The notes beneath the pieces were generated by a model. That model searched no databases and was not told the DNA's origin. It saw only the letters and a program-made list of their open reading frames with translations. A program made the position numbers and the translations under genes. This document shows, piece after piece, positions 1 to 64,000 of a stretch of DNA of 64,000 nt (position 1 is its first letter; each line of letters starts with the position of its first letter). Source of the stretch: Candidatus Woesearchaeota archaeon (lineage in GTDB: Archaea > Nanobdellota > Nanobdellia > Woesearchaeales > JABIAG01); NCBI GenBank assembly GCA_018653365.1, contig JABIAG010000001.1, positions 390,951-454,950 on the forward strand, in the 5' to 3' direction.

Positions 1-109
1 AAATAACCTTACGTTGGGTTTCTATTAATTCATTAATTCTCTCATTAATGTTATTAATGTCCTGTTTCACTCTTGTAAAACTTCTTATGACTTCTGTTTC
101 GTTTACCAT
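1..109 (-). CDS. N-terminus of a CDS running off the left edge (MVNETEVIRSFTRVKQDINNINERINELIETQRKVI...), coiled-coil-like
   Basis: Reverse-complement ATG at 109 and open frame of 36 codons to the window edge, heptad-like N/I/E pattern. Confidence 0.55.
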   Translation of the reverse strand, partial: MVNETEVIRSFTRVKQDINNINERINELIETQRKVI

Positions 110-213
110 AATATTAGAAGTCTAGAACTAATATATAAATGTTTTGATTATGTTACTACTTCAGAGTAGTTTAAAGCGAAATATTTAAATAGGATTCGCG
201 CTTAAACAGGTCT

Positions 214-531
214 ATGAATAGAATAAAATCAGTAATTGTATCGCTGGGCGCGTTAGTTTTAACAGGATGTGCTACTTTGGATCATTCAGGTGACACGTTT
301 TTACAAACACCTGAAAGGATGCGAAGATTTGCAGTAAAACATCCAGGGATTCACATTCAAAAATTGGAACGAAATGGGGAAGTAGAATTCTATTGGTATG
401 GTAAATACAATGGATTGCATTTCGGTGAAGGATACACAAATCCTGCTTTAAGAGATGGAAATAGTCGTGATGGTGCTGCAAATGCTGAAAGACTAGGTTA
501 TACTGTACAAGATGTGGAGAGTATAGAATAA
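214..531 (+). CDS. Small predicted lipoprotein
   Basis: N-terminal signal with lipobox-like LTGC (MNRIKSVIVSLGALVLTGCATLD). Confidence 0.65.
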   Translation: MNRIKSVIVSLGALVLTGCATLDHSGDTFLQTPERMRRFAVKHPGIHIQKLERNGEVEFYWYGKYNGLHFGEGYTNPALRDGNSRDGAANAERLGYTVQDVESIE

Positions 532-532
532 A

Positions 533-2014
533 ATGGTTGTAAATTTGCTTGGAATAGAAAAAAGAGGCATACCTCATGCTAAATTATTAGCTTGTGCTAT
601 TTTGGCTTCGGATAAACTGACTCAATCTTCTGATTTGCCAGAGGTTATTAATGATTATATTTTGTCAACTGATGAGGTCGCTTTGGGTGAACGCCAGGGG
701 AGTGATCGTGAGGTGGCAATTAGACGGGAAGGACAGATTTTAAATGCAACTCTTATTGAACAACATCTACCTAGAACATTTCAAGAGTTTGTTCAAACCT
801 TGGAAGGTATGTTTAAGGAGGGCTATGAAAGCTTTTTACGAAAGCCTCTTGGTGAGGATGAGGACATGTTATTCTTTGACCCTGAAAACGACACTTCTTA
901 TCATGTGCGAGAAACGCGTAAGGAGTTAAAACCTGGTTTTGGATCTGATCGACTTGTGGCACTAAAATTATTGGTTGAGGGAGAGGGAAAAACAAATTCT
1001 TTTGGAATGGTTGCAAAAAGTTGTACTGCACCTGAAATGGCATTACGTGAACAATTAATTTATGGTTTGATTCCTGAAATTTCAGAATTGGCTGAGTTGG
1101 GAGTTAGACCGATTCCATTTTATGGTAGGTTGGGAAGAGAAGTTTGTATGGGGTTAGCGCCTGGAGAAAATCTTGAAACAGTATTAAATGACCCTTCTTT
1201 GTCTGAAGATTTAAAAGAACAATTAAAACAAAAAGTTCTTTGCGCAACACAGCTGATAGAACGAAGAACTAAACAATACTTGGCAAACCAGTTAGTGGAT
1301 GATGCTCAATTAGGTAATGAAGATGCCCGTCAATTAAAGGACAGACTTGAACAAGCAGTTTATGAGTTTGAAATAGCTAAACAAAGTGATTTAATATCTC
1401 CTGAAGCACGAGCAATGATTCCTGAGTTGAGTGCGAAGGCTAAAAAAAGAATTGCAGAGTTATCTACTGTAAGAATTGGAAAAACAATTCAGCCAGGGGA
1501 TACATATTTCGAGGAAAAAGCAAGAGGTGGAAGACAGGTATGTAATCTTGGTGAATCACATAAGGACGCTTTGGTTGAACTTGAAAGAAGGGGATTGTTA
1601 AAAACACACCTGGATGATCCAAGATATGCAAATTGGAATTATGATGTGAGCACGGATACTTTATATCCTATTGATTTTGGGCTAATTGATATTGGGAGTG
1701 AGTATAGTCATTTAGGAAGATTGCATGATTTGAGTGGAAATCGAGCAAAAAGAGAGGAAGTGCTTGCAGGATTAGCGAGCGCTGAAGATGCAAGACTTTC
1801 AATTTATTTTGGTGGGTTAAAAGCATTAAGAGATCATGAAGACAGAGGGAAAAAAGGATTTTATTGGACTCGACTTCCAATTTGTCATGCAGATGTATGT
1901 AAGTTGGCCGAAAATAATGCTGTTTGGCATGGTTTAAAACAAGATTTTGAAAAACATTATGGTGAAGATTTAAGAAGCTTAAAGCAAGATTCCAAGAGCA
2001 GGGCTACAGCATAA
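533..2014 (+). CDS. Divergent protein kinase-like (APH/PK fold) protein, 493 aa
   Basis: Ordered kinase-like motifs: MVAK, LREQLIYGLIPEISEL, CMGLAPGENLETVL (hinge-like), HLDDPRYANW (HxD...N) and YPIDFGLID (DFG). Confidence 0.55.
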   Translation: MVVNLLGIEKRGIPHAKLLACAILASDKLTQSSDLPEVINDYILSTDEVALGERQGSDREVAIRREGQILNATLIEQHLPRTFQEFVQTLEGMFKEGYESFLRKPLGEDEDMLFFDPENDTSYHVRETRKELKPGFGSDRLVALKLLVEGEGKTNSFGMVAKSCTAPEMALREQLIYGLIPEISELAELGVRPIPFYGRLGREVCMGLAPGENLETVLNDPSLSEDLKEQLKQKVLCATQLIERRTKQYLANQLVDDAQLGNEDARQLKDRLEQAVYEFEIAKQSDLISPEARAMIPELSAKAKKRIAELSTVRIGKTIQPGDTYFEEKARGGRQVCNLGESHKDALVELERRGLLKTHLDDPRYANWNYDVSTDTLYPIDFGLIDIGSEYSHLGRLHDLSGNRAKREEVLAGLASAEDARLSIYFGGLKALRDHEDRGKKGFYWTRLPICHADVCKLAENNAVWHGLKQDFEKHYGEDLRSLKQDSKSRATA

Positions 2015-2818
2015 GTTAATTAATCTTGCAATTTCTAATAAATGATTGGCAGAGACTAAATTTCCTTTAAGATATTTTTCGGGGGAATGGAAAATCTTTT
2101 TTGTAATTTCAAAAACTTGATTTATTTTTTCTAAGTCTTTTTCAAAAAATCCTTCATGTAAGTTTTTAAAAGCTTCAATAATTTTGTTAAGTAATTCTTT
2201 GTTAAGATTTTTTTTGTTTGGTGTAAGGTAGTATATTCTTCTATGAACCCAGGCAACAGTAGAAATGAAACTCCAGTAAAAGTGCGTTTTTTCTTTTTCA
2301 ATGGATTTTTTGGAAATACTTCGTCTACAAAAGTTATCGATCATAACCACTTCAACAGATGAGTTTTCAATGTTATTGGTTTTGGTTTTAAGATCGGCTA
2401 AATCAGTAACAATGATGAAGAACATTCTTCTTAATAGGGTATCAAACTTATCAGAATTTGGTTCAGTAAGGTTTTCTAAGAGAATGTGAGGTGATGTTTT
2501 AGTTATTTGCCAACCTAGTAGTTTTGGGAGAGCAGTTTCAATGGCTTTTAATGCATCTTTGTTTTGAGTGTTTATTTTTAAAACATCATATCCTGTTCTA
2601 TATGCATTGTTTAAAATGTAACGGATAAAGTGATTATTGTGATTATCTAGGGTTATTTCTCCTTCTTTTTTTTGTGTTGAATTGGTTTTTATTGTTAAAG
2701 AATTTTTTTCTTCAATTACATCAATTTCTTCTTTTTTTTCAATGCCATGTTCTTGAACCCATTTTTTGGGGAGTGTGATGGTGTATGAATTTTTTTGTTT
2801 TATGATTTTACGTTTCAT
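1979..2818 (-). CDS. AbrB/SpoVT-type DNA-binding domain plus PhoU-like helical domain regulator
   Basis: N-term MKRKIIKQKNSYTITLPKKWVQEHGIEKKEEIDVIEE typical of SpoVT-AbrB; long helical C-terminus; TATA-like box at 2841-2848. Confidence 0.75.
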   Translation of the reverse strand: MKRKIIKQKNSYTITLPKKWVQEHGIEKKEEIDVIEEKNSLTIKTNSTQKKEGEITLDNHNNHFIRYILNNAYRTGYDVLKINTQNKDALKAIETALPKLLGWQITKTSPHILLENLTEPNSDKFDTLLRRMFFIIVTDLADLKTKTNNIENSSVEVVMIDNFCRRSISKKSIEKEKTHFYWSFISTVAWVHRRIYYLTPNKKNLNKELLNKIIEAFKNLHEGFFEKDLEKINQVFEITKKIFHSPEKYLKGNLVSANHLLEIARLINLCCSPALGILL

Positions 2819-2840
2819 GAATTTGGTTAAGTGGTCGGGG

Positions 2841-2848
2841 TATATAAA
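2841..2848 (-). promoter_or_regulatory. TATA-like box for the AbrB/PhoU gene
   Basis: tatataaa about 25 nt upstream of the ATG at 2818, consistent with a leaderless transcript. Confidence 0.5.
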
Positions 2849-2882
2849 TCTTTCTAAAATATACGAAACATACGCTTACTAT

Positions 2883-2940
2883 GGGAAACGTACATAACGT
2901 AGATATGTGTTCCCTTACTAGTGATAAAAACATCACGGAG
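2883..2940 (+). promoter_or_regulatory. Leader hairpins ahead of the accessory operon
   Basis: GGGAA(2883-2887).../TTCCC(2910-2914) and GTGAT(2921-2925)-AAAAAC-ATCAC(2932-2936) followed by GGAG SD and ATG at 2949. Confidence 0.4.
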
Positions 2941-2948
2941 AAACAAAA

Positions 2949-3323
2949 ATGCAGTTTAATAATGATGTTCCAAGGAGTATGGAAAATTCCGTACAACAAA
3001 CACTTGATGCTATGGCAAAGGATGGATTTATTTCATTAGTTAACCCAGAAACTGGATTTAAACACATAGTACAATGTCCTACACAACCTGTAATGCTGTT
3101 TAATCCTAACCTAGCAGAACCTTATGAACAAAAAGGAATGCTTACTGCAAGAATTTACGATCCGGAAATAAAACAGCTTCGACTTGCAACAAATAAAGGA
3201 GAAAGAGTACGAATCCAAATTGTTGGAGAACGAGTTCGTGGACAGGCATGGATCAATAAAAAACTAACTGAGGATTGGGAATTGCCTTATCATATTGAAG
3301 GTTGTAATGGGGGGCAAGAATGA
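2949..3323 (+). CDS. Hypothetical protein, family A copy 1
   Basis: Overlapping operon gene; DGFISLVNPETGFKHIVQCPTQPVMLFNPNL paralogous to the gene at 5055. Confidence 0.75.
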   Translation: MQFNNDVPRSMENSVQQTLDAMAKDGFISLVNPETGFKHIVQCPTQPVMLFNPNLAEPYEQKGMLTARIYDPEIKQLRLATNKGERVRIQIVGERVRGQAWINKKLTEDWELPYHIEGCNGGQE

Positions 3324-3610
3324 ATACTTTTACAAAATATTTGCCCAACCCTGGATGTTCTTTAGAAACTGGAGTGGCAGTATTGGATGTTAAAACTGGA
3401 ACTTATGTTGCAACTTATACACAAGATCCGGGAGTGCACCCACAAATGATTGTACCTGTTGTTGTAAGAGCACCAACTAATGATGTCAACAGAGTTTGTT
3501 TAAGACAAACTCAAAAAAACGAATCCTATGCGGTTACGCAACGACTTTTGAGTTTAGATGATCAGATTAGAGAAATAGAAATTAAAAGACAAGAAAGGAT
3601 GAAAAAATGA
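3320..3610 (+). CDS. Hypothetical protein, family B copy 1
   Basis: Overlaps the previous stop (ATGA); paralogous to the gene at 6070. Confidence 0.75.
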   Translation: MNTFTKYLPNPGCSLETGVAVLDVKTGTYVATYTQDPGVHPQMIVPVVVRAPTNDVNRVCLRQTQKNESYAVTQRLLSLDDQIREIEIKRQERMKK

Positions 3611-4512
3611 ATCAAACATATACTTTAAATCGAAAAAAAATTGAAGGTGCTCTGGAAAGCGTGTTAGATAGTTGTAGGACTGTGGGAGCGTATAGAGCAG
3701 TTGAATCACTTAATAACGTGTCTGATGAATTGGATCTGGCAGATTTAGTTTTGGAGCGAGATCCAATCGTTGAAAGACTTATGTCTGCACAACTGGATGT
3801 ACAAGAAGCAGAATGGAAAGAGACCAATCAAGAATTAGCAAAAGCATTAGATGGCGATGAACACGCACAAAAAATCTATTTGGCTGAACATTTTTTTAAT
3901 GCTATACAATTACAGGCCCTGGGTGGAAAAAGAGATATTTGTTTCTCACTTCTTGATGGACTTGAACAAACGTTATCTATTGATGAAACTGAAGTTTGTG
4001 CTAAAGCTTATGCAATTCGAGGAAAAGTAGCATATGAACGAGCTGAATTATTAATGTTGTCCGAAGAATCAGATTTGTTAACTACCGAAGCGATCAAAAA
4101 ACATTACAAATCAGCAATAAGTAATTTTTCAAGAGCAATTAAGAATAGTTATGATATCATAATCCCTGAACGAGCACAGACTCTTCACGAGTTAGCAATA
4201 CTGGTTGGATTGAATACAGTTTCAGGAAAAGCAATAGCAAAGCTTGCAGTAGCAGATTATCAAAAAGCCTTTACAAAAGGTTATGTTGATGAAACCTTAA
4301 TATTTCAATTGGATGATATAGCAAAAATCTGCTCATTAGAAGGAAATAACTCTTTTGTGATACAATTGGGAGATAATTTACTTGAACAAGCAGAAGATTC
4401 TCGTTTAAAACAGATTGGATATCGTGCACTTTCTCAACATTGTAGGCGAACGGGAGACTTGGAACTAAATCGATGGTATGATCAACAACTACAGGGGGTA
4501 GAAAATGTTTAA
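3607..4512 (+). CDS. Helical, TPR-like hypothetical protein
   Basis: ATGA overlap; helical repeats such as AYAIRGKVAYERAEL and HYKSAISNFSRAI. Confidence 0.7.
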   Translation: MNQTYTLNRKKIEGALESVLDSCRTVGAYRAVESLNNVSDELDLADLVLERDPIVERLMSAQLDVQEAEWKETNQELAKALDGDEHAQKIYLAEHFFNAIQLQALGGKRDICFSLLDGLEQTLSIDETEVCAKAYAIRGKVAYERAELLMLSEESDLLTTEAIKKHYKSAISNFSRAIKNSYDIIIPERAQTLHELAILVGLNTVSGKAIAKLAVADYQKAFTKGYVDETLIFQLDDIAKICSLEGNNSFVIQLGDNLLEQAEDSRLKQIGYRALSQHCRRTGDLELNRWYDQQLQGVENV

Positions 4513-5065
4513 TAATCACGATTCACAAGAATTATTCATCCCAAAAGATGCAATTCTTGATGAGGTAATCAAACAAGATACCCGAGAATTGGAACAAATT
4601 GGCGGATCCTTTGAAGCAATAGCCGATAGGATGGATCAGTTGATTGAAACTGCAGAGGGGATTATTTCTCAAACGCCCAGGGGACAAAAGTGTTGTGCAG
4701 ATGTAGAACCAAACCTGAGATTCAGAGGATATGTATCCACAAGAGGACTTCAATTCTGTCCTTTTTCAGATTGTAGAAAATCTGCAACTGAAAGTCGAGA
4801 ATATCAGTTTATGGCAAGGGCTTCAGGAAAGAGTTTAACAATTAATAGAATAACTAGTCATTTAGCAAGACATCATTCTCTATTAGAAAAAGGTAACCAA
4901 TATGGTATTGGGGCAAGAGAATTCTATGAACATTTCATGCCCGAAGGGTGTGTAAACGTGCTAATGGGACCTGCTTCTCCAGAAGTTAATGCTGTAAAAC
5001 ACTCACCCTTTGCTCTGCTTATGAGACAAAGAGGAAAATATTCAAGAGGAAAAAATGAAAGATGA
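4505..5065 (+). CDS. Hypothetical protein with putative C2H2-like zinc-binding segment
   Basis: FCPFSDC...ITSHLARHHSLLEKG...YEHF; overlapping operon gene. Confidence 0.7.
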   Translation: MFNNHDSQELFIPKDAILDEVIKQDTRELEQIGGSFEAIADRMDQLIETAEGIISQTPRGQKCCADVEPNLRFRGYVSTRGLQFCPFSDCRKSATESREYQFMARASGKSLTINRITSHLARHHSLLEKGNQYGIGAREFYEHFMPEGCVNVLMGPASPEVNAVKHSPFALLMRQRGKYSRGKNER

Positions 5066-5891
5066 AAAAGAAAAAAGAATAATTGATCAGTTTGGATTAG
5101 GTAATGCAAAACGATTTGATTTGTTGTCTTTGAATTTTAGACAGCGCGAACATACAAACCATAGAGAAGAACAAACAATAAGGGATATGGAAGCAGATGG
5201 CTTTTTATCATTGCTTCATCCTGCAACAGGTATGCAACATCTTGTACAATACCCTACTATTCCTGCATTAGTGTTTAATCCTGATTTTGCACCTCCTGAA
5301 GGTAAAACTGGTTATTTAACAAGAAGAACTTATGATGCGAAAACTAAAACTTTGTTTTTAGAAACTAGCAAAGGAGAAGAAGCAAGATTACAAATAGCAA
5401 ATGATAGAGTATTTGGAACTGTATGGCAAAACTCTGATGGATCAAGACAAACAACAGAACTGTTTGATCTGCCTTATGAGCCAGATGCAAGACGAAGAAA
5501 GTTTCTTGAAGAGCACAATTCTGGAATTCGCGATGCATTGAATCAGTTAAATGTTGAGAGTGCATGTCTTATATATGATGGAAGAAATTTAAGTGTTATT
5601 CTAGAAAGCGAAACTCAAGGGAATCACGTAGTGCATAATATGCCCCTGTCCTTTCCAACTGGAACTCGAATGGAATTGGTAGATTCAGGAATGACCACTT
5701 ATATGTTATTGACTGGAAAAGATTTCGTAGATGTTCATGATGTACAAAAACGAACCGCTAATTCCGCAATTATAGCATTAAATCCTGAACAGTTAGTTCA
5801 AAGAAAAATAATGTATTCTGCAATTGTTCGCGAACCATTTACAATAGTAGATTTACAAACAACCATAAATTACATGGGGGGTGAAAAATGA
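5055..5891 (+). CDS. Hypothetical protein, family A copy 2 with N- and C-terminal extensions
   Basis: DGFLSLLHPATGMQHLVQYPTIPALVFNPDF aligns to family A copy 1. Confidence 0.75.
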   Translation: MKDEKEKRIIDQFGLGNAKRFDLLSLNFRQREHTNHREEQTIRDMEADGFLSLLHPATGMQHLVQYPTIPALVFNPDFAPPEGKTGYLTRRTYDAKTKTLFLETSKGEEARLQIANDRVFGTVWQNSDGSRQTTELFDLPYEPDARRRKFLEEHNSGIRDALNQLNVESACLIYDGRNLSVILESETQGNHVVHNMPLSFPTGTRMELVDSGMTTYMLLTGKDFVDVHDVQKRTANSAIIALNPEQLVQRKIMYSAIVREPFTIVDLQTTINYMGGEK

Positions 5892-6073
5892 ATGAAAATT
5901 ATCAAACAAGAATAAAAAAACTTCCAAGTATTTTTGGAACTTTGACTGCAGTAGGAGTTGGAGCGGGACATTATGCAATGACACGAAATGCAGGAGAAGC
6001 AGTACTTTGCGCAACTGCAGTAAAAGTATTAGCAAGTTCACTAGATCATCTAGTTAAAGAGGTATTAAAATGA
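5888..6073 (+). CDS. Small 61-aa protein, hydrophobic/amphipathic
   Basis: ATGA overlaps at both ends; Gly/Ala-rich helix IFGTLTAVGVGAGHYAM. Confidence 0.6.
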   Translation: MNENYQTRIKKLPSIFGTLTAVGVGAGHYAMTRNAGEAVLCATAVKVLASSLDHLVKEVLK

Positions 6074-6423
6074 ATCGATTTAGAATTTCCTTACCTCATT
6101 ACAATTGTCAGTTACGATCTGACTATGCTGTGTGGGATGAAAAGGAAAAAAGGTATGTAGCACAATATATAGAAAAACCAGGATTTCATGGAAGTGTGTG
6201 TAAACCAGTAACAGTTATTGCAAATACAACTCGGGCTGACTTGGTAGTTGCAAGAAAATGTCCTGAAAAGCAAATGACTGTTCAAGAACGAGCAATGGTC
6301 CAAGGACTAGAAGCAAAGTTCCAAGCACAACAACCTGACTCATTAGTTGCAGGTTATATGAAAAAATGGGCAAAAAGAAATGCAAGACCAACAACAGACT
6401 CAGAGTCTGATTTGCATTTATGA
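6070..6423 (+). CDS. Hypothetical protein, family B copy 2
   Basis: MNRFRISLPHYNCQL...YAVWDEKEKRYVAQYIEKPGFHG aligns to MNTFTKYLPNPGCSL...VAVLDVKTGTYVATYTQDPGVHP. Confidence 0.75.
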   Translation: MNRFRISLPHYNCQLRSDYAVWDEKEKRYVAQYIEKPGFHGSVCKPVTVIANTTRADLVVARKCPEKQMTVQERAMVQGLEAKFQAQQPDSLVAGYMKKWAKRNARPTTDSESDLHL

Positions 6424-6430
6424 GGTAAAA

Positions 6431-7006
6431 ATGAATTTAGGACCAAAAACACAAGAACAAGCAAAAGAATTAGGACTTACAGAAACACATCTAGAAGATG
6501 TGCAACATTTTTGTATTGAATACGGAACATCTCCTCATGCAGTTGTAAACTTCATGTATGAAACAAGATGTTCTGTAGAAGATATTGGGGGGTTGTTAGC
6601 AACGCGAGAAGGATTAAAAACAAGTTTTGCAGTTGCAGACCCTCTGGTTGGGAAAAAATTACAAGCAGTCATTCGTCCAGGGGTTTCATTAAAAGGCCTT
6701 TGGGGATATCATCAAGCAACATCAGGGAATGAACCTGTAGATTCAGAAGAACTGCTTGAGGAGTTATGTGAAGCACATCATAGGCTGCGCAATACATATC
6801 TTTGTCAGAGCATAGCACAAGCAACCCAACTTGCTGAAGTTAAAGGACAACAAGCATATAAACTTTGGTTAAGGGGAACAGATGAAATAAGTTATGACCA
6901 AGACGATGTCTGGGACAAAGAATACTGCCGGTTTAAAAACGATGAGGCACTGGAAGCAGCAAGAAAAGAACGAAGTGAAAAAGGTTATGCAAGACGTAAA
7001 TGTTAA
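6431..7006 (+). CDS. Hypothetical protein, last gene of accessory operon
   Basis: ATG at 6431 preceded by gaggt; helical, HTH-like N-terminal region, no recognised family. Confidence 0.65.
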   Translation: MNLGPKTQEQAKELGLTETHLEDVQHFCIEYGTSPHAVVNFMYETRCSVEDIGGLLATREGLKTSFAVADPLVGKKLQAVIRPGVSLKGLWGYHQATSGNEPVDSEELLEELCEAHHRLRNTYLCQSIAQATQLAEVKGQQAYKLWLRGTDEISYDQDDVWDKEYCRFKNDEALEAARKERSEKGYARRKC

Positions 7007-7114
7007 ACTTGAAACAATTTCTTTTTCTGAAGTCGATAAGCAACTCAAAAGAATCTGAGTAAGTCATTGTTTGTGTTTGGAAAAGTATATAAATAATAAC
7101 TGGAGTTGTTAAGA

Positions 7115-8257
7115 ATGCATTTAAGAACTGTTGGAACTTATGAAGTTAAGGGACAAAGACTTACGGTTGAAAGTCTTAAGTTCAAAGTATTATTTGAAGA
7201 AACGAAGCAAGAACTAAGGGGTTTGGGATTAGACGTTGCTGATTATTTTCAATCTGCTGAAAACCTTCAAGAGTTAGTAACATTATTGGTTCAAGACCCA
7301 TTTAGTAAAAATATTAAACCAGATTTAAGACATCTCATTCCCGAATTAACTGTTAGGTTAATAAACAAAGGAACGCTAACAAAATCATTTAAAGCAAAAA
7401 GATTTGTATTAGCAAAAGTAAAAACAGAAGACATTCTTGATTTAAATTTTAGAATTTATTTGAATGTGGACGAAATCATGCTTTATGCATCAGTAAAGGG
7501 TTCGGCTGGTTTATTGGGGCAGTTGGTTACTACCATAAACCACGAACTAACGCATTTAATTAATGGAGTTCAAAATCAGTTTGGTAAAAAGGTCGAAAAA
7601 AGATTGAATAAGCTTGAGAAAGCTTCAAAAAGAACAAATATTGCGTTTTTTAAAACTCATTTAATGGATGATGATTTTGAAACCAGCATGCCTTTTGTTA
7701 CTTTGACAAACCAATTTTATATTTCATTTAGACAAGTATTGATCGGTTTTCAAATGCTTGTTTTTGAGGAAGGATTAGCAAGATTTAATGAAAAGTTTTC
7801 ACAAGATTTACAAGCAAGAAGTGCAGGATTGTATTACAAAAGAGCTGTTACCCAAGCTAAAATAGTGATAAAAAGATCAAATTTGGTTTTAAACTTACTT
7901 AGTTTAACTTCAAAAAGTAATGAAACTAAACGTGTTGAAATTGCAAAATCATATCTTGCACAATTTGAAAAAGAAATAAATTCAACTAGTTACGCAATAG
8001 GTTTTTATATTTACTTACGAATATTTGCTAATCAGTTACAAACACGAGAAGCAATAGATTTAGTTGAATTGTTAAAAATTAAAAATCCCGTACACTTAAT
8101 TAGGTTATATGAACAAGTTGAAACAGAAAAAAAAGTGATTAGTTTAAAAGATAAAAGCGCTATAATTTGTTTCAGAGACCTGGTGGGAAGGGCCAATCAG
8201 GAAAGAAAAAGGTTAATTAAATTAGCTGAAGAAGAAAACTGGGATGTAGCAGCCTAA
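7115..8257 (+). CDS. Putative zinc metallopeptidase-like protein (HEXXH)
   Basis: TTINHELTHLINGV motif; TATA-like agtatataaata upstream; ATG at 7115 preferred over TTG at 7106. Confidence 0.6.
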   Translation: MHLRTVGTYEVKGQRLTVESLKFKVLFEETKQELRGLGLDVADYFQSAENLQELVTLLVQDPFSKNIKPDLRHLIPELTVRLINKGTLTKSFKAKRFVLAKVKTEDILDLNFRIYLNVDEIMLYASVKGSAGLLGQLVTTINHELTHLINGVQNQFGKKVEKRLNKLEKASKRTNIAFFKTHLMDDDFETSMPFVTLTNQFYISFRQVLIGFQMLVFEEGLARFNEKFSQDLQARSAGLYYKRAVTQAKIVIKRSNLVLNLLSLTSKSNETKRVEIAKSYLAQFEKEINSTSYAIGFYIYLRIFANQLQTREAIDLVELLKIKNPVHLIRLYEQVETEKKVISLKDKSAIICFRDLVGRANQERKRLIKLAEEENWDVAA

Positions 8258-8274
8258 AGAATTTTTGCGAAACC

Positions 8275-8282
8275 TTTATAAA
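8275..8282 (+). promoter_or_regulatory. TATA-like box of the L1-L10 operon
   Basis: tttataaa with an about 30-nt leader following the expected TSS. Confidence 0.5.
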
Positions 8283-8308
8283 TAATTCATCAGTTTAAGC
8301 TTATATTA

Positions 8309-8335
8309 CCCAATATCACTACTTCGGTAGGAGGG
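8309..8335 (+). promoter_or_regulatory. UUCG-capped leader hairpin occluding the SD of L1
   Basis: CCC-aatatca-CTAC-TTCG-GTAG-ga-GGG, 3 nt before ATG 8339; GGAGG lies in the 3' arm. Confidence 0.5.
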
Positions 8336-8338
8336 AAA

Positions 8339-8986
8339 ATGAACAATAAAGACGTAATAACTGCATTAAAAAAAGCACGTGAAGGTGCAAAGAAAAGAAA
8401 ATTCTCTCAAACAATTGAGTTAATAATTAACTTTAGAGGACTAAATCTAAAAAATCCAGAACAACAATTAGATTTCTATATGCCAATAAAACATCCTTGG
8501 AAAGAACTTAAAGTATGTGGAATTGTTGGTGGAGAATTACTAGAAGAATCAAAAAAATCATTAGACACAACCGTATTTTCTGATGAACTTGGAAGTTATT
8601 CTGATAAGAAGAAAATAAAGAAATTAGCAAAAGCACATGATTACTTTGTCGCACAAGCAGATCTTATGCCACAAGTGGCAACAACCTTTGGAAGAGTATT
8701 TGGACCAATAGGAAAAATGCCAAATCCAAAAGCAGGATGTGTAGTACCACCTAATGCAAATTTAGAAGCACTAAAACAAAAATTAAACAAAACAATTAAT
8801 GTTTCTGTAAAAACCGTACCACTTTTACAATTAGGAATGGGAAAAGAAGAAAGTAAAGACGAAGATATGGCAGAAGACATAATGTCAATATATGATCAAG
8901 TTATACACCACTTACCTGGTGAAAAACAAAACATAAAATCAGTTTACGTGAAATTAACTATGGGAAAACCAGAGAGGATAGAATGA
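8339..8986 (+). CDS. rpl1: Large subunit ribosomal protein L1 (uL1)
   Basis: FGRVFGPIGKMPNPKAG signature. Confidence 0.95.
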   Translation: MNNKDVITALKKAREGAKKRKFSQTIELIINFRGLNLKNPEQQLDFYMPIKHPWKELKVCGIVGGELLEESKKSLDTTVFSDELGSYSDKKKIKKLAKAHDYFVAQADLMPQVATTFGRVFGPIGKMPNPKAGCVVPPNANLEALKQKLNKTINVSVKTVPLLQLGMGKEESKDEDMAEDIMSIYDQVIHHLPGEKQNIKSVYVKLTMGKPERIE

Positions 8987-10176
8987 GCAATCAAGACGAA
9001 AAGAAAAAACTAGTAAAAAAGGTCGAAGAATTGTTAAAAGGTTCTCCAGTAGTAGGAATCGTAAATATGCACGCACTTCCAACAGCACAATTACAAAGAA
9101 TGAGAGAAAAATTAAGAGGAAGTGTTGACCTATTCTTAACTAAAAAACGTCTTATTAGATTTGCACTAGAAAATGTAAAAGCCGAAAAAAAAGGAATTGA
9201 AGGACTAGAAGAATTCTTAAAAGGAATACCTGCATTATTACTCTCTAACGATAACCCATTCAAAGTTTTCTCAGTATTACAAAAAAATAAATCAAAAGCA
9301 GCTGCAAAAGGTGGCCAAATCGCACCAAATGACATAAAAATCCCTGCAGGAATGACACAATTCACTCCTGGACCGATCATAAGTGAGCTAGGTGCATTTG
9401 GACTAAAAACCAAAGTATCTGACGGAAAAATCGAAATACTTGAAGATGCAGTTGTAGTAAAAGAGGGTGAAGAAATAACCCAAGAAATCGCAGGATTACT
9501 TTCTAAAATGGGAATAGAACCAATGGAAATTGGCCTAGATTTAGTAGCAGTTTACGAAGCAGGACAAATATACAAAAAAGACGTACTTGCAATCGATGAA
9601 ACTGAATACGCAAACAATTTCACACAAGCACAAAGTTGGGCATTTAATCTAGCTGTAGAAGCCGGAATTATGACCACAGAAACAACAGAATTAATGATAC
9701 AAAAAGCAGCTCGAGAAGTAAAAGCTCTAGCTTTAGAAGCTAATATTTTAACTGATGAAACAAAAGAAGAAATCTTAGCAAAAGCAGAAGCACATGGACA
9801 AGCAGTTGGAAAAGATCTAAACTTGCCTGCTAAAGATGCAGTTAAAGAAGACAAACCTGAAGAAGCAAAGAAAGAAGAGCCAGTAAAGGAAGATCCTAAG
9901 GAAGAACCTGCAAAAGAAGAGAAAAAAGAAGCAGTTGAAGAACCTAAAAAGGAAGAAGCAAAAGAAGAAGCTAAAGTAGAAGATGTTAAGCCTGAAGAAG
10001 TAAAAGAAGAACCTAAACCTGAAGCACCAGTTGAAGAAGCTAAAACAGAAGAAAAACCTGTTGAAGAAAAAAAAGACGAAACCGATGAAAAAGTAGCAGG
10101 GATGGTAGATGCATGGAAGGATAAAGATAAACCTAAACCAACTGCAGAAGATATTATTAAAGACGCAAAAGAATAA
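8983..10176 (+). CDS. rpl10: Large subunit ribosomal protein L10/P0 (uL10) with long Lys/Glu-rich C-terminal tail
   Basis: [38 protein letters not shown]; position between L1 and L12. Confidence 0.93.
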
Positions 10177-10222
10177 CTTTTTAAAACTCAAATTCATAAT
10201 ACTTAATACGGAGGAAACAAAA

Positions 10223-10534
10223 ATGGAATATGTATATGCAGCAATGTTAATCCACAAAGCTGGTGGAAAAGTAGACGAAGCAACAGTGAAAAAAGTACTT
10301 GACGCAGCAGGTGTAAAAACCGATGATGCAAGAGTAAAAGCACTAGTTGCAGCTCTAGAAAATGTTAATATCGACGAAGCAATCGAAAAAGCGGCTGTAG
10401 CCGCTGCACCTGTTGCTGCTGTTGCAGCACCTGCAGAGGGTGAAGCAAAAGTAGAAGACAAAAAAGCAGATGCTGCCGAAGAAGCTAAAAAAGAAGAAGA
10501 AGCAGCAGCTGGTTTAGGCGCACTATTCGGTTAA
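10223..10534 (+). CDS. rpl12: Large subunit ribosomal protein P1/L12
   Basis: [31 protein letters not shown]...GLGALFG; gaggaaa SD; start refined from the ORF track. Confidence 0.95.
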
Positions 10535-10537
10535 AAC

Positions 10538-10558
10538 GGGAAATTTTCCCATTTTTTT
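10538..10558 (+). terminator. Palindrome plus T-tract after L12
   Basis: gggaaattttcccattttttt directly after the stop. Confidence 0.5.
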
Positions 10559-10604
10559 ATTTTAACCAAATAAACTTCAAAAATAACTTAAAAAGTGATG
10601 TAGA

Positions 10605-11591
10605 GTGGAACAACAAAAGAAGAATCTTTTGAGCCCAGACAAAACGTCAGGACAACAAAAGGAAAAGCGAGAGGGCGAACAAAAAGAACGACCAAAATCT
10701 GAAGAACATGCTCAAACTAGTTCCAACGCGAATTCTCAAACAAATTTAACTCAAGTTAATGCAGAAATTAAAGAATTAAAACAAAAACTTGACGAAATTA
10801 ATGAAGTAAAAGAAAAGTGGTACACAAAAAAAGAAGAAGTATCTAAAAAAATAGTGGCATTAATCACTTCAGTTAAAAGTTCTAAAACTGAACGAAATAA
10901 AGCAACAAATGAAGTAAAACAATCAAAACAAGAAAGAAACAAACTAAATTCTCAAATAAAAACAAAATTAGCTGAACTGAAAATCCTTAATGAGAAAAAA
11001 CGAGAAATGTTACAAAAATTAGGCATAAAAGAAAATCCTACTAAAATAAAAGCTCAAATACAAGGAATTGAAACTAAACTTGAAACTGAGGTAATGAGCT
11101 TTGAAAAAGAAAAAGTTCTAAATAAACAAATTAAAGATTTAAAGAAACAAATCGAGGGCAGTCAAGAAATTACTGCTGTTTTGAATCAAGTAAACGCAAA
11201 GAAGAAAGAATTAGACCAAATAAGAGCTAAAGCAGAACAAAAACACAAAAATGTTCAAACAAAAGCACATTCCTCTCAAGAGAAACATGAAAACTTAATG
11301 GCATCATCAAAAGAAATTGATGCACTAAAATTAAAAGAAGAAGAAGCTTATAAACACTTCTTCAAATATAAAGGTGAATTTACTGAAGTAAACAATCAAC
11401 TAAAAGACAAGTTACAAACACTTAACAAACTAACAGGAAAAGCAAACCAACAAAATAAAGCAAAAAAAGCAAGAAAAGAAAATCAACAAAATAAAGAACT
11501 TAAAGAAAAAGAAAGAGATGTAGAAGAAAAAATAAAGAAAAAACAAAAATTAACAACAGAAGATTTACTAGTATTTCAAGGAAAGCAGTAA
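10605..11591 (+). CDS. Archaeal coiled-coil protein (COG1340-like), GTG start
   Basis: About 300 aa of Lys/Glu heptads; GTG at 10605. Confidence 0.6.
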   Translation: MEQQKKNLLSPDKTSGQQKEKREGEQKERPKSEEHAQTSSNANSQTNLTQVNAEIKELKQKLDEINEVKEKWYTKKEEVSKKIVALITSVKSSKTERNKATNEVKQSKQERNKLNSQIKTKLAELKILNEKKREMLQKLGIKENPTKIKAQIQGIETKLETEVMSFEKEKVLNKQIKDLKKQIEGSQEITAVLNQVNAKKKELDQIRAKAEQKHKNVQTKAHSSQEKHENLMASSKEIDALKLKEEEAYKHFFKYKGEFTEVNNQLKDKLQTLNKLTGKANQQNKAKKARKENQQNKELKEKERDVEEKIKKKQKLTTEDLLVFQGKQ

Positions 11592-11677
11592 AACTTTGAT
11601 TCTTAATTGGTTTTGTTATTACTGCACAGACACAATACTCAATAACCTTTATAACTTGATTTGGCTTTTCGTTCTTA

Positions 11678-12937
11678 ATGAAAGATACTTATACTTTTGA
11701 AACAAAAGGTCGGGCGAGGAAGGATATTCTAAAATTTGGCCTAAGTCACCTGTACAAACCTGCGTCAGAAGCTAAAGTTCTAACTCTAATGGGACATGAA
11801 CGAACAGAATTAGAAACTATGTGGGTTCCTATGGGGATTCAACCAGAAAATATCACTGTGGTGGAAGAAGATCCGAACGTTCATGCTTTGATTAAGAAAA
11901 GAATTCCTGAAGTAAACTTAATTGAAAAACCCGTAAATTTATTGGAATATTTAATACAAGTTCCAACTCAATTTGATTTTATGAACCTTGACACAATGAA
12001 TCAGTTTTCTTTTGATGAAAGAGACTTGATAAGATGTATCGCATATAGACAACTTTTAAGAGATAATGGGATTCTTGCAACCTGGTTTGTAGGTCATAGA
12101 GAACACGGGTATGCTTCAACATGGTATAAACAGACTTATAGAGAAAATAGGCATTTAAGAAATGTAGAGGGTTATGAGAGTAAGATTAAAGGAAGATCGG
12201 ATGCTATCTCTGGAGCAATTGTTTCAATAATGATTGATGGAATAACGAATGGTCAAGCACATCCTTTTGTAAATGCGGGGTCAAGAAAAAGAGTATATGA
12301 AAAATTACTTTCAGCAAAGCCTGAAGTGCAAAAAGTGTTAAGGGAGGGTTTTTCTTTAGATGGATTACATTCTTCTTTAGGACTTCATATAGCGCAAAAA
12401 ATGCTTCGAAAACTGGTTGTTGCTCAAAACATAGTTTCTCCTGATTTAATTGTAGAATTGCTTTATTATCAAGGGATAGGTGCCTACTTTTGCGATGCCC
12501 AAGATAGACTGAGATATGTAAGTGATAAGGGAACTCCCATGTTTGTAGATATGTTTCGCTTTTCAAGACAAGATTTCAAAGATTTAGTGAGTGCGCAACG
12601 TCAAAAGAAAAAAGTAGTTTTTAATCTTAACTATGCTGCTTTAGATCAAAGACAGGTTAGTATGAGGGTAGCACAATTTAATAGATATAGAAAACTTTGT
12701 TTTTCAAAAGGGATGATCCCGCGAAGAGATATTCGTGAGAATAAGTCAGGTAAACAAAAGAAGAAAAAACAAAAGAAATCTCAACCAGTAGAGTTAACTG
12801 AAACTGACTTAAATATTGTGGACCAACAAATAAGGGAGGGCAAAGGTTCAGTAGAAATAGCGATTCAATTTCCTGGGATAACTTGGCAAAAAATTGCAGC
12901 AAGAAAAAATGTTTTGAACAAGCAACAAAACCAGTAA
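11678..12937 (+). CDS. Methyltransferase-like Rossmann-fold protein with C-terminal HTH-like segment
   Basis: KVLTLMGHE, ITVVEEDPNV, FDFMNLDTM, LLRDNGILATWF order resembles class I MTases; C-term VDQQIREGKGSVEIAIQFPGITWQKIAARK. Confidence 0.5.
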   Translation: MKDTYTFETKGRARKDILKFGLSHLYKPASEAKVLTLMGHERTELETMWVPMGIQPENITVVEEDPNVHALIKKRIPEVNLIEKPVNLLEYLIQVPTQFDFMNLDTMNQFSFDERDLIRCIAYRQLLRDNGILATWFVGHREHGYASTWYKQTYRENRHLRNVEGYESKIKGRSDAISGAIVSIMIDGITNGQAHPFVNAGSRKRVYEKLLSAKPEVQKVLREGFSLDGLHSSLGLHIAQKMLRKLVVAQNIVSPDLIVELLYYQGIGAYFCDAQDRLRYVSDKGTPMFVDMFRFSRQDFKDLVSAQRQKKKVVFNLNYAALDQRQVSMRVAQFNRYRKLCFSKGMIPRRDIRENKSGKQKKKKQKKSQPVELTETDLNIVDQQIREGKGSVEIAIQFPGITWQKIAARKNVLNKQQNQ

Positions 12938-12972
12938 ACTTTATAATTCTAAATATATTAAATTGTTATGAA

Positions 12973-13350
12973 ATGGTTGATAGTGAATGCAGTTATAATC
13001 CAGGGGAAGTGTTACGTCGAGCAAGAATGATTCTTGCCCGAAGAGGAGATTCAGGTAAGATCCGAGATGATACTGGGTTAACAGTAGTGACTGCATTTTA
13101 TGGAGGAGAACTCTACATCACGGAAATGGAACAACGTGTTTTTACCTTTAAAGGATGGGACTTTAGTCCAAAAGGAAAAAAAGCAAGAAGACATAAAACA
13201 ATACGTGAAGTAACCATTGGACTGGTATGTGATGAAGATGAAGTAGTATTTAGAACAACAAATTATCCTGATAGTAGTGATGTATACGTTCCTGGAAGTT
13301 GGCAAGAATCCTTAAACGAAACTTACAAAGAAGTAACAGGAAAAACATAA
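12973..13350 (+). CDS. Hypothetical protein (125 aa)
   Basis: ATG at 12973 (MVDSECSYNPGEVLRRARMILARRGD). Confidence 0.55.
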   Translation: MVDSECSYNPGEVLRRARMILARRGDSGKIRDDTGLTVVTAFYGGELYITEMEQRVFTFKGWDFSPKGKKARRHKTIREVTIGLVCDEDEVVFRTTNYPDSSDVYVPGSWQESLNETYKEVTGKT

Positions 13351-13355
13351 AATAA

Positions 13356-13568
13356 TTATTCTTTTTTATCAGAAGGTTCAGTATTTGTTTTTTCCATGTA
13401 ACCACAACTACCGCAAGTCTTACGATCTTTATGATTAGCTAAAAAAATACCTGGACCACACTTAGGACAAAAAGGATTCTTTCTCTTTAAAGGTTCGCCA
13501 GCTTCATACTTTTCCCATCTTTTAGAAGGATTGCCTTTTTTTACTACAGGTTGTTTATCGTCAGCCAT
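13356..13568 (-). CDS. rps27ae: Small subunit ribosomal protein S27Ae (eS31)
   Basis: [27 protein letters not shown] zinc motif. Confidence 0.93.
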
Positions 13569-13972
13569 TATTCATCACCTTTTGCTTCTTCTTTTGCAGG
13601 TTCTTCTGCTGGTTTTTCCTCTGCTTTCTCTTCTGCAGGTTTAGCTTCAGTAGCAGGCTCTGCAGGTTTTGCAGCTGCTTCTTCAGCTTTTTTCAATTTT
13701 TCTTCAATTTTCTTATGCATTAAGTAACCCTCAATTCTTTCAAGGTCTTCTTTTTTATTATAAGCTAAAATTTCAACACTTGCAATATTAGATTTAAATT
13801 TAGGAATAATTTCACGAACAACACTTAGGTCTTCTTTACATTTAAGTTGAGAACATAATTCTTTTTTAACAGCTTCTTTACTTGGAACTGCACCCTCAAA
13901 ACTCATGTCTAGTCTGTATTCTTTTCTTCCCAATAATTCATTATTTGTTTCTTTTTTATTTAGAATATTCAT
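13568..13972 (-). CDS. rps24e: Small subunit ribosomal protein S24e with acidic/Ala/Pro-rich tail
   Basis: [28 protein letters not shown]; synteny with S27ae and Spt4. Confidence 0.92.
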
Positions 13973-13974
13973 AT

Positions 13975-14163
13975 TTAATTCACCTTAATGGCATAATCGC
14001 CTTTTGCTTCAACACCCATTTCTTTAGCAATATCAGATTTAACAGGATCAAGAATGTAAATTTTACCTTTCCAACTATTTGAAAAGCCAGTACCTTTACA
14101 AAGTGGACACTGACTACCTTCAACAAAAATTCTACATTTTTTACAAGCTTTTAGTTTAACCAT
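13975..14163 (-). CDS. spt4: Transcription elongation factor Spt4 (RpoE2)
   Basis: ACKKCRIFVEGSQCPLCKG...WKGKIYILDPVKSDIAKEMG; start refined to 14163. Confidence 0.93.
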   Translation of the reverse strand: MVKLKACKKCRIFVEGSQCPLCKGTGFSNSWKGKIYILDPVKSDIAKEMGVEAKGDYAIKVN

Positions 14164-14164
14164 T

Positions 14165-14731
14165 TTATTTCTTTTTCTCCTCTTTTGGTTCTTCTTTAGC
14201 TTCTTTCTTCTCATTCCACTCAGGTTTTCCTAAACCTTGTTGTCTCATGGTAAGACCAATTTTTGGATTAGTAATATCTTTATATGAAACTGCAATAATT
14301 CGAGCTCTACACTCATCACCAATTTTCAAACTTCTATTAGATTCTTTACCTTGTAATACCTTATCTTTTCCAAAGCTAACAAAGTCATCCATTGTTTGAG
14401 AAATGTGAATCATTCCCTCAATTGGACCAAGAGTAATAAATGCTCCAAAATCAGCTAGGTCTTTAATCTTACCTGTAATAACTTCTTGTAATTCTGGTTT
14501 GAAAGTAATAATTTTAAATTGGGTATCAAAATAAGATGCGCCATCACCAGGAACAATAATTCCTTCACCGATTTCAACAACATCTACAACATCAATAACA
14601 ATCCCCAAATCTTGAGAAATAAATCCGTCATATTTTTTCTTAATTTGTTGAATCAAAGCAGACTTAGTATTATCACCAAATAGTTTAGGTGGAACACGGA
14701 TGTGATCTTTTAATTTCATTTCGTAGTACAT
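14165..14731 (-). CDS. rpoE1: DNA-directed RNA polymerase subunit E' (Rpb7-like)
   Basis: MYYEMKLKDHIRVPPKLFG; GEGIIVPGDGASYFDTQFKIITFKPELQEVITGKI; S1 domain. Confidence 0.94.
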   Translation of the reverse strand: MYYEMKLKDHIRVPPKLFGDNTKSALIQQIKKKYDGFISQDLGIVIDVVDVVEIGEGIIVPGDGASYFDTQFKIITFKPELQEVITGKIKDLADFGAFITLGPIEGMIHISQTMDDFVSFGKDKVLQGKESNRSLKIGDECRARIIAVSYKDITNPKIGLTMRQQGLGKPEWNEKKEAKEEPKEEKKK

Positions 14732-14785
14732 CTTTTATAAAACCTCAAGAGAAAGGGATAGTAAAGTGTTTTTAAAGCTTTCGCT

Positions 14786-15805
14786 TTAATCATAAGCATT
14801 CTTCACAATTTCTTTCATAGCCTTGTTTTTATCATAAGCAGCCCTGATTGGATCAAGAATTACATTAATTTCTTTAGCAATAGCCTGTTTTAGGTCCATT
14901 GGGTGTAAATCCTTAGCTACAAATGCTTTTTCTAGTTCATCATAAGTACTAAATTCTAGGTTTCCCCCAAATTTTTCAGGACGTTCAATAAGTAATGTGG
15001 ACTTGTTAGGAAAAACAACACTTCGAGCAAAAGCTAAAACTCCATTATCTTCAACTTTGCCCTCTTCGCAAAAGGCCTTATTTAGTTTCTTCTTAACATC
15101 TTCTGCAGAATCAAATAAATCAATCTTAGATGCAGCTTCAGAAGAGCTCATTTTGCCACCCGAAAGTCCAGGAAGCATAGGATTCATAAGATGAATTCTT
15201 TTCTTGTATCCAATTTGAGGAAGAAATTCTCTAGCAAACATGAAGATTTTTCTTTGATCCACACCACCAAACTGCGCATCAACATCTAAATATTGTTCAT
15301 CTAATGATTGAAGAATAGGATAAATCAATCCAGATAATTTAGGACTTTCAACTTGTTTAACAACTTCCGCTCCTGCACGAGTACAATCTCTTGTTGATGA
15401 GAGTGCAGCAATTTTATACATATCAAGAGTGTAATCTTTTTCTAACTGAAATGAACTACCTCTAACAAAGTTAAGTTTTTCAACACTAGCACCTAAAGAT
15501 TTCAGTGCTTCTTTAATGATAAACTCATAATATTGAGTTCTTAATTCTAATTGTTCCCAGGTAGACTTCATATTATCAAGAAATGCGTGAATGTCAGCTA
15601 GTAAGATGGTAACTTTACATCCTGCTTTAAGAAAATCAGAAATTTTAGTTAAAGGGATCAAGTAACCAGTATGAATTCTTCCAGTAGTAGCCATACCAAT
15701 ATAAACCTTTAAATCTCGTTCATCAAGTAATGTTTTAAGTTCATCATTACCAACAACTTCTTGAAGGTTACGTGTGATTAAATCAAATTTTTCTTCTGAG
15801 TTCAT
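14786..15805 (-). CDS. tyrS: Tyrosyl-tRNA synthetase
   Basis: [48 protein letters not shown]. Confidence 0.94.
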
Positions 15806-15840
15806 ACTAGCAGGATTGAGTCAAGATATATAAATATTTG

Positions 15841-15860
15841 GGTAAAGTATGGAAATCTTT
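15841..15860 (+). repeat. Direct repeat copy 1 (ggtaaagtatggaaatcttt)
   Basis: Identical 20-mer also at 16545-16564, flanking one CDS. Confidence 0.7.
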
Positions 15861-15894
15861 TTATTTTTTAGAATTAAAAAATGAAAATAAAAAA

Positions 15895-16479
15895 TTATTC
15901 TTCAACAGAGACTGGGTTTTCGGGATTCTTTCCACGAACCACTCTTCTTCCGAGTTGCCAGGCCTTTTTACCGGCTTCTGTAAGCGCATCATATGCTAAA
16001 CATGAAACTATGGCTCCAACTGCTGCATAAGCTAGTCCTTCTGGACTGATACTTACTGTGGGGTTGTCTTTGAAAACGTCAAAAGCTTTGGTTGCCATCT
16101 CTTGATCAAAATATCTGATAAATTCGACTGGTTTTTCAAACATTCCTGCATTTTGTAAAGCATCTACAGCTTCTCTAAGAAATTGATACCTTTCATTTGT
16201 GTTAGCAATTAGATCGCCTTCTTGACTAATTACTTGGTTTGCATTAGTTCGAAATATATCGATTAGCATATCAAGACTTCCGTCACAAAGACTGTTAGCT
16301 CTTGATTGCCAATTATCGACTAATTTGCCAAGTTCTTGAGCTCCACCATCTAGTCTTTGAATGTATTGTGCAATAAAACCGGGAATTGCTCCACCCGCAG
16401 TGCCGCCGAGGATTCCACAAGCCAATACTCTACCTTCGTGACCTTTTCTTGCAATATAATTTTTAATTGGTTTAATCAT
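15895..16479 (-). CDS. Hypothetical protein with Gly/Ala-rich membrane-like segments
   Basis: VLACGILGGTAGGAIPGFIAQYIQ and LAYAAVGAIVSCLAYDAL. Confidence 0.6.
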   Translation of the reverse strand: MIKPIKNYIARKGHEGRVLACGILGGTAGGAIPGFIAQYIQRLDGGAQELGKLVDNWQSRANSLCDGSLDMLIDIFRTNANQVISQEGDLIANTNERYQFLREAVDALQNAGMFEKPVEFIRYFDQEMATKAFDVFKDNPTVSISPEGLAYAAVGAIVSCLAYDALTEAGKKAWQLGRRVVRGKNPENPVSVEE

Positions 16480-16544
16480 TTGTATTCACCACTGTCTAGT
16501 AAGTATAACTTATATTTAAATGTTTTGTTTTTTGTGGGTATTTG

Positions 16545-16564
16545 GGTAAAGTATGGAAATCTTT
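16545..16564 (+). repeat. Direct repeat copy 2 (ggtaaagtatggaaatcttt)
   Basis: Matches 15841-15860. Confidence 0.7.
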
Positions 16565-16593
16565 AAAATAAACTCTGGATTACGGATGAGAAT

Positions 16594-16992
16594 ATGAAAG
16601 AAAGTGACTTACCAAGACGAGTTAGAACCATTCTCCCAGGAGTAGCACTGAGTTCTCTTCTTCCGTGCGATAGAGCAGAGATTAAAGTAACTGATTGGAG
16701 TTCAGAATTAGTTTATGTTGGGGGAAAATGGCAAGGAAATTTAGTTGTATCACCAAAATTAACTGGACAAGGATTACTAGATCAACCAAGACAATACAGA
16801 ATTGAGACAGAAATAAGAGATTATCAACCCTTAAGAGCTGACAAGTTTTCATTATTAGACAAATTTGGAGCTTGGTGCGCAAACCAACAAAATGCTATTT
16901 CAAAAAAAATTGATACGTGGGGAAGAGAAGCTAGACTAGGCAAAGGTACTGTTGTTGTCTCATACAGATTATTGCGATCTTTTTTGCCTTAA
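16594..16992 (+). CDS. Hypothetical protein
   Basis: ATG with aaaatat leader; overlaps the convergent PIN gene by about 60 nt. Confidence 0.5.
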   Translation: MKESDLPRRVRTILPGVALSSLLPCDRAEIKVTDWSSELVYVGGKWQGNLVVSPKLTGQGLLDQPRQYRIETEIRDYQPLRADKFSLLDKFGAWCANQQNAISKKIDTWGREARLGKGTVVVSYRLLRSFLP

Positions 16993-17311
16993 GACGTTGT
17001 TTTAGAACCATGTCCTGGGTACAAACAAACGTGTTCTCATCAGCTAATTCTACAATAAGATCATCCACTAATCCTGCGTCTGTTTTGATGAGATTAACTT
17101 TTCCTTCAATAAGCTGAAGCGCTAATTTAGCCGCCACTTTATCTTTACCTTTTTGTTCTTCAATAATCTTATTCAATTCCATTATTGTTTTATCTAATAT
17201 GAATAATTCATATGGATGTTGCATAATACGCTTAATCTCTGAGAATATATCTATCTTAAACTGTGCAGGAATTAGTAAAAAGTTAGTGTCGATGATGACT
17301 TTCTTTTTCAT
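16931..17311 (-). CDS. Fcf1/Utp24-like PIN-domain protein
   Basis: KKVIIDTNFLLIPAQFKIDIFSEIKRI; DDLIVELADENTFVCTQDMVLKQRLKAK. Confidence 0.85.
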   Translation of the reverse strand: MKKKVIIDTNFLLIPAQFKIDIFSEIKRIMQHPYELFILDKTIMELNKIIEEQKGKDKVAAKLALQLIEGKVNLIKTDAGLVDDLIVELADENTFVCTQDMVLKQRLKAKKIAIICMRQQQYLCLV

Positions 17312-17363
17312 AAACAAGAAGGAAACAATAAACTATATAAAGAATTCGATTGTAATATTAAGT

Positions 17364-17771
17364 ATGACATACGAGTTTTTAGAACACACAGCAGACATAA
17401 AGTTTCGAGCTAAAGGTAAAAGTATAGAGGAAGTATTCAAAGAGTCAGCAATGGCACTAAAAGAAACAATGACCAAAGGAACAGAAATAAAAAAAATAGA
17501 AGAAAAAGATGTTGGAGTTGAAGGAAAAGACTACGAATCAATGTTAAGAAACTTTTTAGAAGAATTCTTATTCTTATTTGATGCAGAAGACTTTATTTTG
17601 TCAGACGTTACAGAAGTTATGATTGATGGATTCAGACTGGTAGCAACTGTTAAGGGGGATATAATAGATAATTACAAACTAACAAATGATGTTAAAGCAA
17701 TAACTTATAATGAAATGTACGTAAAAGAAACAGAAAAAGGATGGGAAGCACAAGTAGTGCTAGATGTATAA
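17364..17771 (+). CDS. Archease
   Basis: MTYEFLEHTADIKFRAKGKSIEEVFKESAMAL; overlaps the region upstream of RtcB. Confidence 0.93.
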   Translation: MTYEFLEHTADIKFRAKGKSIEEVFKESAMALKETMTKGTEIKKIEEKDVGVEGKDYESMLRNFLEEFLFLFDAEDFILSDVTEVMIDGFRLVATVKGDIIDNYKLTNDVKAITYNEMYVKETEKGWEAQVVLDV

Positions 17772-17773
17772 AA

Positions 17774-19189
17774 ATGGAAATCAAAAAAATATCCGAATAC
17801 GAATGGGAAATACCAAAAACTGGAAAAATGAACGTACCAGGAAGAATTTATGCTAGCGAGAAATTAATAAGTTTGATCAAACAAGACAAATCACTAGAAC
17901 AGGTAAGTAATGTAGCACAACTACCCGGAATAATCAATGCATCAATAGCAATGCCCGATGCACACCAGGGATATGGATTTTCAATAGGTGGAGTGGCAGC
18001 ATTTGGCATGGAAGACGGAATCATAACTCCTGGAGGGGTGGGATTTGACATAAACTGCGGAGTAAGAATACTTGCAACAGATATTACTGTAGAAGACATG
18101 ATAAAAAAGAAAAAAGAAATCTTACATGATATATTCAGAGAGGTTCCATCGGGAGTTGGAAGAGGACATAAAGAAAAATTATCCATAGAAGAACTAGAAA
18201 ACGTTTTGAAAAAAGGAGTAAACTGGGCAATCGAAAAAAGATTTGGAGTTAAAGAAGATGCAGATCGATGTGAAGAAAACGGATGCATGCAAAATGCTAA
18301 CCCTGCAGACGTTTCCCAAAAAGCAAAATCAAGAGGTCTAGGACAATTAGGCACAATGGGTGCTGGAAATCACTTTTTAGAGATACAAGAAGTAGATGAA
18401 GTATTTGACGATGAAGTCGCTAAAACCTTCGGAGTAGAGAAAGGAAAAGTTGTAATTATGATACACTCAGGCTCTCGAGGATTAGGGCACCAAGTAGCAT
18501 CAGATTTCATTCGAGAAATGGAAAACAAATATGGAAATGAAAACCTGCCAGATAGAGAGTTAATCAACGCTCCAATAAATTCAGAGCTGGGTAAGAAATA
18601 TTTGTCAGCAATGAATTGTGCAGTGAACTTCGCATTCTGTAATCGACAATTAATGATGCACTATGTACGAGAGGTGTTAAAGAAACACTTTCCTTCAAGT
18701 AAAAACCATTTAGTATATGATGTATGTCATAATATAGCAAAAATAGAGGAACACTCGGTTAATGGTGAAATGAAAAAGGTATGTGTGCACAGAAAGGGGG
18801 CAACAAGATCATTTGGACCCGGACGAATAGAGGTACCTGAAGTATACCGTTCTGTAGGACAACCAGTAATCATGCCCGGAAGCATGGGAACATTTTCATA
18901 CTTATTAGTTGGAACCAAGAAATCAGAAGAACTCGCTTTTGGTTCAACTGCACATGGGGCAGGGAGAGTAATGTCAAGATCACAAGCAATGAGAGAGATA
19001 AAAGGCGAAGATGTTAGAAAAGAATTATGTGATTGCGGAATAGATTTAGAAGCAGGTTCGTTAAAAGGAGTTGCAGAAGAAGCACCCGCAGTATACAAAG
19101 ACATAGATGAAGTAATAAAAGTAAGTGACTCAGTCGGATTAGCAAAAAAAGTAGTGCGCCTGAAACCTTTAGCAGTGATGAAGGGATAA
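17774..19189 (+). CDS. rtcB: RNA-splicing ligase RtcB
   Basis: MPDAHQGYGFSIGGVAAF, GGVGFDINCGVR, GTMGAGNHFLEIQ, VMPGSMGTFSYLL. Confidence 0.96.
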   Translation: MEIKKISEYEWEIPKTGKMNVPGRIYASEKLISLIKQDKSLEQVSNVAQLPGIINASIAMPDAHQGYGFSIGGVAAFGMEDGIITPGGVGFDINCGVRILATDITVEDMIKKKKEILHDIFREVPSGVGRGHKEKLSIEELENVLKKGVNWAIEKRFGVKEDADRCEENGCMQNANPADVSQKAKSRGLGQLGTMGAGNHFLEIQEVDEVFDDEVAKTFGVEKGKVVIMIHSGSRGLGHQVASDFIREMENKYGNENLPDRELINAPINSELGKKYLSAMNCAVNFAFCNRQLMMHYVREVLKKHFPSSKNHLVYDVCHNIAKIEEHSVNGEMKKVCVHRKGATRSFGPGRIEVPEVYRSVGQPVIMPGSMGTFSYLLVGTKKSEELAFGSTAHGAGRVMSRSQAMREIKGEDVRKELCDCGIDLEAGSLKGVAEEAPAVYKDIDEVIKVSDSVGLAKKVVRLKPLAVMKG

Positions 19190-19229
19190 GACAACAAAGA
19201 TTTTTAAAGTATTAAATTCTTCTAACTTT

Positions 19230-19871
19230 GTGAGAATACATAAAGTCTGGTCAATAGCAATAACTGCAGTAGTGGCAATGGTATTTTTGATGGCTTCAGC
19301 ACTGAATAGTTTTGCATGTGCTTGGGGGGGGAATATCTACCAGTGCAATCTATTACCAAAACTAATCTGGCTTGTTATTCTAGGTTTAGTTCTAACAGTT
19401 ATGTTCTTAATTGTTAAGAAACAAAAAAAATTAACCCTTCTTGCATTCTTGCCAGTAATAATTATTGGCTTAATTGGAATATCTTTATTCGTTGTTAGTG
19501 GAGATTCAATAAGCGAAACTAAATTTGGGTGTAGTGTAGCAGACACTTCAAAAGAAAGGGCTTGCTGGACAAACTTTGCAATAGAAGAACACAATTTTAA
19601 TTATTGTGATAACATACGAAGCGATATTGGACTAAATTCTTGTTATGGAAAGGTAGCTAAATATCCTTCAGATGTTACTTGGTGCGAAAAAATTCCAAAA
19701 GGACATGCTGGTTTCATGGATTGTTATAGAAATATTGGAAAATTTACAAACCAACCCTCCTGGTGTGATAACATAAACAGATCAACATATCATAAATACG
19801 AATCACAAAAAATTAGTTCAATCAATGATTGTAAAAAGAGAGTGTTAGCAAACAATTCTGTTAGTAATTGA
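19230..19871 (+). CDS. Membrane protein with Cys-repeat extracytoplasmic domain, GTG start
   Basis: TM segments then three YC/WCxxI...C units (NYCDNI...SC, TWCEKI...DC, SWCDNI...DC). Confidence 0.6.
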   Translation: MRIHKVWSIAITAVVAMVFLMASALNSFACAWGGNIYQCNLLPKLIWLVILGLVLTVMFLIVKKQKKLTLLAFLPVIIIGLIGISLFVVSGDSISETKFGCSVADTSKERACWTNFAIEEHNFNYCDNIRSDIGLNSCYGKVAKYPSDVTWCEKIPKGHAGFMDCYRNIGKFTNQPSWCDNINRSTYHKYESQKISSINDCKKRVLANNSVSN

Positions 19872-19888
19872 AAAAATAAAAAAACAAA

Positions 19889-20266
19889 TTAGTTACTAAA
19901 AGGACAATTACCTTTTTGCATACCTTTATGTTTCATACGAAACTGATTATACATTTCTTCAGGTAGGTTATCTTTCATACCTTCTTTCAAAGATCTTATG
20001 GTTTCAAAATCACCAGATTCCCTAGCTGCATCCATTGCCTCTCGAAACTCACCCATTTCTGCATGATGTTCAACCATTAGATTAAAATTTTCTTCAGTTA
20101 TTTCAGCTTCCATAAGAGCTTTCCAAGAATCAAAATCGTTGTTCTCAACAGCAGTTCTTAAAGCATCTTTTGTTTCAGCATCTTTAGCAAAAGGCATTGC
20201 CATAACAAAGCCAACACTCAAAAGTGCAAGAATTGCTATTCCTAAAATTAAAGTTGTTTTTTTCAT
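19889..20266 (-). CDS. Small secreted helical protein
   Basis: Signal MKKTTLILGIAILALLSVGFVMA followed by AVENNDFDSWKALMEAEITEENF. Confidence 0.65.
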   Translation of the reverse strand: MKKTTLILGIAILALLSVGFVMAMPFAKDAETKDALRTAVENNDFDSWKALMEAEITEENFNLMVEHHAEMGEFREAMDAARESGDFETIRSLKEGMKDNLPEEMYNQFRMKHKGMQKGNCPFSN

Positions 20267-20303
20267 TTTACTTACCTCCATTTGATAATCTATAAAAATC
20301 TTA

Positions 20304-20319
20304 CTTGTTTATAAGCAAG
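20304..20319 (-). promoter_or_regulatory. Near-palindromic TATA region of the divergent minus-strand gene
   Basis: CTTGTTTATAAGCAAG (14/16 self-complementary). Confidence 0.45.
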
Positions 20320-20379
20320 ATGGACATAAAATCCATGCATTTTATAAATAAAAAAAGAATAAAATGGACTTATGATCCA
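20320..20379 (+). promoter_or_regulatory. Two operator-like inverted repeats flanking a TATA box
   Basis: ATGGACATAAAATCCAT (20320-20336) and ATGGACTTATGATCCA (20364-20379) on either side of tttataaata (20341-20350). Confidence 0.55.
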
Positions 20380-21028
20380 CAGATTAGCACCAATGATGAA
20401 CCAAATGATGGGAGTAGAACTAATCTATGCAATAATAATTATAGCAATAAGTTTAATGATCTATTTTTTAACAAAAGAAGTATACAAGTTAAGCGCACAT
20501 AAAGGAATAAAATATTTTAGAGAGGCATTCTTATTCTTTGCACTAGCATTTTTCTTTAGATTCATAGTGAACACACTATTCATGACAAGAAGAGTGCATC
20601 ACTTTTTTGATTTAGCACCCCGAATTTTTGGAATGTTAGCAGGACTACTATTCATGTATGCAAGTTTAATTGCCATATTCTATCTTTTATATGCAATAAT
20701 TTGGAAACACTTCAAAAATAAAATTTGGGTGTTTCACATAATTGCACTACTTATTGCAGTGTTAACAATTATAACCCGAAATCCATTTTTGATATTATTA
20801 ATACAATTAGTAGTTTTGGTGATAATGATATTGTTATCCCTACTAAAACATAAGGGACATTTTCACATTCTTTATTTGTTATTGTTTATTTTTGGCATAT
20901 TAAACATAATTGGAATTTTGATTCCAGGATTTATGATAGCATTACAATTGGCGATTTATTTAACATCAATAATCTTATTTTTTTTAATATTATACAAAGT
21001 GATAAAAATAATGATGAAACATGGCTAA
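20372..21028 (+). CDS. Multi-pass membrane protein, putative membrane partner of the downstream regulator
   Basis: Repeated hydrophobic segments; overlaps the next gene by 8 nt. Confidence 0.7.
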   Translation: MIHRLAPMMNQMMGVELIYAIIIIAISLMIYFLTKEVYKLSAHKGIKYFREAFLFFALAFFFRFIVNTLFMTRRVHHFFDLAPRIFGMLAGLLFMYASLIAIFYLLYAIIWKHFKNKIWVFHIIALLIAVLTIITRNPFLILLIQLVVLVIMILLSLLKHKGHFHILYLLLFIFGILNIIGILIPGFMIALQLAIYLTSIILFFLILYKVIKIMMKHG

Positions 21029-21293
21029 GAAAAGAGAGCGATTAGAGGTGATAAGAGACATACTCAAAGTCGTAAATGAATCAGGTAATTCAATTAAGCC
21101 CACACCTTTATTACGTAAATCAAATATGTCTACAAAAAGATTCAATGAATACTTTACAGAATTACAAAAAAAAGAGTTAGTAAAAGAAATAATTACAAAA
21201 AAAGGAAAAGAAATATCTCTAACAGAAAAAGGAATGCAATATTTGAATAAATACTCAATAATAAAAGAATTTGTAAACGAATTTGGATTATAA
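21021..21293 (+). CDS. Winged-helix transcriptional regulator
   Basis: IKPTPLLRKSNMSTKRFNEYFTELQKKELVKEIITKKGKEISLTEKGMQYL. Confidence 0.8.
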   Translation: MAKKRERLEVIRDILKVVNESGNSIKPTPLLRKSNMSTKRFNEYFTELQKKELVKEIITKKGKEISLTEKGMQYLNKYSIIKEFVNEFGL

Positions 21294-21339
21294 ACAATTC
21301 TTAAAAAACGTTATAAAAGCTAAAACAACCCCCTAATTC

Positions 21340-22641
21340 ATGCTTAAAACACAGTTAACCGTTAATGATTTACAGGCATTATTTGGTCAGAATGAAGTTA
21401 GTCAAGGACCTTTGCCTAATCTCAACGGAGACCTAGGTTCAACTTTTACTAGAACTTATGCAGTTTTAGAAGATCTATGCAGTTTTGCTGCTAGCGAAGC
21501 AAAACTTGATTGGATTACTAACCCTCCAAGCGCAAAGAGTGTAATTACAAGTTTACAAACAAAACTTAGGGGATTAACTCGTTGTTCTGGGGAGGATTCA
21601 GTACAATCAAAATTTGAAGGATATACTGATTACTTAGAGGAGGTAATTCGTGCTGTAGTGCCAAACCCTGTTGAACCAATACTTGCTAAACTTTCTAAAA
21701 GACAGGTTTCACCTGCAATGTTGGAAGACACAATATTAGTTAGAGATTATGCTGTAAGTATGAGATGTTTTCTTAACTGTTTACATTGCTGTTCCCCTGC
21801 AGGACCGGATGGGCCAATGATGGATTTTGATGTTTTTACTGAAAGCTTACAAAAGCTCAGATTTCCTATGATGGGTTCTGTTTCCATATCTTTGGGAGAA
21901 CCTTTAACCTATGAAAGTGGAGATAAAGATTTAGTTGATGTAGTTGAGGAATTACTTAAAGTTGGCACCCTTGTGGGAGTTGTTACTTCTACTTTTGGTC
22001 GCCCTTTCAAAAGGGTTCTTTCAATATTTGAAAGATTAGAATCATTATACAAAAAAACAGGGCTTGTTGCAGTACAGTGTAGTTATGATCTGTTTCGGCC
22101 TCTAGCAAGACACAATCTTGAAGCATACATTAAAAGAATGGCACACCTGATTAATAATTTTGAGGTGATTGATGGACTAAAAATAACTTCGCATGAAGCA
22201 AATAACAATGCAACAAATGATGCCGTAACACAATTAAAAAAGAGAGTTGCAGAAGAAAGATGGAAAAAACTAAACTTATTTTATACCACTATGTGCCCTA
22301 CAAGAAATGGTGAAGCATTGTTAAAAGAACATGGGGGAAGAGATTTTCATAATGAAAGCTGGCGCAGATCTGGCAAACTTAGGTTTTGGGAGGGTACTGT
22401 GCCAGAAATGTATGCTGGATTTACTGTGCAGGCAGATGGTTTAGTCACGCACCAAACTTATCAAGAAACCGACATAATAGTACCGTTTGGACTTATCCAC
22501 TTACACACTGCTAAAGAAATAAGAGATGGTTTTGGCGAGGCAACAGCACTTTATAGAAAACTTAAATATGAAGATAGCAAAACAACCGTTCAAGCTTTAA
22601 GTGAATTAAGAGAACATCAAAAAGAACTTCTTGGATTATAA
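21340..22641 (+). CDS. Radical SAM-like protein of unknown function
   Basis: RCFLNCLHC (CX3CX2C) followed by SISLGEPL (GEP-like motif). Confidence 0.7.
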   Translation: MLKTQLTVNDLQALFGQNEVSQGPLPNLNGDLGSTFTRTYAVLEDLCSFAASEAKLDWITNPPSAKSVITSLQTKLRGLTRCSGEDSVQSKFEGYTDYLEEVIRAVVPNPVEPILAKLSKRQVSPAMLEDTILVRDYAVSMRCFLNCLHCCSPAGPDGPMMDFDVFTESLQKLRFPMMGSVSISLGEPLTYESGDKDLVDVVEELLKVGTLVGVVTSTFGRPFKRVLSIFERLESLYKKTGLVAVQCSYDLFRPLARHNLEAYIKRMAHLINNFEVIDGLKITSHEANNNATNDAVTQLKKRVAEERWKKLNLFYTTMCPTRNGEALLKEHGGRDFHNESWRRSGKLRFWEGTVPEMYAGFTVQADGLVTHQTYQETDIIVPFGLIHLHTAKEIRDGFGEATALYRKLKYEDSKTTVQALSELREHQKELLGL

Positions 22642-25600
22642 TTCTTTTAAAAAGAAAAACAAATCATCACTAACATATTTAGGCATTGTTTCTTTAATAA
22701 ATTGTTTTACAAACTTCTTAGTTTCTTTACTAACTTGTTTTTTGCTAATGGCATCAATAAGTTCATACTTTAATTCATCCTCCCATTTCTGTCTTCGAGC
22801 GGTTAGTTGAATGTTCGTAATCAATGCTTCCTTTTTTAGTGATTTCTGAGTGTCAGGACTGTCAGCAATACTCTTAAAGTATTTATCAAAATCAAACTTT
22901 TCACGTTTGTTAATGTAAGAAATCAAAAAATCAACAAGTTCTTTAGGCCAATCGCGCATAATCTCTTTTTTATACTGCTGAAAACCATCAATAAAATAAG
23001 AACTAACTTTTTTAATTGGAAGTTTTTCAGTTAATATTTTAATTAATTCTTTTCTGGAACTAATTGGAATTCGTCTTAAAGTTCTTGTTTTATCAATTAG
23101 CCTTTGTTGAACTGGATCTAACTTTTTTTGATAACTTCTAAATGATTCAATTGCCTGGTCAGTTAGGTTGCTTTTATCTCTTATTACTTGTTCAGAATCA
23201 TTAAATAAACGTTTAGCAACATTAGGTTTGTTTCTTGATAAAGATATTTTTGCAAGAACCATAGAATGCATTCTTTTTAAAAACTCAATTTTATCTTCCA
23301 TTTTTAAAATATCTAAATGACCTTGAAGAACTAAATTAAAAGCAAATGGTGAAGGAATTTTAGTATGAATTTCTTCGATTTTTAGTTGTTTGTCCTCAAT
23401 CCTTTTTAAGACTGCTTTCGTATTTTCAATATCCATTAAGTCTTCTAAAACCTCCCTTCTGGCCTCTTTAAGAATGGAAAAATCTGGATTAAGTTCTCTT
23501 AAAGCTTTCATTAAAATAGTAGAAGCCATTTGCTGTTTACCAACTTGTTTAGATCTGCCCATATAATTTCTTAAAATCATCAAAGAACGCATAGCACAAT
23601 GCCTAAACCTTCTTCTATAAACTTCAGATTTTTCAATCGCATGCTTCATAACCTTTTCAATATTTTCAGTATTTAATTGTTCTAAAACAGCAGTAACATT
23701 AATTGGTTTGTTAAAAGAAATATAAAATCCATTATCACTAATCCCCACTTCTACATCACGCTTTTGTGTTAACGAAATAGAAAAAGCAATAGCTCTTGAA
23801 AGACAATCATTAACTCTTCTTCCAAAAAGAGTGTGGAAGATTATCTTTTTTTCATCGTCTTTATCATAATGTTCAATCAAAATTTTCTTATTGGAAGGGA
23901 GGGTGTTACAAAAATCAAACTGTTCTTTCATGTACTTGTAAATTGCTTCTGCAGCTTTACTATCCACATACAAATAATCATGAATAAAGTCTAAAATATC
24001 TTTCTTTGAACAACTTTCTAATTTTTCCTGCATTAACCCTCTAAATCTGTTAATATCTGTTGCTAAATCAAAAGACAAAGGAAGTTGTTCAGAAAACCAG
24101 GAAGGAACAGTTGGGGGACGAGAAATAGAACCCTTAACTTGAATGGTTGTACCCCTTGCAAACTTAAATTGATAAATATCTCCACCTAAAACAAAAATGT
24201 CTCCAGGTTTTAATCTTTCTAAAAAACCTTCATCAATTGTACCAATAAACGAATCTCCAATCTTAACCTTGATTGCAGTTTCATCAGGAATAGTTCCAAT
24301 GTTAGTCATGTAAATAACTCTAGTCATTCTTCCTTTCTTTCCTAACTTCTTATTATTTCTCCAAATTTTAGCGTAGATGTATCTGCTTTCTAAACTAACA
24401 TATTCTCCTGCTAAATATGACAAAATTTCATCAAAATCTTTTCTACTCAAATCTTTATAACAATAACTTTTTTTAATTACGTTGAACAATTCATTTTCAT
24501 CCCAGTCCTGTTCAACAGCCATTCCAACAATATGCTGAGCAAGAACGTCTAATGCATTAGTTGGAATATGAATTCGATCAATCTTTTTTTCTAATGCAGA
24601 TTTAAGCATCACACTACACTCAATTAAATCATCACGATCTAAAACAATTAAACGTGCTTTGGTTTTTTTGTTTAATGAATGACCTGATCTGCCAGCTCTT
24701 TGGAGCACACGAGAAACAGATTTTGGACTGCCTAAGCAAATAACCAAATCTACATACCCAATATCGATACCTAACTCCAATGAAGTACTACAATTTTTTG
24801 TGATAAAACCGTTAGCTATATAATTGTGAGTGTTATTAACTTCAATATTATAAACGTATTTACTTGGTTTAATAATATTAATCTTCTTTATTTTGTCCCA
24901 AAATATATCTGAGTCTTTTAAAGAATTTAGTAAACTTTCTTTTGTTTTATATTTTGTTAGAAGCTTATTTAGTTGTTTTCGACTTATGTTTCTTGTTCCT
25001 AATTCGTATTTTGCTGGATTTAATCCCTCTTTTTGTAATTTATATGTGCTAAGCGTTGTTTTTAATCTTAGACTTTTTAGTTCTTTTTTAATGTTTGGGA
25101 TTACATCAATATTTGTGTATCCGTTTAGTTCAAGGACTTCTTTTAAATGTTTTAATTTGTTTCGAGCAGGATGAATGTGTTTAGCAAATGTTCTTAAACT
25201 TTCGCCTCCAATAACTACTACTGTGTAAAACCATCCTTTTTTGTGTATTGTTCGGCCATTAACTTGTGTGAATTCATCACAATACCTGGATCTGATTGAT
25301 GAAATTATGTTTTCTCTGAGTAATAGTTTTGAAATATCTTCAGCTAAAACCTTGCTGGTTGTACAAAACCCGGTAGAATAAACTCTGTTGTTTTTAACTT
25401 CTAAATAACCATCCCCATCTAAATACCCACTTAAAAATTCAAAAACACATTCCTTTTTTAATCTAAATATAAACGAGGGTAGTTTAGATATTCGCGATTT
25501 TCGACCTTTGATAAATCCCAAGTTTTCTAAGAAATTAACCAAAAAAGAAGAGGTTAAACCAAGAGTTGTGGTTCCGTTTTGATTTATTTTCTTCCAGGGC

Positions 25601-27366
25601 GATCTTTCAAATATTTTTTTAATTAGTTTAAAATAGTACTCAAGAACTTCTTTATTCTTGTTTGAGGCATATAAATCCCTATGGTTTATGTATCCCTCTG
25701 CAAGTGAAAAACCCAATAACCGCATAAATTCTTCATTAATTCTTATTTTAGGAAATGAACTTTTATCAGACGAAATTCGCGTTATTTGTTTAAATATGTC
25801 TGTTTGTTTTATTTTAATTTGTTCTGTTAACCTGTTAAGTATTTTAAGTTTAAACTTGTATTCGCCGTTCAGTGCAGATCTTAATTGAGAATAAGAAAGA
25901 TCTTCTTTGAACTGTTTTTCCCATAAATCTTTTATTGATCCAAACTTTTTTATAATACTATTTTTAAGTTGTATTCGAAACAAACTATTTATTTCAGCAA
26001 AGCCTGTTTCAGGATAGTTCTTATATGTGTATTTAATTAATTCTTCATTTTTAAGTTCTTTAAATTTATTTTTTCTGATAAGTGCAATGAAGTCACCTTT
26101 TTTAAATTTGATTGCTTCTTTCCAACATAATTCTGAATTTTGAATTGTGAGAAACTTGTGGTTTTTTGTGCAAGCAATTTTTCTTCCTAAATTGCTTTCA
26201 ATTTTTAAAAGTTGTTGTTGGTTTCTAGTTTTGAATTTGTTTAATATTGTCTCATTACTTAACTTTAAATTATTTAAACTTTGTACTTTTTGTTTTTTTA
26301 GATTTTTAATCTCAATCCATTCACCGTTAGAATTTAATATTTTTGTGTTACCTTCAAGACAAACCACAGCCTTAAGCTTACCGGCTTTCAAATTATTTTC
26401 TAATTTAAACCTGTGTTCTTTAGATAAACTGCCATGATGGGCACCGATAAGACTGGTTGCATCATCACCTTCTAAAGTATAATTTTTAGGAAACTTATCC
26501 TTTAAATGATGAACTACCCTTTCCGTAGCAGCCCGAGTGTTAGTAAAAATTAAGGTTGTTCTATGTTTTTGAATTAGATCATCTATTAATTCATACATTT
26601 TTTGATGTAAATTTTCCTGAGAAATATTTATTAAATCCTTAACAGGACTAATAACCTGAAAATCATACTCTTTAATGAATTGGACATCAACAATCTTACA
26701 CTCGCGAGTTCCAACTAAAAATTCAGCAATACTTTCTAAAGGCGCAACAGTTGCGGAGAGCCCAACTCTGGTTAAACCTGGAGCAAGATATTGTAATCTT
26801 TCTAATGACAAAGAAAGATGCACTCCTCTCTTGTTTTCAGCTAAACTATGAATTTCATCAACAATACACCACTGTACACTACGAAAGTTTTCTCTAAACT
26901 TTGGAGAAGAAAGCATGATGGCTAAAGATTCAGGGGTGGTGATCAATATGTGGGGAGGACTTTTAGCAAGTTTAGCCCGTTCATACTGAGTGGTATCTCC
27001 TGTTCTTAACCCAACTCTCACCCCTTTATTCTTCATTTCTTCTAAAGGTTCAAGAAGATTTTTTTGAATATCATTAGAAAGAGCTTTAAGCGGTGAAAGA
27101 TAAACACAATAAATTTTATCTTCTAATAACTTTTTTTCTTCAAGATCTATAAGTTCATTTAAAATAGCACCAAAAGCAGAAAGTGTTTTTCCTGAACCTG
27201 TTGGAGCTGAAACTAAAACGTTTTCACGACTATGAATAGTGTAAATAGAATACTCTTGCGGAAGAGTAAAATCTTTAAATTTAGTAAAAAACCATTTTTT
27301 AAAAGTAGGATTTAAAATATTAATGATCCTTTTTTTTGGAACTGGTTTGGTTAGGAAGGTTGCCAT
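22636..27366 (-). CDS. lhr: Lhr-like DEAD/DEAH-box helicase containing an intein
   Basis: SAPTGSGKTLSAF, VDEIHSLAENKRG, LSATV, exteins KAVV|CSTSLELGIDIGYVDLVICLGSPKSVSRVLQRAGRSGH. Confidence 0.93.
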   Translation of the reverse strand: MATFLTKPVPKKRIINILNPTFKKWFFTKFKDFTLPQEYSIYTIHSRENVLVSAPTGSGKTLSAFGAILNELIDLEEKKLLEDKIYCVYLSPLKALSNDIQKNLLEPLEEMKNKGVRVGLRTGDTTQYERAKLAKSPPHILITTPESLAIMLSSPKFRENFRSVQWCIVDEIHSLAENKRGVHLSLSLERLQYLAPGLTRVGLSATVAPLESIAEFLVGTRECKIVDVQFIKEYDFQVISPVKDLINISQENLHQKMYELIDDLIQKHRTTLIFTNTRAATERVVHHLKDKFPKNYTLEGDDATSLIGAHHGSLSKEHRFKLENNLKAGKLKAVVCLEGNTKILNSNGEWIEIKNLKKQKVQSLNNLKLSNETILNKFKTRNQQQLLKIESNLGRKIACTKNHKFLTIQNSELCWKEAIKFKKGDFIALIRKNKFKELKNEELIKYTYKNYPETGFAEINSLFRIQLKNSIIKKFGSIKDLWEKQFKEDLSYSQLRSALNGEYKFKLKILNRLTEQIKIKQTDIFKQITRISSDKSSFPKIRINEEFMRLLGFSLAEGYINHRDLYASNKNKEVLEYYFKLIKKIFERSPWKKINQNGTTTLGLTSSFLVNFLENLGFIKGRKSRISKLPSFIFRLKKECVFEFLSGYLDGDGYLEVKNNRVYSTGFCTTSKVLAEDISKLLLRENIISSIRSRYCDEFTQVNGRTIHKKGWFYTVVVIGGESLRTFAKHIHPARNKLKHLKEVLELNGYTNIDVIPNIKKELKSLRLKTTLSTYKLQKEGLNPAKYELGTRNISRKQLNKLLTKYKTKESLLNSLKDSDIFWDKIKKINIIKPSKYVYNIEVNNTHNYIANGFITKNCSTSLELGIDIGYVDLVICLGSPKSVSRVLQRAGRSGHSLNKKTKARLIVLDRDDLIECSVMLKSALEKKIDRIHIPTNALDVLAQHIVGMAVEQDWDENELFNVIKKSYCYKDLSRKDFDEILSYLAGEYVSLESRYIYAKIWRNNKKLGKKGRMTRVIYMTNIGTIPDETAIKVKIGDSFIGTIDEGFLERLKPGDIFVLGGDIYQFKFARGTTIQVKGSISRPPTVPSWFSEQLPLSFDLATDINRFRGLMQEKLESCSKKDILDFIHDYLYVDSKAAEAIYKYMKEQFDFCNTLPSNKKILIEHYDKDDEKKIIFHTLFGRRVNDCLSRAIAFSISLTQKRDVEVGISDNGFYISFNKPINVTAVLEQLNTENIEKVMKHAIEKSEVYRRRFRHCAMRSLMILRNYMGRSKQVGKQQMASTILMKALRELNPDFSILKEARREVLEDLMDIENTKAVLKRIEDKQLKIEEIHTKIPSPFAFNLVLQGHLDILKMEDKIEFLKRMHSMVLAKISLSRNKPNVAKRLFNDSEQVIRDKSNLTDQAIESFRSYQKKLDPVQQRLIDKTRTLRRIPISSRKELIKILTEKLPIKKVSSYFIDGFQQYKKEIMRDWPKELVDFLISYINKREKFDFDKYFKSIADSPDTQKSLKKEALITNIQLTARRQKWEDELKYELIDAISKKQVSKETKKFVKQFIKETMPKYVSDDLFFFLKEL
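24793..26361 (-). other. Intein with LAGLIDADG homing endonuclease (523 aa) in the Lhr helicase
   Basis: Starts CLEGNTKILNSNG, block B CTKNHKF, LLGFSLAEG and FLSGYLDGDG endonuclease motifs, ends VYNIEVNNTHNYIANGFITKN|C. Confidence 0.93.
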
Positions 27367-28157
27367 TTTAGCTTGTTACGAACCACCTCTTCATCTTCAG
27401 GAAAAGTCAAACTAATCTGAGTATCATCGGTGGGAATAACTTTTACTTTAATTAGGTTTTTTTTCATAAAATCGCCAACTTCATTAGGAAGCATGAACTC
27501 TTTTGAGGGATGTTTATCCTCAATAAACTGTTTGAAAACCTCTTCAAGATAATCTAGAAAAGCAGGTTGTAAACCAAACAGGTTCAAAGACAAAAATGAA
27601 TCCTCTTTGAACTTAGAAGGAATGTCATAAATTGTAACACCCAGTTTTTCTTCAATACTTTTCAAAAAAAGATTATCATCTGTTTTAATATATCCTTTGT
27701 TGCTCTTTTCTTTGGACAAAACATTCTTTGCCTTATAACCCGCAAGACAATAATGCCCCTTGTTCTCTTTAAGATAATCAATTATACTTTTTAAAGTATT
27801 TTTGCCATAAATGTCATCACTATTTAAAACAATAAATGCGCTTTTTACAGATTCTTTAGCAGAAAGAAGAGCGTGAGCAGTACCAAATGGCTTTTCTCTG
27901 TACTCGGGAGTTTGTTGAATACAATAACTGATTGGAATGTTCTTGAATTCAGTTCCAAACTCATCTTTTAGAGGGTTAAGCGATTTTTCACTAGCAACAA
28001 AAACAAAATTGTCAAACCCTGCAAAAACTGTTTGGTTAAGAGATAATTCTAATAAAGTTTCATTGTTTGGACCAATACGTGCCAAAAATTTCATTTTTCC
28101 CCCAAATCTGGAGGATGTACCTGCAGTAAGAAAAACTGCCGTAAGTTTGGTTGTCAT
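27351..28157 (-). CDS. Nucleotidyltransferase (NTP-transferase family, sugar-phosphate type)
   Basis: LTAVFLTAGTSSRFGGKMKFL, FIVLNSDDIYG; start refined to 28157. Confidence 0.85.
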   Translation of the reverse strand: MTTKLTAVFLTAGTSSRFGGKMKFLARIGPNNETLLELSLNQTVFAGFDNFVFVASEKSLNPLKDEFGTEFKNIPISYCIQQTPEYREKPFGTAHALLSAKESVKSAFIVLNSDDIYGKNTLKSIIDYLKENKGHYCLAGYKAKNVLSKEKSNKGYIKTDDNLFLKSIEEKLGVTIYDIPSKFKEDSFLSLNLFGLQPAFLDYLEEVFKQFIEDKHPSKEFMLPNEVGDFMKKNLIKVKVIPTDDTQISLTFPEDEEVVRNKLKWQPS

Positions 28158-28249
28158 AACCGTTTGGATGGGGAGTTGATTTAAATACTTTCTGGCAGGA
28201 CCTGTCCAGTGTCCAGTGAAGGCTTTCACTAGTAAGTGATCACACAAAG

Positions 28250-28257
28250 TTTATATA
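28250..28257 (+). promoter_or_regulatory. TATA-like box for the giant surface-protein gene
   Basis: tttatata, about 95 nt upstream of ATG 28352, leaving an about 70-nt leader. Confidence 0.45.
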
Positions 28258-28326
28258 CTATTTTTACAAAAATAGAAGTATTACGGGTGAATAGTTTGGG
28301 GGAAATAGTTTACAATTTAGTGAATA

Positions 28327-28349
28327 GTACTTCCCTTTTTGGGGAGTAC
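28327..28349 (+). promoter_or_regulatory. 9-bp hairpin immediately upstream of the giant gene start
   Basis: GTACTTCCC-TTTTT-GGGGAGTAC (one G-U pair) ending 2 nt before ATG 28352; SD-like GGGGAG in the 3' arm. Confidence 0.6.
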
Positions 28350-28351
28350 GT

Positions 28352-31300
28352 ATGAAAGACAATAACCTATGGTTTCATGTCTCTGTATTGCTAGTACTTA
28401 TTATATTTCTAGTTTCATTTGGAACACACCTAAACTTCGTCGGTAAGACTACTCATATACTTGGAATGTTTGTGGATGGAGAGTTCCAAGATAATGTAGA
28501 TAAATGGTACGAATCTAATAAAGTATACTTGTGGAGTCCATCCTATAATGTGAACCTTCACGGAGTTGCGTTGTCTGGAAACGTATCTGGAACAGGAGAG
28601 GTCAAAACATATTTAGTTCATGAACAAGAACAATATCTGATAAATTCTTTCACCGTAGATAATGAGGTAGTACGTTTTGATGAATCCTGCACAGAAACCT
28701 GTGATTTAGGGGGGTTAGAATCTAAAAAATATTTGCTAAGATTTGAAATAGCTGGAGATGTACGTTACCAAATAAATTCTATTAAGTATTCAAGTAGCTC
28801 AATTATTGGACAAGAAGAAATCGTAGACCGTTTCTCCCCAACAACACCCGTTGAAGAATTAGTTGATGATTTAGTTCTTGAACTTGAGGGAACTGAAAAA
28901 GCAATCCCTGAAGACATAACTGTTAGTTTTAAGAATGAATTGGGATATGAATTGTCTGCCCAAAAAACAAAAAGACAAGACGGCAAGTTTGACTTGGTAT
29001 TTGGCGAAGAAGCTCCTGCATTCGGAGCAGCATCTGAAAGTCCAAAATCAAAAGTAACTGTAAAAGGATTGACCAAATCAGTAAATGCAAAGCTGGGCAC
29101 TCTTGAAGGAAAAAATACAGAAGTTTTTGCAATGGATCACGTAACCGTGGACGAAGCAATAGTTACACTAACAAAGACTGGCGAAGTAAACGCGATACAG
29201 AAATGTGACGAGTTTGACGTAACTGGATTTAGTTGTAATTCTGGCTGGTATGAAACTAATCTTGACTTCACAGATAATGGGGCCACCATAACATTCACAG
29301 TTAATTCTTTTAGTGGATATGCGGGAATAAATTCATCATCACAAACTAATTCTGAATGGATAATGCAAGGAAGATTCTTAAATCATACTGGTTATTATCC
29401 TGAATCACTGAATATATCTTCATTAAGTAATATGTGGACATATTCTACGGGAAGTTCTTTATCTGAAGGGCCTGCAATAAAAGATGGCGTTGCATACTTA
29501 CCTGCAAATGATCAAAAATTACACGCAATAAACTTAACAGACGGTGAAAAAATTTGGGAGGTACCTCTGGTAACCTCTTCACAAGCAAGACCTGCATTGG
29601 TAAATGGAGTACTTTATTTTGGAAGTGCAACGGGAATATTCTATGCAATAAACATAACCGATCAATCAGAGGTATGGAATTTTTCATCACCAAACCAGAT
29701 AAGAACTAGTGCTGCAGTTGTTGACGGAAAAGTGTTCTTTGGATCAACAATGGAAGAGTACTTTGCACTAAATCAAACAAACGGAGAACAAATCTGGAAC
29801 AATTCACACAGTGTTGGTGTTGGAGGCGCTTCATCCTCCCCAGGATATAGCGACGGAATGATCTTTTATGGAAGTAGGGGAAGAAAGTTTTATGCAGTAA
29901 ATGCAACAAATGGGGAACAAATCTGGAATCAAAGTGGTTACGGATATGATTTAGCCAGTACCCCCCTAATTGTTAGAGACGAAGTTTTTTTTGGTGCTTA
30001 CTTACAGGTATACTCATATAATAAAACCAATGGGGATTTAATCTGGAATTTTTCTAAAAGTAGTAATTATTTTCTTGCAGGCCTGGCAACAGATCAAGAA
30101 AAAATTTATGCAGGTTCTTATGATGATAAATTATATGCATTAAATATAACAAACGGTGAACAAGTATGGAACTTCTCAGCCGGAAATAACATTTACGCAA
30201 CAGCAACAACAACACCAACAGAGGTAATTTTAGCAGCAAACAATTCAGTGTTTATTATTAATTCAACAACAGGAGAACAAATCTGGAATTACACAATACA
30301 CGATACAACTCAAGCACAACCCGCGATTGTGGATGGAAACTTGTTTGTGGCATCAGAAAATGGCGATTTATATGCGTTTGGAACTGTTATTGATTACACT
30401 CCTGATACAACTTCATACAATCAATCTTCAGAAAACCAATCAGAATGGTGGATGTTTGGAAAATATTTGAATCACACAAGTTGGGATGGAGTAAGTTATC
30501 CAACTGTGAGTGGATTGAACCGAGCTAATTTTACAGCGACAAATAATTTTTATAGCGGAATAGCCGTTGCTGAAGGCGCAGTATATGCTGGAAGCTGGGA
30601 TAAAAACGTATATCGGTTTAATGCAACTAATATTTCCCTGACTGAAACGAGTTTTTTAACTGGAGGAGTCATTTATACTTCTTCGCCAGTTATTGTTGAG
30701 GGTTTTGTTTATGTTGGAAGTGATGATGGTCGTATTTATCAATTAAATTCTAGTACTATGGTACAACATGCTAATTTTACTACCGGGAACCAAGTGCGTT
30801 CCAGTCCTGCTGTTGCTAATGGATATGTTTATGTTGGAAGTAATGATCATAATGTTTATCAATTGAATGCAAGTAATGTTTCTATACAATATGCGAATTT
30901 TACTACTGGGGGAACTGTTTATTCTAGTCCTGCTGTTGCTAATGGCTACGTTTATATTGGAAGTGCGGATAATAATGTTTATCAATTAAATGCGAATAAT
31001 GTTAGTATTCAGTATGCTAATTTTACTACGCCGGACCAACAATATTCGGGACCTGCTGTTGTTGATGGATTTGTTTACGTGGGAGGTTCAGATTTTAGCG
31101 AAACAACAGGTCATATTTTTAAATTGAATGCGAGTAATATTTCCATACAATCTTCTAACTTTACCGTCTTAAATGGGATTTTTACTTATTCATCCCCCAC
31201 AATTGTTGAGGACTCAATTTACATTGGAAATACTGATGGAACCATTTATCAAATAAATAAAACAACTATGAATCAAACAGCTAATTTTACTTCTGGAGAC

Positions 31301-34300
31301 AGCATTCAATCAGCACCTGCTGTTGCGGACGGATTTGTTTATGTTGGAAGCAATGATTATAACGTTTATCAGTTGAATTCCAGTACTTTAGTACAGTATG
31401 CCAATTTTACAACGGGGGGGATTGTTTTTTCTTCTCCTGCGGTTGCTAATGGTTATGTATATGTGGGGAGTGCGGATGATAGTTTGTATCAACTTTTAGC
31501 AAGTAATATTAGTTTAGGGAATGCAGTTGCAATTGATTCTTTAGTAAACATAACCCTTACATATCCAACAACCAATATTAACGTAACACAAAATGAATGG
31601 TTTAATGTTACTTTGAATGCAAGTTGCATACAAGGGAATTGCGGAGAATCCAATGTTAGTTTACGTAATGGAATAACGTATTTAACTTATTTGGGGGAGA
31701 CGTCGAGCGATTATGGAACTTCTATTGTTGAGACTAGTGATGGTGGTTTTGTCGTAACGGGTGACACTCTTTCTTATGGGGGGGTGGGTGGTGATCTGTT
31801 ATTATCCAAGTTTGATAGTTCTGGCAATGAATTGTGGACTAAAAGTTTGGGAGGAGATTCTAGTGAGAGGGGCTATAGTGTTGTTGAGACTAGTGATGGT
31901 GGTTTTATTGTTACAGGCCATACTTACAGTTATGGTGGTAGCGATTATGATGTTTTGTTAGTTAAGTTTAATAGTTCTGGGGCTGAACAGTGGACAAAGA
32001 GTTTAGGAGGAAGTAGTTCTGAGAAAGGCTTTGATGTTGTTGAGACTAGCGAGGGTGATTTTGTTGTTACAGGGTCCACTCAGAGTTATGGTGATGGTGG
32101 AGATAGTATTTTGTTAGTTAAGTTTAATAGTTCGGGGGTTGAACAGTGGACAAAGAGTTTAGGGGGAAATAATAACGATGTGGGTAGAAGTATTGTTGAG
32201 ACTAGTGATGGTGGTTTTGTCGTAACAGGTTATACTCAGAGTTATGGTGATGGTGGAGTAGATGTCTTGTTAGCTAAGTTTAACAGTTCGGGTAATGAAT
32301 TATGGACTAAAAGTGTGGGCGGGGCATCTGTTGAATGGGGATATGATGTTATTGAAATTAGTGGTGGTTTTGTTGTAACAGGTTATACTCATAGTTATGG
32401 AAGTAGTGATGCAGACGTTTTATTAATTAAGTTTGATAGTTCAGGTAATGAATTATGGACTAAGTATTTGTCGGGGAATAGCGATGATGAAGGCCACGCC
32501 GTTGTTGAGGCTAGTGATGGCGGTTTTGTTGTAACTGGACGTACTAAGAGTTATGGTGGTATAGATATTGATGTTTTGTTAGTTAAGTTTGATAGTTCGG
32601 GTAATGAATTATGGACTAAGAGTCTGGGTGGAGGACTGACCGATATTGGGGAGTCTATTATTGAGACTGATGATAAAGGGTTTGTCGTTTCTGGCTCTAC
32701 AAGTAGTTATGGGGGAAGCAGTGCAGATATATTGTTAGTTAAGTTTGATCATTTAGGAAATGTTGAGGGACTAGAAAATATAGTTAGTGAGAGTGCGTAT
32801 TCTTCTTCTTATTCTGTAAGTGCAGTGACAAACATCACGGCAGAATCAGACGAGACTGTGGCTGAATCTGATGAAGATGTGACTGAATTGGATGAAACTG
32901 CAGTTTGGGAAAGAGTTCAGGTGGGTTATCCCTTAGTTCATGTTGGATCTAATGTTACTCTGTATACAAACAAATCAAATAATCCTAGCACTATATCTTT
33001 AAACAGTGGTGAATCAGAATTGGTTGTTTTTTATGTGAATGCGACTGGGAACAATATGTCTACTTATGAAATATTTGGTATTGTTAATTTAACTGACAGT
33101 TTAAATATTAATTCCCAAACATCTAAAATAAATGTTACAATCTTAACGGTAGTTGATACGATATTACCGAATGTTACTTTATCTTTGCCTGTTAATGAAA
33201 CTAATACAACCGATACCACAATATACTTTGCTGGTAATGCAAGTGATGAAACTGCATTAGATAATGTTAGTTTAATGTTAAATGGAGAATATAATTTTAC
33301 TAATTCTACTGGATTAATAAATGGAAGTTATAATATATCTTTTACTTTTGCACAAACTAATGCTACTTACTTATGGGGCTTAGAAGCGTGTGATACTAGT
33401 GGAAATTGTAATACAACAGAAAATAGAACTTTGTGGACTTATTATGATCCTCAACCAATTGCAATGCAATCATCAGAAAATGAAACTGAATGGTGGATGT
33501 TTGGAAAATATTTAAATCATACTTCTTGGGATGGAGTAAGCTATCCAACAATAAATGGATTGAATCGGGCTAATTTCACCTCATCGAGTAATTTTCATGC
33601 GGGTGCAGCTGTTGTTAACGGTTTTGTTTATGTTGGAAGTTATGATAATAATGTTTATCAGTTGAATGCTTCGAATATTAGTATTCAATATGCTAATTTT
33701 ACAACAGGTCATTTTGTGCTTTCGAGCCCAGTAGCGGGTGGTGGTTTTGTTTATGTTAGTGGTTTCGATAATTATACTTATCAGTTGAATGCTTCAAATA
33801 TTAGTCAACAAGTTGCTAATTTCACAACAAACTATCGTGCTTTCGTTCCGGTAGTTGCTAACGGATATGTTTATTTAGGTAGTAACGATCATAATGTTTA
33901 TCAGTTGAATGCTTCGAATATTAGTCAACAAGTTGCTAATTTCACAACAGGCCATGAAGTTTGGTGGAGCCCTGCTGTTGCTAATGGTTATGTTTATGTT
34001 GGAAGTTATGATAATACGGTTTATCAATTGAATGCTAGTAATATCGGCCAACAAGTTGCTAACTTTACGGGGGGGGGTGCTTATTCTTCAGCTCCGGTTG
34101 TTGTTGATGGTTTTGTTTATGTTGGCGGGGCTAAATTTTATCAGTTAAACGCTTCGAATATTAGTATTCAATATGCTAATTTTAGTACTGGAGGCAGTCT
34201 TACTTCTAGCCCAGCTGTTGTTGATGGTTTTGTTTATGTTGGATGCGAAAACAATGACATTTACCAATTGAATGCTTCAAATATTAGTATTCAATATGCC

Positions 34301-37300
34301 AACTTTACATCGGGTGATAGAATTTATGCTCCTAGTGTGGCTGATGGCTTTGTTTATGTTGGAAGTATGGATGACAACATTTATCAGTTAAACGCTTCGA
34401 ATATTAGTATTCAATATGCTAATTTTACAACTGGAAATAATGTTTATGCAACTCCTGCTGTTGCTAATGGTTATGTTTATGTTGGGAGTTGGGACGATTC
34501 GTTTTATCAGTTGTTAGCAAGTAATATAAGCCAAGGAAATGCTGCTGCAATAGTTGATACAACCTTGCCTAATGTTACTTTAGAAGCTCCAATTAATGAA
34601 ACGAATACTACCGATACCACAATATACTTTGCTGGTAATGCAAGTGATGAAACTGCATTAGATAATGTTAGTTTATTATTGGATGGAGAGTATAATTATA
34701 CTAATTCTAGTGGATTAGTGAATGGTAGTTACAATATATCTTTTACTTTTGCACAAGATAATGTCACTTACTTATGGGCATTAGAAAGTTGTGACACAAG
34801 TGGGAACTGTAATACTACTGAGAACTTTACTTTGTATACGCATTATTATGTTGAACCCCCTACTGTTTACAATCAATCATCAGAAAACGCAACCGAATGG
34901 TGGATGTTTGGGAAATTCTTAAATCATACTAGTTGGGATGGAGTAAGTTATCCCACAGTTAGTGGATTGAATCGGGCTAATTTTACGACAGGCAATTTTG
35001 TTTATTCTAGTCCTGCTGTTGCGAATGGTTTTGTTTATATTGGGAGTTATGATAATAATGTTTATCAGTTGAATGCTTCAAACCTTTCAATACAGTATGC
35101 TAATTTTACGACAGGGGGTCTTACTTCTTCTTCACCTGCAGTGGTGAACGGTTTTGTTTATGTTGGAAGCAGAGATGACACACTTTATCAGTTGAATGTC
35201 TCTAATATCAGCCAACAAATTGCGAACTTTACTACGGGGGGGGATATTGATTCCAGTCCTGTTGTTGCGGATGGTTTTGTTTATGTTGGAAGTGATGATA
35301 ATAATCTTTATCAGTTGAATGCAAGTAATGTTAGTATACAATATGCTAATTTTACAATCAGTCAGGATGTTTCCTCTATTCCTGCTGTTGCTAATGGTTT
35401 TGTTTATGTTGGGGGAGTTGATTCTTATGTTTATCAATTGAATGCATCTAACATTAGTCAACAGTTTGCTAACTTTTCAACGTCCGGCATCGTTCTTTCC
35501 AGTCCTGCTGTTGCGGATGGTTTTGTTTATATCGGAAGTTTTGATGATAAGACTGTTTATCAGTTGAATGCTAGTAATATTAGTATTCAATATGCTACTT
35601 TTATAACTGGAGGAACTGTTAAGTCTAGTCCTGTTGTTGCGGATGGTTTTGTTTATATTGGGAGTTATGATAATAATACTTACCAGTTGAATGCTTCAAA
35701 CATCAGTATTCAATATGCTAATTTTACGACAGGGGATGACATTCATTCTAGTCCTACGGTTGCGAATGGTTTTGTTTATGTTGGGAGTTATGATAATAAT
35801 CTTTATCAGTTGAATGCAAGTAACGTTAGCATACAATATGCTAATTTTTCAATTGGCTTAGATGTTTTTTCTAGTCCTGCGGTTGCAAATGGATATGTTT
35901 ATTTGGGCATTGGTTATGGCGTATACCAATTATTAGCAAGTAACATAAGCCAAGGAAATGCTGCTGCAATAGTTGATTCAACTTTGCCTAATGCTACTCT
36001 GGAAGCTCCTGTTAATGAAACCAATACTACTTCAACTGTTGTTTATTTTGCTGGTAATGCAAGTGATGAAACTGCATTAGCTAATGTTAGTTTATTATTG
36101 GATGGAGCGTATAACTTTTCTAATTCAAGTGGATTGGTGAATGGTTCGTATAATATATCTTTTACCTTTGCACAAGATAATGCAACTTACTTGTGGGGAT
36201 TAGAAGCATGTGATACAGGTGGCAATTGTAATACTACTGATAATTACACTTTGATAACATATTATGAAGTTGTTCCTTTGGTCTCAGGAGCAAATAGTTC
36301 ATCACAAAACACTTCAGAATGGAGAATGTTAGGAAGATACCTAAATCATACTGGTTATTATCCTGCAGAAGTTAACATGAGCGGATTTGGACAATTATGG
36401 AACTTTAGTGCAGGAACAGACTTTGTATACGCAACTCCAACAATAGCAAACGGAATGGTATATGCCTCAACAGGATCTACCCAAGGAAGATACACATACG
36501 CACTTAACAAAACAACAGGAAGCATAATCTGGAATTTTACAAGAGAAGAAAATGATTTTGCTTATTCCTCTCCAGCAATAGCAGATGGAAAAGCATTCTT
36601 TGGCTCTGATAGCGCTGTATTCTTTGCAGTTAATGATACTACTGGACTACAATTATGGAATTATACTTTTGGAAGCACACAATATATCCGTGCTTCACCA
36701 ACAGTAGCAAATGGATTAGTCTATTTAGCAACTATAGATGGCGGAGCAGGAGACGGAACATTCTATGCCCTGAACTCAACTAATGGAAGCATAGTTTGGT
36801 TTAAAGCCGGAGGCGAATCCCAAAATTCTCCAACAGTTGCAGACGGACTTGTTTACAATGTAGATGAAAAAATATTATATGCGTATAACGCCACTGATGG
36901 AACGCAAGAATGGAGCTTTAACTTACGAGCAAATTCTCAAACCTTACAGGGAGGGCCTCCAGTATCAAAAGGAATGTTGTACCTGACAACCATCTTAGAC
37001 AATTACACTTATGCATTAAATGCTTCCACAGGAACACAAATATGGAATTTTTCCATGTTAGAAAGAACTGCAAAATATCCTGCAATAGCAAACGATATAC
37101 TGTATGTTACAACAAATAACAATAGAACCTATGCACTAAACGCTACAAACGGAACACAGATCTGGAACTACACCACAAACGGAGGTTTAGGAGCTGCAAC
37201 TGTCAGTGAGGGAGTGGTATTTGTAGGAAGTGCAGATAAATCATTATACGCATTGAACGCTACAACCGGAGTATACATCTGGGAGTCAACACACTCACAA

Positions 37301-40273
37301 AGCACCATAACTGCAGCATCAATAGCAGACGAAATTGTCTACTACGGATCTTATAACGACTTATACGCATTTACAAATGGACAGGATGCTGTAACAGCAG
37401 ACACAACTAACCCAACATTCACAGGAATAAGTAATGTAACAGAATACCTAAATGCAACACTAAACCTAACCATAAATGCAACAGACAATGTAGCAGTAGA
37501 CAGCTTTAGTGTAAATAACACAGATAACTTCAGCATAAACAGTAGTGGATATTTAACCAACGTTACAAACGTATTCGGAGTCTATTGGTTAAACATAACA
37601 GTAAATGATACAGCAGGAAATGAAAATTCAACAATAATTTGGATAAACTATACAACAGCAAATGCTGCACCAACCACAACAACCATTCCAAACGTGTCAT
37701 TCACCTCTGGAGGTTCAACAACAATCAACCTAAGCGCATACTTCACAGACCCAAACAATGATGATTTGAATTTTACCAACGCAACTACAGGAACATTTAC
37801 CAGTACAATAGATCAGGATACAGGAGTTGTAACAATATCATCAAGTACAGAGGGAACACACTACTCAGTATTTACAGCATCAGATAGCTTGTTAACAACA
37901 GATAGTAACAATGTAACCATAACCGTAAGCGCAGCCGGAGGCGGTGGCGGCGGTGGCGGTGGCGGTGGCGGTGACGAACCTACAGAAGAATGTGGTGATG
38001 GAAGTTGTAATGGAGATGAAACCGCATCTAGTTGTCCAAGTGATTGTGATGGAACTTGTGATGCTGCCTGGACCTGTAATAGTTGGAGTAGTTGTACTGC
38101 GGGAACAAGAACAAGAACCTGTGTAGATTTAGAAGGATGTGGAACAACCGATGGAAAACCTGCAGAATCAGAAAGTTGTACTGTAGCACCTCCTCCTTGT
38201 GAAGGGGATGATTGTGAAGTATTCAGTCCTGAAGTAATTGAAAGCGTAGTCACTACTATAAATGAAGCAGACATAGATGGAGTTGAAGGATTCACAACAT
38301 ATACTAAATTTGAAGGCAATAAAACCAACAATACCGAAGTACCTTGTTACGAATCACTACAAGAAGTAACACTTAGCCCAACAAGTGAAGAAATAAGCAT
38401 CCCTCTTGAACAAGGTAGAGAAATAGTAGTAGACCCATTCGAATTAACTTGTGACGGAGGGGCAGTTGACCTAACTGCAGCAGTACCTTATAATTATGAC
38501 GACTTCGAAGTTTATGTATGTCGGGGGGGATATTGCGGACCTGTAAAAGCAGAAAATATATCTGCATTGGTTTGTGAAGATAACTTAGTTCAAGAATATC
38601 TAAGAACTGAAGAGATATATCAACCAAATATAGAAACACTAAATCAAACATTAGTAGAACAAACACTAACTTTAGAATCTGATTCAATAAGTGTTGGTGA
38701 TGTAAGTGCAACATTCCACGGCCCTACTGATAATGTATATGTGGCAATAAAAGGACTTGCTGCAACCATAACCCAACCTGAAAATCCAAGTCTAAAAATT
38801 GTTGGCTTACCAACACAAATCAAAATCGCACCTCCAACAGACCTAAACGTAAGTCTAACACTTCCATACAAGCTAGCAGAGAACATAAATGAGGAAACAC
38901 TCAAAATAGCAGCATTCAGGGGAAGAAATTGGAGATTATTTGATACTACTATAAACAAAGAAACCAAAACAGCAAGTATAGAAGTAGATAATTTAACACA
39001 ATACTTAAACGAAAACAACGAAGCAACATTTGCAATACTCGGAACAATTTGTGTAGATTGTTTAAACGCAAGCCTAAAAGAAGTATATGAATATACTGAA
39101 AATTCAAGCATAGCAGTAGTACTAGTTCATGGATTTGGAAGTACACCTGCATCTTTCCAAGCAATGATCAACGATTTTAGCCTAACAAGACAACCAGTAG
39201 ACGTATGGACCTTTGGATACCCACACAATAAACACATAGAAGATAATGCCGAAGAGTTTTCCGAATTAATGAATGTTAATCTAAACGAATATGAACAAAT
39301 TATCATAGTAGCACACTCTTTGGGAGGGGTAATATCCCAATACGCATTGTTAGATGCAAAAGAAACAAGAAAACCATACTTGAAAAGTGTTGAAGAATTA
39401 GTATTAATGGGCGTACCAAATCAAGGAGTACATTCCTTTGAAAGCTTAAACACGTTTGCTGGTGCATTGGCTAATACCAAATCATTAAACACCTTATTTG
39501 ACTTTAATAGCGTATCAATACAAGATCTAAAGAAAATTAGGGTAATCGAACGAGTAAGAGGCGTAAATTACCGAGTTGTAGCTGGAACCAAACCTTACAT
39601 TTTTCAAGCAGGACCAATAAAAATATCTTCATCACTATTATTTAACTTCACTGAAACAAATGACGGACTACTAACAACAACAAACGTAAGAACAATTGGG
39701 GGATTCCCTGTAGATAAAATATGTGAAGATTACTGGGAATTATACTTAACACACACAGAATTAAATGACGACCAAAAAGCAAGAATGTTAGTCGGAATGC
39801 TGGTTGCAAATGAGGTCGGACTAGATAAAATAGATGTTGGAAGTAAAAGATACCTAAAAATCAATATTCCGGATTGTACAACGGGAGATAAAGTATTCGT
39901 AAGTGGAACACAAAAATTCGAACAAGCAACATCTAATTACGATATTTGTGAAGTAGTAGCAAAAGAAATGTTTGCAACTCCTGGAACCTGTGAAGATAGC
40001 ATACAAAACCAAAACGAAAAAGGAATAGACTGTGGCGGAATTTGTGCACCTTGCTTTAACTTCAAAGACTTTTACCAAAGTACAAAATTCTTATTGTACT
40101 TCATCTTATTGGGAGCAGCAATAATTGGAGGCATGGCAACAGTAAGACACTTTGCACCTGCACATTACATAGAAGAAGAACCAATATTTAACTTTAGATT
40201 TATGAAAGGATTAGACCATGATGTACAAAAAATAACTGAGGAGATAAACAAACTAAAAGAAAAACTAAAATAA
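28352..40273 (+). CDS. Giant surface protein (3973 aa): PQQ-like propeller repeats, DGGF repeats, Ig-like repeats, poly-Gly hinge, TSP1-like segment, alpha/beta hydrolase domain, C-terminal TM anchor
   Basis: Uninterrupted ORF; N-term TM; VYVGS...YQLNASN repeats; AWTCNSWSSCTAGTRTRTC; VVLVHGFGSTPASF and VAHSLGG; C-term FLLYFILLGAAIIGGMATV. Confidence 0.93.
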   Translation: MKDNNLWFHVSVLLVLIIFLVSFGTHLNFVGKTTHILGMFVDGEFQDNVDKWYESNKVYLWSPSYNVNLHGVALSGNVSGTGEVKTYLVHEQEQYLINSFTVDNEVVRFDESCTETCDLGGLESKKYLLRFEIAGDVRYQINSIKYSSSSIIGQEEIVDRFSPTTPVEELVDDLVLELEGTEKAIPEDITVSFKNELGYELSAQKTKRQDGKFDLVFGEEAPAFGAASESPKSKVTVKGLTKSVNAKLGTLEGKNTEVFAMDHVTVDEAIVTLTKTGEVNAIQKCDEFDVTGFSCNSGWYETNLDFTDNGATITFTVNSFSGYAGINSSSQTNSEWIMQGRFLNHTGYYPESLNISSLSNMWTYSTGSSLSEGPAIKDGVAYLPANDQKLHAINLTDGEKIWEVPLVTSSQARPALVNGVLYFGSATGIFYAINITDQSEVWNFSSPNQIRTSAAVVDGKVFFGSTMEEYFALNQTNGEQIWNNSHSVGVGGASSSPGYSDGMIFYGSRGRKFYAVNATNGEQIWNQSGYGYDLASTPLIVRDEVFFGAYLQVYSYNKTNGDLIWNFSKSSNYFLAGLATDQEKIYAGSYDDKLYALNITNGEQVWNFSAGNNIYATATTTPTEVILAANNSVFIINSTTGEQIWNYTIHDTTQAQPAIVDGNLFVASENGDLYAFGTVIDYTPDTTSYNQSSENQSEWWMFGKYLNHTSWDGVSYPTVSGLNRANFTATNNFYSGIAVAEGAVYAGSWDKNVYRFNATNISLTETSFLTGGVIYTSSPVIVEGFVYVGSDDGRIYQLNSSTMVQHANFTTGNQVRSSPAVANGYVYVGSNDHNVYQLNASNVSIQYANFTTGGTVYSSPAVANGYVYIGSADNNVYQLNANNVSIQYANFTTPDQQYSGPAVVDGFVYVGGSDFSETTGHIFKLNASNISIQSSNFTVLNGIFTYSSPTIVEDSIYIGNTDGTIYQINKTTMNQTANFTSGDSIQSAPAVADGFVYVGSNDYNVYQLNSSTLVQYANFTTGGIVFSSPAVANGYVYVGSADDSLYQLLASNISLGNAVAIDSLVNITLTYPTTNINVTQNEWFNVTLNASCIQGNCGESNVSLRNGITYLTYLGETSSDYGTSIVETSDGGFVVTGDTLSYGGVGGDLLLSKFDSSGNELWTKSLGGDSSERGYSVVETSDGGFIVTGHTYSYGGSDYDVLLVKFNSSGAEQWTKSLGGSSSEKGFDVVETSEGDFVVTGSTQSYGDGGDSILLVKFNSSGVEQWTKSLGGNNNDVGRSIVETSDGGFVVTGYTQSYGDGGVDVLLAKFNSSGNELWTKSVGGASVEWGYDVIEISGGFVVTGYTHSYGSSDADVLLIKFDSSGNELWTKYLSGNSDDEGHAVVEASDGGFVVTGRTKSYGGIDIDVLLVKFDSSGNELWTKSLGGGLTDIGESIIETDDKGFVVSGSTSSYGGSSADILLVKFDHLGNVEGLENIVSESAYSSSYSVSAVTNITAESDETVAESDEDVTELDETAVWERVQVGYPLVHVGSNVTLYTNKSNNPSTISLNSGESELVVFYVNATGNNMSTYEIFGIVNLTDSLNINSQTSKINVTILTVVDTILPNVTLSLPVNETNTTDTTIYFAGNASDETALDNVSLMLNGEYNFTNSTGLINGSYNISFTFAQTNATYLWGLEACDTSGNCNTTENRTLWTYYDPQPIAMQSSENETEWWMFGKYLNHTSWDGVSYPTINGLNRANFTSSSNFHAGAAVVNGFVYVGSYDNNVYQLNASNISIQYANFTTGHFVLSSPVAGGGFVYVSGFDNYTYQLNASNISQQVANFTTNYRAFVPVVANGYVYLGSNDHNVYQLNASNISQQVANFTTGHEVWWSPAVANGYVYVGSYDNTVYQLNASNIGQQVANFTGGGAYSSAPVVVDGFVYVGGAKFYQLNASNISIQYANFSTGGSLTSSPAVVDGFVYVGCENNDIYQLNASNISIQYANFTSGDRIYAPSVADGFVYVGSMDDNIYQLNASNISIQYANFTTGNNVYATPAVANGYVYVGSWDDSFYQLLASNISQGNAAAIVDTTLPNVTLEAPINETNTTDTTIYFAGNASDETALDNVSLLLDGEYNYTNSSGLVNGSYNISFTFAQDNVTYLWALESCDTSGNCNTTENFTLYTHYYVEPPTVYNQSSENATEWWMFGKFLNHTSWDGVSYPTVSGLNRANFTTGNFVYSSPAVANGFVYIGSYDNNVYQLNASNLSIQYANFTTGGLTSSSPAVVNGFVYVGSRDDTLYQLNVSNISQQIANFTTGGDIDSSPVVADGFVYVGSDDNNLYQLNASNVSIQYANFTISQDVSSIPAVANGFVYVGGVDSYVYQLNASNISQQFANFSTSGIVLSSPAVADGFVYIGSFDDKTVYQLNASNISIQYATFITGGTVKSSPVVADGFVYIGSYDNNTYQLNASNISIQYANFTTGDDIHSSPTVANGFVYVGSYDNNLYQLNASNVSIQYANFSIGLDVFSSPAVANGYVYLGIGYGVYQLLASNISQGNAAAIVDSTLPNATLEAPVNETNTTSTVVYFAGNASDETALANVSLLLDGAYNFSNSSGLVNGSYNISFTFAQDNATYLWGLEACDTGGNCNTTDNYTLITYYEVVPLVSGANSSSQNTSEWRMLGRYLNHTGYYPAEVNMSGFGQLWNFSAGTDFVYATPTIANGMVYASTGSTQGRYTYALNKTTGSIIWNFTREENDFAYSSPAIADGKAFFGSDSAVFFAVNDTTGLQLWNYTFGSTQYIRASPTVANGLVYLATIDGGAGDGTFYALNSTNGSIVWFKAGGESQNSPTVADGLVYNVDEKILYAYNATDGTQEWSFNLRANSQTLQGGPPVSKGMLYLTTILDNYTYALNASTGTQIWNFSMLERTAKYPAIANDILYVTTNNNRTYALNATNGTQIWNYTTNGGLGAATVSEGVVFVGSADKSLYALNATTGVYIWESTHSQSTITAASIADEIVYYGSYNDLYAFTNGQDAVTADTTNPTFTGISNVTEYLNATLNLTINATDNVAVDSFSVNNTDNFSINSSGYLTNVTNVFGVYWLNITVNDTAGNENSTIIWINYTTANAAPTTTTIPNVSFTSGGSTTINLSAYFTDPNNDDLNFTNATTGTFTSTIDQDTGVVTISSSTEGTHYSVFTASDSLLTTDSNNVTITVSAAGGGGGGGGGGGGDEPTEECGDGSCNGDETASSCPSDCDGTCDAAWTCNSWSSCTAGTRTRTCVDLEGCGTTDGKPAESESCTVAPPPCEGDDCEVFSPEVIESVVTTINEADIDGVEGFTTYTKFEGNKTNNTEVPCYESLQEVTLSPTSEEISIPLEQGREIVVDPFELTCDGGAVDLTAAVPYNYDDFEVYVCRGGYCGPVKAENISALVCEDNLVQEYLRTEEIYQPNIETLNQTLVEQTLTLESDSISVGDVSATFHGPTDNVYVAIKGLAATITQPENPSLKIVGLPTQIKIAPPTDLNVSLTLPYKLAENINEETLKIAAFRGRNWRLFDTTINKETKTASIEVDNLTQYLNENNEATFAILGTICVDCLNASLKEVYEYTENSSIAVVLVHGFGSTPASFQAMINDFSLTRQPVDVWTFGYPHNKHIEDNAEEFSELMNVNLNEYEQIIIVAHSLGGVISQYALLDAKETRKPYLKSVEELVLMGVPNQGVHSFESLNTFAGALANTKSLNTLFDFNSVSIQDLKKIRVIERVRGVNYRVVAGTKPYIFQAGPIKISSSLLFNFTETNDGLLTTTNVRTIGGFPVDKICEDYWELYLTHTELNDDQKARMLVGMLVANEVGLDKIDVGSKRYLKINIPDCTTGDKVFVSGTQKFEQATSNYDICEVVAKEMFATPGTCEDSIQNQNEKGIDCGGICAPCFNFKDFYQSTKFLLYFILLGAAIIGGMATVRHFAPAHYIEEEPIFNFRFMKGLDHDVQKITEEINKLKEKLK
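30420..31530 (+). repeat. Propeller array 2 of the giant protein (about 120-nt units)
   Basis: SEWWMFGKYLNHTSWDG header then repeated GFVYVGS..NVYQLNASN.SIQYANFTTGG. Confidence 0.85.
31715..32765 (+). repeat. Seven tandem DGGF repeats (about 150 nt each)
   Basis: ETSDGGFVVTGYTQSYGDGGVDVLLAKFNSSGNELWTKSLGG units. Confidence 0.9.
33465..34860 (+). repeat. Module: propeller array 3 plus Ig-like domain
   Basis: TEWWMFGKYLNHTSWDG header; VYVGSYDNNVYQLNASNISIQYANFTTG units; LPNVTLEAPINETNTTDTTIYFAGNASDETALDNVSL. Confidence 0.88.
34870..36270 (+). repeat. Module: propeller array 4 plus Ig-like domain, near copy of 33465-34860
   Basis: Same header, units and Ig-like ending, with shared stretches at DNA level. 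Confidence 0.88.
37937..37972 (+). repeat. GGC/GGT microsatellite encoding 12 consecutive Gly
   Basis: ggaggcggtggcggcggtggcggtggcggtggcggt. Confidence 0.95.
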
Positions 40274-40274
40274 T

Positions 40275-40353
40275 CACCCTTTTTTGAGGGGGGTGTTATG
40301 CCAGGAATTAACTTCCCTAAGCTTAACCCGTAAGCAAAAGTGGTTTTTGGCAT
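40275..40353 (+). promoter_or_regulatory. Candidate structured RNA between the giant gene and the next ORF
   Basis: CACCC/GGGTG hairpin (40275-40295), then ATGCCA(40298-40303)/TGGCAT(40348-40353) enclosing GGAA-TTAAC-TTCC and GCTTA-ACCCG-TAAGC hairpins. Confidence 0.4.
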
Positions 40354-40381
40354 TTCATCTCTCCATTTCATACTAACAAAA

Positions 40382-41866
40382 ATGAAAAACAACCTGACAA
40401 TATATGTAAGCATACTTATTTTATTAGTTACACTCTCATTATTTTCAAGCAATTTCGTTGATTTAACCGGACATGTAGTTGGAGATCTAATATTAAAAGA
40501 AAAAGCGTTTGAGGTAAACCAACACTTTTCTGAAACCGGAGTTTACCTTTGGAGTCCGGGGCAAAATGTTTCAGTAAAAGATTTAACCGTGGAGGGTGAA
40601 ATTTACGGAACTGGAAATGTTGAGGTAAGCCTAATAAAAGGTGGACAAAAAGTAACATTACTTAAAAGATCAACATCAAAAGAAGCCGTAGCAGTAGAAG
40701 AATATGTTGAGCTTCCAGAAGGAACCGATATTGGGTTAACACTACAATACGGAACTGGAGATTGGGATTCAGACAATGATGGAATATCCTCATTAACTGA
40801 TGGAATAGACTTTGAACTTAACCCTCTATTTTTCCTTGATATGGACAAGAGATCCCTTTGTACACTCTGGGAAGTATATAGTTTAGAAAAAGCAGATTAT
40901 ACATCCTCTTGCTATGGTGCAACAAGTTGTTGTAACTTTTTAGGACCTAGCTCATCATCATATGGGTGGAACGACGATTTCGTAGTAGTAAGTGGCAATC
41001 CTGGAGTAACAACGAATAATATTGTCTTGGCAAGGCTAGTTTTCTATAATGGCACTCAAGTCTCATATAGTAATTATGACGGACTTTTAGCAAAGTTTGT
41101 AAAACAAGAAATAATAAATAATTTTAATGAAAGTGGCGAGGACATATTTGAATCAAAAAACTATTTGATAAAAGTTGAACTAGCAGAAGACACATTCTTT
41201 GATTTTAAAACAATAAAATACAAAGTAGAAGAAATAGAAGAACAGATTGATGAAGGCGTGATAATGGCAGAAGAATCAGAATCAATTATAATTCCTGAAG
41301 TAGAATCAACCCCCTCTGGTTATAAAATATTAAAAGAAGAACCCGAAGATTACTTTGAAGTAACTTTAGATAAAAGTTATTTGGGAGGATTGCGAATAAA
41401 TACAAAAGACTTGTTAATGTTAGATTTAGAAATCGAACTAGACTTAACAGATTCATACCAAAAAATAACGTTTATAACCGACGAATCTTTAAGTGCAATA
41501 GCTAACCTTAAAATGCCTTTGAACAGGATTGAGGGAAGAAACTTAATCCTAAACGATGGAAAAACAGAAGCAACATATTTAAGAAGTGATGACAAAAACG
41601 CATATTACCGAGCCAACATCGAATTAAACAACTTAAATATTGTACTCTTAGATAAATTAGAAGAACTAGCACCTGAAAAACAAAAAAATAAAGACTGGTC
41701 AGTATACCTTTATTTTATTATTTCATTAGGTGCAGCAGTATGTATTTACTTCTTTGCAGGAGCAGGACAAGACCTAAAAGATTGGGCAGACATACACTTC
41801 AAAAGTTTAGCATTTAAACGAGACATAAAGAAAATAAGAAAATTAAGAAAAAAGTTTGAACAATAA
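40382..41866 (+). CDS. Membrane-anchored surface protein sharing the N-terminal module of the giant protein
   Basis: VYLWSPGQNVSVKDLTVEGEIYGTGNVEVSLI vs VYLWSPSYNVNLHGVALSGNVSGTGEVKTYLV; DWDSDNDGISSLTDG Ca-binding-like; C-term TM. Confidence 0.75.
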   Translation: MKNNLTIYVSILILLVTLSLFSSNFVDLTGHVVGDLILKEKAFEVNQHFSETGVYLWSPGQNVSVKDLTVEGEIYGTGNVEVSLIKGGQKVTLLKRSTSKEAVAVEEYVELPEGTDIGLTLQYGTGDWDSDNDGISSLTDGIDFELNPLFFLDMDKRSLCTLWEVYSLEKADYTSSCYGATSCCNFLGPSSSSYGWNDDFVVVSGNPGVTTNNIVLARLVFYNGTQVSYSNYDGLLAKFVKQEIINNFNESGEDIFESKNYLIKVELAEDTFFDFKTIKYKVEEIEEQIDEGVIMAEESESIIIPEVESTPSGYKILKEEPEDYFEVTLDKSYLGGLRINTKDLLMLDLEIELDLTDSYQKITFITDESLSAIANLKMPLNRIEGRNLILNDGKTEATYLRSDDKNAYYRANIELNNLNIVLLDKLEELAPEKQKNKDWSVYLYFIISLGAAVCIYFFAGAGQDLKDWADIHFKSLAFKRDIKKIRKLRKKFEQ

Positions 41867-41931
41867 GTTTCTGAGGGAGTTTAACAAAGTAGAATATAAA
41901 TCTTTAAATACCTCTTTTTTGTAATAATTCC

Positions 41932-43419
41932 ATGGTAAAAGGACAAATTATCAGTGGAAGTTTTGAAAACATAATTGCTAGACAAAAATCTGAAGAAGAA
42001 TTTGAAATCGGTGAATTGCTTGTAGCAGAAAACAAAAATAATAAAGTGTTATTACAAGTAACAGATTTAAGCTTTGGAAGCCAAATATCCCAATCCAATC
42101 TTGAACTTATTTCTGGAATGAATCTAGAACAAGGACTAAATACTGAGTTCATGGATCCAGAGTTAAGATTATATAATTTGGCAGTATTGAAAAGTTTATT
42201 AACACTAAAAGACACGCCTAAATCAGCAAAAATAATGCCTGGTTTTTTCTCAGAGGTACGAGAGGTAAAAAAAGAAGACTTAAACTTTGTAACCCCCGCG
42301 AAACCACTATTTGTTGGGAACTTACGTTCAGGAAGTAAAATCTTGGATGTTCCTATTGCATTAAAAGGAGAAGATGTGTTAAGCCATCACGTTTTAATAC
42401 CTGCAACAACCGGGAGAGGAAAATCAAACCTAACTTCAGTAATTTTATGGAATATAATCACCGAAGGATATGCAGGAATGTTAGTTCTAGACCCTCATGA
42501 TGAATACTATGAACGACTAAAATCACACCCAAAAAAGGAACGAATCAAATATTATTCCCCATCTAATGTGCCCTCTGGAGAACGAACTCTTAAAATCAAC
42601 GCAAAACTAGTAAAACCACAACACTTTGAGGGAGTAATTGAATGGAGCACCCCCCAAAAAGAGTGCTTGTCCCTTGCCTACAAAAAATACGGGGAAGAAT
42701 GGATAAAAGAGGTAGTTAACTTAGATAGCTTAGAAAACGTCAACGAAGCAACACTAGCAGTAGTAAAAAGAAGAATAACAGACTTACTGAACATAGTTAA
42801 TGGAACGTGTACAGGCATATTTGACATGCAAGCAGGTGAGACAACAATAAAAGACATCACAAAAGAACTAGAACAGGGCAAAACAGTAATTATTAATACC
42901 TCTTCCTGTTCAGGAAGACAAGAAATACTTGTTGGGTCACTAATAACAACCGAAATATTCAACAAATATAAACATTATAAAATCTCTGGCGAACTTAAAG
43001 AAAAACCGGTTGTCTCAATTGTTTTAGAAGAAGCACCAAGAGTACTGGGAAAAGAGGTCTTAGAAAAAGGCTCGAACATATTCTCAACAATAGCCCGAGA
43101 GGGAAGAAAATTTAAAGTGGGTCTAATAGCCATAACACAATTACCCTCACTCATTCCACGTACAGTTCTAGCTAATATGAATACAAAAATAATTCTGGGA
43201 ATAGAAATGGGGCCTGAAAGAAGCGCAATAATCGATTCCTCGGCACAAGACCTAAGTTCAGACGGTCGTAATATAGCCTCACTTGATAAAGGCGAGGCAA
43301 TAATCACATCTAACTTTGTACCCTTCGCAATACCAGTTAAAATACCTCTTTTTTCCTCATTTATTAAAACAGATGAAATTAAGGAAAAAAAAGACTTTTC
43401 TGGCGTGCATTTAGGTTAG
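41932..43419 (+). CDS. HerA/DUF87-like ATPase
   Basis: [77 protein letters not shown]. Confidence 0.88.
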
Positions 43420-43508
43420 CTTTTTAAATAAAAGTTCCTTTCTTAACGACGATAAAACATAAAAGAAAAGCTTTTTAAATATATACTAAGAAGCTTATGT
43501 TGCACAAG

Positions 43509-44549
43509 ATGGAATATGAGATAATCGTGGGGGTTAGCACAAGAGATTGTGAAAAAACCATTTCTAACGTAGTTAAAACCATAGATCAAGCTCTAACCAA
43601 ACACTTTTCAAGATATCCTGCATTAATCCTTTGTTCTGACGGGTTTTCAAGCGATAAAACCAAACAAAAATTCAATGAAACTAAAACAATAACCGAAAAA
43701 AAGTTTGTAACAGAAAAAGGAAAAAGAGGAAAGGGTTCAGCTGTAAAAACAATCCTACAAAAAGCAGTAATGCACAGTTCTGAGGCAGTATTATTAATAG
43801 ATGGAGACTTTATCAGTTTAAAAGAAAATTGGATAAAAGACATGCTTAACGCAGTTTTAAAGAAGAAGTATGATGTGGTAATACCAAATTATGTACGAGA
43901 TAAGAATGATTGTCTAATAACAAATCACCTAATACACCCCTTATTTAACGCATTATTCGATTCAAGTCTAAGAAGTCCTGCACCTGGAGAGTTTTGCTTA
44001 TCACCGGTAGCATATAAACAATTATTACAAAGTAGGTTTTTCCCAACAGACTTTGGAATAGACGTATTTATTACAATAACTGCACTATGTGAAACCCTAA
44101 ACGTGATAGAACTAAAATTAGGGGTTAAAGAGCACGCATCTTCTGCACATTACTCAAAACCTGATGAAAGTGTCATGCCTATGTTTAATCAAATTCTAAA
44201 AGAATTCATTCAATTAGTCAGGTATTACAAATCAATAATAAAAAGAGAGGTAAAACTAAAATTCACTAAAAGTGGAAGTTTTGAAAAGAAAAAACCCTCA
44301 AGAATCACAATTAATGAAAAATCATATGCTGAACTAAGTAGGGATCTAATAATTAATTCTCAAGAATATGCAGAGAAAATTTACGAATCATTAAATGACC
44401 AGTCAATAATGGGCCTGAAAGTAGCCTGGCTAAACTGGCTAACAATCTACTTTGAAATAACACGAAACTATTCTAACGAACGAGCAGAAAAGGAAATACA
44501 AAAATTAGTAAAAGTATTTGAAAAGAATAAAGAAATGTTAAAATTATAA
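43509..44549 (+). CDS. Family 2-like glycosyltransferase
   Basis: IIVGVSTRDCEKTISNVVKTID; KGKRGKGSAVKTIL; LLIDGDF; alternative ATG at 43497. Confidence 0.7.
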   Translation: MEYEIIVGVSTRDCEKTISNVVKTIDQALTKHFSRYPALILCSDGFSSDKTKQKFNETKTITEKKFVTEKGKRGKGSAVKTILQKAVMHSSEAVLLIDGDFISLKENWIKDMLNAVLKKKYDVVIPNYVRDKNDCLITNHLIHPLFNALFDSSLRSPAPGEFCLSPVAYKQLLQSRFFPTDFGIDVFITITALCETLNVIELKLGVKEHASSAHYSKPDESVMPMFNQILKEFIQLVRYYKSIIKREVKLKFTKSGSFEKKKPSRITINEKSYAELSRDLIINSQEYAEKIYESLNDQSIMGLKVAWLNWLTIYFEITRNYSNERAEKEIQKLVKVFEKNKEMLKL

Positions 44550-44580
44550 TTCTATAATAAAAAAAGAAAAAAAATAAAAG

Positions 44581-44805
44581 CTATTTAGCTTTCTTAAGTT
44601 CAACTTCGCCACTAGGGTGCGGACGTTTAACCGTAATTGGAATAACACCTGCTTCAAATTCAGTCATGGCAATCTTAATCGGATTAAATCCCATAGACTT
44701 AATGTCTTCAGGCGTTAACTTAATTAAAATTGGTGCACCCATGGAAATTTGTAATGCACGACTACCAACAATCCTAGCTTTTTCGAATTTAGTGTATGCT
44801 TCCAT
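44581..44805 (-). CDS. rpoK: DNA-directed RNA polymerase subunit K (Rpb6-like)
   Basis: [25 protein letters not shown]...[14 protein letters not shown]. Confidence 0.93.
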
Positions 44806-44806
44806 T

Positions 44807-45586
44807 TTATAACCTCTTTCTTAACTCTGCAGCTTTTTTCAAAGACAAAGTAAGCATTTGATCAATTTCCTCTTCAGATAATGCTCTTTCACCACCTTTT
44901 TGTAAAGCACAAATGGTTTTATCATCTAGTGCCGCAGCAGTAATTCTAGCATCTGAGCTTTGCTCTTCTTCAACTGAGGGATCAACAAGTATTTGATCAC
45001 CAATTAAATGAGCAGTAACAGAAATAGGTTCTTTAACTAAAGGTAAACTATCTTTAGTTTTTTCCTTATAGTCAATACTACCATCTTTCTTTACTTTTGG
45101 AAATTTAGTTGCTTTAAGAGCAGCTAGGGCAGCTAGAGCAGCAGCATCCATTAAATTACCACCATCATTGATAGTAATAACATCAATACCTACACTCCAC
45201 GCTTTTTCACCAGCTTCAATACACAACTTCTTAACATCAATAGCTCCACTCTCTCTAATTCCTCTATCAACAACTCTTGCAAGTTCAATAGAAGCAATAG
45301 ATGGAGGACCAGATTCAAATTCTGGACTAGCCATAGGCATAAACTCAGCATTAACCATTAACATACCTGAATCAGGGGTGTCAGGGTAAGGTTTTTCAAG
45401 ACCTAACTTAACACCTGCAAGAACTATGGTATCACCAATAGTAACACGAGCACTACCTTCTGCAGAAGGGGCAACATCATATTCAACATTAACCTCTCTG
45501 AAGTCATCATTTTTTCTACCATCAAATCGTACTCCTTTTTTCAAAGAGTCGATGATGTGTTGTTTCATTTCTTGATTAAGTATCAT
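44807..45586 (-). CDS. rrp42: Exosome complex RNase PH-like subunit Rrp42
   Basis: [44 protein letters not shown]. Confidence 0.95.
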
Positions 45587-46290
45587 TTTTGCACCTCGTA
45601 CTTATCCTTAAGGGCTTTTTTCTGTACCTCGTTGATTTTAGCACAAGCAATTTTAGCTTTTTTCAACAATTCCATCATTTGATCTTTATCAACTTCCCCA
45701 TCCATTTGGAGTAAAGAAATTTTGTTAGATCTAGAAGTTACTGCAATTGGAACATCTGCAACAGGCCCATCTTCATAAGCCTCTTCAGCATAATCCAAAT
45801 CAACAACTAATTTATCGTCAACTCTTCCAACTGCAACAGCAGCAACAAGTTCCTTCATAGGAATACCTGCATCAGCTAAAGCAATAGCTGCAGCACTAAT
45901 TCCTGCACATCTTGTTCCAGCATCTGCTTGTGGAATGTCAATAAAAACATCAATTACTGAATTTGGAAATTCTTCAAGAAGCATAACTTCACTTAATGAT
46001 TTTTCTGTAACCATGCTAATTTCTTTCGCTCTCCTATTTGGGCCAGGTCTAATCCTGTCACCAACACCAGAAAAAGGCATCATTTGGTAATAAATACGCA
46101 AAATACCTTTCTTTGGATTTTTAAGGAATCTAGGAAATAATTCTCTAGGACCTCTAACAGTTGCAAAAGCAACAGTTTTACCAATTTTAAACATTGCAGA
46201 ACCATCTGCACTTTTGATAACACCTGCTTTAGCTTCCATAGGTCTTAAATCGTCAAAATCTCTTCCATCTGGTCGTTTTTTGAAACTCAT
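45583..46290 (-). CDS. rrp41: Exosome complex RNase PH subunit Rrp41
   Basis: KRPDGRDFDDLRPMEAKAGVIKSADGSAMFKIGKT; start refined to 46290. Confidence 0.95.
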   Translation of the reverse strand: MSFKKRPDGRDFDDLRPMEAKAGVIKSADGSAMFKIGKTVAFATVRGPRELFPRFLKNPKKGILRIYYQMMPFSGVGDRIRPGPNRRAKEISMVTEKSLSEVMLLEEFPNSVIDVFIDIPQADAGTRCAGISAAAIALADAGIPMKELVAAVAVGRVDDKLVVDLDYAEEAYEDGPVADVPIAVTSRSNKISLLQMDGEVDKDQMMELLKKAKIACAKINEVQKKALKDKYEVQK

Positions 46291-46985
46291 TTTTTCACCT
46301 CGGTTTGAAGCCATTCTTCGATTTTACCTGTTAACCCATCAGTATGGGATTCAGCCTCAATCTTTCTTATTGCGGTTTCAGCAAGGTTTTCCATTTTTGG
46401 ATCTTCACCATAAATCCAAACAATACCATTTTGGCCAACAGTAATTTGAGTTAGGGTGTGTTGTTTAACAATCCCAACCATACTACCTTGTTTACCAATA
46501 ATTCTAGGTACTTTGTTTGAATTAACCTTAATAATTCGTCCTTTTCTTAGTTTTCTAAGTCCAGGTCCTTTCATTGTAACGTCAATAAGTTTTTGAGAGG
46601 TAACATTTGTGATCTTAACCACAACATAATCTCCAATCCCATAAAACTTTGTTAGATCTGCTCCTTTTTCGATGTATTCAGAGGTTGCTTCTTTCATAGA
46701 TAACATTGCCTGATATGGCGAAAATGTTTTCAAAGACCAAGCTGAATAAGTTACATCAGAAACCTGAGCAACAACAACATCATTCCTTTTAGGCATGTAT
46801 TGTCCTGTTAATGGAACAATTTTGATTACTTTTCCATCAATTCTAACTAATCCCAATAATTGTGAAACTATTGAGTTTGCATCTCTATAACTTCCTGTTG
46901 AAGGAAGATAGTCCATGCCTTGTGCTAGCTCTTCGCCAGGCACAACAATTTGTTTATCTTTAATTAATAATTTACTTTCTGTCAT
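46287..46985 (-). CDS. rrp4: Exosome RNA-binding protein Rrp4
   Basis: KQIVVPGEELAQGMDYLPSTGSYRD; S1/KH architecture. Confidence 0.94.
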   Translation of the reverse strand: MTESKLLIKDKQIVVPGEELAQGMDYLPSTGSYRDANSIVSQLLGLVRIDGKVIKIVPLTGQYMPKRNDVVVAQVSDVTYSAWSLKTFSPYQAMLSMKEATSEYIEKGADLTKFYGIGDYVVVKITNVTSQKLIDVTMKGPGLRKLRKGRIIKVNSNKVPRIIGKQGSMVGIVKQHTLTQITVGQNGIVWIYGEDPKMENLAETAIRKIEAESHTDGLTGKIEEWLQTEVKK

Positions 46986-46994
46986 TTTTTTTCC

Positions 46995-47705
46995 TCATAA
47001 TTTTGTTAATTTTTCTTTTTTAAACCGTTTAAATTTCTTATCAGAAACATTAATGTATGCTGCATCAATTCTATCAATGTTGAAGTTTCCGCCTAAAACA
47101 GACTTCAACGAATCTAATGCTAACTTTAATCCTTCCTCAATAGATAAAGTAGGTTTGTACTTTTTGTGTAGTATTTCAGTAATTTCACCATCACCTTCAC
47201 CAATAGCAATAGCCTGGTAAGGGAAGTAAATTCCTGTAGGGTCTGTAAGGTAAAGCTTACTGCCTTCCTCATCAATCCCACCAACTAATAATGAAACTCC
47301 AAAAGGTCTTAATCCACCAGACTGAGTTGTTAACTGTTTAAGATCACAAATATCCTTAACAATAGTTAAAACATCAATCGGCGCATCATAAGTAACCTTA
47401 TGTTGTTGAGAGGTAACTTGAGAACGCTCAATTAATACTCGAGCATCTGATAAAATTCCTGAAGCACTCACTCCAATGTGATCATCAATTTGCCAAATCT
47501 TTTCAACTTCACTAGTAACGATTAACGGGTCTAAGATTCTTTTATCTGTAACAAATAAAAGCCCATCTTTACAAATCATTGCAATAGCTGCAGAACCCTG
47601 TTTAACAGTTTTTTTAGCATATTCAACTTGTAATAGACGTCCGTCAGGACTAAACATTGTAATTGCTCTATCATATCCCATTAATTGATGTGGCATTGGT
47701 TGCAT
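46995..47705 (-). CDS. psmA: Proteasome subunit alpha
   Basis: GYDRAITMFSPDGRLLQVEYAKKTVKQGSAAIAM. Confidence 0.96.
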   Translation of the reverse strand: MQPMPHQLMGYDRAITMFSPDGRLLQVEYAKKTVKQGSAAIAMICKDGLLFVTDKRILDPLIVTSEVEKIWQIDDHIGVSASGILSDARVLIERSQVTSQQHKVTYDAPIDVLTIVKDICDLKQLTTQSGGLRPFGVSLLVGGIDEEGSKLYLTDPTGIYFPYQAIAIGEGDGEITEILHKKYKPTLSIEEGLKLALDSLKSVLGGNFNIDRIDAAYINVSDKKFKRFKKEKLTKL

Positions 47706-47709
47706 TTTT

Positions 47710-48006
47710 TCACCTCAAGTATTTCTCATCTGCTTTTTTTAAAATTCCGGAAACGCCAATAACTTTGACATTAACCAAAGACAAAGCCATAATAACTTCA
47801 TCCTTATAAGCATGATTTATTCTTACGATTCCTCTATTCTTTTTAAACTTATCCTTCATAACAAGCGGATTAACCTTACTCATACCAAGAATACCTAAAA
47901 AGTCTTTTAGAGCCTTATCTACCTTATTTGGGTTTGTTGTTTCAAAAACAATATACCGTTTTTTTTCTCTTAAGCTCGGTAGGAGCCTTTTCATTTTTGT
48001 TTTCAT
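47710..48006 (-). CDS. rnp2: RNase P protein component 2 (Pop5-like)
   Basis: KRLLPSLREKKRYIVFET; syntenic with psmA; true start could be 47994. Confidence 0.85.
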   Translation of the reverse strand: MKTKMKRLLPSLREKKRYIVFETTNPNKVDKALKDFLGILGMSKVNPLVMKDKFKKNRGIVRINHAYKDEVIMALSLVNVKVIGVSGILKKADEKYLR

Positions 48007-48014
48007 GTTCAAGT

Positions 48015-48031
48015 CGGTCGTTTACAGACCG
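48015..48031 (-). promoter_or_regulatory. Leader hairpin at the head of the Pop5-proteasome-exosome operon
   Basis: CGGTC-TGTAAAC-GACCG (read on minus) just upstream of the Pop5 start; TATA-like tttataaa at about 48081-48090. Confidence 0.4.
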
Positions 48032-48129
48032 GGGAGAATGTTTTTTTCCTTCTCTCTTTAAACTAGTAATCAAAATGTCTTTATAAATGTTTTGGTTAAC
48101 TTTAAATAAGCGTATTTGTTAACATATTT

Positions 48130-48402
48130 ATGAAAAATACACCTCCTGCCAGATTACCTCACCATGAGATTTCTGAAATGGCTGATGATGCAGAATTACT
48201 TACTGACTTGGTTGCATCAATACAGCAACAATTAGCTCCAGATTTGCTGGAAGAAATTGCTACTTGGGAAAGTCAGACAAATACTGCATTACAACACCTT
48301 CAAGAAGGAGAGGGAAGTGTAAAAGATAATGTAACTGAGTTTGATCATGCTTATGGGCAGGCAATGAAATTGATAAAACCTTATCTGCCTTGTATGGAAT
48401 AA
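48130..48402 (+). CDS. Small hypothetical helical protein
   Basis: ATG downstream of TATA-like tttaaata. Confidence 0.55.
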   Translation: MKNTPPARLPHHEISEMADDAELLTDLVASIQQQLAPDLLEEIATWESQTNTALQHLQEGEGSVKDNVTEFDHAYGQAMKLIKPYLPCME

Positions 48403-48444
48403 AATACCAAATTCTTTATAAATTACCTTTAGTTCACACTGTTT

Positions 48445-48993
48445 ATGCGAAGAGGACTCGGATTAGCAACTGCCGCAACAATTCTAACTATGTATTCTGC
48501 TCAAGCACAAAAATTATCTCTACGAAAACCGCTTCCACACGAATATCGTGCAGCCCAAGTTATGGAAAATGGACTATTAAAATCACATTCTTATGCACGA
48601 GAAACTGAAAGATTGGTTGAAGCAAGAAGAACACAATTCAGAACAGACAGAGCACAATTTGATAATGGTAAAATGCCCTGGCAAAATATTAAACGAAGAA
48701 TCGCAGGTACACTACTGGATCTTGAAATGTATGGTCGTGAAATGGATAGACGCGTTAAATTAACAAAGAATGCAATAAAACAGATTAAATTAACGCCCTC
48801 TGATTATGATGACAAGTACATTCCAGATCTTAGACGAGCATTAAATAGCTTAAATTCTGCCCAGGAAAATTTAATGGTATTGCGATGTTCAATAGAAATG
48901 GAAACAGAGTTTTGGTTAACTGTTGAACAAAGAAAAGAAATAAATGCCGATATTATGGTACTTCAGGTAAAACGAAGATCTGAAAGAAATTAA
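48445..48993 (+). CDS. Hypothetical helical protein, possibly secreted
   Basis: N-term MRRGLGLATAATILTMYSAQAQ; tttataaa upstream. Confidence 0.6.
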   Translation: MRRGLGLATAATILTMYSAQAQKLSLRKPLPHEYRAAQVMENGLLKSHSYARETERLVEARRTQFRTDRAQFDNGKMPWQNIKRRIAGTLLDLEMYGREMDRRVKLTKNAIKQIKLTPSDYDDKYIPDLRRALNSLNSAQENLMVLRCSIEMETEFWLTVEQRKEINADIMVLQVKRRSERN

Positions 48994-50255
48994 GCAACTA
49001 AATAGTGCTGAGTAAAACTCTTAATTTTAACTTTAACTTTGTCCCCAATCTTAAAATCTGCAGTAGGAACAATAATTTGTTTATAAAAAATATTTCTTGC
49101 AATTAGAGTTCCTTCTTTACCCTCTTCATCAATGATTGCAGTAGTCTCTTTAAGTTTCCATTTACGATTAACATCTAATCCAACCCAATCAAAAATACGG
49201 GTCATTTCACGACTTCTGTTTTGAACTATTTTAGTATCAATACTCTGTAATTTGAATGCGGGTGTGTTGGGACGTTTTCTAAATTTAGAAATGTTAATTA
49301 CATCTGGTTTGAGCCCTTTTATTAATGCACAAGTTTCCTGGAAGTGAACATCATTCTCTGTTGGAAACCCAACAATCACATCTGTTGCAATAGAAATATT
49401 GGGAATAACTTTACGAAAACTATTGATTATTTTTCTGAAATCTTCAACAGTATATTGTCGATTCATTTCTTGAAGAACTTGATTACTTCCTGATTGAATT
49501 GGAATGTGAAGAAACTTAAATATTTTTTTGTGCTCAAAAACTTTTACTAATTCATCAAGATATGAAGTAATATTATTGGGGTTAACCATTCCTACTCTAA
49601 CATAAAATTCTCCTTCTATGTCAACAATTTTTTCTAATAATTTTGCTAAGTTTGTGTTAATATCAATACCATAACAACCACAATCTTGTGAAGTGATCCA
49701 GATTTCTTTACAACCTGATTCTACTGCATCTTTAACTTCCTTAAGAATTGTCTCCTCAGGAAATGAATAAAAAGTTCCCTTAATTGGACGCACACTACAA
49801 TAAGAACACTTTCCAATACAAGAATTAGAAATGGGAATTATTGCAATAATCTTGTTTTTTCTTACTCTTGGAAAGTTAAGTTTAACTAACTGGTTATGTG
49901 TAACTAATTCAATTGGATGATTATTAATTACCTCTTCAATAACAGAATTTATTTGATCAATATTATGTGTGTTGATAATGCCGCACTCAGAATCAAGTTC
50001 TCTAATCTTTTTTAATAAATGAGTTGGGATACACCCTGCAATAATTAATTGTTTGTAGGGATGTTCTGCCTTAACTTTTTTAATTGCACTTAAACTAGCA
50101 TCATCCCCTTTAACTGTGCATAAGTTTAAAACAACTATGTCTGCAGCTTCAATACTACTAGTAACAGCAAAATTTTGTTTAACTAAACCTTTCATAATCT
50201 CAGATTCAGCAAAATTATTACTGCATCCAAATGTTTTAAAAAAAACTTTCTCCAT
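48990..50255 (-). CDS. Radical SAM methylthiotransferase (e-MtaB-like, tRNA t6A37)
   Basis: FKTFGCSNNFAESEIMKG; GKCSYCSVRPIKG; IPIQSGSNQVLQEMNRQYTVEDF; C-terminal TRAM-like region. Confidence 0.92.
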   Translation of the reverse strand: MEKVFFKTFGCSNNFAESEIMKGLVKQNFAVTSSIEAADIVVLNLCTVKGDDASLSAIKKVKAEHPYKQLIIAGCIPTHLLKKIRELDSECGIINTHNIDQINSVIEEVINNHPIELVTHNQLVKLNFPRVRKNKIIAIIPISNSCIGKCSYCSVRPIKGTFYSFPEETILKEVKDAVESGCKEIWITSQDCGCYGIDINTNLAKLLEKIVDIEGEFYVRVGMVNPNNITSYLDELVKVFEHKKIFKFLHIPIQSGSNQVLQEMNRQYTVEDFRKIINSFRKVIPNISIATDVIVGFPTENDVHFQETCALIKGLKPDVINISKFRKRPNTPAFKLQSIDTKIVQNRSREMTRIFDWVGLDVNRKWKLKETTAIIDEEGKEGTLIARNIFYKQIIVPTADFKIGDKVKVKIKSFTQHYLVA

Positions 50256-50328
50256 AAAACAACGACCAGTATATGCTTTAAAAAGGTTGCTGTGAATATT
50301 TATAAATTAAGAGGGGTTTCTAGTTAAA

Positions 50329-51015
50329 ATGATTAAAATAAGAGAGGGATGTAAACCAGGACAGTCTAATGCAAGAATTGTTCCGGGGTTAAATCCAACA
50401 ACTGTAGAAGAAATTGCAGAAGTAATGTCTATTGCAACTATCACACAACCTCCTTCTAGTGGGGTTGTAAACGGATTTTATGATGGAACCGATCAAGATT
50501 TTATTGATAATATGTTTAATGTTTATGTGCGTCCGGGAATGATTGATTTTGCAGTAAGAAACGCTCTAAGAGTTGGGCGTGCTGACGCTCTTATTATTGG
50601 GGGGTTAGAGGTGATTTCACCAGGTCCGGGAAATAAACTCTTGGTACAAGCTTATCAACCAATAGCGCAATCGTCCTCATTCGGGGTTCAAATTCCAGTC
50701 TATAAATATGATGGAGGGTTGAGATTGGATCAACAATATGAAACTCCTCAGGGAGTATTAACAATTCAGCCCTGTTGTGCTTTTTTTGATCTAAACCTAT
50801 TAAAAGATGAACCGCCTTTTGGAGATTTGTTTGTGACAGAAGGGTTAGGAAGTAGAATGTTTGAACAGGTCTTAAGAGAACCTTTAGAAAAACGGCTAGA
50901 AACACAAGAAGGATTAAAAGGGGTGGCTGTTGGCCAAATTAGATTAAAACAAGGGCAGGGGACTAAAGGAGAACTGGTTGGAATAGCCTCAATGGGATTA
51001 ACTTATTTCTCTTAA
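50329..51015 (+). CDS. Hypothetical protein, no recognised family
   Basis: Intact 228-aa ORF with upstream TATA-like tttataaatt. Confidence 0.55.
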   Translation: MIKIREGCKPGQSNARIVPGLNPTTVEEIAEVMSIATITQPPSSGVVNGFYDGTDQDFIDNMFNVYVRPGMIDFAVRNALRVGRADALIIGGLEVISPGPGNKLLVQAYQPIAQSSSFGVQIPVYKYDGGLRLDQQYETPQGVLTIQPCCAFFDLNLLKDEPPFGDLFVTEGLGSRMFEQVLREPLEKRLETQEGLKGVAVGQIRLKQGQGTKGELVGIASMGLTYFS

Positions 51016-51857
51016 CTATTAACTAATTCGAAGAAAGTATCGAAAACAGGCTTTTCTGTAGTAAACTGAAAGAATTGAAACCCTAATTCATTACATGCAC
51101 TTCTAATCTCATTCACGTGCTGATTCAGTCTTTTAACATAAGTTTGTTGAGTACGTTTAGAGATGTACGTTCTTAATTTGCCATCAGATTCTGCATCTAA
51201 AAGAGTAAAATCACCCTCTAAAGGCATGTCTTTCTCTTCAATATCAAGAACCTGAACAATTCTTACAGTATGTCCCTTACCTAACAATTTTAAAGAAGCA
51301 ATGATCTTATCTATATCTGTTAAGAAATCAGAAATTATAACAATAAAAGATCTAGAGTGAATTCCTTTCTTATAGGCCCGAACAGAATCAAATATTTCAG
51401 ACACGCCAGCAGGTTTTATTTTATTCAGATGATCCATCATAGTAAGAATTTGCCGTTGACCTTTAGAACCCTTAAATGTTGCAATATCTTTAGCAAATGT
51501 AGAAAAGTGAATTTTTTCATTATTTTTCAGAGCTAAAAATGCAAAACCCAATCCGAGTTTTGCAGCATAATCAAACTTTTCATTAAAAGCCATACTGCCA
51601 GAGGTATCAATTAAAATGTGAACGTTAAGATTTCGTTCTTCTTCAAACATTTTAACATACAAATCATCCGTTCGCGCATAAACTTTCCAATCAATAGCTC
51701 TAAAATTATCTCCTGGAGTATAAATTCTATGTTCCTTAAAAATAGTGCCTGAACCAGAACCAATTGATTTACGTTCACCAGTATACTTAGAGGTAACTCG
51801 TTTATTAACTATTAAGTTAAATCGTTGCAATTCTTGAAGGAAGGATGCGTCTATCAT
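51012..51857 (-). CDS. DUF58 / VWA-fold protein
   Basis: HRIYTPGDNFRAIDWKVYARTDDLYVKMFEEERNLNVHILIDTSGSM. Confidence 0.92.
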   Translation of the reverse strand: MIDASFLQELQRFNLIVNKRVTSKYTGERKSIGSGSGTIFKEHRIYTPGDNFRAIDWKVYARTDDLYVKMFEEERNLNVHILIDTSGSMAFNEKFDYAAKLGLGFAFLALKNNEKIHFSTFAKDIATFKGSKGQRQILTMMDHLNKIKPAGVSEIFDSVRAYKKGIHSRSFIVIISDFLTDIDKIIASLKLLGKGHTVRIVQVLDIEEKDMPLEGDFTLLDAESDGKLRTYISKRTQQTYVKRLNQHVNEIRSACNELGFQFFQFTTEKPVFDTFFELVNS

Positions 51858-52783
51858 TTGATAATCTTGCTGATTGCAGCATCTACATCTAATCCTTGAC
51901 GTTCAGCTTCAAAGCTTAATACAACTCTATGACGTAAGACTGGAAGAGCCATGGTCTTAATATCTTCGCCACTAACATGAGTTCTACCCTTAATCAAAGC
52001 TCGGGCTTTAGATGCTAAAATAAGCGCCATTGAAGCTCGGGGAGAGGCCCCAAACATAAACAATTCCTTATTCTTTCTAGTGGCAATAACAATCTTAACA
52101 GCTGCCTTTCGTAAATCATCAGCAATGGGCATGTTCTTAGTAAGTTCCTGAAGTTTTAACAACCGTGCTTTGTCCATAACTTTTTTAGGTTCAACAACAG
52201 TTTCTTTCTCAGTGTATTGCTTAACAATTTGAATCTCTTCATCCTCATTAGGATAACCCATCTTAATTTTTAACAAAAACCTATCTGCTTGAGCTTCAGG
52301 TAAAGGATACGTACCCTCTTGTTCAATTGGGTTCTGAGTTGCTAAAACAAAAAACGGATCTTCTAACTTAAACGTGCTTGTTCCAACTGTAACTTGCTTC
52401 TCCTGCATTGCTTCTAAAAAAGCAGATTGGGATTTTGGAGTTGCTCTGTTAATTTCATCGGCAAGAACAATATTAGCAAATATTGGGCCTGGTTGAAATT
52501 TAAAACTTCTCTTACCCCGTTCTTCATTAATAATATAAGTTCCAGTAATATCAGATGGCATAAGATCTGGCGTGTTCTGAATTCTTGAAAACTTAAGATC
52601 AATAACTTTAGAAAGTGTATTGATGGTTAGAGTTTTTGCCAATCCTGGGTATCCCTCTAATAATGCATTACCATTACATAATAATGCAATAATAACTTCC
52701 TCGATCATTTCATTTTGTCCAATCACAACTTTATGTAATTCTTTTGTAACGTGATCAAACATTTCTTTATGGTGTGTGGTCAT
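51854..52783 (-). CDS. MoxR-family AAA ATPase
   Basis: GNALLEGYPGLAKTLTINTLSKVI; LADEINRATPKSQSAFLEAMQEKQVTVG. Confidence 0.94.
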   Translation of the reverse strand: MTTHHKEMFDHVTKELHKVVIGQNEMIEEVIIALLCNGNALLEGYPGLAKTLTINTLSKVIDLKFSRIQNTPDLMPSDITGTYIINEERGKRSFKFQPGPIFANIVLADEINRATPKSQSAFLEAMQEKQVTVGTSTFKLEDPFFVLATQNPIEQEGTYPLPEAQADRFLLKIKMGYPNEDEEIQIVKQYTEKETVVEPKKVMDKARLLKLQELTKNMPIADDLRKAAVKIVIATRKNKELFMFGASPRASMALILASKARALIKGRTHVSGEDIKTMALPVLRHRVVLSFEAERQGLDVDAAISKIIK

Positions 52784-52798
52784 TTTTTATCCTCCGGT

Positions 52799-53653
52799 TT
52801 AACTTTCAGCTAATTTTTTAAAATATCTTTTGACTATTTCTTGTCTTTTTTGTGGGATGTTTTCTTCAAATCCAAATGATGAATCGGAAAAAACATCTTC
52901 TTCGTAAGGCTTGTCCAAAAAGTTACGTCTTTCTGGTGGATCGAAGTTATCAACACTAACCTCAAAATCTGTTGGACTAATCTCTATATTAATTTTTTCA
53001 TTCCCTAACTGAACAACCTCTATTTCTCCAAAAATATCGCCTCCCTCAGTATCGCCCCCTCCCACTCCTGCAGTGAGAGCTAACTTCTTAAAACGCATTT
53101 TCAACTCATTTTGTGAATTAACAACTTTAAGTTTTTCTCGTTCTTTACTAATTTTAGCACTGAAGTCTTGAATTAAACCTTGAGAACGATCAATTAGATC
53201 TTCTGCATCTAAAAGCTTAATATTAAGAGAGGCAATAAGAATGATTAAAAAAGAAACGAAAAAGATGAACAGAACACGTGAAAGAACTTTTCTAAAATCA
53301 ATAAAATCTCCAATATCAACAAATTTCTTAACATTCTTCTTAACTTCATCACGTAATTGATCTATTAACTCATTATCCATTCTAATAGTGTCTTTAACAG
53401 TTCTTAACTTCTCAAAAAGAATGTTGTATTTTTTTTCAACAGCTAAAAAAGGACTGGTTTTAGAGAGTATAACACACTCAGTTATAAAGAAAAGCGAAGC
53501 AACAATTAATGAAATGGTCAGGGTAGGAAGGTTAAGAAGCATGAGGATAAGATAAGTTGTTAAAAAAATAACTGAAGCTCCAAGAAAAGCATTGAAAAAT
53601 CTAATCTTGTAAATTCCAGATCTTATCTCATTAACAAATCGTCTAGTTTTCAT
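52799..53653 (-). CDS. Membrane protein of the MoxR/VWA operon
   Basis: N-terminal TM pair; overlapping with neighbours. Confidence 0.65.
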   Translation of the reverse strand: MKTRRFVNEIRSGIYKIRFFNAFLGASVIFLTTYLILMLLNLPTLTISLIVASLFFITECVILSKTSPFLAVEKKYNILFEKLRTVKDTIRMDNELIDQLRDEVKKNVKKFVDIGDFIDFRKVLSRVLFIFFVSFLIILIASLNIKLLDAEDLIDRSQGLIQDFSAKISKEREKLKVVNSQNELKMRFKKLALTAGVGGGDTEGGDIFGEIEVVQLGNEKINIEISPTDFEVSVDNFDPPERRNFLDKPYEEDVFSDSSFGFEENIPQKRQEIVKRYFKKLAES

Positions 53654-54189
53654 GTTAGTCCTTTTAAGTCATCAATGTAATCATCTAGGTCTGCCAATAA
53701 TTCTTCAACAGTTACTGGCGCAATGCTATGTGTTACTCTTAATTCTTCTTCAAGTATGGTGTATTCATCTTCTAAATCTTCGACAACGGAGTCAATATCC
53801 TCAACCAAAGAGTTAAGCTGCTCAGTTCTAATTACTAAACTATCTTCCGCATCTTCTAATTCAGCTTTTGTTTTAGCTAGAAGTGTTTTGGTATCTACAA
53901 GTTCTGCATCAGTAAGGGCTTTTTCACCTGAAAGATCAGTATATAATTCATCAAGTTTTTCTTTATCTTTAGTCTTTCTTGTAATTTCTGAACCTGCCTC
54001 ATCTAATCTATTCTCTCTTTCCTGTAAATCCTCTATGAGTTGATCATACTCTTGGACTCGCTCATAATATTTTCCAGTAACATCATTATATGTTGTCTGG
54101 TAATATGCAGTTAAGCTCAAACTATATCCAATAAGAACAACAGCTACAACCAACAAAAGCAAATTAATGTTTCTTTTTAAATAACTCAT
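53650..54189 (-). CDS. Single-TM coiled-coil protein
   Basis: TM LLLLVVAVVLIGYSLSLTAYY followed by a coiled coil. Confidence 0.7.
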   Translation of the reverse strand: MSYLKRNINLLLLVVAVVLIGYSLSLTAYYQTTYNDVTGKYYERVQEYDQLIEDLQERENRLDEAGSEITRKTKDKEKLDELYTDLSGEKALTDAELVDTKTLLAKTKAELEDAEDSLVIRTEQLNSLVEDIDSVVEDLEDEYTILEEELRVTHSIAPVTVEELLADLDDYIDDLKGLT

Positions 54190-54192
54190 TTT

Positions 54193-56526
54193 TTATTCCT
54201 CTTTGTTTTTTAGTTTTCTTCTTAAAAATATTTCAACCAAAAATACAATGACCGCAATTGGCAATATCAAATATCTATAATATTCCCTATCTTCAATTAC
54301 TTTCTCACTATCCTTCTTAATTTTTTCTATAATTTCTTTATGATTGTCAACATCTAGGATTTGTCCACCTGTAAGTCCAACCAACTCTTCCAATTCAGGA
54401 TTAAGTCCTAAATCCTCAAATTCTCTTGGATAATTAACTGCAAACTCTTCACCTAAGATTTTAAAGAAACCAGTTTGATCTGGAACTAAATTACCTGAAT
54501 AAATATTAGTATCAATTTCAATCAATTGAACATCGTTAATATCTGGGACTTTATCAGAATAAATACTAATGTCTAAACTTTCTCCAATTCTTCCATCTCC
54601 AACATTAACTCTAGTTCCTAATTTTCTCCGTGGATCACCAACAACCCAATTAGCAGTTCTAGAAATTAACTTTGAATTACCCTCTCTCAATAATTGTCCT
54701 GACCAAGAATTGCCTGCATCAGTAGCAAGAACTGCAACCCTACCTAAACCAAATCTCCAAACAGATAAAATTGGCAAACCGTTACTGCTAGCAACCAACA
54801 TTTGAGCCGAAGACTTTGGAACTACCTGATTAAAACCAAAAATTTTCGCATTAATGTCTAAATCTTTAGTGATAAAATGATTAGAATTTACCGATCGAAT
54901 ACTCCACTCTTTTTTCTCATTACTTCGTTCAGTTCCAAATACAAAAGAAAGTTGACCTTCACTGCCCGCTTTAAGATATGTTCCACCACCATTAGCGGCT
55001 AAAAGATCCATATAACCCTCATCCGTGCCCTCACCAATACCAACAGTATAAATGTTAATACCTTCACCACGAAGCCCTTTTGCAATTTCTAATGCGGTTT
55101 GAGGATTCTTTGTTTTACCATCTGAAATAATAATGATGTTTTTATTACCTGCTGCAGATTCAAGAAGTTGACCTGCACGAAGCAGACCTGTTTCTAAATA
55201 TGTTCCGCCTGTATCTTGTAACGAATTGATCTTGCCAGGGGTGTTAAGTTGAGTTTTAACCTGATTAAGTTCTGAAATTGTATGTGCTTCATTATTAAAT
55301 GCCACCACACCTAAATAATCTTCAGGATCTAATTGATTGAATACACTCATAGCTTGAGCTTTTTCAAGATCAACAACTGACCCGCCAACTGTTGCTAAAC
55401 CTGAACTAATCGAAATATCAATAACTAACACAACATTTAGATCTGTGATGTTTTCAATAACAGCAGCACCAACCTTTGTAGGAAGAATGGTTTGGAATTG
55501 AGCAGTTTCATATCCTCCCAAATCAAATGAGCTTGGCCCACCTATAACAAATAAACCATTACCATCTAATAAATAATTGGTTAAACTATCTGTTTTATCA
55601 TTAACTAGATTCGCAGGAAGGTCGTTAAGAATCACCCCAAAGTACCTATCTAAATTATTTGGAAGGGTGGCAACTTTCTCAAGATTATACATATCACTAA
55701 AAATCTTTTCAATTGGCGAAGACTTTTGTGAAACATAAAGCGCTTTTGGTTTGTCTAAAGAATTAATTGCCTTAAAGAAAATGTTATTTTGTTGATTTGA
55801 ATCACTTACTTTTAATTCTGCTTGAAGTTTATGATACCCTCCAGAAAATAAAAGTCTTACTTCTTCTACTCGAGCCTTATTATCTGAAAAACGATTTATT
55901 TCTTGTCCATCTCGTTTAAGAACAACATCATAAGGAACGTTTCCAACATTATTGACTTTAATGTAAAACTTATTTTCTAACCCACTTAAAACCATCTTAG
56001 GACCAATAATCGAAACAGAGGCATCTTTAGACTTTTCTTTAAGTTTTATAACATTAACAGTTGAATTAATTACTGAAGCAAATTTGATAACATCGGCTAA
56101 ATCTTTTCCAGAATTAGCATTCCCATCACTAATTAAAAGAATGTTATCCTCGCCAAACATAGAATTAAGAAGTGCATTACCAATTGGGCTTTTAAGATCT
56201 TCCCCAACAACAACAGAATTAACAACATCTAACTCTTCTAAACTTGCAATTAGCGAAGCAGAATCATCTTTAAACAAATTCATTGATGAAGACTTGTCAA
56301 TTAAAACATTAACAACAGAATCTCCCTTTTCAATTCTAGTAGTTGAACTGTATGGTGCTGCAAGAGCAACAATCAAAAGAGTGAGAATAACTAATCTTGA
56401 AATGAAAACAATCCACCTAATCTTCTTTTTTTCACTTCCTTTAATGAAAGAGTGATGTATCAAAATCATCAAGAAAACAAAAACAACAGGCACGAGTCCA
56501 AATAATAAAATGTTTTCAAATTCCAT
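54193..56526 (-). CDS. VWA domain membrane protein
   Basis: DLNVVLVIDISISSG...IIISDGKTKNPQTALEIAKGLRGEGINIYTVGIGEG; several TMs. Confidence 0.88.
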   Translation of the reverse strand: MEFENILLFGLVPVVFVFLMILIHHSFIKGSEKKKIRWIVFISRLVILTLLIVALAAPYSSTTRIEKGDSVVNVLIDKSSSMNLFKDDSASLIASLEELDVVNSVVVGEDLKSPIGNALLNSMFGEDNILLISDGNANSGKDLADVIKFASVINSTVNVIKLKEKSKDASVSIIGPKMVLSGLENKFYIKVNNVGNVPYDVVLKRDGQEINRFSDNKARVEEVRLLFSGGYHKLQAELKVSDSNQQNNIFFKAINSLDKPKALYVSQKSSPIEKIFSDMYNLEKVATLPNNLDRYFGVILNDLPANLVNDKTDSLTNYLLDGNGLFVIGGPSSFDLGGYETAQFQTILPTKVGAAVIENITDLNVVLVIDISISSGLATVGGSVVDLEKAQAMSVFNQLDPEDYLGVVAFNNEAHTISELNQVKTQLNTPGKINSLQDTGGTYLETGLLRAGQLLESAAGNKNIIIISDGKTKNPQTALEIAKGLRGEGINIYTVGIGEGTDEGYMDLLAANGGGTYLKAGSEGQLSFVFGTERSNEKKEWSIRSVNSNHFITKDLDINAKIFGFNQVVPKSSAQMLVASSNGLPILSVWRFGLGRVAVLATDAGNSWSGQLLREGNSKLISRTANWVVGDPRRKLGTRVNVGDGRIGESLDISIYSDKVPDINDVQLIEIDTNIYSGNLVPDQTGFFKILGEEFAVNYPREFEDLGLNPELEELVGLTGGQILDVDNHKEIIEKIKKDSEKVIEDREYYRYLILPIAVIVFLVEIFLRRKLKNKEE

Positions 56527-58292
56527 TAAAGATCCCCCCTCCATTTAATGATTATAAGTTCCACTATAACAAATATCAGAGCAATCCAAATAATTGTTTT
56601 TGAAATATCTTTTTGTTTCGAAAGGCCAACTGCCTGATCTCCAGCAAGTAAAGAATCCTGATCTAAATCAATAATGCTATTAAGATTAGACTCCTCAAAA
56701 TTTAATAAGTTAGTAGCAACAGTGTTATTATCAAAATTATATAACCCTACTTTGTTCATAACAACCCTATTAGTTTTTAGGTCTCCAACAGGAGTAGAAA
56801 CTTCCTGGAACGTAGTGGGAATAATTTCTCCAGTTTGAAATTGTAATTTATATTCTTCTTCTTCAGGAACAAGATAATCAATTAAGTAACTCCAAAATAA
56901 AGGAAAATCAGGGGTGCTCTTAAAATCAGATTGGCGCTCTAAAATTCCATACGTAATTATGTTATCTTTAACACAAATCAAAGTATTATTTGTATCTGTA
57001 ATAACCCACTCTTGACAATCTTCTTCAGCAGTAGAGAAATATTTGTAAACCTTACTAAACTCGACATCCGAAGTAACAGCATTATTAATAATCTTAATTG
57101 GTTGACCATTTTCTAAAGGAGCAAATAATGCTAAATTAGCTAATTTTTTGTAATCAATCAGGTGAGAATCAGATTGTAAATGTAATATGATTCCTGAATC
57201 TTTATTTTTTTCAATATCATGAAAAGTCGAGGGAAGAATTTTGGCTTTGTCAATATCTTTTATTATGTAAAGTTTGAAATCTCCATCAGGAACGACCGGA
57301 AGCTGAGTAGTGGTTATCTCCAACTTATTTAATGATTCAAGAGCGGTCTTAAGATAATCTTTACCCTCATTATTAGTAACATAAAGCGTTGGAATTCGTT
57401 TTACCTCAGGTAAACTAACATAAGCAACATTATCAACAGGAAAATCATCATTAACTTCTAGTTCAAACATGTTAGACCCTGGGGTTAAATCAAAATAAAT
57501 CGACTCAACACCGTTAGCTCGAAGAACAAGTTCTTTAGATTGCGTTGCAGACTTAACGTTAAACTTGACATTTTGAGAATTATAATTCTTAATTTTTAGT
57601 CGGGCTTGATCAGTAACTTCTAGATCAATAATTCCTACATTGTTAACTGGTTTGTTAAATGATTTAAAGACAACTCGAATATTCTTAGCATTTAACTGAC
57701 GCTTAGCAATTACGGGTTCAGGAATAGAGGCAAAATCAGAAAGAATATAAACCGTTCCACCCTGCATTAAACTAGATGCTTGTAACATTGCATCCTCAAT
57801 ATTTGAAAGCGTATCTGAGGGTTGAATGTTAGCCAAAATATCTGCTGCCTTTTCAGAACTGCCCTTCTCCACTAAGGTAAAGGGAATGTTCTCAGCAAGA
57901 ATAATAGAAACTTTATCTTTATCTTTGATTAAACTTTGCGCTTCCTTAATCGCTGCACTAAATCGAGTTGAAGAATCATATTTAGCCTGCATGCTGGCAC
58001 TAGAATCTAAAATTAAAGTAATGTGTTCCTCGCTCCTTTCTTGAGAGATGTTAAGTAACGGAGTTGCAGCAGCAAAAGCTAAAAGTAATATTGCTAATAA
58101 TTGTAATATAAATAACATGTTAGCCATGAGTTTCTTAAAGAAGGCTGAACGCTTTTTAATGGCTTTATCTTTAATAAAAAACATCAATGAAGAAAACACT
58201 TTCTTTTTAGGCTTACGAGAAAACAAATAAAATAAAACTAATGGAATAAGAAGAGCTAATGCGCTAAGTGCAAGGGGATTTCGGAAAGGCAT
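56526..58292 (-). CDS. BatA/VWA N-terminal domain membrane protein
   Basis: MPFRNPLALSALALLIPLVLFYLFSRK; ITLILDSSASMQAKYDSSTRFSAA. Confidence 0.88.
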   Translation of the reverse strand: MPFRNPLALSALALLIPLVLFYLFSRKPKKKVFSSLMFFIKDKAIKKRSAFFKKLMANMLFILQLLAILLLAFAAATPLLNISQERSEEHITLILDSSASMQAKYDSSTRFSAAIKEAQSLIKDKDKVSIILAENIPFTLVEKGSSEKAADILANIQPSDTLSNIEDAMLQASSLMQGGTVYILSDFASIPEPVIAKRQLNAKNIRVVFKSFNKPVNNVGIIDLEVTDQARLKIKNYNSQNVKFNVKSATQSKELVLRANGVESIYFDLTPGSNMFELEVNDDFPVDNVAYVSLPEVKRIPTLYVTNNEGKDYLKTALESLNKLEITTTQLPVVPDGDFKLYIIKDIDKAKILPSTFHDIEKNKDSGIILHLQSDSHLIDYKKLANLALFAPLENGQPIKIINNAVTSDVEFSKVYKYFSTAEEDCQEWVITDTNNTLICVKDNIITYGILERQSDFKSTPDFPLFWSYLIDYLVPEEEEYKLQFQTGEIIPTTFQEVSTPVGDLKTNRVVMNKVGLYNFDNNTVATNLLNFEESNLNSIIDLDQDSLLAGDQAVGLSKQKDISKTIIWIALIFVIVELIIIKWRGDL

Positions 58293-58367
58293 GATAACTT
58301 TTTGGCGAATGGGTTTATATAGTTTTTGCTGCTAAGCTTTATAAATGCATCTTGATTATTTAAAAGC

Positions 58368-58874
58368 ATGATAGTGACGTTAAGCGATAGAGCTAGTTTA
58401 GAAGTTCCTGAAGAGTTCTTAGAGTACTTATCTTCACACAAAAAACCAGCTTTTGTAAAGGGCTTTTTTACTCGACTAAAACGAGTTGTAAGAGAACGAA
58501 CAAAAGCCGAAGTTGGTTTAGATATTCTTGGGAATGAAACAAGAGGAATAACTTTCTTCGCTCAACAAATTGGATTATACTTTCGAAGAGAGGATCAGTT
58601 ACTTTTTGGTATAACCGAACCTAGTGAATATGCTCCCATAGTTCTTGGTAAAAAGGGACCTTTAAGAGGGGGAGTAAAACCGTTGAACGAATTTGATTTA
58701 GATTTCAAAGTGAATGGTGCTAGTTGTGAAGTTGTTTTAAGTTCAGATGTTTTATTAAAAAGCAGAATAACACAATTTAATAGAAGGTATGGTGCAGGAG
58801 TTGCAAATTATGCCCCTCATGCAACTCCATCAGAATTACACTTACTAGAAACTTTTTTTGGATATGAAAGATAA
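58368..58874 (+). CDS. Hypothetical protein
   Basis: Intact ORF after tttataaa; overlaps the next ORF. Confidence 0.55.
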   Translation: MIVTLSDRASLEVPEEFLEYLSSHKKPAFVKGFFTRLKRVVRERTKAEVGLDILGNETRGITFFAQQIGLYFRREDQLLFGITEPSEYAPIVLGKKGPLRGGVKPLNEFDLDFKVNGASCEVVLSSDVLLKSRITQFNRRYGAGVANYAPHATPSELHLLETFFGYER

Positions 58875-59214
58875 AGGTTACAAAAGTATATTGGTTAAAA
58901 TCATGAGTCGAAGAGTTAATGTAGGGGACAGAAATGTTGAGGTTATTATCGGTAAAGGAATGCAAGCTCATCTAACTGAGGTTGTTTTCCCTAAAATGCG
59001 ATTTACTCAGTATGGTGATTTTCTTAAAGTTTTGGAGAGGGAGGTAAGAAAATTATTTCAATCTGAACAATGTGAGGTATCTGATCCAAAAATGTGGGTG
59101 TTAAGATACGCAGGATATGAAGAAGAAAATGTGAAACCAACTGAAAATCAAAGAACTCTTCCTATAGAAAGAGGGATTTTTGGTGACCAAATGGTCTTCT
59201 ATACAAACTTTTAA
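58858..59214 (+). CDS. Hypothetical protein (start could be ATG 58903)
   Basis: Intact ORF overlapping the previous stop. Confidence 0.5.
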   Translation: MDMKDKGYKSILVKIMSRRVNVGDRNVEVIIGKGMQAHLTEVVFPKMRFTQYGDFLKVLEREVRKLFQSEQCEVSDPKMWVLRYAGYEEENVKPTENQRTLPIERGIFGDQMVFYTNF

Positions 59215-59258
59215 AAGTTCTACAAAACATTTAAATAGGTTCTGAATAATAAACTAGT

Positions 59259-59414
59259 ATGAATCTCTTTAAAAAAAAATGTTATGTCTGTAGTAAATGT
59301 GGATATAAATCTGTACAAGCAATCAAGACCTGTCCCACGTGTGGAACGAGTCTAGAAGAATATTGTTGTAAGTGCGGATGTGCAAAAGGGAATTGTACTT
59401 GTAAAAAATGCTAA
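59259..59414 (+). CDS. 51-aa Cys-rich zinc-ribbon-like protein, absent from the supplied ORF track
   Basis: MNLFKKKCYVCSKCGYKSVQAIKTCPTCGTSLEEYCCKCGCAKGNCTCKKC, 12 Cys; TATA-like tttaaata about 25 nt upstream. Confidence 0.75.
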   Translation: MNLFKKKCYVCSKCGYKSVQAIKTCPTCGTSLEEYCCKCGCAKGNCTCKKC

Positions 59415-59451
59415 TTATGAACCTAATTTCAGAATGGCACGGAGTGGAGTG

Positions 59452-60366
59452 ATGTTAGACACAATAATTATTGGAGGCGGACCCGCAGCACTAGCCGCAG
59501 CAGTATATGCCGCACGACAAAAAATAAAATTTATTGTTATTTCTAAAGATGTTGGAGGACAGGTAGCCTGGAGTAGTGATGTTGAAAATTATCTTGGATT
59601 TAGCTCAATTGTTGGAATAAAATTAGCTGGAGAATTTAAAAAACATGTAGAAACCAATGGCGTTAAAGTTGAAATGGCTGAAGTTGTTGGAATTGAAAAA
59701 AAAGGAAAACAATTCATTGTTAAAACACCAACAAAAAATTATGAAACTAAAACAGTTTTGATCACCTCAGGAAAAAAACCAAGAAAATTAGGTGTGAAGG
59801 GCGAAGAAGATTACGAAAAAAGAGGAGTGGCATATTGTGCAACCTGTGACGGACCAGTATTTAGCGGAATGAATGTTGCAGTTATTGGCGGAGGAAATTC
59901 GGCTTTAGACGCAGCATTGTTACTAGATAAGTATGCCAAAAAAATATATGTTGTTAATTTGAATAATCAATTATCTGGAGAACGAATGTTGCTTAGCAAA
60001 GTTAAGAAAAGCAAAAAAGTTCACATTTACGACAATGCAATCACTAAAGAAATAAAGGGAGATGGAAAAAAGGTAACCTCTCTAAGTTTTGAACAAAACG
60101 GAAAAGAGTTCGAAATTAAGGTTGGGGGAGTGTTTGTAGAAATTGGAAGTGTACCCTCAAATTCTTTTGATAAACTAACAAAGAAAAACCAGTGGGGAGA
60201 AATAACTATTCATACTAAAAATGGAATTTCAAATCAAACCTCAGTAACTGGAATGTTTGCTGCCGGAGATGTGAGTAGTGTTCCTGAGAAACAAGTGATA
60301 GTAGCAGCGGGAGAGGGAGTAAAAGCAATATTGGGAATATTTAAATACTTGAATGGTTTGAAATAA
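59452..60366 (+). CDS. trxB: Thioredoxin reductase
   Basis: IIIGGGPAALAAAVYAARQ; YCATCDGPVF; GMFAAGDVSS; start refined to 59452. Confidence 0.94.
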   Translation: MLDTIIIGGGPAALAAAVYAARQKIKFIVISKDVGGQVAWSSDVENYLGFSSIVGIKLAGEFKKHVETNGVKVEMAEVVGIEKKGKQFIVKTPTKNYETKTVLITSGKKPRKLGVKGEEDYEKRGVAYCATCDGPVFSGMNVAVIGGGNSALDAALLLDKYAKKIYVVNLNNQLSGERMLLSKVKKSKKVHIYDNAITKEIKGDGKKVTSLSFEQNGKEFEIKVGGVFVEIGSVPSNSFDKLTKKNQWGEITIHTKNGISNQTSVTGMFAAGDVSSVPEKQVIVAAGEGVKAILGIFKYLNGLK

Positions 60367-60381
60367 AAAAGGTGATAAAAC

Positions 60382-60708
60382 ATGGTTTCGCATGATGATA
60401 AAGTAATGGGAATGTTAGCACATCTATTAGGTATTTTTACTTGGTTTATAGGACCCTTGATTATACTCTTGGTTGCTAAAGACAAACACAAATTTGCATA
60501 CAAAAATGCAGCACACGCAATAAACTTTCAGATAAGCGTAACAATCTACGCAATAATCTGCGCATTGTTGGTTCTGGTATTAATTGGGTTATTATTATTG
60601 CCAATACTTATGATATTTGCACTAGTAGTAGAAATCGTAGGAAGTGTGAAAGCATATGAAGGAGCAGTATACAAATACCCTCTAGAAATACCTTTTATTA
60701 AAGCATAG
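60382..60708 (+). CDS. DUF4870-like small membrane protein
   Basis: MLAHLLGIFTWFIGPLIILLVAKDKHKFAYKNAAHAINFQI. Confidence 0.85.
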   Translation: MVSHDDKVMGMLAHLLGIFTWFIGPLIILLVAKDKHKFAYKNAAHAINFQISVTIYAIICALLVLVLIGLLLLPILMIFALVVEIVGSVKAYEGAVYKYPLEIPFIKA

Positions 60709-60742
60709 AAAAGTTTTTATATTTCTTTTTCTTTTTTCTTAT

Positions 60743-62092
60743 ATGCAACTAACTAATTTAGATTTTATTCTGATACTAATATACTTTGCAGTACTGATTT
60801 TAATTGGGTATTGGAGTTCAAGAAAACAAAATGAAGAAGATTACTTGATCGCGAATAGAAAGTTGGGAGCATGGCAAACCATGTTCACTATAAACGCAAG
60901 TAAAACAGGAAGTATCTTAATGTTGTTCACAGCACTAGTTTACATCTTTGGATTTGCTGCAATGTGGTATTTTATAGGAATGATTATCGGGGTATTGCTC
61001 TTCTTGCCATTTGCTTTAAAACTAAAAGAACGTTCAAGTGGAAAGTTTTATACTCTGGCAGATTATTTTAAAGCACATTATAGTAAAGGCGTTGCAGTAA
61101 TAGCATCACTTATCTCAATATTCTTAATGTTTGGATTCTTAGTGATAAATCTTATTGCAGGCTCTAAAATCTTCATGTTCTTTTCTGGATGGCCATTTTG
61201 GATTTGCGCGATTGTAATGATGCTAGTTGTACTGATATACATCTTAATGGGTGGATTTAAGGCAGTGGTGAAAACAGACATTCTACAATATGTGGCAATG
61301 CTATTCATCATGGTGTTGTTGTTCATTATACTCTTTAAAGGATCAATTATTCCACCCTCTGATTGGAACATTTTTACTATAAGTTTACCAAACCTTATTG
61401 GCTTTTTCATAGCAGGAATACTATTCCCCTTTGCAATGCCTGATATGTGGCAAAGAGTTTATTCATCAAAAAACAAACAAACACTAAAACGGGGAATAAT
61501 AAGCTCTGCAATAATCTATTTCGTATTTGCCTTCTTGTTAATTCTAATTGCATTAACAGTTAAATCACAGTTTCCTGGAGCAGATCCGGATCTAGCACTG
61601 CTTCACGGATTTGGAAGCTTACTTCCTACAGGACTGCTAGGACTATCAGTAGTGCTCTTATTTGCAGCAATAATGAGTACAATAGATACATCAATATTTA
61701 CTTCCTCATCTGCAATAATTCAAGACTATTTTAACTGGAATAAGAAAAAAACAATTAAAAACATTCGAAGAGTAATATTCATTGTATCAGTTCTAGGAGC
61801 GTTAGCTGCAATAGCAGTACAAAACTTAGTAATTGGAGCATACATCTTCATTGCAGCACTAGTTGTTTTAGCAATGATTGTCATAATCACCTGGATGAAA
61901 ATCAGGGTAAGATCATTAACACTCTTGAGCGGGTTTGTACTAGGATTAGTTGTATTTTTTATTGCACTGATTGTAGGAATGACAACTGGAAGCTTACAAC
62001 CCACCATCGTTCTTTATTCCCTTGTTGCAACCCTAATTGGATTGTTAGCTGGTAGTATAGTTAGCTATTTCAAATATAGAAAGTTCAGATAA
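60743..62092 (+). CDS. Sodium:solute symporter family protein
   Basis: EEDYLIANRKLGAWQTMFTINASKTG; multi-TM SSS architecture. Confidence 0.88.
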   Translation: MQLTNLDFILILIYFAVLILIGYWSSRKQNEEDYLIANRKLGAWQTMFTINASKTGSILMLFTALVYIFGFAAMWYFIGMIIGVLLFLPFALKLKERSSGKFYTLADYFKAHYSKGVAVIASLISIFLMFGFLVINLIAGSKIFMFFSGWPFWICAIVMMLVVLIYILMGGFKAVVKTDILQYVAMLFIMVLLFIILFKGSIIPPSDWNIFTISLPNLIGFFIAGILFPFAMPDMWQRVYSSKNKQTLKRGIISSAIIYFVFAFLLILIALTVKSQFPGADPDLALLHGFGSLLPTGLLGLSVVLLFAAIMSTIDTSIFTSSSAIIQDYFNWNKKKTIKNIRRVIFIVSVLGALAAIAVQNLVIGAYIFIAALVVLAMIVIITWMKIRVRSLTLLSGFVLGLVVFFIALIVGMTTGSLQPTIVLYSLVATLIGLLAGSIVSYFKYRKFR

Positions 62093-62717
62093 ATGTTTTC
62101 TCACCTAAACTTGAAGGAATATCACCAAACTCACAATCCTTACAGGTTGGATCAAGATTAACCCAATCTCCCTGTCTGTAACGGTTTAGTGCTTCAGGTA
62201 ACTGGGCCTGAATGTAAACGTGACCTGGAATGAAAACAAACTTAGTTTGAATACCTACACTTCTCAATAAAGATGAAAGTAAAACTGCATGATCATCACA
62301 ATCCCCACTTTGAACCTCTAATGTATAAGCAGGCTCTTTAACAAACTCAAACTTAACAGGGTCATTAACATAATTAATATTATCTCTAGTGAACAAATAA
62401 AGTGCTTTAGCATTACAAATTCTATTGCTCTTACAAGAAATACTTGTTATTTTATCTGCAACTTTCTTTATTTCACCATCAACCTTAACATATTGATAGA
62501 ACTCCTGAATGCTGTTAATGGAAAAGTTAGTTTGAGAACTTGTACCCTGAAATACCTCTTCAATCGTTGGAATAATGGTTGGAGAGGGATCTAACTTAAC
62601 AAAAGTGTTAGGAAGAACTGTTGCAATTATTATTAACGCTAAGAATATGGCTAAAACCCACTTAATTGGACTATGATACCATTTCTTGTCTTCAACCTCT
62701 TCTTCAATATGTTCCAT
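62085..62717 (-). CDS. Membrane-anchored transglutaminase-like protein
   Basis: VQSGDCDDHAVLLSSLLRSVGIQTKFVFIPGHVYIQ. Confidence 0.82.
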   Translation of the reverse strand: MEHIEEEVEDKKWYHSPIKWVLAIFLALIIIATVLPNTFVKLDPSPTIIPTIEEVFQGTSSQTNFSINSIQEFYQYVKVDGEIKKVADKITSISCKSNRICNAKALYLFTRDNINYVNDPVKFEFVKEPAYTLEVQSGDCDDHAVLLSSLLRSVGIQTKFVFIPGHVYIQAQLPEALNRYRQGDWVNLDPTCKDCEFGDIPSSLGEKTFI

Positions 62718-62763
62718 AATCAGTTAGTGAAAAGATGTTTAATAAATGTTATTATTAAAAGAA

Positions 62764-63030
62764 TTACTTAACTTTTTTAGCTTCGGTCTTAAAAGATTCA
62801 ACTTGTTTTTTTAATGATTTTATTGCTTTTTTAACAACTGCTTTAGCATCTGTTGCTTCAACCTTCATTCTAGGAACACCTACAAGAGGGTGATCAATTC
62901 TATAAGTCGCTAATTTAACATTTTTATCATTAACTAGCTCTTCTTTTAGTAGATTACAGAAACCATGCGAAACACCTTCTATTTCAAAAGTAACTGAATT
63001 CTTTTTATCTTCAATAAATCGTATTTCCAT
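62764..63030 (-). CDS. rpoL: DNA-directed RNA polymerase subunit L (Rpb11-like)
   Basis: VTFEIEGVSHGFCNLLKEELVND...ATYRIDHPLVGVPRMKVE; start refined to 63030. Confidence 0.9.
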   Translation of the reverse strand: MEIRFIEDKKNSVTFEIEGVSHGFCNLLKEELVNDKNVKLATYRIDHPLVGVPRMKVEATDAKAVVKKAIKSLKKQVESFKTEAKKVK

Positions 63031-63070
63031 TTTTCTTTGTGATGATAACGTATTTAAAAATGTTACTGTT

Positions 63071-64000
63071 TTAATCCTTAATAATTCCATACCCAACTAA
63101 TCTAAATCTGTTTCCCACCTTTCTTGAGATTGTAACTCTAGATTCAACATCAGCACAAACAGGAATTTTAAGTCTACACGACGCAATACCTTTCTTAAGA
63201 TCGGTAACCACCCCAACAGTAGCAGCAGAATTAACATTAAGCATTAAAATCTCTTTATCAGCAATAGGTTTTACATCTTGTTCATCCTTAGTTCCAACAA
63301 CTCTTTTAAGTAAATGAAGCTCAAGTTTGATAGACTCCCAAATCTTAGGTAGTTTACCTGGAGAACCAACAACAGTGCCTGCAAGAGTATCTGATTTAAC
63401 AATAGAGGGGTCTAATGATGTAAGAATAGCAACAGAGCCTCCTGGAATGATTTCTTCAACAGGAGTGGTACCAGACATTAAACCTAATACTTTAGTAATT
63501 AAATGACGAGGTTTGCCCTCAAACTCTTTAGCAGGTAAAATTTCAATTTCATCACCAATTTTGATTTGGCCTTGTTGTAATGCTCCCCCTAGTACTCCCC
63601 CCTTAACTTTATCAGGGAAAATACCTGGTTTGTTAATATCAAAAGATCTAGCAACAAGCATTAAAGGATCCTTCTTTAAATCATTTTTAGGAGTTGGAAT
63701 AACCTCTTGAATAGTTTTCAAAAGTAAATCAATATTTATCTTGTGAAATGCAGAAATAGGAATTATGGGCGCATCCTTAAATGCAGTATCTTTAATATAC
63801 GCTTTTATTTGATTATAATTCTCTAAAGCTTTTTCTTTTGAAACCAAATCAATCTTGTTCTGAATAATTATAACTTTTTTAATTCCCACAATTTCTAGAG
63901 CAGCTAAATGTTCCTTAGTTTGGGGTTGAGGACACTCTTCATTAGCAGCAATTAGAACTAATGCCCCATCCATAATCATTGCACCTGATAACATGGTAGC
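63071..64000 (-). CDS. eif2g: Translation initiation factor aIF2 subunit gamma, N-terminus beyond window
   Basis: TMLSGAMIMDGALVLIAANEECPQPQTKEHLAALEI; NKIDL; frame open to the edge. Confidence 0.95.
   Translation of the reverse strand, partial: ATMLSGAMIMDGALVLIAANEECPQPQTKEHLAALEIVGIKKVIIIQNKIDLVSKEKALENYNQIKAYIKDTAFKDAPIIPISAFHKINIDLLLKTIQEVIPTPKNDLKKDPLMLVARSFDINKPGIFPDKVKGGVLGGALQQGQIKIGDEIEILPAKEFEGKPRHLITKVLGLMSGTTPVEEIIPGGSVAILTSLDPSIVKSDTLAGTVVGSPGKLPKIWESIKLELHLLKRVVGTKDEQDVKPIADKEILMLNVNSAATVGVVTDLKKGIASCRLKIPVCADVESRVTISRKVGNRFRLVGYGIIKD

What the first reader, a model, noticed from the sequence alone, without database searches (positions are those of the whole stretch)
28352..40273. 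3973-aa membrane-anchored propeller/Ig/DGGF protein ending in an alpha/beta hydrolase
Architecture: TM, N-terminal module, about five propeller domains each begun by a xSEWxMxGxxLNHT header, a 7x DGGF block, three near-identical Ig-like domains, cadherin-like stalk, poly-Gly hinge, CGDGxC.../TSP1-like segment, hydrolase (VHGFGS, AHSLGG), TM and short cytoplasmic tail. Coupling a huge adhesive array to a membrane-proximal lipase-like domain suggests a cell-contact or host-attachment effector. Function is inference.
Basis: partly seen in the sequence, partly recalled or inferred. Interest (0 to 1): 0.75.

Follow-up and report, generated by a model that had tools for sequence, protein, structure and literature searches.

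The report
Giant archaeal surface protein with lipase
A tiny, probably host-dependent archaeon (Woesearchaeota) carries one of a previously uncatalogued family of giant cell-surface proteins that join a changeable array of sticky modules to a constant lipase-like enzyme beside the membrane, a plausible tool for gripping and chemically attacking or feeding on neighbouring cells.

Summary
The 3973-aa ORF is intact on a 762-kb contig, with one TM at each end, five eight-bladed PQQ/BamB-type beta-propellers, three 78-83% identical Ig-like domains, a poly-Gly hinge, Cys-rich segments and a C-terminal alpha/beta hydrolase. One correction: the 'DGGF block' is itself a seven-bladed propeller (CylK-type), so the ectodomain has six propellers and 47 blades. 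The AlphaFold model of the C-terminal module best matches the lipase BlEst2. The constant part is a roughly 550-600 aa C-terminal module (Cys-rich beta domain + lipase-like hydrolase + Cys motif). It occurs in 47 of 288 genomes of the order (Woesearchaeota), with no comparably strong match outside it in the class and phylum samples. The adhesive part is swapped: propellers, beta-helix/NosD, Laminin_G, Ig. The genome has an oligosaccharyltransferase but no hits to GGGP-synthase, CarS or prenyl-synthase, so it probably depends on foreign lipids. Most likely: a glycosylated, membrane-anchored contact protein presenting an active serine acyl-hydrolase at the cell interface. Substrate and host are unknown. 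New variant of a known kind (giant DPANN surface proteins).

The parts
28352..40273 (+). Whole ORF, 3973 aa giant surface protein
   Evidence: dN<dS between internal repeats
28364..28429 (+). N-terminal TM / signal-anchor (residues about 5-26)
   Evidence: hydropathy maximum 2.48
28430..29341 (+). N-terminal anchor module (residues 27-330), shared with two other giants of this genome, with P0002 and with homologues in other families
29342..30391 (+). Propeller P1 (PQQ/BamB type, 8 blades by repeat count)
30428..31546 (+). Propeller P2 (8 blades)
31670..32776 (+). 'DGGF block': seven 52-aa repeats forming a seven-bladed propeller like that of CylK
   Evidence: PF17164 weak
33152..33451 (+). Ig-like domain 1 (Big_7)
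33473..34537 (+). Propeller P3 (8 blades)
34547..34855 (+). Ig-like domain 2
34880..35962 (+). Propeller P4; AlphaFold model closes as eight four-stranded blades (pLDDT 85)
35972..36271 (+). Ig-like domain 3
36302..37381 (+). Propeller P5 (8 blades; about 33% identical to P1)
37394..37936 (+). Ig/cadherin-like stalk (Big_9, weak)
   Evidence: similar stretches in four homologues
37937..37972 (+). Poly-glycine hinge (12 Gly)
   Evidence: sequence
37991..38221 (+). CGDGxC / TSP1-like Cys-rich segment
   Evidence: sequence by eye; no Pfam hit; matched in one homologue
38324..39067 (+). Pre-hydrolase Cys-rich beta domain; Cys 3332, 3367, 3390, 3395, 3408, 3567 and 3570 nearly invariant
39068..39886 (+). 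Alpha/beta hydrolase (lipase/esterase-like)
39317..39319 (+). Predicted nucleophile Ser3656 (AHSLGG)
   Evidence: invariant 36/36 and in all 34 rows of A2; aligned with the BlEst2 elbow Ser
39662..39664 (+). Predicted acid Asp3771 (TNDGLL)
   Evidence: invariant 36/36 and 34/34; aligned with BlEst2 NDG
39752..39754 (+). Predicted His3801 (LTHTEL)
   Evidence: invariant 35/35 (one sequence truncated before it) and 34/34
39989..40054 (+). Juxtamembrane Cys motif (CEDSIQNQNEKGIDCGGICAPC)
   Evidence: short motif widespread in the order
40082..40147 (+). C-terminal TM
40148..40270 (+). Basic cytoplasmic tail (41 aa)
40340..41866 (+). Downstream paralogue without repeats (P0002): N-terminal anchor module + C-terminal TM + basic tail; probable ATG at 40382

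Best explanation
A membrane-anchored, probably heavily N-glycosylated cell-surface protein of an ultra-small woesearchaeotal archaeon. TMs at both ends tether a chain of six beta-propellers and Ig-like spacers that reaches out and binds surfaces of other cells or polymers (inferred). The chain carries, close to the membrane, a disulphide-rich module with an active serine hydrolase of lipase/esterase type (fold and triad shown by computation, activity not shown). It works as a contact-dependent acyl-hydrolase: the array holds a neighbour or acyl-bearing material against the cell, and the hydrolase cleaves ester- or thioester-linked acyl groups at the interface, for scavenging or for altering the partner's envelope. 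In this order the hydrolase module is the constant part and the adhesive part is exchanged between lineages.
For: Triad Ser/Asp/His invariant across diverse homologues at about 24-40% identity. Fold match to BlEst2 lipase (profile E 2.7e-11; Foldseek E 2.4e-8, TMt 0.69). Extracytoplasmic topology: TMs at both ends, conserved Cys pattern, sequons 188 against 68 expected and almost absent from the hydrolase, STT3/AglB encoded. Constant module in 47/288 genomes of the order, near the C-terminus of 600-5100-aa ORFs, with variable N-terminal parts: beta-helix/NosD, Laminin_G_3, Big_9, PQQ. In three or four homologous loci a second alpha/beta hydrolase lies close by; in two (L037, L041) it is co-directional within 25 nt of the giant's stop and has a secretion or lipoprotein leader. 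No hit to GGGP-synthase, CarS-like or polyprenyl-synthase families, with controls positive, consistent with dependence on foreign lipids.
Against: No host, localisation or activity data. Archaeal core lipids are ether-linked, so a lipase would not cut an archaeal host's lipids; the substrate would have to be bacterial or eukaryotic ester lipids, acyl-modified glycans or proteins, or free esters. BamB-type propellers and Ig domains are not proof of adhesion. The hydrolase sits next to the archaeon's own membrane, which also fits self-directed roles. The genome is 94.9% complete, so absences are not absolute.
Confidence: 0.5

Rival explanations
1. Self-directed envelope enzyme: the hydrolase trims or deacylates the archaeon's own glycoproteins or lipids (PGAP1/DUF676-like), and the propeller array is mainly a surface-coat (S-layer-like) structure.
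For: Hydrolase is membrane-proximal on the producing cell; weak PGAP1 and DUF676 similarity; heavy sequon load like a coat protein; other giants share its N-terminal anchor module.
Against: Patchy distribution (47/288 genomes) argues against an essential housekeeping envelope role; the ectodomain is swapped between lineages; neighbouring esterases in some loci suggest use of acyl substrates.
Confidence: 0.2
2. Non-enzymatic recognition: the hydrolase fold is a binding domain in a pure adhesin, as cholinesterase-like domains are in neuroligins.
For: Embedded in an otherwise adhesive architecture.
Against: The full Ser/Asp/His triad is invariant in all 34 aligned sequences while most other positions vary; a binding-only domain should lose triad residues in some lineages.
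Confidence: 0.08
3. Part of a contact-dependent secretion/uptake apparatus, as proposed for nanohaloarchaeal giant proteins: the giant docks a partner and the HerA/FtsK-superfamily ATPase encoded two genes downstream drives translocation.
For: P0002 (shared anchor module) and a HerA-like ATPase (HerA_Thermprot 2.7e-33, CedD 2.4e-22) lie directly downstream on the same strand; nanohaloarchaeal giants with Ig and PQQ propellers have a VirB4/TraG ATPase domain and gene (PMC10266531).
Against: The ATPase is not linked to the giant in 35 homologous loci, apart from one remote partial match; P0003 matches HerA better than CedD; the giant's tail is only 41 aa with no ATPase domain.
Confidence: 0.12
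4. Assembly artefact: genes fused or repeats mis-assembled in a metagenome-assembled genome.
For: Some exact repeats of 60-80 nt exist in the ORF.
Against: Long contig; no exact repeat of 80 nt or more; purifying selection between copies; propellers plus the same hydrolase module recur in other families (L032, L056).
Confidence: 0.02

Closest known systems
SPEARE / giant surface proteins of Nanohaloarchaeota (PMC6642349, PMC10266531)
   Same: DPANN, thousands of residues, mostly extracytoplasmic, C-terminal TM, adhesion domains; the SVXNc_0300 giant also has Ig plus two PQQ-type propellers and an ATPase gene directly downstream.
   Different: Here the enzyme is a lipase-like serine hydrolase outside the cell; there is no cytoplasmic VirB4/TraG-like (or 'restriction') domain, only a 41-aa tail; the ATPase gene is HerA-like, two genes downstream and not conserved in linkage.
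Large extracellular murein-transglycosylase proteins of Woesearchaeota/Pacearchaeota (fam00969, PMC8204110)
   Same: Same archaeal group; proteins up to about 3,000 aa combining a large extracellular protein with an enzyme domain, proposed for attack on or attachment to other cells.
   Different: Enzyme here is an alpha/beta hydrolase; no transglycosylase domain found by Pfam.
BlEst2 lipase (PDB 6wpx/6wpy) and lipase/esterase alpha/beta hydrolases
   Same: Closest solved fold (E 2.4e-8, TMt 0.69); Ser and Asp motifs align; BlEst2 too carries accessory domains.
   Different: About 20% identity; BlEst2 is a much smaller (487-residue entry) enzyme without the adhesive ectodomain; the accessory beta domain here is N-terminal and Cys-rich.
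CylK C-terminal propeller (7fh6) and PQQ/BamB or designed 'Cake' propellers (6tjg/6tjh)
   Same: Sequence homologues of the DGGF block (E 4.5e-19) and of P2-type propellers (E down to 2.6e-79).
   Different: Here they are units in a six-propeller chain; no evidence of PQQ binding or of alkylating enzyme activity.

Membership tests
Alpha/beta hydrolase superfamily, lipase/esterase type | Alpha/beta hydrolase fold | tested here: met
   AlphaFold model pLDDT mostly 85-96 over the core; Foldseek E 2.4e-8 to BlEst2
Alpha/beta hydrolase superfamily, lipase/esterase type | Nucleophile elbow and Ser-Asp-His triad in order | tested here: met
   AHS3656LGG, D3771, H3801 invariant; Ser placed between strand 355-361 and helix 363-377 of the model.
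Alpha/beta hydrolase superfamily, lipase/esterase type | Lipolytic or esterase activity | not testable with these tools
   needs expression and assay
DUF7379 / PGAP1 / DUF676 (Pfam) | Score above the curated cut-off | tested here: inconclusive
   Isolated domain: DUF676 28.4 (cut-off 20.3) and PGAP1 24.6 (24.3) pass, DUF7379 28.9 (33) fails; all three fail in the full-length scan
SPEARE / nanohaloarchaeal giant proteins | Extracytoplasmic adhesion modules with C-terminal TM | tested here: met
SPEARE / nanohaloarchaeal giant proteins | Conserved cytoplasmic VirB4/TraG-like (formerly 'type III restriction') domain | tested here: not met
   tail of 41 aa; no such Pfam or NCBIfam hit in P0001
SPEARE / nanohaloarchaeal giant proteins | Downstream VirB4/TraG-family ATPase gene | tested here: inconclusive
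   HerA-like ATPase two genes downstream here but not linked in homologous loci
Woesearchaeota/Pacearchaeota fam00969 giants | Murein lytic transglycosylase domain | tested here: not met
   no Pfam hit
PQQ/BamB-type beta-propeller | Repeats matching PF13360/PF13570 and closure as a propeller | tested here: met
Woesearchaeales giant-hydrolase family (proposed here) | Constant C-terminal module: Cys-rich beta domain + hydrolase + Cys motif | tested here: met

The most novel reading that the evidence does not exclude
An order-specific family of giant surface weapons or feeding organs: lipid-auxotrophic archaea carry a constant, membrane-proximal secreted lipase behind an interchangeable adhesive ectodomain that selects the partner, and use it to strip ester lipids or acyl groups from bacterial (or eukaryotic) neighbours. 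This would imply that part of Woesearchaeota preys on or scavenges from non-archaeal cells, whose lipids such an enzyme can cut.
Probability: 0.2. Interest if true: 0.8.

Novelty: new variant of a known kind. Interest (0 to 1): 0.57.

Why it matters
How DPANN archaea hold and exploit other cells, and whom Woesearchaeota live on, are open questions. A conserved enzyme module with an intact triad, tied to swappable adhesins, gives one expressible domain of about 550-600 aa that can be assayed directly. Its substrate would point to the partner: ester lipids to bacteria or eukaryotes, glycan or protein acyl groups to an archaeal or self target.

Tried and rejected
Raw count of 195/288 'positive' genomes: rejected, because most are the short CxDGxQN...CGGxC motif (query 349-380), not the hydrolase; the real figure at E<=1e-20 is 47. 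Synteny with the HerA ATPase and GT2: not conserved. Genome-contig search with the deep alignment A2: no pattern conserved enough; done with A3. Attempts to align with wrong frames, a script stopping at a missing file and a script failing after its repeat count were redone. Foldseek hits to DPP4/prolyl oligopeptidases (propeller + hydrolase) looked suggestive, but TM 0.15-0.23 and rmsd above 20 show only the hydrolase aligns. Viral library: only generic alpha/beta hydrolases. Sigma-70/terminator scan uninformative for an archaeon. Literature searches found no description of a lipase-bearing woesearchaeotal giant in the held library.

Full report
OBSERVATION. The frame 28352-40273 (+) is one uninterrupted 3973-codon ORF in contig C1 (762 kb) of a 1.09-Mb, three-contig genome that is 94.9% complete. 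Repeats inside it diverge mostly at synonymous sites: Ig copies have dS 0.55-0.82 and dN 0.12-0.17; propellers P2-P4 have dS 0.84-1.16 and dN 0.24-0.30. No exact repeat reaches 80 nt (in the part of the script that ran before an error). It is a real, selected gene and not a mis-assembled repeat.

ANATOMY. Hydropathy gives one TM at each end. Pfam finds PQQ/BamB propellers (PF13570 2.5e-165, PF13360 2.1e-120) and Big_7 Ig-like domains. The five [ST]EWxMxG[RK][YF]LNHT headers each precede a propeller of about 41-aa repeats. Counting the repeats printed gives eight per propeller, and the AlphaFold model of P4, using only its four sister propellers as alignment, closes into eight four-stranded blades with an N-terminal velcro strand (pLDDT 85, pTM 0.83). 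The header itself is low-confidence and outside the propeller. P2-P4 are about 63-69% identical to one another and are younger duplicates; P1 and P5 are about 33-35% identical. The '7x DGGF block' matches the C-terminal propeller of CylK (PDB 7fh6, E 4.5e-19) and is a sixth, seven-bladed propeller, so the ectodomain has 47 blades. The stalk matches Big_9 only weakly (E 0.009); the TSP1-like call rests on the eye.

HYDROLASE. Residues of about 3573-3845 match several alpha/beta hydrolase families weakly in the full protein and better as an isolated domain. A profile of 34 homologues finds BlEst2 lipase first in the PDB (E 2.7e-11), with the Ser elbow and the NDG Asp aligned. The AlphaFold model of the C-terminal module (mean pLDDT 76, mostly 85-96 in the hydrolase core) also has BlEst2 as best fold match (E 2.4e-8, TMt 0.69). 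Ser3656 and Asp3771 are identical in 36/36 and His3801 in 35/35 sequences (one is truncated before it); all three are invariant in the 34-row alignment. I could not measure triad geometry because model coordinates are not exported.

A FAMILY, NOT A ONE-OFF. A survey of 288 genomes of the same order found strong matches (E<=1e-20) in 47, always near the C-terminus of long ORFs, 600-5100 aa where fetched (my count from the table). The tool's tally of 195 is inflated by a short Cys motif. Named relatives are Candidatus Woesearchaeota and Nanoarchaeota MAGs. In class and phylum samples (281 and 279 genomes) all strong matches (E<=3e-56) lie in the same order; the best outside it is E 9e-13. The constant part is larger than the hydrolase: an upstream Cys-rich beta domain (seven nearly invariant Cys), the hydrolase, and a juxtamembrane Cys motif. 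In contrast the N-terminal parts differ: right-handed beta-helix/NosD, Laminin_G_3, Big_9, or PQQ propellers. Propellers plus this hydrolase recur in at least two other families: L056, and L032, where the reading continues across a frame change into a second ORF and P4-like propellers are 55% identical. A DGGF-like propeller occurs with the hydrolase in L058.

CONTEXT. The N-terminal anchor module occurs in two other giants of this genome (2962 aa with Laminin_G_3, beta-helix and DUF285; more than 2343 aa with Laminin_G_3, open at the contig end) and in the adjacent repeat-less paralogue P0002; these lack the hydrolase. Sequons are 188 against 68 expected, with few in the hydrolase region, enriched 2.3-fold at the median upstream of the hydrolase in 33 homologues, though a few homologues have none. 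An STT3/AglB is encoded. GGGP synthase, CarS-like and polyprenyl synthase families give no hit although controls do, so the organism probably cannot make archaeal lipids itself. In three or four homologous loci a second alpha/beta hydrolase is encoded close by; in L037 and L041 it is on the same strand within 25 nt of the giant's stop and has a secretion/lipoprotein-like leader.

MECHANISM. Shown by computation: topology signals, propeller/Ig array, lipase-type fold with an invariant triad, a conserved module with exchanged ectodomains, and absence of hits to three lipid-synthesis families. Inferred: adhesion, enzyme activity, substrate and use in cell contact. The most economical reading is a contact-dependent serine acyl-hydrolase. 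Archaeal core lipids are ether-linked (established knowledge), so if the substrate is lipid, the source would be bacterial or eukaryotic ester lipids; acylated glycans or proteins remain possible. The main rivals are a self-directed envelope enzyme and a docking part of a translocation system like that proposed for nanohaloarchaeal giants. The HerA-like ATPase two genes downstream recalls the latter, but it is not linked in homologous loci.

KNOWN RELATIVES. Giant DPANN surface proteins are known: SPEARE proteins (PMC6642349), their reinterpretation as VirB4-associated proteins with Ig and PQQ propellers (PMC10266531), and large woesearchaeotal murein-transglycosylase proteins (PMC8204110). 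This protein lacks the defining cytoplasmic ATPase-like domain of the first two and the transglycosylase of the third, so it is not a member of either, but it is of the same general kind. In the held library I found no description of the hydrolase-bearing family; absence from that library is not proof of novelty.

Noticed in passing
window 22636-27366 (-): Lhr-type large helicase interrupted by an intein (Intein_splicing plus LAGLIDADG_3, about residues 344-858, splitting Helicase_C).
   Followed up: no
window 40340-41866 (+): P0002: repeat-less paralogue of the giant's N-terminal anchor module with its own C-terminal TM and basic tail; part of it (129-240) also occurs inside the N-terminal module of the homologue L058.
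   Followed up: partly
window 41932-43419 (+): HerA-like HAS-barrel ATPase (also CedD-like, E 2.4e-22) behind the giant, not linked to it in relatives.
   Followed up: partly
G000 contig C2: 56000-70000 (L111) and 1-9000 (L112): Two more giants in the same genome with the same anchor module but Laminin_G_3, beta-helix and DUF285 ectodomains and no hydrolase.
   Followed up: partly
L037:12067-12984, L041:14998-15783, also L035:6745-7863 and L044:2-862: Second alpha/beta hydrolase (Hydrolase_4 type) close to the hydrolase giant in relatives; secreted or lipoprotein-like and directly downstream in L037 and L041.
   Followed up: partly
L032:7763-7801: The closest architectural homologue reads on across a frame change between two ORFs; could be an assembly indel or a real split.
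   Followed up: partly
L034 (G110 contig C6): A long stretch of N upstream of the hydrolase ORF makes the listed 5151-aa open frame unreliable.
   Followed up: no
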